A stretch of 42,119 nucleotides of DNA from Candidatus Endomicrobium labiotermitis (GTDB lineage: Bacteria > Elusimicrobiota > Endomicrobiia > Endomicrobiales > Endomicrobiaceae): positions 1-42,119 of the forward strand of contig WRFE01000006.1 in the NCBI GenBank assembly GCA_009778965.1, given 5' to 3'. Each line of letters opens with the position of its first letter. Position 1 is the stretch's first letter. This document shows, piece after piece, positions 1 to 42,119 of the stretch. Position numbers and translations under genes: made by a program. The notes beneath the pieces are model-generated. The model was not told where the DNA came from. It searched no databases and saw nothing but the letters and a program-made list of their open reading frames with translations.

Positions 1-20
1 CATCAAGCTTTTACCTATTG

Positions 21-80
21 GCGTTGGAGAACCTGATGACGGCGGGCTTTTAGCCCTATTCTGCGTCGTTCTTCCAACGC
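21..80. repeat. Imperfect long hairpin in the left-edge intergenic region
   Basis: GCGTTGGA at 21-28 is the reverse complement of TCCAACGC at 73-80, and an inner pair GGGCT (44-48) / AGCCC (52-56) forms the tip. The arms are partly complementary in between. No run of T follows on either strand, so it is not a clear terminator. It may be a dispersed repeat like others in this window. The rest of 1-199 holds no gene that I can support. Confidence 0.4.
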
Positions 81-154
81 CCTTATACGCTTAATTATAT
101 ATTCTTTTTAAGGAACAATTCTGACAACTAAGGAACAACTACATTTAAAGTGAT

Positions 155-193
155 AATTCCTATTCAGCAATGCTGAGCTAAAATGATAGGATT
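155..193. repeat. Imperfect inverted repeat just downstream of mazG
   Basis: AATTCCTAT and ATAGGATTT flank an inner CAGCA/TGCTG pair, giving a stem about 10 nt beyond the mazG stop on the minus strand. It could end or stabilise the mazG transcript. No good U-run follows, so termination is only a guess. Confidence 0.3.
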
Positions 194-199
194 TATTAA

Positions 200-604
200 T
201 CAGGCAGGTTTTTTCTTCTTATCGGCTTTTTCTTTGGCTTTAATTTTTTTCCACATTTCTATTATGTCTTTTGTATTTTTTACTTTATAATTACTAAAAA
301 TGTGAGGATGTCTGCGAATAAGTTTTTTATTCAGACCGTTAATTACCGCGGCTATATCGAAAGTTTTATTTTCTTTGGCTATCTGCGCGTGAAAAACAAC
401 CTGTAACAGTATATCTCCCAGCTCTTCTTCAAGATTTTCAACGTCTTTATTTCTTACGGCGGATTTTAATTCTTTGCTTTCGGAAATAAGATATTTCACA
501 AGCGACTCATGCGTCTGTTTTTTGTCCCACATACAGCCGTTTTTGGAACGCAATTTTGCCATAATATCTACAAGTTTTTCAAACTCTTTTAAATATTTTT
601 TCAT
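200..604 (-). CDS. mazG: MazG-type nucleoside triphosphate pyrophosphohydrolase
   Basis: Predicted 134-residue cytosolic enzyme of the all-alpha NTP pyrophosphatase superfamily, which hydrolyses (d)NTPs to monophosphate and PPi and cleans nucleotide pools. Family motifs seen are CMWDKKQTHESL near the N-terminus, the metal-binding ESKEL and EEELGDILLQ segments, and RRHPHIF. It has a single MazG domain, about half the length of the two-domain E. coli protein. I chose the ATG at 604 because AGAGG lies 7 nt upstream; a TTG at 610 would sit almost on that site. The C-terminus is Lys-rich. It is the last gene of a minus-strand run after comM, with a dispersed repeat in the gap. The family is clear; the exact substrate is not. 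Confidence 0.88.
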   Translation of the reverse strand: MKKYLKEFEKLVDIMAKLRSKNGCMWDKKQTHESLVKYLISESKELKSAVRNKDVENLEEELGDILLQVVFHAQIAKENKTFDIAAVINGLNKKLIRRHPHIFSNYKVKNTKDIIEMWKKIKAKEKADKKKKPA

Positions 605-640
605 TTTCAATCCTCTTATGTTCTAACAACTGCAAAAAAC

Positions 641-677
641 AACCCCTCACCCTGCCCTCTCCCGCAAGGGGCGAGGG
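641..677. repeat. Dispersed CCCTCACCCTGCCCTCTCCC repeat, copy 1
   Basis: A 37-bp GC-rich element between mazG and comM. It is identical, base for base, to 13971-14007 inside trpC. A related copy in the opposite orientation lies at 10458-10497. It carries a short internal hairpin, CCC GCAA GGG. Confidence 0.85.
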
Positions 678-681
678 TAAA

Positions 682-2199
682 TTACCTGTCTAAAGAGCGG
701 TAACGTATGGCCTCGGCAATGTGTCCGCTTTTTATGGTTTCGCTGTTTTCCAAATCGGCTATCGTTCTTGCGACTTTTAATATTCTGTCATAAGCGCGGG
801 CGGAAAAATTAAATTTTTCTATAGCGGTTTTTAGCGTTTCCTCCGCTTTTTCGTCTAAAACGCAAAATTTCTTTATATCTTTCGCGCTCATTTGAGCATT
901 CGCGTATATTTTTGATTTTTTAAATCTTTCGGTTTGTTTCTCTCTTGCTTTAACAACGCGTTTTCTTATTTCAGACGAACTTTCTCCCGAAGCGTTCATC
1001 TGCGCAAGTTCGGAAACCTTTAATGCAGGAACTTCTATATGTATATCAATTCTGTCAAGAAGAGGTCCGGAAATTTTATTTTTATATTTTTGAACCTGGT
1101 ACGGATTGCACGAGCACTGTTTTTCCCTATGTCCCAAATTCCCGCACGGGCATGGATTCATTGCGGCAACAAGCATAAACGAAGCGGGAAAAGTTATGCT
1201 GCTTTTCGCGCGTGAAACAGATATTTGTTTATCTTCCAAAGGCTGTCTTAATATTTCTAAAGCGTCTCTGCGAAATTCCGCAAACTCGTCAAGAAACAAA
1301 ACTCCGTTATGCGCAAGACTTACTTCGCCGGGTTTAGGATAATTACCTCCGCCTGCCAAAGCTATAGCGGAAGCAGTATGATGAGGATTTCTGAACGTTC
1401 TTTGTTTTATAAGTCCGCCGGAAAAACTGTGCCCTGAAGCAGACCAGATTTTAGTTGTCTCGACAGACTCATCAAAAGACATGTTAGGCAAAATTCCGGA
1501 AATTCTTTTAGCTATCATTGTCTTGCCGGAACCGGGAGGTCCGGACATTATTATATTGTGACTGCCCGCCGCGGCAATTTCTGCGGCTCTTTTTGCGGCA
1601 AGCTGGCCTTTTATATCTGCAAAATCATATTCGCTTTCAACTGATTCATCAAAACTGCCAACATCGTAAACAAACGGTTCAAGCATTATTTCGCCATTAA
1701 TAAATTTGACGACTTCCGAAAGATTTTTGAACGGATAAACGCTTATATCTTTAGCAACAGCCGCTTCCTCTTTGTTCAAAAAAGGAATTATAAAACTTTT
1801 TATGCCGTTTTTCTTTAAACCCAACGCTATAGGCAAAATACCCTTGACCTTTCGTATAGAACCATCCAATGCCAATTCCCCTGAGGCACAAAAACATTTT
1901 AATTTATCTTTATTGATTTTACCGCACGATGAAAGAATGCCCAAAGCTATGGGCAAATCAAAAGATCCGCCTTCTTTTTTAATATCGGCAGGCGCAAGGT
2001 TTACGGTAATTCTTTTTGAAGGAAAATCAAAACCGGAATTTTTTAAGGCGGCTACAACCCTGTCGCGGGACTCTTTTACAGCGGCGTCAGGAAGTCCGAC
2101 TATTGAAAAAACCGGCATCCCGGAAGATATATAAGTTTCAACTTCAATCAAATTCGCGTCAATGCCGTTAATAGCAGCGGAATAAATAAGGGAAATCAT
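682..2199 (-). CDS. comM: YifB/ComM family Mg-chelatase-like AAA+ ATPase
   Basis: Full-length 505-residue member of the YifB/ComM family. In naturally competent bacteria ComM is a hexameric helicase that promotes branch migration during transformation; elsewhere its role is uncertain. The N-terminal 180 residues form a Lon-S16-like domain (IVGLPDAAVKESRDRV, ITVNLAPADIKKEG). A ChlI-type AAA+ core follows, with Walker A GPPGSGKT and Walker B LFLDEFAEF. Next is a Cys cluster (CPCGNLGHREKQCSC) and a C-terminal helical domain with FSARAYDRILKVARTIADL. The start ATG at 2199 has a modest GAGAG upstream and lies 9 nt after the preceding gene, so co-transcription is likely. No other competence gene is in the window. 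Confidence 0.93.
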   Translation of the reverse strand: MISLIYSAAINGIDANLIEVETYISSGMPVFSIVGLPDAAVKESRDRVVAALKNSGFDFPSKRITVNLAPADIKKEGGSFDLPIALGILSSCGKINKDKLKCFCASGELALDGSIRKVKGILPIALGLKKNGIKSFIIPFLNKEEAAVAKDISVYPFKNLSEVVKFINGEIMLEPFVYDVGSFDESVESEYDFADIKGQLAAKRAAEIAAAGSHNIIMSGPPGSGKTMIAKRISGILPNMSFDESVETTKIWSASGHSFSGGLIKQRTFRNPHHTASAIALAGGGNYPKPGEVSLAHNGVLFLDEFAEFRRDALEILRQPLEDKQISVSRAKSSITFPASFMLVAAMNPCPCGNLGHREKQCSCNPYQVQKYKNKISGPLLDRIDIHIEVPALKVSELAQMNASGESSSEIRKRVVKAREKQTERFKKSKIYANAQMSAKDIKKFCVLDEKAEETLKTAIEKFNFSARAYDRILKVARTIADLENSETIKSGHIAEAIRYRSLDR

Positions 2200-2208
2200 A
2201 TAGGCTCT

Positions 2209-2535
2209 CTAATATTCTATCATCTTTAAAAAAACTATAAAAACAGCCGCATAACTTAAAACCGTAAAAATTGTCCAAAACGTTTTAGCAAGCATTTCTT
2301 TAGGACTTACCTTAAACAACCCGCACCCTGCAATATATGAAACTCTTGCTATTATCGAAACTATTAACGCAATCAAGAAACAAGTTATTGCAATCAGCGC
2401 GAAAATTATAATAGATCCTATTAAAACTCCAGACATAAAGCCTGTCAAAATGAGCTGTTTGTCTATAAAATAATACAATGCCATGCTCATCGCGTATAAA
2501 ATTATAAGAAAAAGCCATTTTTTATTGTAAAACAT
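2209..2535 (-). CDS. Small membrane protein of unknown function
   Basis: I do not recognise this 108-residue protein. It is mostly hydrophobic, with about four possible membrane segments at residues 8-24, 30-45, 47-67 and 86-104, and few charged residues. A polar stretch containing FKVSPKEMLAKT precedes the last segment. A GAGG site lies 5 nt before the ATG, and only 2 nt separate it from the upstream TPR gene, so both are probably translated from one mRNA. Its position between the TPR gene and comM suggests a passive place in a housekeeping operon. It could be an inner-membrane partner of the TPR protein, but nothing in the sequence shows this. Confidence 0.7.
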   Translation of the reverse strand: MFYNKKWLFLIILYAMSMALYYFIDKQLILTGFMSGVLIGSIIIFALIAITCFLIALIVSIIARVSYIAGCGLFKVSPKEMLAKTFWTIFTVLSYAAVFIVFLKMIEY

Positions 2536-2537
2536 TT

Positions 2538-3578
2538 TTACCTCAATAAGTCTATTCCTATATTTTTCAATTCATAGACAGCTTCATCACTGCCCCGATA
2601 AGCTGCTTTTTGAAGATATTCTACAGCTTCGTTCTTCCTGCCTAATTCTTTATAAGACATGCCAAGCAAATAGTTGGCCTTATCGCTGTCAGAATTAATA
2701 TTAAATGCCTGAAGCGCCCAAAAAACCGCATCGTCAAAACACAAATCGTCGTAATAAACCTGCCCTATTTTTATATACGGCAATACATAATTCGGCTCTA
2801 CCCCTATGGCTCTTTTGTATTTAAGCATAGCGGCAGCTTTGTCGTTCATTTTCAAATACATATCACCAAGATTACAATATGCAGCGGTAAATGTATAATC
2901 AATATCTATAGCTCTTTGATAATAATCGGCTGCTTCTTTATATCTTTCTTCTTCCCTGAAAGTATGTCCTATTAAATTATAAAAACCCGGCGGACTGAAG
3001 TTGCTTGCAAGAAGCGCTCTTCTGTACCAGGCGCGGGCAGTATCCTGCATACCGCAATTACGATAACTGAGCCCTATAAGAATATACGCCTTTTCCATAT
3101 CAGGAGAAAAATTGATTGCTTTTTCAAGACACTCTACGCTCTGCAAAAACATATCGGAACTATTTGCCGAGTAGGCTTTTTGGTAATACGCATTACCCAG
3201 AAGATAATAAGTATCTGAGTTATATGGATCTATTTCCACGGAAAGTTTTAAATTTTTTATAGCCAAATCATAATTTCCGAGCTTGAAAAGAGCTACTCCG
3301 TAATTTCTGAATACTTCAGGGCCTTCTGCTCCCAAGCCCACGGCTTTATTAAAATATTTCGCAGCCATAAAATATTGTTCGTGCGCGAAATAAGAGTTGG
3401 CTTTTTGCAAAATAACGTCTTTTGAATAGCCGCTATTCTTCGCGTAATAAACAATACCGCAAACCAATAAAAAACATAATGTCAGAATAACGCTTATTCT
3501 GAAATTTGTATCTCGTTTCTTTTTTAATATGCCTGCGACTTTATGTGCGGGAACCATGTCTGTATTATAGGACACCAT
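2538..3578 (-). CDS. Membrane-anchored TPR-repeat protein
   Basis: This 346-residue protein has a short basic cytoplasmic start, one membrane segment around residues 29-47 (VILTLCFLLVCGIVYYA), and then tetratricopeptide repeats to the end. The repeats show the usual spacing of small and aromatic residues (A..Y...G.., P). Examples are AKYFNKAVGLG, AIKNLKLSVEIDP, AADYYQRAIDID, AMLKYKRAIGVEP and AVEYLQKAA. Such proteins are scaffolds on the periplasmic face of the inner membrane; the partner cannot be read from sequence. The start at 3578 has a weak GGAAA site and follows the previous stop by 1 nt, pointing to translational coupling. A second ATG 7 codons on lacks a ribosome site. Confidence 0.85.
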   Translation of the reverse strand: MVSYNTDMVPAHKVAGILKKKRDTNFRISVILTLCFLLVCGIVYYAKNSGYSKDVILQKANSYFAHEQYFMAAKYFNKAVGLGAEGPEVFRNYGVALFKLGNYDLAIKNLKLSVEIDPYNSDTYYLLGNAYYQKAYSANSSDMFLQSVECLEKAINFSPDMEKAYILIGLSYRNCGMQDTARAWYRRALLASNFSPPGFYNLIGHTFREEERYKEAADYYQRAIDIDYTFTAAYCNLGDMYLKMNDKAAAMLKYKRAIGVEPNYVLPYIKIGQVYYDDLCFDDAVFWALQAFNINSDSDKANYLLGMSYKELGRKNEAVEYLQKAAYRGSDEAVYELKNIGIDLLR

Positions 3579-3579
3579 T

Positions 3580-5115
3580 TCAGTTTCCGCAATATATTTT
3601 TTCGCCGACAGCGGTTTTAGAAACGCTTTTGTATCCGTTTTTTTTAAGGAGTTTAATCATTTGAGGCAGCGTTTTAGCGTCAGAGTGTATTAAAAACATT
3701 TTAGTATTTCCTGTTTGGTTTGAAAGCCATTTTTTAAGCATAGTAAAATCCGGATGGTCGGTAAATATTTCGTATTTTTTTATGCTTGCGCGCGGCTTTA
3801 CGCCTTCAATATTTTTTCCGGCAAGCATTTTTCCGGCAATGCTTGAAAGGCTTACGTAATTTACTATCATAATAAAAACATCTTCTTTCACAATTAATTT
3901 CGGAACGACTTTTTCTGACATTCCTTTGTCCATATCACCGCTGGCAGAAAACAATATCATCTGCCTGTCGTAACTTCTTACAGGCTGAAGCCTTGTATTT
4001 TCAGGCAAAAGAGTTTTGCTTTCGTAAAAAGCCTCTGTAAACCAGTCTCCGCTTTTTTCCGAAAGTTCTTTTTGATATGCGTCGGTTATGATGTTGGCGC
4101 TGGGTGAAATTGAAAATATAGGAATTTTTTTGGAAAGTTTTCCGCTGTCCTGCATAAGTTTAAGTTCGTATAACAATTTTTGGGTTCTGTTAAAAGAAAG
4201 CGCCGGAATCCAGACTATTTTTCCGTCCGATAAAGCTTGTTCCAAATCATGCCGGAAAATATCATAGCCTTTTTCCGAAAAGCTTTCTTTTCTGCCGTAA
4301 GTCGCTTCCACAAAAACAAAGTCGGCTTTTTCGGGAATTTCAAACATTCCGTTAATTCTTGAATAGCCGCTTCCCAAATCCCCTGAAAACAGAATTTTTT
4401 TATTTCCCGCTGTAAACATTATGCTCGAGGAACCGGGAATATGTCCGGCATTTATAAGCTTAAAAATTACTGTATCTGATAATTCGGTATCTTCACCATA
4501 TTCTTTTGTTATAAAAAACTTTTCAATATTTTTCGCTTCAACAGCGCTGCATTCTTTACAAAGCCTGAAACGCACGCCTGCCTCTTTTTCAACTTCAGAC
4601 AAAAGCATAGTATCGCTTGATTCTTCAGTCGTTTTTATGTTTTTTCTACAGTCGTTGGCCCAATGTATTACAACGCTGTTGTGGGAAGCAAGAGATTTAT
4701 TCTTTTGGCTTTGCGACCAAAACCATTTTCTTTCAATCAAATCCAGACCGTTTCTTTCTCTGAAAAGCGTAAGCGCCAGCTCTTTTGTTGCGGGAGTGGA
4801 GTAAATATTCCCTTCAAAACCTTTACTTATCAAGAGAGGAATTCTCCCGGAATGATCTAAATGAGCATGGGTTAAAATTAAAGCGTCGGCTTGTATAAGT
4901 TCCTGCGGTATATAAACATTTCTTTTGTCAAAGTCATCTTCGCCGTCGTCTTCCATAAAAAGCCCGCAATCGACTATTATCTTTTTACCGCCGGACTCAA
5001 GGAGAAAACAACTGCCGGACACAGTTCCCGCCGCACCGTAAGGTGTTACGGTCGTGTCTGCCCATACAACAACAGAAAATATTAAAATAAATATAAACGC
5101 AATAAATTTTTTCAT
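3580..5115 (-). CDS. Predicted exported metallo-beta-lactamase/beta-CASP hydrolase
   Basis: A 511-residue MBL-fold protein with a beta-CASP insertion, the architecture of RNase J/CPSF-73-like and YsH-type RNA-processing enzymes. Zinc ligands are visible: VDCGLF, LTHAHLDHSG, NAGHIPGSSS, LFSGDLG and a late FTDHPD in place of the usual FSAHAD. The beta-CASP part includes FVEATYG and NYVSLSSIAGKMLAG. The usual GYQAxGTLGR-type loop is therefore divergent. The start at 5115 was chosen because it opens with a typical signal peptide (MKKFIAFIFILIFSVVVWADT) after a GAGG site. A longer reading frame from 5226 would overlap argS and bury the signal. Export is odd for this family, so the substrate is uncertain. 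It lies in the argS-to-mazG run. Confidence 0.82.
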   Translation of the reverse strand: MKKFIAFIFILIFSVVVWADTTVTPYGAAGTVSGSCFLLESGGKKIIVDCGLFMEDDGEDDFDKRNVYIPQELIQADALILTHAHLDHSGRIPLLISKGFEGNIYSTPATKELALTLFRERNGLDLIERKWFWSQSQKNKSLASHNSVVIHWANDCRKNIKTTEESSDTMLLSEVEKEAGVRFRLCKECSAVEAKNIEKFFITKEYGEDTELSDTVIFKLINAGHIPGSSSIMFTAGNKKILFSGDLGSGYSRINGMFEIPEKADFVFVEATYGRKESFSEKGYDIFRHDLEQALSDGKIVWIPALSFNRTQKLLYELKLMQDSGKLSKKIPIFSISPSANIITDAYQKELSEKSGDWFTEAFYESKTLLPENTRLQPVRSYDRQMILFSASGDMDKGMSEKVVPKLIVKEDVFIMIVNYVSLSSIAGKMLAGKNIEGVKPRASIKKYEIFTDHPDFTMLKKWLSNQTGNTKMFLIHSDAKTLPQMIKLLKKNGYKSVSKTAVGEKIYCGN

Positions 5116-5197
5116 AAACCTCAAAAAGTAAAAAATAACAATTAACAATTTAACGGCAAAAACGCGATTTTTATTGTTCTTTGTTATTTGCAAATTG

Positions 5198-6844
5198 TTA
5201 CATTTTCTCCGGCGCGCAAACGCCAAGCATATCCAAACCGTTTTTAATTATAACGCAAACAGCTTCTATAAGTTTTAACCTTGCTGACGTTAAAGCGGAA
5301 TCATCGCTTAAAACGCGGCATTTTTCGTAGAATTTATGATAAATGTCCGCAAGCTCTATTAAATATGCCGTAAAATGGTGCGGACTCATAGTTTTTTCGC
5401 AAACTGATAAAGTATCGCAAAAAGCGGCAAGCTTTTTTATTAAAACCCGTTCTTCATTCGTATTAAGCAAAGACAAATCCGCGTTTTCGGTTATATCGGT
5501 TCTGCTTTTACTTTCCCTAAATATTGAATTACAACGGGCATTTACATACTGCACATAAAATACCGGATTTTCGCTTGACTGCTTTTTAGCAAGTTCCAAA
5601 TCAAATTCCAGCTGAGAATCCGGAGCCCTGAGCAAAAAGAAAAAACGGCACGCGTCTTTGCCCACTTCATCTATAACTTCCTTAAGAGTTATAAATTCTC
5701 CGGTACGGGTAGACATGGCGACAGGCTGGCCGTTTCTGACAAGAGATACAAGCTGATATAAAATAACCTTTAACGTTTCTTTTGAAAAACCCAGCATCTG
5801 CACACAGGCGTTAATTCTTGCCACATAACCATGATGATCGGCTCCCCAAAGATTTACAAGTTTAGTAAAACCCCTTTCAAACTTATTTTTATGGTACGCG
5901 ACATCGGAAGCTAAATAAGTATATCTTCCGTCGGAACGTTTAAGCACCCTGTCTTTATCGTCGCCGAATTTTGTTGAAGCAAGCCACAACGCGCCGTCTT
6001 GCGCGTAAGCGTCGCCTTTGCTTAAAAGATATTCGCAGGATTTATCAACTTCAGTTTTACCGTCCGCGTCTTTATCAAAAGCTATCTTTCCTTCGGAAAA
6101 CCAGTTGTCAAACTCTACGGCAAAATCTTTCAAATCGCTTTCAATAGTCGCCAGTATGTCTTTTACCGCTTCTTTTTTAAAATCTATTTCATCAATGTTT
6201 TTGCCTTCGGCAATAAGCCTTTTCGCAGTATCTTTTATATAGTCACCCTGATAATGATCCGCCGGAAAGGGGATATCATCCCCTTTTAATTGTAAATACC
6301 TGACTCTTACGGACTCGGCAAGAACAAGCATTTGGTTGCCGACATCATTTAAATAATATTCTTTAGTGGTGTCATAACCCAGATGCTTTAAAACTCTTGA
6401 GAGAGAATCGCCTATCGCGGCTCCGCGGCCATGACCTATATGCAAGGGTCCGGTAGGATTTGCGGAAACAAATTCCACCATAATTTTTTCTTTATTGTTT
6501 GATTCTTTGCTTCCGTATTTATCTTTTGCCGAAAGAATTTTTTCAAGCTCGTTAAAAAGAACTTCATTTTTCAAATGAAGATTTATAAACCCGGCGCCCG
6601 CAATTTCCGCTTTATCTACAAAACCGCTTAAATCCCTCAAAATCAAATCTATGATCTCCGCGGCGACAATTCTCGGATTAGATTTTATTCTTTTAGCAAG
6701 AAGCATAGCGGCGTTAACGGCAAAATCCGCGTCTATGTTTTTAGGAGGTTCTTCAACCGAAAAGACAAAGTTTTCAATGCCTTTTTCTTTTGCGTATTTT
6801 CCGATAATTTCTTCAAGTTTTTCCGTAATCTGTTGTTTAATCAT
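5198..6844 (-). CDS. argS: Arginyl-tRNA synthetase
   Basis: A 548-residue class I aminoacyl-tRNA synthetase that charges tRNA-Arg in the cytosol. The N-terminal Add-1 domain (residues about 1-85) is followed by the catalytic Rossmann fold with the HIGH box in ANPTGPLHIGHGRGAAIGDS. The KMSKS loop is degenerate (VAMSTRTGEFITL), as is usual for many ArgS. YVQYVNARCNSIFRE then leads into the all-helical anticodon-binding DALR domain ending in NGLDMLGVCAPEKM. Length and order are normal. The ATG at 6844 has a weak GGGA site. The gap before it carries a dispersed repeat and a low-complexity stretch. An 82-nt AT-rich gap separates it from the exported hydrolase gene downstream. Confidence 0.97.
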   Translation of the reverse strand: MIKQQITEKLEEIIGKYAKEKGIENFVFSVEEPPKNIDADFAVNAAMLLAKRIKSNPRIVAAEIIDLILRDLSGFVDKAEIAGAGFINLHLKNEVLFNELEKILSAKDKYGSKESNNKEKIMVEFVSANPTGPLHIGHGRGAAIGDSLSRVLKHLGYDTTKEYYLNDVGNQMLVLAESVRVRYLQLKGDDIPFPADHYQGDYIKDTAKRLIAEGKNIDEIDFKKEAVKDILATIESDLKDFAVEFDNWFSEGKIAFDKDADGKTEVDKSCEYLLSKGDAYAQDGALWLASTKFGDDKDRVLKRSDGRYTYLASDVAYHKNKFERGFTKLVNLWGADHHGYVARINACVQMLGFSKETLKVILYQLVSLVRNGQPVAMSTRTGEFITLKEVIDEVGKDACRFFFLLRAPDSQLEFDLELAKKQSSENPVFYVQYVNARCNSIFRESKSRTDITENADLSLLNTNEERVLIKKLAAFCDTLSVCEKTMSPHHFTAYLIELADIYHKFYEKCRVLSDDSALTSARLKLIEAVCVIIKNGLDMLGVCAPEKM

Positions 6845-6862
6845 TTTATTTCCCGTTGTCTG

Positions 6863-6900
6863 TATTGCCGCGTCAGGACTTTGTCCTTCCTCGCAATGAC
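6863..6900. repeat. Dispersed ATTGC...GCAATGAC palindromic repeat upstream of argS
   Basis: It starts ATTGCCGCGTC and ends TCGCAATGAC, forming an imperfect hairpin. It belongs to the same family as copies at 12521-12595, 12844-12883, 34261-34294 and 34463-34506. It is followed on the plus strand by a low-complexity TATCTATTA run up to about 6935. Confidence 0.75.
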
Positions 6901-6942
6901 ACCTTTATCTTTTATCTATTACTTATTATCTATTCTCTGCCG

Positions 6943-7443
6943 TTACTGCCATTTCTCATATTTTACTTTTTCAGGCTGCCAGCCGTCTTTCGGCGGATTA
7001 TCATCCGCTGACTTTCCCATTACAACAAGAGAAAACGGCTTTATATTTTCAGACAGTTCGAACAGTTTTGAAAAATCCGCCATACGCTCTTCATTTCCGT
7101 AAATCCCGCACCATACCGAACCGTATCCTTTAGCAGTAGCAGCAAGAAGCATATTTTGCGTGGCTGCCGCACAGTCCTGCGGAAGATAGTGCTCATACAC
7201 AACACTTTCATCACCTACAATTAAAACAGCGACAGGAGCTTCAAGAACCATTTGGGCGGCACGGTGAATCTGCGATATTTTCTTATGCGTTTCTTTATCT
7301 TTTATAACTATAAACGAAAAACATCTTTTATTTCTTGCAGTCGGCGCTGACATTGCCGCCCTTAAAATATAGTTTAAATCATTTTCGTTAACATCGCCCG
7401 GCGCGTATTTTCTTACACTTTTTCTTTCAAGTAAAATATCCAT
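6943..7443 (-). CDS. Nitroreductase-family FMN-dependent oxidoreductase
   Basis: A 166-residue short nitroreductase-fold protein, expected to bind FMN as a homodimer and to use NAD(P)H. Motifs seen: ERKSVRKYAPGDV at the start (phosphate-binding Arg/Ser), AAMSAPTARNKRCFSFIVI, CAAATQNMLLAATAKGYGSVWCGIYG, and a C-terminal LVVMGKSADDNPPKDGW. The start at 7443 is supported by GGGAG 6 nt upstream. A longer frame from 7488 would overlap the upstream exonuclease gene and add a non-conserved extension. The physiological electron acceptor cannot be told. It follows the DnaQ-like gene by 22 nt, so the two are probably co-transcribed. Confidence 0.88.
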   Translation of the reverse strand: MDILLERKSVRKYAPGDVNENDLNYILRAAMSAPTARNKRCFSFIVIKDKETHKKISQIHRAAQMVLEAPVAVLIVGDESVVYEHYLPQDCAAATQNMLLAATAKGYGSVWCGIYGNEERMADFSKLFELSENIKPFSLVVMGKSADDNPPKDGWQPEKVKYEKWQ

Positions 7444-7465
7444 TTTCGCTCCCAAAGCTGTCAGT

Positions 7466-8050
7466 TTAACCGAATAAATCCGGTTCAATTGAATCTATGC
7501 CTTTCCTATACATATTTTTAAACAAATAATTCGCTACGGAAAACATTGTTAATACGTCTGCCATTGCTCTGTGCTTTAAACCTACTTCAACACCTATGGT
7601 TTCGGCAATATTTCCCAAAACGTTTGAATCAAAAGAAAAATACCGTCTTGCAAGTTTCAACGTGTCAATATAATAAACATCTTTTAAATTAATTCCGCTT
7701 TCTTTAAGCTCTTTGCAAACAAATGTCAAATCGAATTTAGCATTATGACAGACAAGAGTTCCTGCGCCGATAAAATCCGCTATGTCTTTAGCAATATCCG
7801 CAAATTTCGGAGCATTTAAAACCATGTCATCATATATAGAATGAATTTTAGAACATTCCGAAGGAATGGAAGATCCGGGATTTACAAGCATTTCATATCT
7901 TTCTTCAACGCCGTCTTTAAGTTTAAGCATAGCAATTTCAACTATTTTAGCGCCTTTAGCGCAATCTAGTCCGGTAGTTTCTATATCCAAAAACACCAAA
8001 TTATTCGGCGATTTCGTATATAATATTTTTGAATCCATAGAATTTATCAT
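7466..8050 (-). CDS. DnaQ-like 3'-5' exonuclease (DNA polymerase III epsilon family)
   Basis: A 194-residue DEDDh exonuclease. Exo I is FLDIETTGLD (Asp and Glu metal ligands), Exo II is CHNAKFDLTFV, and Exo III is HRAMADVLTM with the catalytic His. It could be the proofreading subunit of the replicase or a free-standing repair/RNA exonuclease. It lacks an obvious C-terminal polymerase-binding extension, so I give no gene symbol. ATG at 8050 follows a strong GAGGGG site. It is transcribed divergently from the outer-membrane barrel gene and is probably co-transcribed with the nitroreductase downstream. Confidence 0.88.
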   Translation of the reverse strand: MINSMDSKILYTKSPNNLVFLDIETTGLDCAKGAKIVEIAMLKLKDGVEERYEMLVNPGSSIPSECSKIHSIYDDMVLNAPKFADIAKDIADFIGAGTLVCHNAKFDLTFVCKELKESGINLKDVYYIDTLKLARRYFSFDSNVLGNIAETIGVEVGLKHRAMADVLTMFSVANYLFKNMYRKGIDSIEPDLFG

Positions 8051-8347
8051 TAACCCCTCATATAATAACTAGTTTGTTTGTGCCTTTGTCTTTGAACATC
8101 CTGTTTTGTTTATGTAAAGCGTATTACCGCAACTTATGAATTAAAAATTTAAAAAAATCTATTAAGGACTGTCTGAAGCGGCAACATTAAAAGTCTTTGC
8201 CTGCCGCGAGTTCCGCAAATTGTTTTTTAAATTTTTAATGAATGCGGTCGGCGCTTAAATAAATAAAACGAAAAAAATAATCACTTGTTTTTTCAATATT
8301 TATATTATATAACAAATAAGACGTTTTATAAACTACGGAGGATGAAA
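8051..8347. other. Divergent intergenic region with an AT-rich inverted repeat
   Basis: No gene is supported here. A perfect 17-bp inverted pair, ATTAAAAATTTAAAAAA (8140-8156) and its complement (8223-8239), encloses a GC-richer core with CTGCCGCGAG. This may be a dispersed element. Promoters for both flanking genes should lie here; only the plus-strand one is readable. Confidence 0.5.
8285..8313 (+). promoter_or_regulatory. Candidate sigma70-type promoter for the outer-membrane barrel gene
   Basis: TTGTTT at 8285-8290 and TATAAC at 8308-8313 are separated by 17 nt, 34 nt before the chosen start codon. The -10 box matches the consensus at 5 of 6 positions; the -35 box is weak. Read by eye only. 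Confidence 0.45.
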
Positions 8348-8914
8348 ATGAAAAAGTTTTTAGCGGTTTTTGCTTTAATTTGTCTTACATCAACGGCAGT
8401 TTTTGCGGCATTCAATCAAGCAGATCAGGAATTTATAGTAAAAGCAGGAATCCAGCCTCAAAGTTCGGTCAAACTTAACAACGTCAGTTACGATACAAAC
8501 GTAGGCGTTCTCATTGGTTTTGAATATTTCAAATTTATAAACAATATTGTGGCTTTCGGCGCCGGAGCATCTTACGATTTACCGAGAAAATTTAAAGACA
8601 TTAACAGCACAAACGTTTCTTTCCTTCCGATGTTTGTAGCTGTAAAAGCACGCACGCCGATTTCCGGATTTGACAATAATTATCCGTTTATCGTTGGAAG
8701 AATGGGCTACGCGGCATTTATGAATGATTCGTCCTTTATTAAATCATCCAACGGCGGAATGTATTATTCTTTAGGAGTTGGAGTAAGCTTGGATTATCTG
8801 GTAATAGAAGCGGGCTACTCTAAAAGCGCTTTTTCTTACACAACTTTCTCGAACTTGACTCAAGACGGGGAACAATCCGCGATTTCTCTTTCTGTCGGAT
8901 TTAAATTTCAATAA
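8348..8914 (+). CDS. Small outer-membrane beta-barrel protein
   Basis: A 188-residue secreted protein with a clear signal peptide (MKKFLAVFALICLTSTAVFA, cleaved before AFNQ). Alternating polar/hydrophobic strands with many Gly and aromatic residues follow, ending SLSVGFKFQ. This is the look of an 8-stranded OmpX/OmpW-like or porin-family barrel inserted by BAM. The start at 8348 was picked because GGAGG is 6 nt upstream; an in-frame ATG at 8342 directly abuts the ribosome site. It is monocistronic, with its own promoter and a strong terminator. Ligand or function is unknown. Its base composition resembles its neighbours. Confidence 0.8.
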   Translation: MKKFLAVFALICLTSTAVFAAFNQADQEFIVKAGIQPQSSVKLNNVSYDTNVGVLIGFEYFKFINNIVAFGAGASYDLPRKFKDINSTNVSFLPMFVAVKARTPISGFDNNYPFIVGRMGYAAFMNDSSFIKSSNGGMYYSLGVGVSLDYLVIEAGYSKSAFSYTTFSNLTQDGEQSAISLSVGFKFQ

Positions 8915-8930
8915 AAATCTTTAATATTTA

Positions 8931-8970
8931 AAACCGCGGCATAAAAATTTAATTATGCCGCGGTTTTTAT
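8931..8970 (+). terminator. Rho-independent terminator after the barrel gene
   Basis: AAACCGCGGCATAA and TTATGCCGCGGTTT form a perfect 14-bp stem followed by TTTTTATTTTT. It ends 18 nt before the start codon chosen for the next gene. Confidence 0.9.
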
Positions 8971-8975
8971 TTTTA

Positions 8976-8981
8976 TATAAT
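8976..8981 (+). promoter_or_regulatory. TATAAT box just before the cls start codon
   Basis: A perfect TATAAT lies only 6 nt before the ATG at 8988. No ribosome site can be seen there. The spacing fits a leaderless mRNA starting at or next to the ATG. The -35 position would fall inside the preceding terminator stem and matches poorly. Confidence 0.4.
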
Positions 8982-8987
8982 AAACCT

Positions 8988-10427
8988 ATGGGACATATTT
9001 TTAGTTTTGCCTTCAACAATTTCCTTTCTTTTCTGATAGCGCTCGCCTATCTTGCACTGGCTGTAGGAACCACAATACATATATTAATACACAAAGACGA
9101 CATAAAAAGCTCTATAGGCTGGATAGGATTGGTCTTCTTATCGCCGTTTATAGGCACGGTTTTATATATTTTTTTAGGAATAAACAGAGTTAAAAGAAAA
9201 GGCATTAAACTAAGAAAACATTCAAAACATTTTATAAAAAAAGAGAATGTTTTGTTTGAAAATATTCCTGAGAATTATAAACAGTTTATCAAATACGGCT
9301 ACAATGTTTACCCGCGAAATTTCACCCTCGGGAATTCAATAACTCCTCTTCAAAACGGAACTCAGGCTTATCCGGAAATGATAGAAGCCATAAACAACGC
9401 TAAAAAAGAAGTTTTGGTTCAAAGTTATATTTTTGAAAACGATTCTGAAACCGATAAGCTGCTTGAAGCGTTTAAAAACGCTTTGGTAAACGGAATATCG
9501 GTAAAAGTACTGATTGACGGCGTAGGGACTTTTAAACTATCTAAAGAAAAATCAATAGAAAAAAAGTTATCCGAAATAAAAGGTTTGGAATACGGGGTTT
9601 TTCTGCCTTTAAAATTTTCCGCGGCATTCCCGCTGTTTAATCTCAGAAACCACAGAAAACTTATGGTGATAGATTCAAAAATTGCTTTCTTCGGGGGCAT
9701 GAATCTGGCTGCCGCAAATACTTTGATTTACGATAAAAAAAAAGGCGTTATCGATATAACTTTTAAAGCAGAAGGGCCTATTGCCGAACAAATCAGAAAT
9801 GTTTTTGAAGAAGACTGGAAATTTGTAAAAAAGAAAAAGCTTCATTCCTTGCCTATTCAAAAAGACAATATGCCAACCGGCGTACCGGCAAGAATTATTC
9901 CGGACGGACCGGATGAAGAATCCGGCAAAATAGAACTTATTACACAAGGGATGATAAATTTTGCCAAGAAAAAAATATTAATAGTAACGCCTTACTTTTT
10001 GCCGGAAAACAATATATTAACTTCCCTTGAAATGGCGGCGATGAGAGGCGTTGACGTGGAAATAATAATCCCGCAAAAAAATGATCACTCTATAATGGAA
10101 TGGGCAAGGGAACCGAATTTACTGCGTTTGTCAAAAAGCGGAGTACAAATATATCTTACGCCTCCGCCATTTGACCACAGCAAATTTTTTGTCATAGATG
10201 ACGAGCTGGTTTTGGTGGGTTCATCAAACTGGGACGCAAGAAGTTTTAAACTGCTTTTTGAAGCGGATATGGAAATTATAAGCAAAGAAACTGCCGGACA
10301 GCTTGCCAAAATCGCGCAGGATAAAAAGAAAAAAGCAATTCTTTTTGACACAAAGGCTCATGAAAATCTGAATTTTTTAAAACGTTTGAGAAATAACGCC
10401 TGCAGGCTTATAACGCCGTATTACTAG
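8988..10427 (+). CDS. cls: Cardiolipin synthase (phospholipase D family)
   Basis: A 479-residue membrane enzyme that joins two phosphatidylglycerols, or PG plus another phospholipid, into cardiolipin. Two N-terminal membrane segments (about 8-30 and 40-60, PLDc_N type with SSIGWIGLVFLSPFIGTVLY) precede two phospholipase D domains. The HKD motifs are NHRKLMVIDSK, with His at about 222, and FDHSKFFVIDD, with His at about 397, each followed by a GG/GS turn. Length matches bacterial ClsA. The frame is open from 8955, but that ATG lies inside the terminator stem, so I use 8988. It is convergent with the trp operon. Confidence 0.92.
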   Translation: MGHIFSFAFNNFLSFLIALAYLALAVGTTIHILIHKDDIKSSIGWIGLVFLSPFIGTVLYIFLGINRVKRKGIKLRKHSKHFIKKENVLFENIPENYKQFIKYGYNVYPRNFTLGNSITPLQNGTQAYPEMIEAINNAKKEVLVQSYIFENDSETDKLLEAFKNALVNGISVKVLIDGVGTFKLSKEKSIEKKLSEIKGLEYGVFLPLKFSAAFPLFNLRNHRKLMVIDSKIAFFGGMNLAAANTLIYDKKKGVIDITFKAEGPIAEQIRNVFEEDWKFVKKKKLHSLPIQKDNMPTGVPARIIPDGPDEESGKIELITQGMINFAKKKILIVTPYFLPENNILTSLEMAAMRGVDVEIIIPQKNDHSIMEWAREPNLLRLSKSGVQIYLTPPPFDHSKFFVIDDELVLVGSSNWDARSFKLLFEADMEIISKETAGQLAKIAQDKKKKAILFDTKAHENLNFLKRLRNNACRLITPYY

Positions 10428-10457
10428 TAACTACAATTACAAATTACGAATCAAATT

Positions 10458-10497
10458 CACCCTCTCCATCGTCAGGGAGAGGGCAGGGTGAGGGTGC
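10458..10497. repeat. Dispersed CCCTCACCCTGCCCTCTCCC repeat, inverted copy
   Basis: The reverse complement matches the start of the copies at 641-677 and 13971-14007. It contains an 8-bp stem CCCTCTCC (10460-10467) / GGAGAGGG (10476-10483). It sits between convergent cls and trpA and may serve as a shared transcription end, although no U-run is present. Just before it, 10435-10452 repeats in inverted form an 18-bp segment found at 17982-17999. Confidence 0.75.
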
Positions 10498-10555
10498 CCA
10501 AAAACCTCGCATTGCATCTTTGCCTCTCTGCATCTAAACAACTTCTGATCTATTT

Positions 10556-11326
10556 CTATTGCACCTCTTTTTTTACGCCTAAAATAAAATCGGCGATTTT
10601 CGGCGTGGCATTTTCTTTATGCTCCGCAATTATTTTTACTATAGCGCTGCCCATAATCACGCCATCAGCCGATTTTATCATCTCTTTGGCTTGTTTTCCC
10701 GTAGAAATCCCAAACCCCACAGCTACCGGGACACCGGTAATTTGTTTTATGTTTGAAACTATTGCATTTATGTCCGTGGTAATTTCGCGACGTACTCCGG
10801 TAACACCTAAAGACGAAACCAGATAAATAAAACCTTCGGCGTTTTTAGCAAGTTTTTCTATTCTTTCATCAGACGTCGGAGCAATTAAAGTAATTATTGT
10901 TATGCCGTATTTATCAGTAAAATCCTTAATTTCCTTTTGCTCTTCAAACGGCATATCTGGAACAATTACAGCTTCTATGCCGGTTTCTTTGCATTTTTTA
11001 AAAAATTTGTCGTATCCGTAACTAAGTAAAGGATTTAGATATGTCATAAAAGTAAGCGGTATTGAAACTTTTTTCTTAACGTTTGAAACCATATTAAAAA
11101 TGTCGTCCAAGTTTATGCTTTTTGAAAGCGCCCTCGCCATGGCGTTTTGTATAACTTCGCCCTCGGCAACAGGGTCAGAAAACGGTATGCCTATCTCTAT
11201 TAAATCCGCTCCGTTTTCTGCTAAAGCAACTATAAATTCTTCCGTTTTATTAAGAGACGGATCGCCTGCCGTAAGATATATTATCAGCGCTTTTTTATTT
11301 TTAAAAACTTCAGAAATTTTATTCAT
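10556..11326 (-). CDS. trpA: Tryptophan synthase alpha chain
   Basis: A 256-residue TIM-barrel subunit that cleaves indole-3-glycerol phosphate and passes indole to TrpB through a tunnel. Family signature [19 protein letters not shown] carries the catalytic Glu. The second catalytic acid, Asp60 in E. coli (LADG), is Glu here (VAEG), a variant that is common in Firmicutes-like TrpA. Also seen: [38 protein letters not shown] and VGFGIST phosphate-site loops. ATG at 11326 has AAAGGAG 8 nt upstream and overlaps the end of trpB by 8 nt, so translation is coupled. It is the last gene of the trp operon. Confidence 0.96.
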
Positions 11327-12503
11327 TTATATCAACTCCTTTGTATCTTGCAATCATGGATACGTCCTTATCGCCTCTCCCTGAAAGAGTAATAACAATT
11401 ATTTCATCTTTTTTCATTTTTGGCGCAATTTGCATCGTGTGATACACCGCGTGAGCGGATTCTATAGCGGAAATTATCCCTTCCGTGTGCGACAAAAATT
11501 CAAATGCTTCGACTGCCTCGGCATCCGTCACAGAAACATACTGCGCCCTTTTTATATCGTGCAAATACGAATGTTCGGGACCTATTCCGGGGTAATCAAG
11601 TCCCGCGGAAATTGAATATACCGGCGCGATTTGCCCGCTTTCGGTTTGGCAAAAATAGGATTTCATTCCATGAAATATGCCGATTCTGCCTGTTGCTATT
11701 GTAGCGGCTGTCTCCGGAGTATCAACGCCTTTTCCTGCTGCTTCACATCCTATAAGTTTTACACTTGTGTCGTTTATAAAATCGTAAAAACTCCCGATAG
11801 CATTAGAACCGCCGCCGACGCAGGCAATAACAGCATCCGGTAATTTCCCCTCTTTTTCAAACAACTGCTTTTTTATTTCCTTTCCTATTACGCTTTGAAA
11901 ATCTCTTACAATTTCCGGAAACGGATGAGGTCCCATAACAGAACCTAAAACATAAAGAGTATCATCAACTCTTCTTGTCCATTCTCTCATCGCTTCGCTT
12001 ACCGCGTCTTTTAAAGTTTTTGTTCCGCTTTTTACCGGATGAACTTTAGCACCAAGCAGCTTCATGCGAAAAACGTTTAAAGACTGTCGTTGCGTATCTT
12101 CCTCGCCCATAAATATTTCGCACTCCAAACCAAGCAAAGCTGCCGCAGTTGCAGTTGCTACTCCGTGCTGGCCTGCGCCGGTTTCGGCAATTACTCTTTT
12201 TTTACCCATTTTTTTGGCAAGCAAAATTTGCCCCAAAACATTATTTATTTTATGGGACCCGGTATGATTTAAATCTTCTCTTTTTAAATAGATTTTTGCT
12301 CCGCCGAGTTTTTCCGTAAGATTTTTTGCGTAATAAAGTCTTGATGGTCTGCCGGCATAATTGTTAAACAGACTTTCAAGTTCATTATTAAAATCTTTTT
12401 CGTTTTTATAACTATTGTACGCCTTTTCAAGATCATTTAAAGCGGTCATAAGCGTTTCGGGAACATACTGTCCGCCGTGTATTCCGTATTTTCCTTTTGA
12501 CAT
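11319..12503 (-). CDS. trpB: Tryptophan synthase beta chain
   Basis: A 394-residue PLP enzyme condensing indole and serine to tryptophan. The PLP lysine is in HTGSHKINN. The family stretch [20 protein letters not shown], the phosphate-binding [10 protein letters not shown] and the C-terminal TLSGRGDKD are all present. This is the usual TrpB1 type, which pairs with TrpA. AAAGGAG lies 6-7 nt before the ATG. The 96-nt gap to trpF is occupied by a composite dispersed repeat. Confidence 0.97.
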
Positions 12504-12520
12504 TTATTGCTCCTTTGCCT

Positions 12521-12595
12521 GTCTTTGCGAGCGAAGCGCGGCAATCCATGTTATTTTAGAATGGATTGCTTCGTCATTTCATTCCCCGCAATGAC
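12521..12595. repeat. Composite palindromic repeat between trpF and trpB
   Basis: Two head-to-head half elements: the left reads GTCTTTGCGAG to GCAATCCAT, the right ATGGATTGCTTCGTC to CCGCAATGAC, separated by a short AT spacer. The right edge stops 4 bp from the trpF stop codon. The RNA would fold into a long imperfect hairpin inside the trp mRNA. Confidence 0.8.
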
Positions 12596-12599
12596 GTCG

Positions 12600-13208
12600 C
12601 TATGTTTTTCTCACTATATCGACTATTTTCTTTATCTTATCAAAATCTTTTACGCCATCTGTTTCAACACCGCTGCTTAAATCTATACAGTATGGGTTTA
12701 ATTTTAAAGCTTCCGAAATATTACCCATGCTTATTCCGCCGGCAAGAAAAAATGGTTTTTTATAATCCTTTATTAAATTCCAATCAAAAGACTGTCCGCT
12801 GCCGCCTCCAACCGAATCAAACAAAATATAATCGAAACTGCCCTGGATTGCTTCGTCAGCGCATTGCGCTTCCTCGCAATGACAGCCAAGTCGTATTGCT
12901 TTTATAATCGGTATATCTATTTTGTCTTTCAGATTTTTTATATACTCCGCGTCTTCTTCTCCGTGAAGCTGGACTAAATCTATAATTCCGCTCTTGTATA
13001 AATCAATTATATTTTCGATTGGCTCGTTTACGAATACCCCTACGGATTTTATATCTTTGTTTAACAAAGCTTTGAACTTCTCTGCGGCTTTAAAATCGAT
13101 TTTTCTTTTTACGCCCGCGAAAACAAATCCCGCAAAATCTGGTTTTGTTTCGTTTACGTATTTTATGTCTTCTTCTCTTTTAAGACCGCAGATTTTAATC
13201 TTACTCAT
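12600..13208 (-). CDS. trpF: Phosphoribosylanthranilate isomerase with an in-frame repeat insert
   Basis: A 202-residue TIM barrel isomerising phosphoribosylanthranilate to CdRP. Seen: KICGLKREEDI with the catalytic Cys, VQLHGEED, ILFDSVGGGSGQSFDW with the catalytic Asp, LAGGIS and IDLSSGVE. Residues about 108-122 (CHCEEAQCADEAIQ) do not look like TrpF. They are encoded by a dispersed repeat (12844-12883) lying where family members have the variable stretch between strands five and six. All catalytic and phosphate-binding segments are retained, so the enzyme is probably active. CGGAG precedes the ATG. A second repeat abuts the stop codon. Confidence 0.93.
   Translation of the reverse strand: MSKIKICGLKREEDIKYVNETKPDFAGFVFAGVKRKIDFKAAEKFKALLNKDIKSVGVFVNEPIENIIDLYKSGIIDLVQLHGEEDAEYIKNLKDKIDIPIIKAIRLGCHCEEAQCADEAIQGSFDYILFDSVGGGSGQSFDWNLIKDYKKPFFLAGGISMGNISEALKLNPYCIDLSSGVETDGVKDFDKIKKIVDIVRKT
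12844..12883. repeat. Dispersed ATTGC...GCAATGAC repeat inside trpF
   Basis: TGGATTGCTTCGTC to TCGCAATGAC, about 40 bp, the same family as the intergenic copies. It is read in frame as part of TrpF without disrupting the reading frame. Confidence 0.85.
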
Positions 13209-13224
13209 TTTTGTACTCCGTTGC

Positions 13225-13295
13225 TGTCACCCTGAGCGAAGCCGAAGGGTCTATAAATTCATAGATTCTGCGAGGGACTTTGCCCGCAGAATGAC
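13225..13295. repeat. Composite palindromic repeat between trpC and trpF
   Basis: The left half runs GTCACCCTGAGCG to GGGTCTAT; the right half runs ATAGATTCTGCG to CGCAGAATGAC. They face each other around AAATTC. The architecture is the same as at 12521-12595 and 39220-39285, but the half-sites differ. Confidence 0.8.
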
Positions 13296-13303
13296 CAAAA
13301 TTA

Positions 13304-14101
13304 TTAATTTTTTCCTCTTAACTCTTTCATCTTCTCTTTTATATTACCGCTTTTCATAAGTTCTTCGCCAATCAAAACAGCGTCAATTTTATGATTTCTT
13401 AAAATTTCTATATCTTCTCTTGTTTTAATACCGCTTTCGGAAACAAATATTTTGTCCGCAGGAACATATTTTCTTAAATTAATGCTGTTGTTTATGTTAA
13501 TCTCAAAAGTTTTCAGGTTCCTGTTATTTACGCCGATAATTTCCGCGCCGGCTTTAAGAGCCGTTTCTATTTCTTTTTCATCGTGAGCTTCCACAAGACA
13601 AGACAACCCTATACTTTTTGCGGTTTCCATAAATCTTTTTAAAGTCTCTAAATCCAAAATCGCGCATATCAAAAGAATAGCGTCCGCGCCGATATTTTTG
13701 GCTTCGTAAATCTGATATTCGTCAATAGTAAAATCTTTTCTTAAAACAGGGATTTTAACGATATCTTTTATTTCTGCAAGATAACTGTCTTTTCCAAGAA
13801 AAAAATCCGGTTCCGTAAGAACAGAAATTGCATCAGCTCCCGCAGACTCGTAACCTGAAGCTATATCTTTATATTTAAAATCCTCAGATATAATACCTTT
13901 TGACGGCGATGCTTTCTTAACTTCGCAAATAAAAGATATGTCCTCTTTTAACAAGGCTGATTTAAAAGGCAACCCCTCACCCTGCCCTCTCCCGCAAGGG
14001 GCGAGGGATAACACCTGAGATTTTAAAAAATCAAAAGGCGTAATTTGCTTTTGCTTTTCTACTCTGGCTTTCGTTGCCGCAACAATCTTATCTAATATCA
14101 T
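13304..14101 (-). CDS. trpC: Indole-3-glycerol phosphate synthase with an in-frame repeat insert
   Basis: A 265-residue TIM barrel closing CdRP to indole-3-glycerol phosphate. Seen: EVKKASPSKG with the catalytic Lys, SVLTEPDFFLG, VLRKDFTIDEYQIYEA, EAHDEKEI, GVNNRNLKTFEI and SESGIKT. Residues 32-44 (SLAPCGRGQGEGL) do not belong to the family. They are encoded by a 37-bp element identical to an intergenic copy at 641-677. The insert lies in the N-terminal helical extension before the first barrel strand, away from the active site, so activity is plausibly kept. GAGG lies 7 nt before the ATG. The gene is separate from trpF, not fused as in E. coli. Confidence 0.94.
   Translation of the reverse strand: MILDKIVAATKARVEKQKQITPFDFLKSQVLSLAPCGRGQGEGLPFKSALLKEDISFICEVKKASPSKGIISEDFKYKDIASGYESAGADAISVLTEPDFFLGKDSYLAEIKDIVKIPVLRKDFTIDEYQIYEAKNIGADAILLICAILDLETLKRFMETAKSIGLSCLVEAHDEKEIETALKAGAEIIGVNNRNLKTFEININNSINLRKYVPADKIFVSESGIKTREDIEILRNHKIDAVLIGEELMKSGNIKEKMKELRGKN
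13971..14007. repeat. Dispersed CCCTCACCCTGCCCTCTCCC repeat inside trpC
   Basis: A 37-bp perfect copy of 641-677. In the trpC frame it reads SLAPCGRGQGEGL and leaves the frame open. Confidence 0.95.
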
Positions 14102-14140
14102 GTATTACCTCTAAAAATATATAATCACTAAAAAACGGCA

Positions 14141-14169
14141 GTTCCCCGATTAATACATTCGGGGATGAC
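14141..14169. repeat. Short palindromic repeat between trpD and trpC
   Basis: CCCCGA (14144-14149) pairs with TCGGGG (14159-14164), and the element ends GGGGATGAC, like the ends of the other dispersed repeats here. Confidence 0.6.
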
Positions 14170-14182
14170 ACGGCGTGGGATT

Positions 14183-15193
14183 TTATACCTCATTAGACAT
14201 TTTTATAAAATCGTTAAGCTTTTTTAAAGCTTTTCCGCTGTCTATAACTTCAGTTGCCATTTTCAAACATTCTTTAAGCGTTATATTATTGTAGAACATA
14301 TAAAGGCATATTGCGGAATTTAGAAGAACAATGTCTCTTTTCGCGCCTTTTTCGCCGCCTAAAATTTTTAACGCTATTTCCGCATTTTCCTTAGGACTGC
14401 CGCCGATAAGTTCTGACAAAGAACATCTTTTTAAACCAAACTGTTCCGGCGTTATAAAGAAACTGTTAAGTTTTCCTTCGTTTACTTCACATATAGTAGT
14501 AGTATCAGATAAAGTCACTTCATCAAGCCCGTCATGACCGTGCACAACCATCGCTCTCTTAACACCTAAATTCGCAAGAACTCTTGCCATAGGTTCGACA
14601 AGATTTTCATCATAAACGCCGACCAGCTCATATCTTGCTTTGGCAGGATTGGCAAGGGGTCCTAAAATATTAAATATTGTTCTTATGCTAAGTTCTTTTC
14701 TGACTTTCGCTACATATTTCATAGACGAATGAAAAGTCTGCGCCATTAAAAAACATATACCGATTTTTTCAAGAACAACTTCGCACTGCGCAGGCGTAAG
14801 AGTTATATTTACTCCCAAAGCCTCAAATAAGTCCGCGCTGCCGCATTTGCTGGATACGCTTCTGTTGCCGTGTTTTGCCACAGGCACTCCTGCGGCGGAA
14901 ATTACTATTGATGAAACCGATGAAATATTAAACGTTGCAAGTTCATCGCCGCCCGTGCCGACGATATCAAGCACGTCGCTTTTAGGGTTGAGCCTCTGGC
15001 TTTTTTCTCTCATAACCGAAGCGCAGGCGGTAATTTCATCTATAGTTTCTCCTTTTAATCTCATCGCAGTTAAAAAAGACGCTATTTGCGCGTCCGTAGC
15101 ATTGCCTTCCATTATTTCATTCATAACGGTTTTTGTGTCTTCGAGAGAAAGATTTTGTCTGTTTACAAGCTCATATATAGCTTTCTGTATCAT
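14183..15193 (-). CDS. trpD: Anthranilate phosphoribosyltransferase
   Basis: A 336-residue cytosolic homodimer transferring the phosphoribosyl group of PRPP to anthranilate. The PRPP loop DIVGTGGDELATFNIS, the KHGNRSVSSKCGSAD segment, the anthranilate-site MKYVAKVRKELSIRT and NILGPLANPA are all seen. GGGAGG lies 6 nt before the ATG, and the start overlaps the trpG stop as ATGA, so it is translationally coupled. It is not fused to trpG as in enterobacteria. Confidence 0.97.
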   Translation of the reverse strand: MIQKAIYELVNRQNLSLEDTKTVMNEIMEGNATDAQIASFLTAMRLKGETIDEITACASVMREKSQRLNPKSDVLDIVGTGGDELATFNISSVSSIVISAAGVPVAKHGNRSVSSKCGSADLFEALGVNITLTPAQCEVVLEKIGICFLMAQTFHSSMKYVAKVRKELSIRTIFNILGPLANPAKARYELVGVYDENLVEPMARVLANLGVKRAMVVHGHDGLDEVTLSDTTTICEVNEGKLNSFFITPEQFGLKRCSLSELIGGSPKENAEIALKILGGEKGAKRDIVLLNSAICLYMFYNNITLKECLKMATEVIDSGKALKKLNDFIKMSNEV

Positions 15194-15774
15194 TTTATCC
15201 TCCCGCTCTCGATATTTAAGAAATTCTCTATAATCAAAAAACCGTCTTTCGTAAGTATTGATTCCGGATGAAACTGTAAACCGTACAAATCGTAATCGCG
15301 GTGTTTAACGCCCATAACCTGCGATTTGCCATCTTCGGCAATTACCAAAAGTTCTTCCGGCAAAGTCGCTCTGTCAACAATCAAAGAATCGTATCTTGCC
15401 GCTTTCATTACCGGCGGCATACCTTTAAAAATCGGGCTGCCGTTGGCTATATGAACATCGCTTGTTTTGCCATGAATAAGCTTTTCGGCATAAATTATTT
15501 TCCCGCCGAATACTTCGCATATAGACTGATGTCCCAGAGAAATGCCGAGCATAGGCTTTTTTCCGCGAAAATACAAAATTGCTTCTTTTGTTATTCCCGC
15601 ATCGGCAGGACGTCCCGGTCCCGGTGAAAAAATGATATGCGTCGGGTTTAATTTTTCTATTTCTTTCAGCGTCATTTCGTCATTTTTTATAACTTTTACA
15701 TCAGGATTTAACATTCCTGCATACTGGTAAAGGATATAAGAAAAACTGCCATAGTTATCTATTATTAGTATCAT
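15190..15774 (-). CDS. trpG: Anthranilate synthase component II with Ser in place of the catalytic Cys
   Basis: A 194-residue class I glutamine amidotransferase domain that normally frees ammonia from glutamine for TrpE. The oxyanion-region FSPGPGRPADAG and the His-Glu pair in LQFHPES are intact. The nucleophile motif, normally GVCLGHQ, reads GISLGHQ. The codon at 15538-15540 is TCT on the coding strand, so residue 79 is Ser. Known Cys-to-Ser or similar changes in this family abolish glutaminase activity but leave ammonia-dependent synthesis by TrpE. Another Cys lies five residues later (HQSICEVF) but is not at the nucleophile elbow. AGGAGG precedes the ATG; it overlaps trpE and trpD by 4 nt each. 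A sequencing error is possible. Confidence 0.93.
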   Translation of the reverse strand: MILIIDNYGSFSYILYQYAGMLNPDVKVIKNDEMTLKEIEKLNPTHIIFSPGPGRPADAGITKEAILYFRGKKPMLGISLGHQSICEVFGGKIIYAEKLIHGKTSDVHIANGSPIFKGMPPVMKAARYDSLIVDRATLPEELLVIAEDGKSQVMGVKHRDYDLYGLQFHPESILTKDGFLIIENFLNIESGRIK

Positions 15775-17246
15775 ATTGCCTCCTGCGTTGAAGTTATTTT
15801 TATTGCTTCAACCATTGCCTGCGCTTTGTTAAGACATTCCTGATATTCTTTTTCGGGAACGCTGTCGGCAACTACTCCCGCGCCGGCCTGCACGAAAACT
15901 TTACCGTCTTTTTTTACCGCCATGCGTATTCCTATGCATAAATCCATGTTTCCGGTAAAATCTATGTATCCCACAGCTCCGCCGTATGGTCCGCGTTTTA
16001 AATTTTCAAGTTCGTCAATAATTTCACACGCCCTTTTTTTGGGAGCGCCTGAAAGAGTGCCTGCGGGCAATGACGCGTCTAAAGCGTCTAAAGGAGTAAG
16101 CCCTGCCTTAAGCTTCCCCGTAACTTTTGAAGCTATGTGAGAAACATGCGAAAGCTGTTTTATCGTTAAATATTCTTCAACTTTCACGCTGCCAAACTCT
16201 GAAATTTTGCCTAAATCGTTTCTGCCTAAGTCTACAAGCTGATTGTGCTCTGAAAGTTCTTTTTCGTTTTCTAACAGACTTTTAACAAACGCGTTATCTT
16301 CTTGTTTTGTTTTTCCGCGTTTGGTTGTGCCCGCAAGCGGATAAGTGCTTACAATGCCGTTTTTTAACGAAACTAAAGTTTCGGGAGATGCACCCGCAAG
16401 CTGAAAACCGCCGAAATCTATGTAAAACATATACGGCGAAGGGTTTATTGTGCGCAAATTTCTGTAAACAGTTAAAAAGTCGCCGTTAAAATCTGCCTCC
16501 AAACGGTTAGAAAGTACAACTTGAAAAATGTCGCCTTCAGCAATATAATGCTTTGCTTTTTCTACCATTTTACAGTACTTTTCTTTTGAAAACACCTGTT
16601 TGAAATCAAGCGCCGGGGTTTTGCTTTCTTCCATGTTTGAAAGTTTGATATTTGACGATAAAATTAACTTTTTAATCTCTTTTAAATCGTTTACGGCTTT
16701 TTTATAGTTGTTTTCTATATCGTTGGTTTTTATATTAGCAATTAAAACAAGCTTTTGTCTAAAGTGGTCAAAAGCTATTACTTTATCAAAGAGCATAAGA
16801 TAAAAATCCATAAATTCCGCAGGATTTTTAGCCTTAAGTTTTAGCGACGGTTCCGCATACTTTACATAGTCGTAAGCAAAATAGCCCACAAGTCCGCCCG
16901 TAAACGGCGGCAAATAATCAAACCTCGGACTTTTGTAAGAAGCTATTAACTTTTTTAAAAATTCAGACGGATTTTCTTTTACTGTTTTGATTTTTTCGTC
17001 AACAACTGTAATTTTGCTGTCTGTGCCGTAAACGTAAAGTGACGGATCAAAACCTAAGAAAGTATAACGTCCCCATGCGGCGCTGCTTTCAACGCTTTCA
17101 AGCATGTAAACTTTTTTAGAGTTGCTTTTCAGAAGGTTTAAAATTTGAATAGGCGTACGCACATCGGAAAACAGCTCCATGCTTAAAGGCACGACACCGT
17201 ATGATTTTGCGAATTTTTTGACATCTTTTAATTGTATGTTAAACAT
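15771..17246 (-). CDS. trpE: Anthranilate synthase component I
   Basis: A 491-residue chorismate-utilising enzyme making anthranilate from chorismate and ammonia. The N-terminal regulatory domain has the Trp-feedback motif region YMLESVESSAAWGRYTFLG. The catalytic domain shows GDIFQVVLSNRL, SPYMFYIDFGGF, GASPETLV, YPLAGTTKRG, LVDLGRNDLG, SLPAGTLSGAPK and QAGAGVVADS. I use the ATG at 17246 because AAGGAG lies 6 nt upstream; a frame starting at 17279 would add an unsupported leader. As first structural gene after the T-box leader it is controlled by tRNA-Trp charging. Given the TrpG change, it may work mainly with free ammonia. Confidence 0.97.
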   Translation of the reverse strand: MFNIQLKDVKKFAKSYGVVPLSMELFSDVRTPIQILNLLKSNSKKVYMLESVESSAAWGRYTFLGFDPSLYVYGTDSKITVVDEKIKTVKENPSEFLKKLIASYKSPRFDYLPPFTGGLVGYFAYDYVKYAEPSLKLKAKNPAEFMDFYLMLFDKVIAFDHFRQKLVLIANIKTNDIENNYKKAVNDLKEIKKLILSSNIKLSNMEESKTPALDFKQVFSKEKYCKMVEKAKHYIAEGDIFQVVLSNRLEADFNGDFLTVYRNLRTINPSPYMFYIDFGGFQLAGASPETLVSLKNGIVSTYPLAGTTKRGKTKQEDNAFVKSLLENEKELSEHNQLVDLGRNDLGKISEFGSVKVEEYLTIKQLSHVSHIASKVTGKLKAGLTPLDALDASLPAGTLSGAPKKRACEIIDELENLKRGPYGGAVGYIDFTGNMDLCIGIRMAVKKDGKVFVQAGAGVVADSVPEKEYQECLNKAQAMVEAIKITSTQEAI

Positions 17247-17351
17247 GATAATCTCCTTTTTTAGGCATAAAAAACTCAACTGTATCTCTTTTCACTTTAT
17301 TATAAAAACCGCCATCGTTTAATTCTGTTCATCTTCATATTCCGCTCCCAA

Positions 17352-17414
17352 AATAAAAAAATCCGTCCTTGGCATAACATAGTTATAACTACGCTATTAC
17401 GCCAAGGACGGATT
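17352..17414 (-). terminator. T-box-controlled intrinsic terminator before trpE
   Basis: ATCCGTCCTTGGC and GCCAAGGACGGAT form a 13-bp stem (17361-17373 with 17401-17413) followed on the minus strand by TTTTTTATTT. The 5' arm (TCCGTCCTTGG) can instead pair with the T-box motif upstream, giving the antiterminator. Confidence 0.93.
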
Positions 17415-17695
17415 GAAATTATCCGCGGTGCCACCTTGTTTTGCGACAACAAATACAAGCAACTTGTTATCACACTCTTTTTAGAGTACAAACATACTCT
17501 TTGCAATTAACGCATGCTAACGTCGCAGAATACTCAGAATTTTATTTCTTTTGACTGCGCCCTCTGTGGTCCATTTGATAATCTGCGTTGTACGGGAATC
17601 TCAGCTGCGCCCGCTCTCTGTAACTGCACAATTACCGTTATCTCCACATCTACGGTTTGGAAACAAATGACCTTTTGAATCATTTGTTATTAAGT
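17352..17695 (-). promoter_or_regulatory. Tryptophan T-box riboswitch leader of the trp operon
   Basis: About 340 nt of 5' leader. Reading on the minus strand, stem I contains AGAGAGC and a specifier loop ATCAAATGGACCAC with codon UGG (Trp) at 17571-17573. The conserved T-box AAGGTGGCACCGCGG lies at 17423-17437, and the terminator follows. The bulge reads UGGC, whose last base would pair with G73, the discriminator of bacterial tRNA-Trp. Uncharged tRNA-Trp should stabilise the antiterminator and turn on trpE-A. Confidence 0.93.
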
Positions 17696-17702
17696 TATTC
17701 AA

Positions 17703-17732
17703 ATATTACAAAATTAAAATATAGAATGTCAA
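17703..17732 (-). promoter_or_regulatory. Sigma70-type promoter of the trp operon
   Basis: On the minus strand a perfect TTGACA (17727-17732) is followed after 18 nt by TAATAT (17703-17708), just upstream of the T-box leader. Start of transcription is expected near 17695. Confidence 0.7.
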
Positions 17733-17765
17733 ATTGACAAAAGCAATTAGTACTCCCACTCTTTT

Positions 17766-17837
17766 GTCATACCGGCGAAAGCCGGTATCCACGTTTAACT
17801 ATAAAACTAAATGGATTCCGTTTTTCAACGGAATGAC
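17766..17837. repeat. Composite palindromic repeat upstream of the trp promoter
   Basis: GTCATACCGGCGAAAGCCGG to TATCCA and, after an AT spacer, TGGATTCCG to CGGAATGAC. Same layout as 39220-39285, and a half-site is shared with it. Confidence 0.8.
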
Positions 17838-17933
17838 AGACAACCCAAAATTCTCGTTCATCCCCGCGGTATGCGGCAACTAACAACAATCTTCTGTCTG
17901 TCGCAAACAAAACCGGTATTGGACGACAAAAAC

Positions 17934-17970
17934 AAACAACGGCGATAACATTTTGTTGTCGCCGTTGTTT
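17934..17970 (-). terminator. Rho-independent terminator of the giant adhesin gene
   Basis: AAACAACGGCGA (17934-17945) pairs with TCGCCGTTGTTT (17959-17970) and the stem extends inward. On the minus strand it is followed by GTTTTTGTC. It lies 33 nt beyond the stop codon of the giant gene. The rest of 17838-18002 has no gene. Confidence 0.8.
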
Positions 17971-18002
17971 CGTAATTCGTCATTCGTAATTTGTAATTGC
18001 CT

Positions 18003-21000
18003 TTATTCTACTATTATCTCTACTCTTCTGTTTTTCGCTCTGCCTGCCGCTGTCGCGTTTGATTCTATCGGCTTAGTTTTTCCGTGTCCTATCTTTTCCA
18101 TCTTATCGGAATCTATTCCCAATTCTGCCAATTTATTATATACAGTTTCCGCTCTTCTCATTGATAACGCTTCATTATACTCATTTGTTCCTATTTCGTC
18201 AGTATGTCCTTCTACCGTTACTTTGATGTAATCCAATTTCCTTAACTCTCTTGCCATTCCGCCTACTGCTTTCTTTGCGTCCGGAGTTAAGTCAGCTTTA
18301 TCAAAATCAAATAATGCTCTTGTCAATCTGAATCCTTTCGCTTTCGGCTTTCCTTTCACTTCAATCAACTCTATTTCTTTACTCTTTTCTTTTTCTTTAA
18401 ACATTGTTATTTCATTTTCTACTTTTTCACTGCTTTCTTTCGCTTCCACAGAAAACTTTCCTGCTCTCTCTGCCGCTTCTTTCGCTAACCGCGCGGCTTC
18501 TTCCGCTTTCCCGGCTGCCTCGGATGCTTTCGCTGCAGCCAGCCTTGCTCTGCTTTCTCTTAACTGTTTTTCCGATTTAGTCAATCCTTCCGTTTCTTTT
18601 GCCGCTATAGTCGCCTTTTCCGCTGCCTCTTTGGCTGACTGCGCTGCATTTCCTGCTTTATCTGCCGCAAGTCCTGCTTTATTTGCGTCTTCTTTTGCTT
18701 TATTTGCCGCGTCTTTTGAACTTTCTATTGTTGTCGCGTTTTCGGCTTCTTTTGCGTGAACTTCTGCTTTTGCTGCCGCTTCCAATGCTTCTTTCAATGC
18801 TTCCTGCGCCATCTCATTATACTTATATGCTTCCCTTGATTCTTCTATAGCTTTCTTTTCCAACATTCCTTTCTTCGCGTTTCCAAATCTGTACCCTGCT
18901 CCCGCTTGTCCTGTTACCTGATTAAATCTCTCCGCTTTCTCATACGATCCCATCGCGAATACTTCTACTCCTTTCCATACATCCGCGCTGAATCCTATTT
19001 CCGCTTTTCCTGAAAATAAGTTATTTCCGGCACCGTATATTGTCATTTCTTCATCCAAATTATTCAACGTTGCCTTAAATATACCTTTGCTGCCTCTCAA
19101 ATTATATCTGGCTCCCAATTCTCCGTACCATCTCAATGCTCCTATCTCTTTTTCCGCTCTAAAGCCCGCTACTGCATTCAATATCTCAAACTGATTGTCT
19201 TTCACCGTCAGCACCGCCGCAGCGTTATCAAAACCTTTTTCTCTAAATCCGCTTGTCTTTATAAAGCTTCCGTCTAACCCTGCAAACGGACTTATGTTTG
19301 CTATATTACTTTCCAATATTTTGTAAAACGCTTCTACATTTGCATTGATATTCCAGCCGTCATAACTGCTTTCTGTCCAGGATTGAAGCAACGCTTGCTG
19401 TCTTTTCCCTTCATACTGCTGATATCCGCCGCTTAGTTCACCTCTAAATGTCCAATTTCCCTTAAAGCTTCCTAAATACAATCCGCCGCGATAATCATTT
19501 ATATCTATTATGTCATCCCACTGATGCGTATCGTGCTGGCCGCCGCTCAGGTAATATCCAATCATAAAGTTGCTGCTGTCGCTGTATTTTTCTAACCCTA
19601 ATATCATATAGCCGTTTCTTGCTTTAAAATCGCCGCTGTTAGAATCTTGTTCCATCTTATATTGCGAGCCATATATTCCCGCCCACAAATTATATCCCTC
19701 ATATCCGCTGTCTCTTCTGTCTAGAATTCTGTGATATGCCTGTCTTACCTGCTGACCGCTCATTAACAACGCATTTGCGTATATTCCTCCCGACACTTCT
19801 TCCATTACTCTCATTTTTCCTGCGTCGTCCATTGAGTCCATTGTTCCGATTATCTTTGATATATCGTTTATTTTATCAGCGTCTCCTCCTGCTGTTATAT
19901 TGTCTATTATTTTTGCTACTTCAGTATTATTATGATCTAAGCCGGGAATATTCAGATAATCCGTATTCGCGTTCTTCAAATGTAAAATTACGTTTTCCCC
20001 GTCTCTCTCAATCAATATTTCAAGCGACGGATACAATGTTTTGAGTTCACTATACATTCCGGTTAATCCGTTTGATTCCAAAACAGTGTATTGCTTATAT
20101 ATCTCAAATCCGCGTCTTAAATCCAAATCTATACGGCTTCCCGGATTTATCGTCGCAGTTCCGTGTACTTTCAGCATATCATTCCAAGGATCTATCGGAC
20201 TTTCTGATGTTCCTTCGTTTATTCTTATTGCCAAATCTCCGTTCTCAATATAGTTTCCGTTTATTGTCAAAACTCCAAATTTGTTTTCAGGCAGTCCGCT
20301 TGCATGTCCCGGTTTTACTATTCCGTTATTTGTCACATTTCCTGTTATTGCGCCTGTTCCGCTTAATATTGCAAAATTAGCTACTGTTAAATTTTGCGAA
20401 GCAAAATTACTTGTCAATATTTCTAATTCGCCGGCATTAATATAAGTATTATTTATATTTGATCCTGCTCCGGTTATTATTGCCTTACCTAATCCGTTTT
20501 TCGCAAAATCTCCGTCATTGCCAATTACATTTCCGCTTATAGTCACTGTCGCGGCGCTGATATCTAAATCTATTGTTGATGTATATGTAGACGCATATAT
20601 ATTATTTAACAATACAATATCCATACTGTTTGTAAGATTCAGCGTTCCGTTGTCAAAGTATATATCGCCGGTTCCTATTGTATAACTTGTTCTTGCTATT
20701 CCCTCATTTATACTCAATCTTCCGTTTATCGCGTTTACGTCGCTGTTTAATATCAATACTCCGTCTCCCGCCTTGGTTATTTCCGTATTATTGTTAGATG
20801 TTATAGCGTCCGACATTGTCATTGTACTGCCGGTTATATTCAAATTCAGCTCCGCGTACTCTTCCAAATGGAACGCATTTGTTACTCCCATCGCCGTATT
20901 TCCTGATATTTCCGTATCTTCCGTCTGCTCTATGTTTAATACTGCAAGTTCACTATCGGCTCCTTTCATAAATATTGCTCCGCCCAGTCCGTTTAATGCC

Positions 21001-24000
21001 TTGTTGTTTGTAAGCGTTATATTTTTCGTATTAACTGTTGAATCGGCTCCTATATATATCGCTCCGCCGCTGCTTCTTGCTATATTACCGATAAGCTCTG
21101 TTGTTGAACCGTTGAAATTTACATCTTTTCCTTCCAAATATAAAAATCCGCCGTTATTCGCCTGATTGCCTATCGCAGCTATATTCGCATCTCCAAAATT
21201 TAAATAAGAGCTATTGTCCCAGTAAACAACTCCGTTGCCGTTTGTTGAATTGTTATATTTAAACGCTATATTCTGCGCATTAAACGTTACACTGGAAACA
21301 TCTGTTAAATACAATACGCTGCCAGCAGAAGCTGCATTTGAACTAAACTCTATATTATTTGCAGTAAAACTCATACTTGACTGTTTTGCATATAGCACTC
21401 CACCATGACCATTAATAGCGTTTACACTGTTTGAACTGAAGATTATATTTCCAACCTTCGCTGTAAAACTCATTGTTGAATATTGAGAATATATTGCTCC
21501 ACCTTGCATTCCCGCGCTGTTTGAACTAAAAATTATATTCCGGTCTGCTGTAAAGTTCATTGACGATATATCTGCTGATATCGCTCCGCCGGAATTCATA
21601 ACCGCGGAATTTGAACTAAATATTATATCCCTGCCTGCGGTAAAACTCATTGATGATATATGTGCTGATATCGCTCCGCCAAAATTAGCACTGTTTGAAC
21701 TGAACATTATATCCCTGCCTGATGCAAAACATATTGTTGAAAAACCTGCTGATATCACTCCGCCAGCATTACCTGCATTATTTGAGCTAAAAGTTATATC
21801 TCCAACTGTCGTTGTAAAACTCATACTTGAACCATGTGCTGATATCGCTCCGCCACCCCAAGCACTGTTTGAACTGAATATTATGCTATTGGCATTGAAA
21901 CTCATTGTTGACTGCAATACATATATTGCTCCACCAAAACTAAAAGCATTACCGTTTGAATTGAATACAATATTATTGGCGTTGAAACTCATTGTTGACT
22001 GCAATACACATATTGCTCCACCAAGACCTGCATTGTTTGAACTGAATTCTATACTCTGTCCTTCAAAGTCAATTTCTGAATTAATCGCATATATAGCTCC
22101 ACCTTGCATCCCCACCCTGTTTGAATTGAACAATATATTATTAGATGTAAAGTTAATTGTTGATTGATATGAATATATTGCGCCACCACCAGCATTATTG
22201 GATTTATTATTTACGAAACTTACAGAATCTCCGTTAAATAATAAATTCGAACTTTCTGAATATATCGCTCCGCCGGAACTGTACGCTATATTTCCGATAA
22301 ATGACACTGACGAAAACGACATCAATCCACTATTATATACCGCTCCGCCCGATACCGCTGTGTTTGACGTAAATATTACATTTTCTATCATTACGTCTTC
22401 TAACGTTAAATTACCGCTGTTATTTATCACTCCGCCGTTTGCAGAATTTACAAAATTCTTAAATACCGCGTTTTGAATTGCAAGTTGTTTAGCGTCTAGT
22501 GTCATTCCTTTGTTCAAGAGTCCCGAAGAATTTATTGTATGCCCTTCCGCGTCTATCGTAAAGTTACTTCCTGTAGGCGCTAAAAACGGATCTTCATCTT
22601 CATCAAGAATTGCTTCTATATCCTGCCACAATGACAGTGTATTGCCCGATGTCTCCGCTTGATATAAAGCCACAAAAGTGTTCCACGGTAATGCTCCGTA
22701 AATAAGCCAGCCTATGTAGTCACCCTGTAAACCGCTCCACTCAAAGCGATAGCCGTATTTATCTCCGCCTGATATGTTGCCTATCGTAAATATTCCGCTT
22801 GCCCAATCCGCCGACATTATTGCCGTTGAACTTCCTACTACGCCCAATGTCACCGTCGTTACATGCAGTTTGCTTTGGTCTGTCAGCGTTGTAGTTGTCG
22901 TTCTTATAAACGTTGTTGACGCTCCGGTTCCGCCCGCAAGCCAATCCACATTTACGCCTAATGTTCCATTTGTCATATTAAGTTTATTTGCATAAGCGCT
23001 AGTAGCGAAATATACACCTCCGCCTTGTATTGCTAATTCGCCCGTTATATTCGCTCTTGAACCTGATGAAAAATATACATTGCCGCTTTGGTTAGTAAAT
23101 ACTCCGCCTATGTTATTTATCGAACCAAAATTAAAATAAACATTCCCGCTGTTTGTTTTATTAATATTTCCTGTTCCTTCTATTCCGCCATTAAATATTA
23201 CGTTTCCTGCTCCGCTAAAGTTTAGAGTCGCTCCCGACGCGTTAAATATATCTCTTCCTGCTAAAGCAGTGTTGCCTATAAATATTACGCTGCTGCCTGC
23301 GTTCGGCATAAAATTAATCGTACCTGTATTATATATTGCTCCGCCGCTCGATGCCGCCACATTCATATTAAACACTGCCGATGTTATGCTTGATACTCCT
23401 GTGTTATACAACGCTCCGCCTGCATTGCTTGACGCGTTCATATAAAATGTCGATGAACTTAATGTTATAGCCCCCGCATTATATATTGCGCCGCCTCCGA
23501 GCGTTGCTCCCGTTGACCTGTTAAACGCAAAATATGCCGATATACTCGAGTTTATTACTCCCGATGCATTGTATATAGCTCCGCCGCTCGTCGCCGTATT
23601 TGTCGTAAATATTACATGTCCCAATGTTATTAACGAACCTGCCGCCATATTATATATCGCTCCGCCAAGATTTGATCTGTTCTCTCTGAATGTCGATGAC
23701 AAAAGCGTTACTGCTCCGTTACTATTATTATGCAATGCTCCGCCTTGATTAGTCGCGCTATTTCCTACAAATGTCGATGACAACAACGTCACTGCTCCAT
23801 TCTCATTATACAACGCTCCGCCTTGACTGGTTGCATTATTACCTGTAAACGTCAAATGCGTTGTAGATGAGGTTATTATACCGTTAGCATTCCTCATTGC
23901 TCCGCCGTACCTAGTCGCAGTATTGCTTGTAAAATTTATTATACTTCCGCTTTCTATTTCAATTACCGCTACACCATTCCATCCGTTGTATATAGCTCCG

Positions 24001-27000
24001 CCGTCACCTGCCTGATTGAAACTAAATACGTTGTTTGAACCGCTCTCAAATTTTATATTGCCCGACCATTCATTCAATATTGCTCCGCCACGGCTGCCCG
24101 TCGCCGCATTTGCCGTATTTAACGTAAACATTGTTTCATTTCTAAAATTTACTTTTCCGCTTCCCGCGTTATATATCGCTCCGCCGCCGACACTTGTCGA
24201 TGTCGCGCTATTTGAACTAAATATTACTTTTTCCAAATTTATCGTCGCAGATGTTCCATTATTGTATATCGCTCCTCCGCTTCCTCCGTTTAATGCCGTA
24301 TTCATATAAAATGTCGCTGAAGACAGCGTTACTGTTCCCGCATTATTTATTGCTCCGCCTCCGTCATTTACTCCTGCTCCGGTCGATCTATTAAACGAAA
24401 ACATTGCTGATGCGCTTACTCCAGTTGAATTGATTACTCCGCCTGAAACATTGCGTATCGCACCGCCGCTCGCCGCAGTATTTGTCGCAAATATGACTTT
24501 TTCCATATATATATTTGCAGAAGCTCCGGTATTGTATATTGCTCCGCCCTGCAGCGCTGTGTTCTCTCTAAATGTCGAAGACGCTATATTCACTCTTCCT
24601 AAATTATATATCGCTCCGCCTCCGTTGGCTCCGGTTGTTGCCGTCGCTCTATTAAACTCAAATATTACTGACGCAATTGCTCCAGTTGAATTTATTACTC
24701 CGTTTGCGGCATTATATATCGCTCCGCCGACTGCTGCAGTATTTGTCGTAAATATTACTTTTTCCAAATATATATTTGCCGAAGCTCCGCTATTATATAT
24801 CCCGCCGCCCTGCAATGCCGTATTCTCTCTAAATGTCGATGACGCCATACTTATTGTTCCTAAATTATATACCGCTCCGCCTCCGATTGTTCCCGTCGCT
24901 CTATTAAACTCAAACAACGCAGATATTGTCGAGTTTATTACTCCCGAATTATTGTATATCGCTCCGCCAGAAGTCGCCGTATTTGTCGTAAATATTACAT
25001 TCGTCAAATTCACTCTTGAACCCGCCGCAATATTATACAGCGCTCCGCCTTGGTTTGACATGTTCTGCCTAAATGTCGATGACAGTAACGTTACCGTTCC
25101 GTTATCATTATGCAATGCTCCGCCTTGACTGACCGCATTATTGCCGGTAAACGTCAACTCCGTTGTCGATGATATTATTATCCCATTAGCATTCCTTATC
25201 GCGCCGCCGCTCAATGCCGCCGTATTGCTTGTAAAATTCATTATGCTTCCGCTTTCTATTTCAATTACGGCCACTGCCCAATACCCATTGTATATCGCTC
25301 CGCCTTCACTTGCTCTATTAAAACTAAACATGTTGTTTGAGCCGCTTATAAATTTTATATTGCCGTTATAATCGTTTAATATCGCTCCGCCTCTGTTGGA
25401 CGCAGCATTTAACGTAAACAAATTATTATTCGTAAAGTTCATTTTCCCGTCACTGTTAAATACGGCTCCGCCGCCAAAGCCGTATTCGCCTGTCGACGTC
25501 GCAGTGTTTGAACTAAACGTCACGTTATTCAAATTCAATATTGCCTGTATTCCGCTGTTATATATTGCTCCGCCGTTGCCGCCGTTTGTTGCAGTGTTCG
25601 TCGTAAAACTTACTGACGAAATTGTCATATAACCCGCATTTAATACCGCTCCGCCGCCGATTGCGTTTGATGATGACGTATTTAAAGAAAATACTATTCC
25701 CGAACCTGATATCGTAACTGTCGAGTTTGCAGCATTATACAACGCTCCGCCATTTTCTAATGCTGAATTGCCTATAAATGATATTCCCGTTCCCGCTATT
25801 GTTACTGTTGAGCCTATATTATATATCGCCCCACCGCTTCCGCCTGACGCTGAATTACCTGTAAACGTCGTACCTGCCATTATATTCACCGTGCCGCTGC
25901 TGTTATTAAATATCGCGCCGCCACTCGACATTGCCGTATTGTATTCAAACTTTGTTCCGGTAAGTCTTACATACCCGGTTGCAAGCGTATTAAATATCGC
26001 TCCGCCGTTACCCTGATTTTGCGCGCTGTTGCTAGTGAATGTTACCGCGCCCAAATCCATATACCCTCTGTTGTTTATCGCTCCGCCGCCTGACGTCGCA
26101 TTTGACGTGCTTCTGTTATTCGTAAACTTTACAAGATTAGCGTTTGTAAATGTTATTGTTGAACCTGTATCATTATATATCGCTCCGCCCGCAAATGCGT
26201 AGTTGCCCCTGAATTCTGCAGTTGAATTAAACGTATAACTTGTATTTGCCACTACAAATATTGCGCCGCCGACATTCGCGCTGTTGGTTGTAAAATACAC
26301 CGCATTGTTAAATACTTGTCCGCTTTGCAAATACAATGCTCCGCCTTGATTGCCCGCGCTGTTTAGCGTAAAAGACGATACAACGCTGTCAAAATGTATT
26401 TTTGTATTCGCGCCGCCATATATCGCTCCGCCTTGCAAACCAGCGCTGTTTGAACTGAATTCTATACTTTCGCCCGCAAATTCAATTTCCGAATTAACCG
26501 CAAATATCGCACCGCCTTGATTGCCCGCACTGTTTGAACTGAATTTTATATCTCCTCTTGCCGCGCTGTAAAAACTCATCGGCGCGTCATCTACATATAT
26601 CGCGCCGCCTTGGCTATTCACTCTGTTTCCTGTAAAATAGGCTTCGTTAAATATAGCTTCTCCTCCGATTATATATATAAATCCGCCGCTGTTTGAAGCC
26701 CTGTTGTTCTCCGCGTATAATTTAGTATTGCTGAAATCTACTGTACCGTCATTGCCCAACGCTATTACTCCTCCGTACGCCGCTGTGCTGTTTGCCATAC
26801 TCATATTAGTAGTGGAACCCCAGAATCTAAATATCGTTTCGCCTTCTCCGTACAGAGATCCTCCGTATGTCGCATAATTATCTGCTATTGTCATATCATT
26901 CCACGTCATATCTATTATTTTTGTTCCGCTTGAATATAAAAATCCTCCGTACTCCGCCATATTTTCTATTGCATAAAATTTCGCGCTGCCAAAATTTATA

Positions 27001-30000
27001 TTGGAATTTCCGCTCAAATATAATGCTCCGCCATGAACTCCCGCCGTATTCTTTCTAAATGTCGCCGTACCGGTAAATACATAAGTTTGATTTGCCAGCG
27101 AGTATATCGCTCCACCGCTTCCCTGCGCGCGGTTGAACTCAAATATCGTTATTCCGTCAAATGTTATGCTTGTGGTCGCAACAGCGTATATAGCTCCGCC
27201 GGAATTCGCGGTATTTGAACTAAATAATATATTTCCGCCTGTTGCTTTGAAACTGGCCGTAGAACCGTTTCCTAAATATACTGCTCCGCCATTGCTGGTT
27301 ATTACATTTGAACTAAATACTATGTTTCCGCCTATTGCGCTGAGAGTTATCAAAGAGCCGCCTTGGATGTTTATCGCTCCGCCACCAGAACCACGGGCAG
27401 AATTTGAAGAGAATATTATATCTCCGTTTGTAGCGCTAAAACTTATTGTAGCGCCGCTCATTGCAAATACTGCGCCGCCGCTGGTTGAAGCATCGTTTGA
27501 ATTAAATATTATACTGCCTCTCAAAACGGAAAAAGTCATTGATGAGTTTGAATCGGCGTATATTGCACCGCCTTGTGAACGATTCCAATTTGAATAAAAC
27601 AATATATTACCGTCTGTTGCTGCGAAAGTCATTTTTGAACCGCTCGCGTTTATTGCTCCGCCTCGCGAGTTTGTTGTATTCGAACTAAATATTATACTTC
27701 CTCTTGATACTTCAAAATCTATTTTCGAATTATTCGCATATATCGCTCCGCCATCACCACCGGATGAGTTTGTACTAAATATTATATTTCCGTCTGTCGC
27801 CTTAAAACTCATTGTTGATTGATTTGTTGTATATATCGCTCCGCCATAGCTTCCTTGACGAGTTGAGGTATTTGAACTAAATAATATATTACCGTTTGTT
27901 ATGTCAAAATTTACTTGTGATCTGGTTGCGTTTATAGCTCCGCCGCTGGTTAATCCTGTTGAGGTATTTGAAACGAATGATATAAACCCTCCGGCAACGT
28001 TAAAATTCACAGTTGAAAAATAAATATACATCGCTCCGCCATTGTTGCCGCCTTCTGATTTATTTCCCTCAAAACTTATTTCTCTGCCGGCAAACGATAA
28101 ATATGAAGCGGTAGAATGTATTGCTCCGCCGGAACCGCTTGATATATTATTTATAAATGACGTATTGCCGCTAAATATTGCCGTACTTCTTTCTAAATAT
28201 ATCGCCCCGCCGCCTGTACCATATGCTATATTTCCGGTAAATGTTGCCGTTGAATTAAATGTATACCTTGTATTTGCCGTAACAAATATTGCGCCGCCGG
28301 CTCCGGGGGTAAGACTCATTCCTCCGCTCATTACGTAATTACCGGTAAAAGATGCTTCATGATTAAATATTGTCTCTCTCTGAAGCAAATACAAAGCGCC
28401 GCCCCTGTCCGCCACGCTGTTTGACGTAAATTCTGTAATCCCGTCAAAATATACATTATTTACAAATGATGGGGTACGTACCGCTCCGCCCATATTTTCA
28501 TTAAATATTATTCTGCCGTTTTCAGCGCGAAAACTTACTGTTGACGCTGAATTTAAAGATACCGCTGCTCCGCCCGTGTTTGAATCAAATACTATATTTC
28601 CGTTTGAAACAACAAAAGTTACCGAACTATTATTTTGTATATTTAGCGCCCCTCTTAAATTTGAACTGAATACTATGTTTCCGGTCGAAACTTCAAAACT
28701 CATTCTCGAATTGTTTACATTTATCGCTCCGCCCATACCGTCATCAGTTTCATTTGAATCAAATATTATGCTTCCTCTTAAAACTTTAAACTCCATTCTA
28801 GACCCTTGCGCGTTTATCGCTCCGCCGCCGCCTGCATAACTGCCCAGATTATTAGCTTTGTTTTCGCTGAATACTATATTTCCGGTTGATACTTCAAAAG
28901 TCATTATTGAACCGCTTGCGTATATCGCTCCGCCGCCAGAATTATCACCCATACGCCTGGCAGAGTTTTCGATGAATGATATATTACCGCTTAAAACAGC
29001 AAAAGCCATTGTTGATTGACTCGCGTATATTGCTCCGCCGCCGTTGCTCACAGTAACAGCGCCGCCATATTTGTTATTACCAATAAAATTTATTTCACTT
29101 CCGGAAAATAAAACATAAGAACCGGCTGAATGTATCGCTCCGCCGGACCAGCTAGAAATATTGTTTACAAAACTAGTATTTCCTTTAAAAGCCGCGCTGC
29201 TGTTTTGTAAATATATCGCTCCGCCGGAACTTGCGGCAATATTCCCATCAAATCTTGCCGAAGGACCGTTAAAACTTATTGTTGAATTCAGAACATGCAG
29301 TGCGCCGCCGGTTACGCTTCTTGCTTCGTTATCCTGCATCAAAACATTACCGTTAAAATCCATTTTTCTGGCGCTCAAATACAAAAATCCGCCGTTATTC
29401 GCTTTATTGCCTATTGCAGTTACATTCGAATTTCCGAAACTAAAATATGAATTACCGTCCAAAAAAATCACTCCATTCCCGTTTCTTGAATTATTGTAAT
29501 TAAACACAGCTTCATTCGTATTAAATGTCACACTTGAATTTGTTAAATACATCGCTCCGCCGCTGCTTGCTGCAATATTTCCTATAAATGTTGCTGAAGA
29601 ACCGTTAAAACTCATTGTTGAATTTTCAACATATACAGCTCCGCCAACACCGCTTCTTGCTTCGTTATCTTCAATAAAGACATTACCGTTAAAATCTATT
29701 TTTTTGCCGGTCAAATACAGAAATCCGCCGTTATTGGCTTGGTTGCCTGCTGCCGTTACATTTGCTGCTCCAAAATTAAAATAAGAACCGTTATCCCAAT
29801 AAATGACTCCGTCCCCGTCTGTTGAATTATTGTAATTAAACACCAAATCTGTCGCATTAAACGTTATATTTGAATTCCGTAAATACAATGCCCCGCCTCT
29901 TACGGCAATGTTTGAACTAAATTCTATCTTGTCAGCTTTAAAACTCATTATTGAATCATCCGCGCTTATCGCTCCGCCGAGATCTGCACTATTTGAAATA

Positions 30001-33000
30001 AAAACTATACTGCCTCTTGCAACATCAAAATCCATCTTTGAACTCAATGTGGTTATTGCTCCGCCTCCGTAATACGGAAACATACCTGGCGGCACAATAT
30101 CCGCGCTGTTTGAACTGAAAATTATACTGCCGCTTGAAACTTTAAACTCCATTATTGATTGAAAAGAAAATATCGCTCCGCCGTCATAAGCACTCTCGTT
30201 TGAATTGAATACTATACTGCCGATTGAAACATTAAAACTCATTGTTGAGTCTTGCACAGATATCGCTCCGCCGCTGCTGCCTGCGGCGGTGTTTGAACTG
30301 AAAATTATATCTCTGCCTGCTGTAAAATTTGTTGACGACAAATATGAGAATAGCGCTCCGCTGGAATCATTTAACGAGCGGTTTAAACTGAAAATTATAT
30401 CTCTGCCTGCGGTAAAACTCGCTGTCGAATAACCTACAGAAACCGCGCCGCCGACATTGGAACTGAAGATTATATTACCGTTGTTGCTTCTTGCACTAAA
30501 ATCTATTATTGAATTACGCACCCATATTGCTCCGCCATAATTCGCGCTGTTTGAACTGAATAGTATATTGCCGTTTGTCGCGGTAAAACTCATTATTGAG
30601 CCATTTATTGCATTTATCGCTCCGCCGTCAACCCCGCTGTTTGAACTGAAAACTATATCTCTTGCCGCAGTAAAATTCATTATTGAGTTATGCGCTGATA
30701 TTGCTCCGCCGCCATCTTGTCGTTCTCTGTTTGAACTAAAAATTATATCTCTGCCCGCGCTAAAACTCATTGACGACAAATCTGATCTTATCGCTCCGCC
30801 ATAGCTTCCTGCTATGTTTGAACTGAAGATTATATCACCTGCTGCAGCGGTAAAACTCATTGTTGACCTATACGAATATATCGCTCCGCCGCCTCTGGTA
30901 TTATTGTCCGCACTATTTCCCGTAAAAGTTATCGTTGAACCGTCGAAATTAACTACAGATGCTGATGAAAATATAGCGCCGCCGTATTCGGAAGCGCTGT
31001 TGTTTATAAAACTTGTTCTGCCTGTAAAAGCTGCCGTAATATTGGTTATAATTAACGCTCCGCCGTTCACGTTCGTGTTACTCGTAAAAATTACGGTCGC
31101 GCCGATATTTAATACCGAGCTGCTTACCCTTACTCCGCTGCTGTTAGTTACACTCCATGTTCCGTTGGCAAACGTGTAATTTGCCTGATTTATCGTTGTT
31201 GTACCCGCCGTCTGGCTGAACAACCCTTGTATATAATTATTACTGCTTATGTACAATTCTCCGGTTCCGGTTTTATTTATTGTATTATTATTGCTTCCTA
31301 CATATATACCGCCTTCCAATCTTATCTGATTGTTTACAGCGTGAAAATTTACTATTGAATTATTCGCGTATATATCGTTGCCGTATGTCCCGGTATTTCC
31401 GGTAAATAACACTCGTCCAGTTGTACTGTTAAATGTTATCGTAGAATTATCTACCGCCACCGCTGCGCCGCTTGACGCCCTGTTTCCGCTGAACACACTG
31501 CTGCTTATTGTCATTGAGGATCTCAACAAATATAATGCTCCGCCTTTGCCGCCTGCAGTATTTGAGTTGAAAGTTATATTGTCAAAACTCATTCTTGCAG
31601 AACCTGCATATATCGCTCCGCCGGAATCAGCCGCTTTGTTTCCCGTAAACGTTGTACTTGAACCGTTAAAATTAACTACTGTCCCTGATAAATACAACGC
31701 ACCGCCCGAACCGCTTCTTGCTTCATTGTCTGACATCAAAACATTGCCGTTAAAATTTATTGTCCCTCTGCTTTCTAAATACAGAAATCCGCCGTTATTG
31801 GCTTGGTTGCCTATTGCCGTTACATTCGCGTTGCCAAAACTCCAAGAAGAGCTATTATCCCAATAAACAACACCGTTACTGCTTGTTGAATTATTATAAT
31901 TAAACACAAGATTATTAGTATTGAATGTTAGGTGTGAATACATTAAATATAATACGCCGCCGGTTGCTGCCGTATTTGAACTAAATTCTATCTTGTCTGC
32001 TTTAAAGCTCATTATTGATTGGTCTGCATATATCGCTCCGCCGCGGCTTGTAGCGCTATTTACGCTGTTTGAGCTGAATATTATATTTCCGCTTGATACG
32101 ATAACAAAATTCATTGTTGACTGCACTACATGTATAGCTCCGCCATACGTTACTGCACTATTTGAGCTAAATATTATATTTCCGCTTGATACGATAAAGT
32201 CAATTATTGATGGTCCGACGCCGGTATAATTACTTGCATGTATCGCTCCGCCGTAACTGCCTATTGCGCTGTTTGAACTGAAGACTATATTCCCGCTAGA
32301 GACTCTAAAATCTATTTTAGAACCAAATGTTGCCATCGCTCCGCCGCCGCTTCCTGCCGTATTTGAACTAAATATTATATTACCGATTGAGATGCCAACG
32401 TCCATTTTTGAACCGTCTCGCACCCATAGCGCTCCACCGGCATTGCCTGCTCTATTCAAATCAAATATTATATTGCCGCTTGAGACACTAAGACCTACTT
32501 CTGACCAGCTGTCTACATTTATCGCTCCGCCAAAGCCACTAGTAGTACTCGCACTGTTTGAACTAAACACTATACTCCCTCTTAAAACACTAAACTTCAA
32601 TGTTGTTGAACTCGTAGCCCCTATTGCTCCGCCATAACCAAAACTGCTGTTTGAACTGAAGATTATATTATCGCTTGAGACGATAACAAAACTCATTGAT
32701 GAACGGCTTGCATATATTGCTCCTGCATTGTTTGCACTGTTTGAACTGAATACTATATTTCCGTTTACCGGATTAAAACTCATTGTTGATCCCAGCGCAT
32801 ATATTGCTCCGCCGGTTGCTCCCGCCGTATTTCCTGTAAACGTTGTACTTGAACCTTTAAAATTAACCACTGTCCCTGATGAATATATCGCTCCGCCGGA
32901 GCCGTTTATTGCTTGATTGCCGGACATAAAAACATTACCGTTAAAATCTATTGTACCTTTACGTACTAAATACAAAAACCCACCGTTTCTTGCCTGGTTG

Positions 33001-34319
33001 CCTATAGCAGTTATATTCGCATTTCCAAAATTTAGAAAGGAACTATTGTCCCAATAAATAACTCCGCCTCCAGTCGTTGAATTGCTCGTTGAATTATTGT
33101 AATTAAATACAAGATTATCAGTATTAAATGTTAAGCTTGAAGAATTTGTTAAATATAATGCGCCCCCGGATGCAGCAGTATTTGATGTGAACTCTATTCT
33201 TCCGTCTACAGCTGTAAAACTCATTGTTGAACCGCTTAAATATATCGCACCTCCATTACCGTTTCCACCTGTTATACTGTTGTTTGAACTGAAGATTATA
33301 TTGCCGGTCGTTGCTTTGAAACTCATTGATGATGAATCGGTTGCAACTATCGCTCCGCCTGTGCCTGCACTATTTGAACTAAAGATTATGTTTCCGTTTG
33401 TCACGGTAACAGTCATTGTTGACCGAGTTGCATTTATCGCTCCGCCATTAACTCCTGTGTTTGAACTAAAAATTATACTGCCGCTTGATACACTAATCTC
33501 CATTATTGAACTGCCTACATATATTGCTCCGCCTCCGCCGCCGCCAAGTCGCGTTCTGTTTGAATTGAATGTTATGCTTCCGTTTGTTACGATAAAACTC
33601 ATTATTGAATTAGTTGCATATATCGCACCGCCATTGCCATTATTGTCTGCGCTGTTTGAATTGAATGTTATGCTTCCGTTTGTTATGCTAAAACTTATAT
33701 TTGAATTAGTTGCATATATCGCACCGCCGCTGGTTCCTGATGCACCTGTAGTTGTTGCGCTATTTGAACTGAAGATTATATTACTGCCAGATGTTGCGGT
33801 AAAATTCATTGTTGAATAAGTTGCATATATCGCTCCGCCGGAACTATCTGCGCTGTTTGAACTGAAGATTATATTATTGCCGGATATTGCGATAAAACTC
33901 ATTGTTGACCTAGTTGCATATATCGCTCCGCCGTAGGTAGATTTTATAAAGTTTGAAAAACTTATTCCATTTATTTCAGAGTTTGAATTGGTAAAAGAGA
34001 ATCCTGCCCTGAGATTATTTCCGGAAATAGTCCGCATAATTCCGTTGTTTCTTATGATAATATTCTTATTTGAAACCGAATTAATATTAGCATCCATCGT
34101 TATATCGGATGTTACGGTAATAGTATCTCCGCTTGCCGAATCTGTTATTGCCGTATTTAATAATAAAGGCGTATTTACAGAATGGTCTGCAGCATATACT
34201 TTAACTCCGGACATACACATCAAGGCTGAAAAAATCAAAAATGAAAACAATAATTTTCCGGATTGCCTCAGATTGCGGCTCAAGTCCGCAATGACTAATT
34301 TTTGTAATAATTTTTTCAT
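18003..34319 (-). CDS. Giant Pmp-like autotransporter adhesin with C-terminal OmpA domain
   Basis: 5438 residues, uninterrupted. Signal peptide at residues 1-43 (cleavage near VYA), then about 4300 residues (130-4450) of repeats with GGAIY and FxSN, the two motifs of Chlamydia Pmp passengers, one unit per roughly 30-35 residues. Non-repeat linkers lie at about 985-1085 and 3707-3957. An autotransporter-associated stretch (4540-4790, with LGKAIITGAG and VLTINGNY) leads to a barrel at about 4843-5145 ending GAGYRF. An Ala/Glu/Lys-rich coiled coil follows (5148-5325), then an OmpA/MotB domain (5330-5438) with VEGHTDEIGTNEYN and KNRRVEI. The repeat block should form a surface beta-helix, and the OmpA part should hold peptidoglycan. 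GGAG lies 5 nt before the ATG. Adhesin role is inferred. Confidence 0.9.
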   Translation of the reverse strand: MKKLLQKLVIADLSRNLRQSGKLLFSFLIFSALMCMSGVKVYAADHSVNTPLLLNTAITDSASGDTITVTSDITMDANINSVSNKNIIIRNNGIMRTISGNNLRAGFSFTNSNSEINGISFSNFIKSTYGGAIYATRSTMSFIAISGNNIIFSSNSADSSGGAIYATYSTMNFTATSGSNIIFSSNSATTTGASGTSGGAIYATNSNISFSITNGSITFNSNSADNNGNGGAIYATNSIMSFIVTNGSITFNSNRTRLGGGGGGAIYVGSSIMEISVSSGSIIFSSNTGVNGGAINATRSTMTVTVTNGNIIFSSNSAGTGGAIVATDSSSMSFKATTGNIIFSSNNSITGGNGNGGAIYLSGSTMSFTAVDGRIEFTSNTAASGGALYLTNSSSLTFNTDNLVFNYNNSTSNSTTGGGVIYWDNSSFLNFGNANITAIGNQARNGGFLYLVRKGTIDFNGNVFMSGNQAINGSGGAIYSSGTVVNFKGSSTTFTGNTAGATGGAIYALGSTMSFNPVNGNIVFSSNSANNAGAIYASRSSMSFVIVSSDNIIFSSNSSFGYGGAIGATSSTTLKFSVLRGSIVFSSNSASTTSGFGGAINVDSWSEVGLSVSSGNIIFDLNRAGNAGGALWVRDGSKMDVGISIGNIIFSSNTAGSGGGAMATFGSKIDFRVSSGNIVFSSNSAIGSYGGAIHASNYTGVGPSIIDFIVSSGNIIFSSNSAVTYGGAIHVVQSTMNFVIVSSGNIIFSSNSVNSATSRGGAIYADQSIMSFKADKIEFSSNTAATGGVLYLMYSHLTFNTNNLVFNYNNSTSSNGVVYWDNSSSWSFGNANVTAIGNQANNGGFLYLESRGTINFNGNVLMSDNEARSGSGGALYLSGTVVNFNGSSTTFTGNKAADSGGAIYAGSARMSFDNITFNSNTAGGKGGALYLLRSSMTISSSVFSGNRASSGAAVAVDNSTITFNSTTGRVLFTGNTGTYGNDIYANNSIVNFHAVNNQIRLEGGIYVGSNNNTINKTGTGELYISSNNYIQGLFSQTAGTTTINQANYTFANGTWSVTNSSGVRVSSSVLNIGATVIFTSNTNVNGGALIITNITAAFTGRTSFINNSASEYGGAIFSSASVVNFDGSTITFTGNSADNNTRGGGAIYSYRSTMSFTAAAGDIIFSSNIAGSYGGAIRSDLSSMSFSAGRDIIFSSNRERQDGGGAISAHNSIMNFTAARDIVFSSNSGVDGGAINAINGSIMSFTATNGNILFSSNSANYGGAIWVRNSIIDFSARSNNGNIIFSSNVGGAVSVGYSTASFTAGRDIIFSLNRSLNDSSGALFSYLSSTNFTAGRDIIFSSNTAAGSSGGAISVQDSTMSFNVSIGSIVFNSNESAYDGGAIFSFQSIMEFKVSSGSIIFSSNSADIVPPGMFPYYGGGAITTLSSKMDFDVARGSIVFISNSADLGGAISADDSIMSFKADKIEFSSNIAVRGGALYLRNSNITFNATDLVFNYNNSTDGDGVIYWDNGSYFNFGAANVTAAGNQANNGGFLYLTGKKIDFNGNVFIEDNEARSGVGGAVYVENSTMSFNGSSATFIGNIAASSGGAMYLTNSSVTFNTNEAVFNYNNSRNGNGVIFLDGNSYFSFGNSNVTAIGNKANNGGFLYLSARKMDFNGNVLMQDNEARSVTGGALHVLNSTISFNGPSARFDGNIAASSGGAIYLQNSSAAFKGNTSFVNNISSWSGGAIHSAGSYVLFSGSEINFIGNNKYGGAVTVSNGGGAIYASQSTMAFAVLSGNISFIENSARRMGDNSGGGAIYASGSIMTFEVSTGNIVFSENKANNLGSYAGGGGAINAQGSRMEFKVLRGSIIFDSNETDDGMGGAINVNNSRMSFEVSTGNIVFSSNLRGALNIQNNSSVTFVVSNGNIVFDSNTGGAAVSLNSASTVSFRAENGRIIFNENMGGAVRTPSFVNNVYFDGITEFTSNSVADRGGALYLLQRETIFNHEASFTGNYVMSGGMSLTPGAGGAIFVTANTRYTFNSTATFTGNIAYGTGGGAIYLERSTAIFSGNTSFINNISSGSGGAIHSTASYLSFAGREISFEGNKSEGGNNGGAMYIYFSTVNFNVAGGFISFVSNTSTGLTSGGAINATRSQVNFDITNGNILFSSNTSTRQGSYGGAIYTTNQSTMSFKATDGNIIFSTNSSGGDGGAIYANNSKIDFEVSRGSIIFSSNTTNSRGGAINASGSKMTFAATDGNILFYSNWNRSQGGAIYADSNSSMTFSVLRGSIIFNSNDASTSGGAVFAMSGATISFSATNGDIIFSSNSARGSGGGAINIQGGSLITLSAIGGNIVFSSNVITSNGGAVYLGNGSTASFKATGGNILFSSNTANSGGAIYAVATTSITFDGITIFEFNRAQGSGGAIYSLANQTYVFTGTATFRKNTAGVHGGALYLSGNSNINFGSAKFYAIENMAEYGGFLYSSGTKIIDMTWNDMTIADNYATYGGSLYGEGETIFRFWGSTTNMSMANSTAAYGGVIALGNDGTVDFSNTKLYAENNRASNSGGFIYIIGGEAIFNEAYFTGNRVNSQGGAIYVDDAPMSFYSAARGDIKFSSNSAGNQGGAIFAVNSEIEFAGESIEFSSNSAGLQGGAIYGGANTKIHFDSVVSSFTLNSAGNQGGALYLQSGQVFNNAVYFTTNSANVGGAIFVVANTSYTFNSTAEFRGNYAFAGGAIYNDTGSTITFTNANLVKFTNNRSTSNATSGGGAINNRGYMDLGAVTFTSNSAQNQGNGGAIFNTLATGYVRLTGTKFEYNTAMSSGGAIFNNSSGTVNIMAGTTFTGNSASGGSGGAIYNIGSTVTIAGTGISFIGNSALENGGALYNAANSTVTISGSGIVFSLNTSSSNAIGGGAVLNAGYMTISSVSFTTNTATNGGNGGAIYNSGIQAILNLNNVTFSSNTATSTGEYGFGGGAVFNSDGKMNFTNNNLFTLNAASNRGGAILNDYNGNIKFISGSNNMFSFNRASEGGAIYNGYWAVAVIEIESGSIMNFTSNTAALSGGAIRNANGIIISSTTELTFTGNNAVSQGGALHNDNGTVTLLSSTFRQNMSNQGGALYNIAAGSRVNLTNVIFTTNTATSGGAIYNNSGVINSTISALFEFNRATGTIGGGAVYNLGTISMASSTFRENTALQGGGIYNSGASANIYLEKVIFTTNTAAVGGAIYNAANGVINSTGAIASVIFEFNRATATTGANGGGAIYNLGRVNIASSTFRENTALQGGAIYNTGASANIYMEKVIFATNTAASGGAIRNVSGGVINSTGVSASAMFSFNRSTGAGVNDGGGAINNAGTVTLSSATFYMNTALNGGSGGAIYNNGTSATINLEKVIFSSNSATSTSVGGGAIYNAGSGKVNFRNETMFTLNTANAATGSRGGAILNEWSGNIKFESGSNNVFSFNQAGDGGAIYNGWNGVAVIEIESGSIINFTSNTATRYGGAMRNANGIITSSTTHLTFTGNNATSQGGALYNENGAVTLLSSTFVGNSATNQGGALHNNSNGAVTLLSSTFRENRSNLGGAIYNMAAGSLITLGHVIFTTNTATSGGAIYNASGVINSSISAYFAFNRSTGATLGGGAIYNAGAITLSSSTFYMNASSNAGGALYNTGVSSITSAVFNMNVAASSGGAIYNTGTINFMPNAGSSVIFIGNTALAGRDIFNASGATLNFSGAGNVIFNGGIEGTGNINKTNSGNVYFNFGSINNIGGVFTNQSGNVYFSSGSRANITGELAIQGGGVYFATSAYANKLNMTNGTLGVNVDWLAGGTGASTTFIRTTTTTLTDQSKLHVTTVTLGVVGSSTAIMSADWASGIFTIGNISGGDKYGYRFEWSGLQGDYIGWLIYGALPWNTFVALYQAETSGNTLSLWQDIEAILDEDEDPFLAPTGSNFTIDAEGHTINSSGLLNKGMTLDAKQLAIQNAVFKNFVNSANGGVINNSGNLTLEDVMIENVIFTSNTAVSGGAVYNSGLMSFSSVSFIGNIAYSSGGAIYSESSNLLFNGDSVSFVNNKSNNAGGGAIYSYQSTINFTSNNILFNSNRVGMQGGAIYAINSEIDFEGQSIEFSSNNAGLGGAICVLQSTMSFNANNIVFNSNGNAFSFGGAIYVLQSTMSFNANSIIFSSNSAWGGGAISAHGSSMSFTTTVGDITFSSNNAGNAGGVISAGFSTICFASGRDIMFSSNSANFGGAISAHISSMSFTAGRDIIFSSNSAVMNSGGAISADISSMNFTADRNIIFSSNSAGMQGGAIYSQYSTMSFTAKVGNIIFSSNSVNAINGHGGVLYAKQSSMSFTANNIEFSSNAASAGSVLYLTDVSSVTFNAQNIAFKYNNSTNGNGVVYWDNSSYLNFGDANIAAIGNQANNGGFLYLEGKDVNFNGSTTELIGNIARSSGGAIYIGADSTVNTKNITLTNNKALNGLGGAIFMKGADSELAVLNIEQTEDTEISGNTAMGVTNAFHLEEYAELNLNITGSTMTMSDAITSNNNTEITKAGDGVLILNSDVNAINGRLSINEGIARTSYTIGTGDIYFDNGTLNLTNSMDIVLLNNIYASTYTSTIDLDISAATVTISGNVIGNDGDFAKNGLGKAIITGAGSNINNTYINAGELEILTSNFASQNLTVANFAILSGTGAITGNVTNNGIVKPGHASGLPENKFGVLTINGNYIENGDLAIRINEGTSESPIDPWNDMLKVHGTATINPGSRIDLDLRRGFEIYKQYTVLESNGLTGMYSELKTLYPSLEILIERDGENVILHLKNANTDYLNIPGLDHNNTEVAKIIDNITAGGDADKINDISKIIGTMDSMDDAGKMRVMEEVSGGIYANALLMSGQQVRQAYHRILDRRDSGYEGYNLWAGIYGSQYKMEQDSNSGDFKARNGYMILGLEKYSDSSNFMIGYYLSGGQHDTHQWDDIIDINDYRGGLYLGSFKGNWTFRGELSGGYQQYEGKRQQALLQSWTESSYDGWNINANVEAFYKILESNIANISPFAGLDGSFIKTSGFREKGFDNAAAVLTVKDNQFEILNAVAGFRAEKEIGALRWYGELGARYNLRGSKGIFKATLNNLDEEMTIYGAGNNLFSGKAEIGFSADVWKGVEVFAMGSYEKAERFNQVTGQAGAGYRFGNAKKGMLEKKAIEESREAYKYNEMAQEALKEALEAAAKAEVHAKEAENATTIESSKDAANKAKEDANKAGLAADKAGNAAQSAKEAAEKATIAAKETEGLTKSEKQLRESRARLAAAKASEAAGKAEEAARLAKEAAERAGKFSVEAKESSEKVENEITMFKEKEKSKEIELIEVKGKPKAKGFRLTRALFDFDKADLTPDAKKAVGGMARELRKLDYIKVTVEGHTDEIGTNEYNEALSMRRAETVYNKLAELGIDSDKMEKIGHGKTKPIESNATAAGRAKNRRVEIIVE
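23450..24260 (-). repeat. Duplicated passenger segment, copy B
   Basis: Protein order here (FSSNSATST, GGAILN, VFSFN, VAVIEIESGSI, TFTGNNATSQGGAL, TLLSSTFREN, NSSISAYFAFNRSTG) repeats that of 24820-25550. It has one extra unit of about 30 residues. Confidence 0.75.
24820..25550 (-). repeat. Duplicated passenger segment, copy A
   Basis: Partner of 23450-24260. The two share unusual strings such as VAVIEIESGSI and TVTLLSSTFR that do not occur elsewhere in the protein. Confidence 0.75.
34261..34294. repeat. Dispersed GATTGC...GCAATGAC repeat inside the adhesin signal peptide
   Basis: GATTGCCTCAGATTGCGG to CCGCAATGAC, read in frame as VIADLSRNLRQS, residues 9-20, between the basic start and the hydrophobic core of the signal peptide. 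Related to 6863-6900 and 34463-34506. Confidence 0.8.
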
Positions 34320-34508
34320 TTTTTCTCCGTTTTACTTTTTTATAATTGGATCTCTTGAAAAACCCCGTTCTGTGTCACCCTTTGAACAGGATTTTTCAGG
34401 AAACTCAATTTTAAAAAACAAACAAAACCATAAAACTAACCAAAAACGACATTTTCACGCCATGGATTGCCGCGTCGGGATACTATGCATTCCTCCTCGC
34501 AATGACTG
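34320..34508. other. Gap between the response-regulator gene and the giant adhesin gene
   Basis: It contains the adhesin ribosome site (GGAG before ATG 34319), an AT-rich stretch with TATAA near 34340 that could be a -10 box, and a dispersed repeat at 34463-34506. No convincing -35 or operator was found, so whether the adhesin has its own promoter is open. Confidence 0.4.
34463..34506. repeat. Dispersed TGGATTGC...GCAATGAC repeat downstream of the response regulator
   Basis: TGGATTGCCGCGTCGGGA to CTCGCAATGAC, just beyond the response-regulator stop codon on the minus strand. Confidence 0.75.
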
Positions 34509-35549
34509 CTAAAAAAGCTTTTCCAGAACTGTTTTTTTAACTGTTTCGTCAACTTGACGCTTTGGCATGGCAAAAGCTATTTTGATGATAAAATCCGGCG
34601 TTAAATCTTTGAATTTGCAGATTTTTGTATGTTTGTTGGCGTTGGAGGTTTCTATTTCGGAAATATCAGATGTATCTGGAAATACTATAAAGCTTTGTAT
34701 AAAAGGTCTGTAAATTTCTTCGTATTTTGTAAATCCCGTTTCTTTTAATATTTTTTCTATTCTTTTGCTTACCTGTTTAAACTGATTTTCCGATTGTTCA
34801 AACAAATTTCTTCTTTTTGTGGAAATTTTTTCAATTCCGTTGGCAAAAACTCTCATAGGCTCATTTACCCCGCCGGAAATTTTAGCGTTAGGGAAATATT
34901 TTGTTTCAAATACCATAACCGCAAAAGGAAGCGGAGCAACGGTAAAAGCCAAAACGTCTATTTCCTGACCGTTTATAACTATATTTTCTTTCGGCTCATA
35001 CGGTTTTGGCATAAAAACTTTTGTCATTTCGGAAAGTCTTTGAAGAACCTCTTTTTCAAAAAGTCCGCCGGCTCCTTCGCTGTCCTGCGATGAAAGCATT
35101 TCCGAAAGAATCGCGTTTTCGGATTCAAGCTTTTCAAGTTTTTTGGCTTTATCATCTTTTGAATTTAAAGCTTTTTTTATTTTTATTATAAGTTCGGTTT
35201 CCGTGACCGGTTTAGACATAAAGTCTATTATATAATCGCCTGCTTTTTCGGAAACTTCCTGACCGTAAGTTTTTTCCATGGCGCTTAAAAGTATAACCGG
35301 CAAAGACGGAGAATATTTTTTTATGTCCGGCAAAATATCAAGCCCGGTTTCGCCCATACCAAAATGTATGTCCAGAATAAGCAAATCAATTTTGTCGGGA
35401 TCGTTTAAAAGATATTTTTTTACTTCAATTGTGTTTGAAAAATTGAGGATTTCTACATTTTCGAAATGTTTCTTTATTGTTCTTGCCAAAGAGGAACGGA
35501 CATTTGAGTCATCATCAGCCAAAGCTATTGTTTTTTTAGTGTCGGTCAT
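34509..35549 (-). CDS. Response regulator fused to a NERD-like nuclease domain
   Basis: 346 residues. Residues 1-125 form a receiver domain: acidic pocket Asp12-Asp13-Asp14, phospho-acceptor Asp60 (LLILDIHF), Ser89 and Lys113 before Pro. A short coiled coil (about 131-155) follows. Residues 161-220 read GLFEKEVLQRL, then EIDVLAF, then VMVFETKYF. These give Glu167, Asp198 and Glu215-x-Lys217, the layout of a NERD domain in the PD-(D/E)XK nuclease fold. The rest (220-346) is alpha/beta with an FIVFPDTSDI strand. No DNA-binding HTH is seen, so the output may be nucleic-acid cleavage or binding rather than transcription control. It overlaps the kinase gene by 4 nt. The domain call is from motifs only. 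Confidence 0.75.
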   Translation of the reverse strand: MTDTKKTIALADDDSNVRSSLARTIKKHFENVEILNFSNTIEVKKYLLNDPDKIDLLILDIHFGMGETGLDILPDIKKYSPSLPVILLSAMEKTYGQEVSEKAGDYIIDFMSKPVTETELIIKIKKALNSKDDKAKKLEKLESENAILSEMLSSQDSEGAGGLFEKEVLQRLSEMTKVFMPKPYEPKENIVINGQEIDVLAFTVAPLPFAVMVFETKYFPNAKISGGVNEPMRVFANGIEKISTKRRNLFEQSENQFKQVSKRIEKILKETGFTKYEEIYRPFIQSFIVFPDTSDISEIETSNANKHTKICKFKDLTPDFIIKIAFAMPKRQVDETVKKTVLEKLF

Positions 35550-37561
35550 TTCTCCTCCTGTCTTTTAAAATACGGCAAATATATAACAGTTTCGAGCCCT
35601 GTTTCATTATAAGAACGAACATTATGAGCCGTAACGTAACCGTCAAGAAGCTTTACAAAATTTTTAACTATCATAGTGCCTTCGCCTACTCTTCCGCCTT
35701 TGGAGCTGTCCAAAGGAAATTTATATATAAGCGATATTTTGTCTTTACTAAGCCCGCCAGCCGTATCGGAAACCTTTACCGCTATTTCTTTATCCTCTTC
35801 AGTTTCGAGAGATATGGTTAAATGGGCTGAAAAACCCGGCTCTAAAACCCTTTTCTGCAAAGCATAAACCGAATTATCGACAATATTATTAAACGCGGCA
35901 AAGAAAAGCCCATTCATTCTGCAATACATATTTTTAGTTTTTTTAAATCCCGAAAAATGAACGTTTATATACGGCGCTTTATGCCTTAAATTCAAAACTG
36001 TTTCTTCAATATTTTCTTCTATCTGTTTTAAATCGTAATCATTAAGTTTTCCGCTTGTAATTTCCTCTATATAGGCTCGCATTTTTTTCTGGCTTTCCAA
36101 AACGGAAACGCTGTACGGCTTTACCACGCCGTCGTAAACTTCGGTAAGAAGTTCGCTTAAACCGGTTTTCGATTTTTCAAGCTGGTTTATAAGGTCATGG
36201 CGGGCGCTTTTCAAATACGCGACCGTGCTGTCCGACCAGCTAAGCTCTAAAGCCTGAAGCTTTTGTTTTTGTTCGTCAAAAGTTTCGGAAATTTGCTCCG
36301 CCGCCTGCTTTTTTATAAGTTCGTCGTTTAAGGTCACAATTTCAGTAGTTCTGTTATTTTTTCTGTCTATAAGAATAAAAATTATAAACATTATCAAAAC
36401 CCATGCAAGAAGTTCGGGCTGAGCCTGCGCGTTAGACGTAAGTTTGTAATAAGCTATCGGCGTTATGCCGGTTATAGACACAAGAATATAAATGTACACG
36501 CCCGTAAGCAAAACAGATAAGCAAAAAGCGTCTATAAGAAAATTTTTTATGTCCCTGTCCAGATTTTTTATATTGAAGTTGTCTTTTATGGAAACGCCCA
36601 AATCTATACGCGAAGGGTCTTCGGTTCCCGGCATAAAAAATTTGATGGCAAGAAAAATAAAAATTATAAATAACGGAAGCATTATAAATTCAAGGAAGAC
36701 ATAGTCGCCGGGAGAATAAGAGGGGATTTTTTCGATAAACGCCGTAAGCGTTTCCATGGAAATAGTTTTGATTTTTAAAAGATACGTTACGCCTAAAACT
36801 ATAAACATAAAAATTTCTACGCCGCCGAAATTCCTTAGCATTATTCTATGCCACGATATATTGTTTTTTTGTATCTGGTTTTGGTAAGATTCCGTAAAAG
36901 TTTTAATATTGAATTTGAATATGGTAAGACATATCGCCATACCGAAAAACGCGGACAAAACTTTGTCGGGAATTTCGATAAAGGTATCGGCGACAAAATT
37001 AGCGAACATTCCTACGCCGCCGTTAGCGGAAATTTCAAAAACCTGTTTAAACCACTGCGCGAAATACAAAGAATACGGTTTTGTCAGCGCTTCTTCAAAA
37101 ATAACGCCTCTTATTACCGAAGACGTTAAAGCAGTCAAAAGCCCGCAGCCTACCCCGTAAAATAAAATAAATAAAATTGCCGAACTGAAATTTGATTTTA
37201 AAGACGATTTAAACGAATAGTTTTTATTTTTAAAAATGGCAAGCAAACCGCTTTCGTTAAGTATTCCCCAGTATAAAGCGCCTGTCATATTTACAACGGC
37301 AAGATAAATAAAATGCGGTGATGTGACAGACGACAAAAGAATAGACGTGGCAAGCGCTGTAAGCATCCCCCATACGCTGCCCAAAACCACAACGGCAACG
37401 AAAGTGCCTATCATGTCAAAGTATAAAAAATTATAACTGTTTTCATAAACAAAAGTATGTCCAGCCCAGTTTATCAAAATAGAGAACGCGGCAACCAGGA
37501 AGAAATACTTTTTATTGTGTACCTGCCAATAACCTTTGGACAAAGCTTTAATTATTGCCAT
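35546..37561 (-). CDS. Multi-membrane sensor histidine kinase
   Basis: 671 residues. The N-terminal half carries roughly ten hydrophobic segments. The first set (about 20-235, with FDMIGTFVAVVVLGSVWG) resembles integral sensor or ECF substrate-component-like domains; three or four further segments lie at about 245-400. A coiled coil leads to the H-box SARHDLINQLEKS with His455, of the Spo0B/CitA-like HD(L/F)xN type. The ATPase domain has the N-box FAAFNNIVDNSVYAL, a G1-like SDTAGGLS and a G2-like GEGTMIVKNF, both altered from DxGxG and GxGLGL. The ATG at 37561 has no clear ribosome site. It overlaps the regulator gene as ATGA. The signal sensed is unknown. Confidence 0.85.
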   Translation of the reverse strand: MAIIKALSKGYWQVHNKKYFFLVAAFSILINWAGHTFVYENSYNFLYFDMIGTFVAVVVLGSVWGMLTALATSILLSSVTSPHFIYLAVVNMTGALYWGILNESGLLAIFKNKNYSFKSSLKSNFSSAILFILFYGVGCGLLTALTSSVIRGVIFEEALTKPYSLYFAQWFKQVFEISANGGVGMFANFVADTFIEIPDKVLSAFFGMAICLTIFKFNIKTFTESYQNQIQKNNISWHRIMLRNFGGVEIFMFIVLGVTYLLKIKTISMETLTAFIEKIPSYSPGDYVFLEFIMLPLFIIFIFLAIKFFMPGTEDPSRIDLGVSIKDNFNIKNLDRDIKNFLIDAFCLSVLLTGVYIYILVSITGITPIAYYKLTSNAQAQPELLAWVLIMFIIFILIDRKNNRTTEIVTLNDELIKKQAAEQISETFDEQKQKLQALELSWSDSTVAYLKSARHDLINQLEKSKTGLSELLTEVYDGVVKPYSVSVLESQKKMRAYIEEITSGKLNDYDLKQIEENIEETVLNLRHKAPYINVHFSGFKKTKNMYCRMNGLFFAAFNNIVDNSVYALQKRVLEPGFSAHLTISLETEEDKEIAVKVSDTAGGLSKDKISLIYKFPLDSSKGGRVGEGTMIVKNFVKLLDGYVTAHNVRSYNETGLETVIYLPYFKRQEEK

Positions 37562-37599
37562 GCATATATGATATTATTATTGCTCTCTCCTGTCAATCA

Positions 37600-37795
37600 T
37601 AGATATTTTTTGTTTTATTTGCTTTGGCGCTGAATTGCACAAAGGGAGCGTTGCCCTCCACTTCGCTTTCGGGCCGGTGCGCTCACATCTCGCGCCCGCT
37701 CGTAGCTTGTGCTCGTTATTCCTCGCATACTCGCCCTCCCAACCTCCGCCATACTTTTTGCAGACAGTCAAAAAGTATGCAAAAATCCTGCCGAT
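37600..37795. repeat. GC-rich intergenic repeat-like element between hydG and the kinase gene
   Basis: A GC-rich island in AT-rich surroundings, with a perfect 10-bp stem CATACTTTTT (37750-37759) / AAAAAGTATG (37770-37779) right after the hydG stop. An open frame of 64 codons on the minus strand (37577-37771) contains KKYGGGWEGEYARNNE but has no ribosome site. I regard it as repeat DNA, not a gene. Confidence 0.5.
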
Positions 37796-39181
37796 TTAAA
37801 CGTATTCGTCTCTTTTTCCGCTTTCTATATTCATGAAAAATTGTTCTAAAAGTTTTAAACTTTTTTCATCCAAAGTCTTTTTGTAATTTTCTATCAGCTT
37901 ATTTCCAGCCTCTTTTGTAGCAGGGTTCGCAAAATCTTCAAGATATTCTTTCAAAGTTATCAAAGCGTTCATGTCGCACATATGTTTTATTTCGCCGGGT
38001 TTTGCCAATTCCATAAAATGCTCGCCGGTACGATTTTTGCGGTAACATGCCGCGCAAAAACTGGGCATTAAGCCTTGCGAAAGAAGCGAATGAACAATCG
38101 CCTCAAGCGGACGCTGGTCGTTTACGCTAAACTGCCTTTCTAATTTATCGTTATGAACAGAGTCTTCTTCATATCCTCCGGGAGTAACTTTAGATTCGGC
38201 ACTTATCTGCGAAACGCCCAGATTTACAAGTTCATCTCTCAATTTTGCGGTTTCTCTTGTTGACATTATAATGCCGGTATAAGGAACGGACAACCTCAAA
38301 ACCGCGACAAGTTTTTTAAATTCTTCATCCGATAAAGGATATTCGGGATTAGAAGAATAATCCGAGCCGGGAGCAGGTTCTATTCTCGGAACCGAAACAG
38401 TATGAGGACCTATCCCGAATTTTTTCTCAAGATATTCTATATGCATAAGCATGGCAAGAATTTCAAAACGGGGATTATAAAGTCCTAAAAGAGGGCCTAT
38501 TCCGACATCGTCAATTCCAGCTTCAAAAGCTCTGTCTACGGCGTCTAAACGATTATCGGGATCAGATTTTATGCCCGCAACATGAAGTTTTCTGTAAGTC
38601 GCATCGTGATAAGTTTCCTGAAATATCTGGTAAGTGCCTATTCCGGCGGCTTTAAGTTTTTTATAAGATTCAACGCTTAAAGGAGCGGCGTTGACGTTTA
38701 CTCTTTTTATTTTATTGCCTTTATAATCTGCCGAATAAATAGCTTTAACGGCTTCTGTATAATATTCTATGTTTTTATTATCATCGGCAACTTCGCCGGA
38801 AACCATCAAAATTCTTTTATGTCCTCTTTTAAGAAGAATTTCCGTTTGTTCTTTTATTTGGTCAAAAGTGAGATGTTTTCTTACTGCATGTTTATTATTT
38901 GCGGCAAAACCGCAATAAGCGCAGCTGTTAGAACACAAATTGCTTATATAAAGAGGAACGAATAAAACTACCCTTTTGCCGTAAATCGTATTTTTTACAT
39001 AAGCAGCTGCGGCATAAACTTTTTTTAATAGTTCAGGATCATCTACGGAAAGAAGTTTTGCGGATTCTTCAAGCGAAAGCCTTTTTAATTGTTTCGTCTT
39101 TTCAAGAATTTGCTCTATTTCGTCTTTTTTTACTTCAATTTTCAACAAAGAATTTATCTTTGATTCATCAATATGATTCAA
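37796..39181 (-). CDS. hydG: [FeFe] hydrogenase maturase HydG (radical SAM tyrosine lyase)
   Basis: 461 residues, the usual length. HydG splits tyrosine to give the CO and CN- ligands of the H-cluster. The radical-SAM CxxxCxxC is in NLCSNSCAYCGFAANN; the C-terminal auxiliary cluster site is CAACYRKNRTGEHFM and following residues, with CDMNALITLKEY. PRIEPAPGSDYS and the barrel segments are family-typical. It follows hydC on the same strand with a dispersed repeat in the 118-nt gap, so read-through co-transcription with hydBAC is plausible. HydE and HydF are not in this window. Confidence 0.96.
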   Translation of the reverse strand: MNHIDESKINSLLKIEVKKDEIEQILEKTKQLKRLSLEESAKLLSVDDPELLKKVYAAAAYVKNTIYGKRVVLFVPLYISNLCSNSCAYCGFAANNKHAVRKHLTFDQIKEQTEILLKRGHKRILMVSGEVADDNKNIEYYTEAVKAIYSADYKGNKIKRVNVNAAPLSVESYKKLKAAGIGTYQIFQETYHDATYRKLHVAGIKSDPDNRLDAVDRAFEAGIDDVGIGPLLGLYNPRFEILAMLMHIEYLEKKFGIGPHTVSVPRIEPAPGSDYSSNPEYPLSDEEFKKLVAVLRLSVPYTGIIMSTRETAKLRDELVNLGVSQISAESKVTPGGYEEDSVHNDKLERQFSVNDQRPLEAIVHSLLSQGLMPSFCAACYRKNRTGEHFMELAKPGEIKHMCDMNALITLKEYLEDFANPATKEAGNKLIENYKKTLDEKSLKLLEQFFMNIESGKRDEYV

Positions 39182-39219
39182 CTAAATCGCCATCCTTTAT
39201 ACTACTTATTATAATAATA

Positions 39220-39285
39220 GTCATTCCAACGAAAGCCGGAATCCATTTTTACTGATAAACATGGATACCGGCTTTCAGTAATGAT
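39220..39285. repeat. Composite palindromic repeat between hydC and hydG
   Basis: GTCATTCCAACGAAAGCCGG to AATCCAT, then ATGGATACCGGCTTTC to TAATGAT. Two facing half-sites around an AT spacer, as at 17766-17837. Confidence 0.8.
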
Positions 39286-39299
39286 AAATATGTTAATTC

Positions 39300-39779
39300 T
39301 TATCCTTTGTTACGATATTCTTTTATAAGTTCGGCGATTTTTTTAGGAGTCAAATCACCGTGGATTTTTCCGTTAATCATTATCAAAGGAGCAAGTCCGC
39401 AAGCGCCTAAGCATCTTGCTTCCTGCAAAGTAAAAAGCATATCTTTCGTTGTTTCGCCTTCTTTAATACCGAGTTCTTCTTTTAAAGCTCCCATTATTTC
39501 CGCGGCGCCTTTAACATAGCATGCCGTGCCCATACAAACCGATATAATATATTTCCCTCTCGGTTTTAAATTAAAATAATGATAAAAAGTCGCGACGCCC
39601 CATATTGTAGAAGTCGGAATATTCATTTCCTGGGCTACAAATTCCATAGTTTCTCTTGATAAAAAGCCGTAAAGTTCCTGGGCCTTATGCAAAACGGCTA
39701 TAAGATAAGAATCGCCGTCTTCTTTTTTCAGGTATTGCTCTATATAATTTTTTAATTCTTTTTGTTTGTTGTCTGACAT
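39300..39779 (-). CDS. hydC: NuoE-like [2Fe-2S] subunit of electron-bifurcating hydrogenase
   Basis: 159-residue thioredoxin-like ferredoxin subunit (HydC/HndA/NuoE family). The [2Fe-2S] ligands are the Cys pair in SVCMGTACYVKG and the pair in EARCLGACGLAP. The N-terminal helical part has the family segment STIWGVATFYHYF. It passes electrons between the NuoF-like HydB and the catalytic HydA. AAGGAG lies 8 nt before the ATG. The start lies 28 nt inside the end of hydA, so translation is coupled. Confidence 0.93.
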   Translation of the reverse strand: MSDNKQKELKNYIEQYLKKEDGDSYLIAVLHKAQELYGFLSRETMEFVAQEMNIPTSTIWGVATFYHYFNLKPRGKYIISVCMGTACYVKGAAEIMGALKEELGIKEGETTKDMLFTLQEARCLGACGLAPLIMINGKIHGDLTPKKIAELIKEYRNKG

Positions 39780-41575
39780 TTATTGCACTCCTTTTCTTCT
39801 GTCGTTATTTCCCCGTTGTTAGGTCTTTTAGGTATTATTCCCTTAGGAAAATGCTCTTTATAGTGTGTATGCAAAAGCTTATGCGACTTTTCGCTTAAAG
39901 GTTTTCCAAAAAATTCGTCATAAAGCTTTTTAATATCCGGATTTTCATGACTTTTTCTTATCATTTTCCCTTTATCGTTATCGTAAAGAGCCTGAGCGCG
40001 AATCTTCAAAAGATTGACATCAAAAGGTTCCGCGCCTAACCCGGCGTAAGGCTGTCCGCCGCCGCCTACGCAGCCTCCGGGACATGCCATTATTTCTATA
40101 AAGTGGTATTTCGATTTATCTTTTCTTACTTCGTTTAAAAGTTTTTCAACATTTCCGAGTCCGCTTGCCACCGCAAAACGCACTTCTGTTCCGCCGACAT
40201 CCACTTTTCCTTCTTTTATTCCTTTGGTGCCTCTTGCCGCCTGTATATCTATGTCTCCCAAAGTTTTTCCTGTTGCAAGCTCATAAGCGGTTCTTAACGC
40301 GGCTTCCATTACTCCGCCCGTAGCTCCGAAAATCGTGCCTGCTCCCGAAGACATACCTAAAGGAGAATCAAATTCTTCGCCTTTTATGTCAGGGAAATTT
40401 ATCCCTGCGGATTTTATCATCTTGCCGAGCTCTCTTGTGGTAAGAACAAAATCCGTCATCTGCATGCCGTCTATCATAAGTTCGGGTCTTTGGGCTTCAT
40501 ATTTTTTAGCGATACAGCACATGACCGCTACATTTACTATATTTTTCGGATCGATTTTCATTTTTTCAGCAAAATAAGTTTTAGTTATTGAACTTAACAT
40601 TGACATAGGGGAACGGCATGTAGAGACATTTGGAATAAGATCCTGATAAAACTGCTCCATCGCTTTCATCCAGGCGCTTGAACAGGAAGTTATCATAGGC
40701 AAAACGCCGCCGTTTTGAAGTCTGTCTAAAAATTCGCTTCCTTCTTCCATAATAGTTAAGTCTGCCGTAAACTGTGTATCAAAAACATAGTCGAAACCAA
40801 GCTTGCGTAAAGCCGCGGTTGTTTCTTTTTCCCAGTTTTGTCCGGGTTTTATTCCAAAATATTCGCCAATCGCTACTCTGACCGACGGAGCAATCTGGGC
40901 AATTTTCACTTTCGATTTGTCGTTAAGAGCGGCAAAAACTTCGTCTACGCAGCTCTTTTCCATAAGAGTCGCGGTAGGGCACACATTTACGCACTGCCCG
41001 CAAGTCGTGCAGACGCTTTCTTTAAAAGACATGTCAAAAGCATTGGAAATTCTCGTATTTATTCCTCTGCTTGTAAAATCTATGGCATGAACATCCTGTA
41101 TTTCAGCGCAAACCCTGACGCATCTTCCGCACAGAACGCATTTTTGCTGGTCGTTGGTAATGCTAGGCGACGCTTCGTCTTTTTCATACATTTTTCTTGC
41201 GCCTTCATAATCTCTTCTTTCCACGCCGATAACACGCGCAAGGTTCTGAAGTTCGCAAATGCCGTTTCTTTTACATATATTGCAATCCTGCGGATGATTG
41301 TCCAAAATAAGTTCTACTATTTCTTTTCTGGCTTCTCTTATCGCTTCCGTATTTGTATGTATTTTCATTCCGTCTCTTATAGGATAAGCGCAGGAAGCGA
41401 CAAAATTTTTCATCCCTTCAACTTCTACAATACAAACCCTGCATCCGCCGAAAAGGGAAAGTCTCGGGTGATAGCAGAGACTGGGAATTTTATAGCCCGC
41501 GATAGTCGCGGCCTGCATAATTGTTATTCCTTCCGGAACATCATAAGCTTTGTCGTTAATATAAACTTTTATCAT
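39752..41575 (-). CDS. hydA: [FeFe] hydrogenase catalytic subunit, HydA/HndD type
   Basis: 607 residues. An N-terminal NuoG-like [2Fe-2S] domain ([15 protein letters not shown]) is followed by a His-Cys3 cluster ([14 protein letters not shown]), two [4Fe-4S] ferredoxin motifs ([22 protein letters not shown]) and the H-cluster domain. H-cluster loops read TSCSSAW (usual TSCCPxW), [15 protein letters not shown] (usual MPCxxKxxE) and [16 protein letters not shown] (usual). In L1 the second Cys and the Pro are both Ser (residues 299-300), and L2 gains a Cys. The start at 41575 forms an ATGA overlap with hydB; an upstream in-frame ATG at 41617 lies within hydB. Together with HydB and HydC it should be an NAD- and ferredoxin-linked bifurcating hydrogenase. 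The effect of the altered loops is unknown. Confidence 0.93.
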
Positions 41576-42119
41576 TTTTGTATCCCCGAATCTTTTTTTA
41601 TGGCGGCAAACTTGCATGACTTAAAACATTTTGCGCATTTTATGCATTTTTCCTGAATAACTTTATGTTTTTCTTTCAGCTTTCCTTCTATCGCGTCAAC
41701 CGGACAAGCTCTTTTACAAACTCCGCAGCCTATACATTTTTCGTCTATTACCGTATAATTTATAAGTTTTTCGCAGACTAAAGCGCGGCATTTTTTAAGC
41801 TTTATATGCTCTTCGTATTCTTCCCTGAAGTTTTTTATCGTGCTGAGAACCGGATTAGGAGCTGACTGACCCAAGCCGCAAAGCGACGCTTTTTTTATCA
41901 TTTCTCCGATTTTTTCAAGTTTTTCTATGTCGCCTTCTACACCTTCTCCGTCAGTAATTCTTGTAAGAATTTCATACATTCTTGTGGTGCCCTCACGGCA
42001 AGGCACGCATTTTCCGCAAGCTTCGCTTTTAGTAAATTCTATAAAATATTTGGCGATATTAACCATGCAGGAATCTTCATCCATGATTATCATCCCGCCG
42101 GAGCCCATTATGGAACCCG
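41572..42119 (-). CDS. hydB: NuoF-like NAD(H)-binding hydrogenase subunit, C-terminal part (cut by the window edge)
   Basis: Only the last 182 or so codons are in the window; the frame runs open past 42119, and the FMN/NADH-binding domain lies outside. Seen are [13 protein letters not shown], the NuoF [4Fe-4S] site [14 protein letters not shown] with CGLGQ, an extra Cys pair ([10 protein letters not shown]) and a C-terminal 2[4Fe-4S] ferredoxin ([12 protein letters not shown] and [12 protein letters not shown]). This ferredoxin tail is typical of HydB/HndC of bifurcating hydrogenases and absent from plain NuoF. It overlaps hydA by 4 nt. Confidence 0.93.

Follow-up and report, generated by a model that had tools for sequence, protein, structure and literature searches.

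Textbook type Va autotransporters stop at the barrel, and an even-stranded (12-stranded) autotransporter barrel ends in the periplasm. Chlamydial Pmps combine GGAI/FxxN repeats in a β-helix passenger with an autotransporter barrel, as does the giant autotransporter described here, but Pmps end at the barrel and the giant continues beyond it. The OmpA proteins of Escherichia coli and Acinetobacter and OprF of Pseudomonas share with the giant a barrel that has an internal insertion signal and is followed by a periplasmic OmpA-like domain; unlike the giant, they have an 8-stranded barrel and no exported passenger. Inverse autotransporters (intimin, invasin, and YeeJ) likewise hold a barrel, a surface passenger, and a peptidoglycan-binding domain in one chain. 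Their order is LysM–barrel–passenger with an N-terminal periplasmic LysM domain of a different wall-binding fold, whereas in the giant the order is reversed and the domain is of the OmpA type. YeeJ, an inverse autotransporter (type Ve), binds peptidoglycan (PMC5595812).

Wall-binding parts have also been described for trimeric autotransporters. In Vpar_0041, Vpar_0100, and Vpar_1664 of Veillonella parvula, the YadA anchor is followed by a C-terminal SLH motif, and the proteins were proposed to bind peptidoglycan (PMC5491611). As in the giant, a barrel is followed by a predicted periplasmic wall-binding domain in one chain, within a single lineage. The Veillonella proteins are three trimeric type Vc proteins with SLH, whereas the giant is a monomeric type Va protein with an OmpA domain, belongs to a 16-copy family, and has a trans form in relatives. 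AtaA of Acinetobacter sp. Tol 5 (type Vc) has a separate, co-transcribed peptidoglycan-binding protein, TpgA (PMC8151025, PMC13082670). AtaA is, as the giant would be, a very large autotransporter linked with peptidoglycan by a wall-binding part in the periplasm, but AtaA has a trimeric barrel and a separate partner, whereas the wall-binding domain of the giant is fused in cis. As cited in the AtaA–TpgA literature, a 2026 preprint by Dorison et al. deals with C-terminal periplasmic extensions of trimeric autotransporters. In the main text of a 2024 comparative genomics paper on Endomicrobiaceae, the word "autotransporter" does not occur (PMC11257099). In a literature search that lay largely outside subscription journals, we found no description of type Va autotransporters with OmpA tails; the general idea of self-anchoring has precedents in other autotransporter classes, such as the Veillonella SLH proteins.

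A single open frame of 5438 codons

The window is a stretch of 42,119 nucleotides from Candidatus Endomicrobium labiotermitis (contig WRFE01000006.1). The giant gene occupies positions 18003–34319 of the minus strand and encodes 5438 aa, from an ATG start to a single terminal stop. All 5438 codons are open in this frame, and the remaining five frames of the stretch contain 88–510 stops; the coordinates and the single protein given in the preliminary description were correct. A frameshift that splits off the OmpA part was looked for and is absent, as barrel and OmpA domain lie in one open frame. We rejected a frameshift or assembly artefact as the origin of the fusion because the frame is open, 16 tailed proteins occur in the genome, and the closed genome G002 also has fusions.

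The signal peptide (residues 1–43, MKKLL...SGVKVYA; 34191..34319, minus strand) was assigned from the translation, with the cleavage site judged by eye. It is longer than those of the paralogues (N-termini such as MKKLLLAVAFLMCISGVKAYAQ) owing to a repeat-derived stretch after MKKLL. A palindrome-like dispersed element, TCATTGCG...GCAATC, is found at window positions 34271–34294, 34465–34505, 12846–12882, and 12564–12594 (four copies, compared with 0.01 in shuffled sequences). The copy at 34271–34294, within the signal-peptide coding region, is the apparent cause of the greater length of this signal peptide.

Directly upstream of the giant gene lies a response-regulator gene (34509..35549, minus strand; PF00072, E 2e-11), preceded by a gene for a histidine-kinase-type ATPase (35546..37561, minus strand; PF02518, E 9e-9). 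This pair (34509–37561), on the same strand as the giant gene, is possibly its switch. Several antisense frames of 100–230 aa are present on the plus strand inside the giant gene (window positions 19736–33819), and one frame opposite the gene has few stops (88). The antisense frames are probably not genes, because this low stop number is probably due to repeated codons.

Structure of the passenger and the barrel

The passenger (residues 44–4837; 19809..34190, minus strand) consists of Chlam_PMP/POMP repeats that are predicted to form a parallel β-helix. In profile searches, PF02415 (Chlam_PMP) matched along the passenger with E values of 1e-92 and 2.4e-43, and TIGR01376 (POMP_repeat) gave 15 passing stretches in the N-terminal half of the giant. 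The motif GGA[ILV] occurs 107 times, compared with 1.7 times in shuffled sequences (maximum 7), and its spacing is mostly 27–31 residues. A 420-residue passenger segment modeled by AlphaFold2 from the single sequence is a regular solenoid with three strands per rung (pTM 0.87). The Pmp-like passenger with GGAI/FxxN repeats that had been read from the letters is borne out by these matches, and the giant belongs to the Pmp-type passenger family by its Chlam_PMP/POMP repeats. The protein had also been called a giant adhesin, a putative role to which the Pmp-type passenger is the one pointer.

The passenger is followed by an autotransporter barrel (residues 4838–5145; 18885..19808, minus strand) composed of a pore helix and 12 strands, the last strand being GAGYRF (residues 5140–5145). 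Pfam PF03797 (Autotransporter) matched residues 4878–5122 (E 3.4e-29). Residues 4838–5438 were modeled by AlphaFold2 from a 30-row alignment of the giant and 29 relatives. The order in the model is a pore helix, 12 barrel strands (block pLDDT mostly 85–94), three long helices, and an α/β OmpA fold; the mean pLDDT is 84, and with a pTM of 0.55 the model does not fix how barrel, helices, and OmpA domain lie relative to one another. A Foldseek search of the barrel against the PDB returned the autotransporters EstA (E 9e-19), NalP (TM score 0.86 by target length), AaaA, AIDA-I, and EspP. The barrel at residues 4843–5145 and the even strand number of the preliminary description are thus both recovered.

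The giant has the 12-stranded PF03797 barrel with pore helix, the Sec signal peptide (by eye), and the N-terminal β-helix passenger that define type Va. It departs from this type in that the chain does not stop at the last barrel strand, whereas 13 complete tail-less paralogues do stop there. The barrel is of the monomeric PF03797 type and not of the trimeric YadA type. Nor does the giant have the layout of an inverse autotransporter, because its barrel is C-terminal to the passenger and no LysM match was found. Beyond the last strand, 293 residues follow, close to the earlier estimate of about 290. The internal BAM signal that had been suspected is accounted for by QAGAGYRF, which precedes the chain end by these 293 residues and fits the general BAM pattern polar-x-G-x-x-aromatic-x-aromatic.

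Linker and OmpA domain

The tail begins with an Ala/Glu/Lys-rich linker (residues 5146–5327; 18339..18884, minus strand; 24% Ala, 18% Glu, and 17% Lys over 188 residues), in which helices are predicted at about 5148–5194, 5198–5242, and 5248–5312. The spacer had been described as a coiled coil. Its helical nature agrees with the AlphaFold2 model, but three helices are predicted instead of a single rod, so the linker may fold back rather than form one straight rod. Among the paralogues, the linkers are between about 49 and 458 residues long, which makes a fixed spacer length unlikely.

The last part is an OmpA-family peptidoglycan-binding domain (residues 5328–5438; 18006..18338, minus strand). 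PF00691 matched residues 5336–5431 over the full model (E 6e-22), and relatives of the domain in the PDB include OprF, YfiB, and Pal. Foldseek matched the tail with PA0833, YfiB, OmpA, OprF, and 3td5, an OmpA-like domain bound to an m-DAP pentapeptide. The giant therefore has a complete PF00691 domain with an OmpA-like fold in the same chain as the barrel, as had been stated; PF03797, PF00691, and PF02415 all matched in this chain, and the structure prediction of the C-terminal part gave barrel, helices, and OmpA fold in one model.

The Asp in the motif GHTD and the Arg in LSxxRA (Asp5374 and Arg5389 in the giant) have a spacing of 15 and are invariant in 30 of 30 aligned sequences from many genera. 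In Acinetobacter baumannii OmpA, the pair D271/R286, with the same spacing of 15, was found to bind diaminopimelate by calorimetry (PMC6572160). The diaminopimelate-binding pair is present in the giant, where it was equated with the A. baumannii pair by motif and spacing and not by residue-level superposition.

Proposed mechanism

Here, we propose a mechanism for the assembly of the giant based on its predicted domains. Sec would export the chain, and BAM would recognize the internal last barrel strand and insert the 12-stranded barrel. The Pmp-type β-helix passenger would be threaded to the cell exterior, and the C terminus would remain in the periplasm owing to the even strand number. The helical linker and the OmpA domain would fold there, and the latter would bind peptidoglycan stem peptides via the conserved Asp/Arg pair. 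A single polypeptide would then couple a very long surface fiber to the sacculus, so that pulling force would reach the wall and not the outer membrane alone.

Distribution of fused tails

The genome of the window (G000), from an Endomicrobium of the termite-gut type in the phylum Elusimicrobiota, comprises 1.89 Mb in 107 contigs and is 99.97% complete. Profile searches found 30 autotransporter barrels and 29 OmpA domains in it. Sixteen of the 30 autotransporters, the giant and 15 others, have barrel, linker, and OmpA domain in one frame; of the 14 without a tail, 13 stop 20–33 residues beyond the region matched by the Pfam barrel model, and the remaining one is truncated at a contig end. The complete paralogues thus fall into two clear classes, tail-bearing and tail-less. 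Because the genome is fragmented, several paralogues lack the N-terminal side, but the barrel–tail junction is unaffected. The 14 tail-less autotransporters in the same genome indicate that the anchor is presumably dispensable for secretion as such.

In the same genus, the closed genome G002 (1,588,979 bp) has a fused tail on 13 of 23 barrels, and the corresponding numbers are 4 of 12 in G003 and 0 of 5 in G001. In a 150-genome sample of the phylum, full-length barrel–OmpA matches were found in many genera of Endomicrobiaceae, and 19 of the 41 loci taken from named genomes had the tail. Genus g8, which has reduced genomes and is probably the intracellular Endomicrobiellum, gave barrel–OmpA matches in only about three of 27 genomes, and genome G025 had no autotransporter barrel at all. 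In the Elusimicrobiota sampled, few barrels of the giant's type occur beyond Endomicrobiaceae, and among 16 non-family Elusimicrobiota genomes checked only G080 had fused tails. A one-off fusion was rejected, as more than half of the autotransporters in the genome and many genera of the family share the architecture.

Named genomes scanned at first with a barrel of the window's type yielded no relative. A plasmid search for the barrel–OmpA order in other bacteria gave 672 records that matched one part and none that covered 80% of the query, a weak negative. One contig labeled Christensenellaceae (L143) encodes a barrel of the giant's family, probably as a result of misbinning in the assembly concerned.

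Exchange and loss of tails

Three states of the tail occur in this lineage: it is fused to the barrel, encoded by an OmpA gene of its own immediately downstream, or missing. The separate gene beside an autotransporter was found in G002, G080, and G090 and not in the window, and these trans pairs resemble AtaA–TpgA. In G002, two giants of 7051 and 8163 aa (L081 and L082), both longer than the protein of the window, have a 74-residue tail without OmpA, and 13–15 nt after each gene a separate frame encodes a signal-peptide-bearing OmpA protein. The two 74-residue tails are identical at 73 of 74 positions, compared with 62% identity between the barrels. The barrel of the 7051-aa protein is identical at 280 of 281 positions (99.6%) to that of a 3290-aa fused-OmpA protein of the same genome, and the two sequences diverge right after ...NFCGITHKE. 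The near-identical barrels with different tails indicate that a whole tail was exchanged behind an unchanged barrel. Judged from these sequences, the tails are exchangeable cassettes that begin right after the last strand. The preliminary description contrasted the fused form with a separate OmpA/Lpp tether as a different solution; the fused form is real, but the contrast was too sharp, because the lineage uses both, even on near-identical barrels.

In G080, which belongs to another Elusimicrobiota family, a 2829-aa autotransporter has a classical end (...GVAYTW), and an OmpA lipoprotein gene (MKKLLVLTSSVLLAGC...) starts about 22 nt downstream. The fused tails of two neighboring autotransporters are 69–71% identical to this lipoprotein, one of them aligning with it from the lipidated Cys onward. 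The identity of about 70% is direct evidence at the sequence level that adjacent OmpA genes are the source of fused tails, or the reverse, and it points to gene fusion.

The occurrence of the same domain as a separate gene in G002, G080, and G090 would also suit a fusion that merely ties expression together, the tail being freed by proteolysis as a soluble periplasmic OmpA protein. We regard this as highly improbable, because no common junction motif was seen and the linkers are diverse yet begin directly after the last strand. The trans partners adjoin the largest autotransporters of G002, and surface AtaA is lowered when its peptidoglycan-associated partner TpgA is absent (PMC8151025). Both observations could be explained if the tail mainly helped assembly: as a handle in the periplasm, it would slow or guide the insertion of the barrel and the export of the passenger in very large proteins, and binding to the wall would come second. 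This explanation is unlikely: proteins with a tail (575 to 5438 aa) and without one (845 to at least 2074 aa) overlap broadly in size, and the invariant diaminopimelate-binding Asp/Arg pair would be superfluous for such a handle.

Barrels and tails have discordant histories within the genome of the window as well. L024 and L036 are 27% identical in the barrel and 72% in the OmpA domain, and L034 and L036 are 80% and 53% identical, respectively; barrels with only 25–27% identity can thus carry OmpA tails that are up to 72% identical. On a tree of 92 barrels, tail state requires at least 16 changes, 10 of which are forced by well-supported branches. A single origin followed by vertical descent is not supported by these tail-state changes and discordant identities. 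In a tail-less paralogue (L023:286–420, minus strand), an early stop is followed, in a different frame, by the remaining last residues of an OmpA domain, which indicates that tails also get lost. L120 (3862–4701), where a barrel with a 270-residue tail is followed by an OmpA frame without a signal peptide, is a split or decaying fused form.

Other tails were also observed. L118 (2687–3562), L121, L124, L132, and L146 share a different conserved periplasmic tail of about 280 residues ending in ...LRLNPNHQKAKIALSKLRSSGQ, with weak TPR matches in the L118-type tails (TPR_2, E 2e-5, below the cut-off). In L144 (3871–6900) and L145 (3823–6852), a charged sequence of coiled-coil character follows the barrel for more than 1000 residues and runs off the retrieved stretch; this sequence of L144 had no Pfam match. 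As a tentative extension, which we consider possible at best, the autotransporter barrel of Endomicrobiaceae could be a general outer-membrane socket with variable passengers outside and interchangeable periplasmic tails inside. These tails would be fused OmpA, a short adapter with separate OmpA, a TPR-like tail, and coiled coils exceeding 1000 residues. Junction recombination might then switch between wall-anchored and free fibers, and the anchored coat might replace Lpp tethers.

Wall anchoring as the probable role of the tail

Between paralogues, dN/dS (Nei–Gojobori) is 0.07–0.27 for the OmpA part and 0.13–0.36 for the whole tail, low values which indicate that the tails are kept functional by purifying selection. 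A murein sacculus and peptidoglycan synthesis are conserved in most of Endomicrobiaceae (PMC11257099). Lpp was not found in the genome of the window by a search that detected the E. coli positive control.

The lack of a detected Lpp and the 16 tail copies could mean that, in a bacterium that has no Braun lipoprotein, the tailed proteins chiefly tether the outer membrane to the wall, with envelope integrity as the main job and the passenger secondary; the SLH-bearing OmpM takes over the tether role of Lpp in Negativicutes (PMC5491611). Such a role is very improbable, as the genome also encodes separate OmpA/Pal-sized proteins (183–223 aa), tailed autotransporters are few or absent in some relatives (e.g. 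G001), and a passenger of nearly 4800 residues is not needed for a tether alone.

Anchoring of the fiber to the wall is the likeliest role in view of the invariant Asp/Arg pair, purifying selection, repeated recurrence, the sacculus of the family, and the lack of a detected Lpp. The giant is probably a self-anchored type Va autotransporter that links surface fiber, outer membrane, and peptidoglycan, in which peptidoglycan binding, force transmission, and adhesion are the putative functions. The architecture, its fold and recurrence, selection on the tail, and the exchange of cassettes are computed results, and the wall anchoring foreseen in the preliminary description is the best reading of them.

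A fused cell-wall anchor on type Va barrels runs through a whole bacterial family. Such an anchor bears on how huge surface fibers resist pulling, and the near-identical G002 barrels with fused and separate anchors are a natural matched pair for addressing fiber strength. The fused tails also bear on how BAM copes with an insertion signal that lies inside the chain and is followed by a folded domain. The presence of the tail in about half of the autotransporters of the genome, together with the swapping of modules, suggests that huge surface fibers in these bacteria are fastened to the cell wall on its inner side of the outer membrane.
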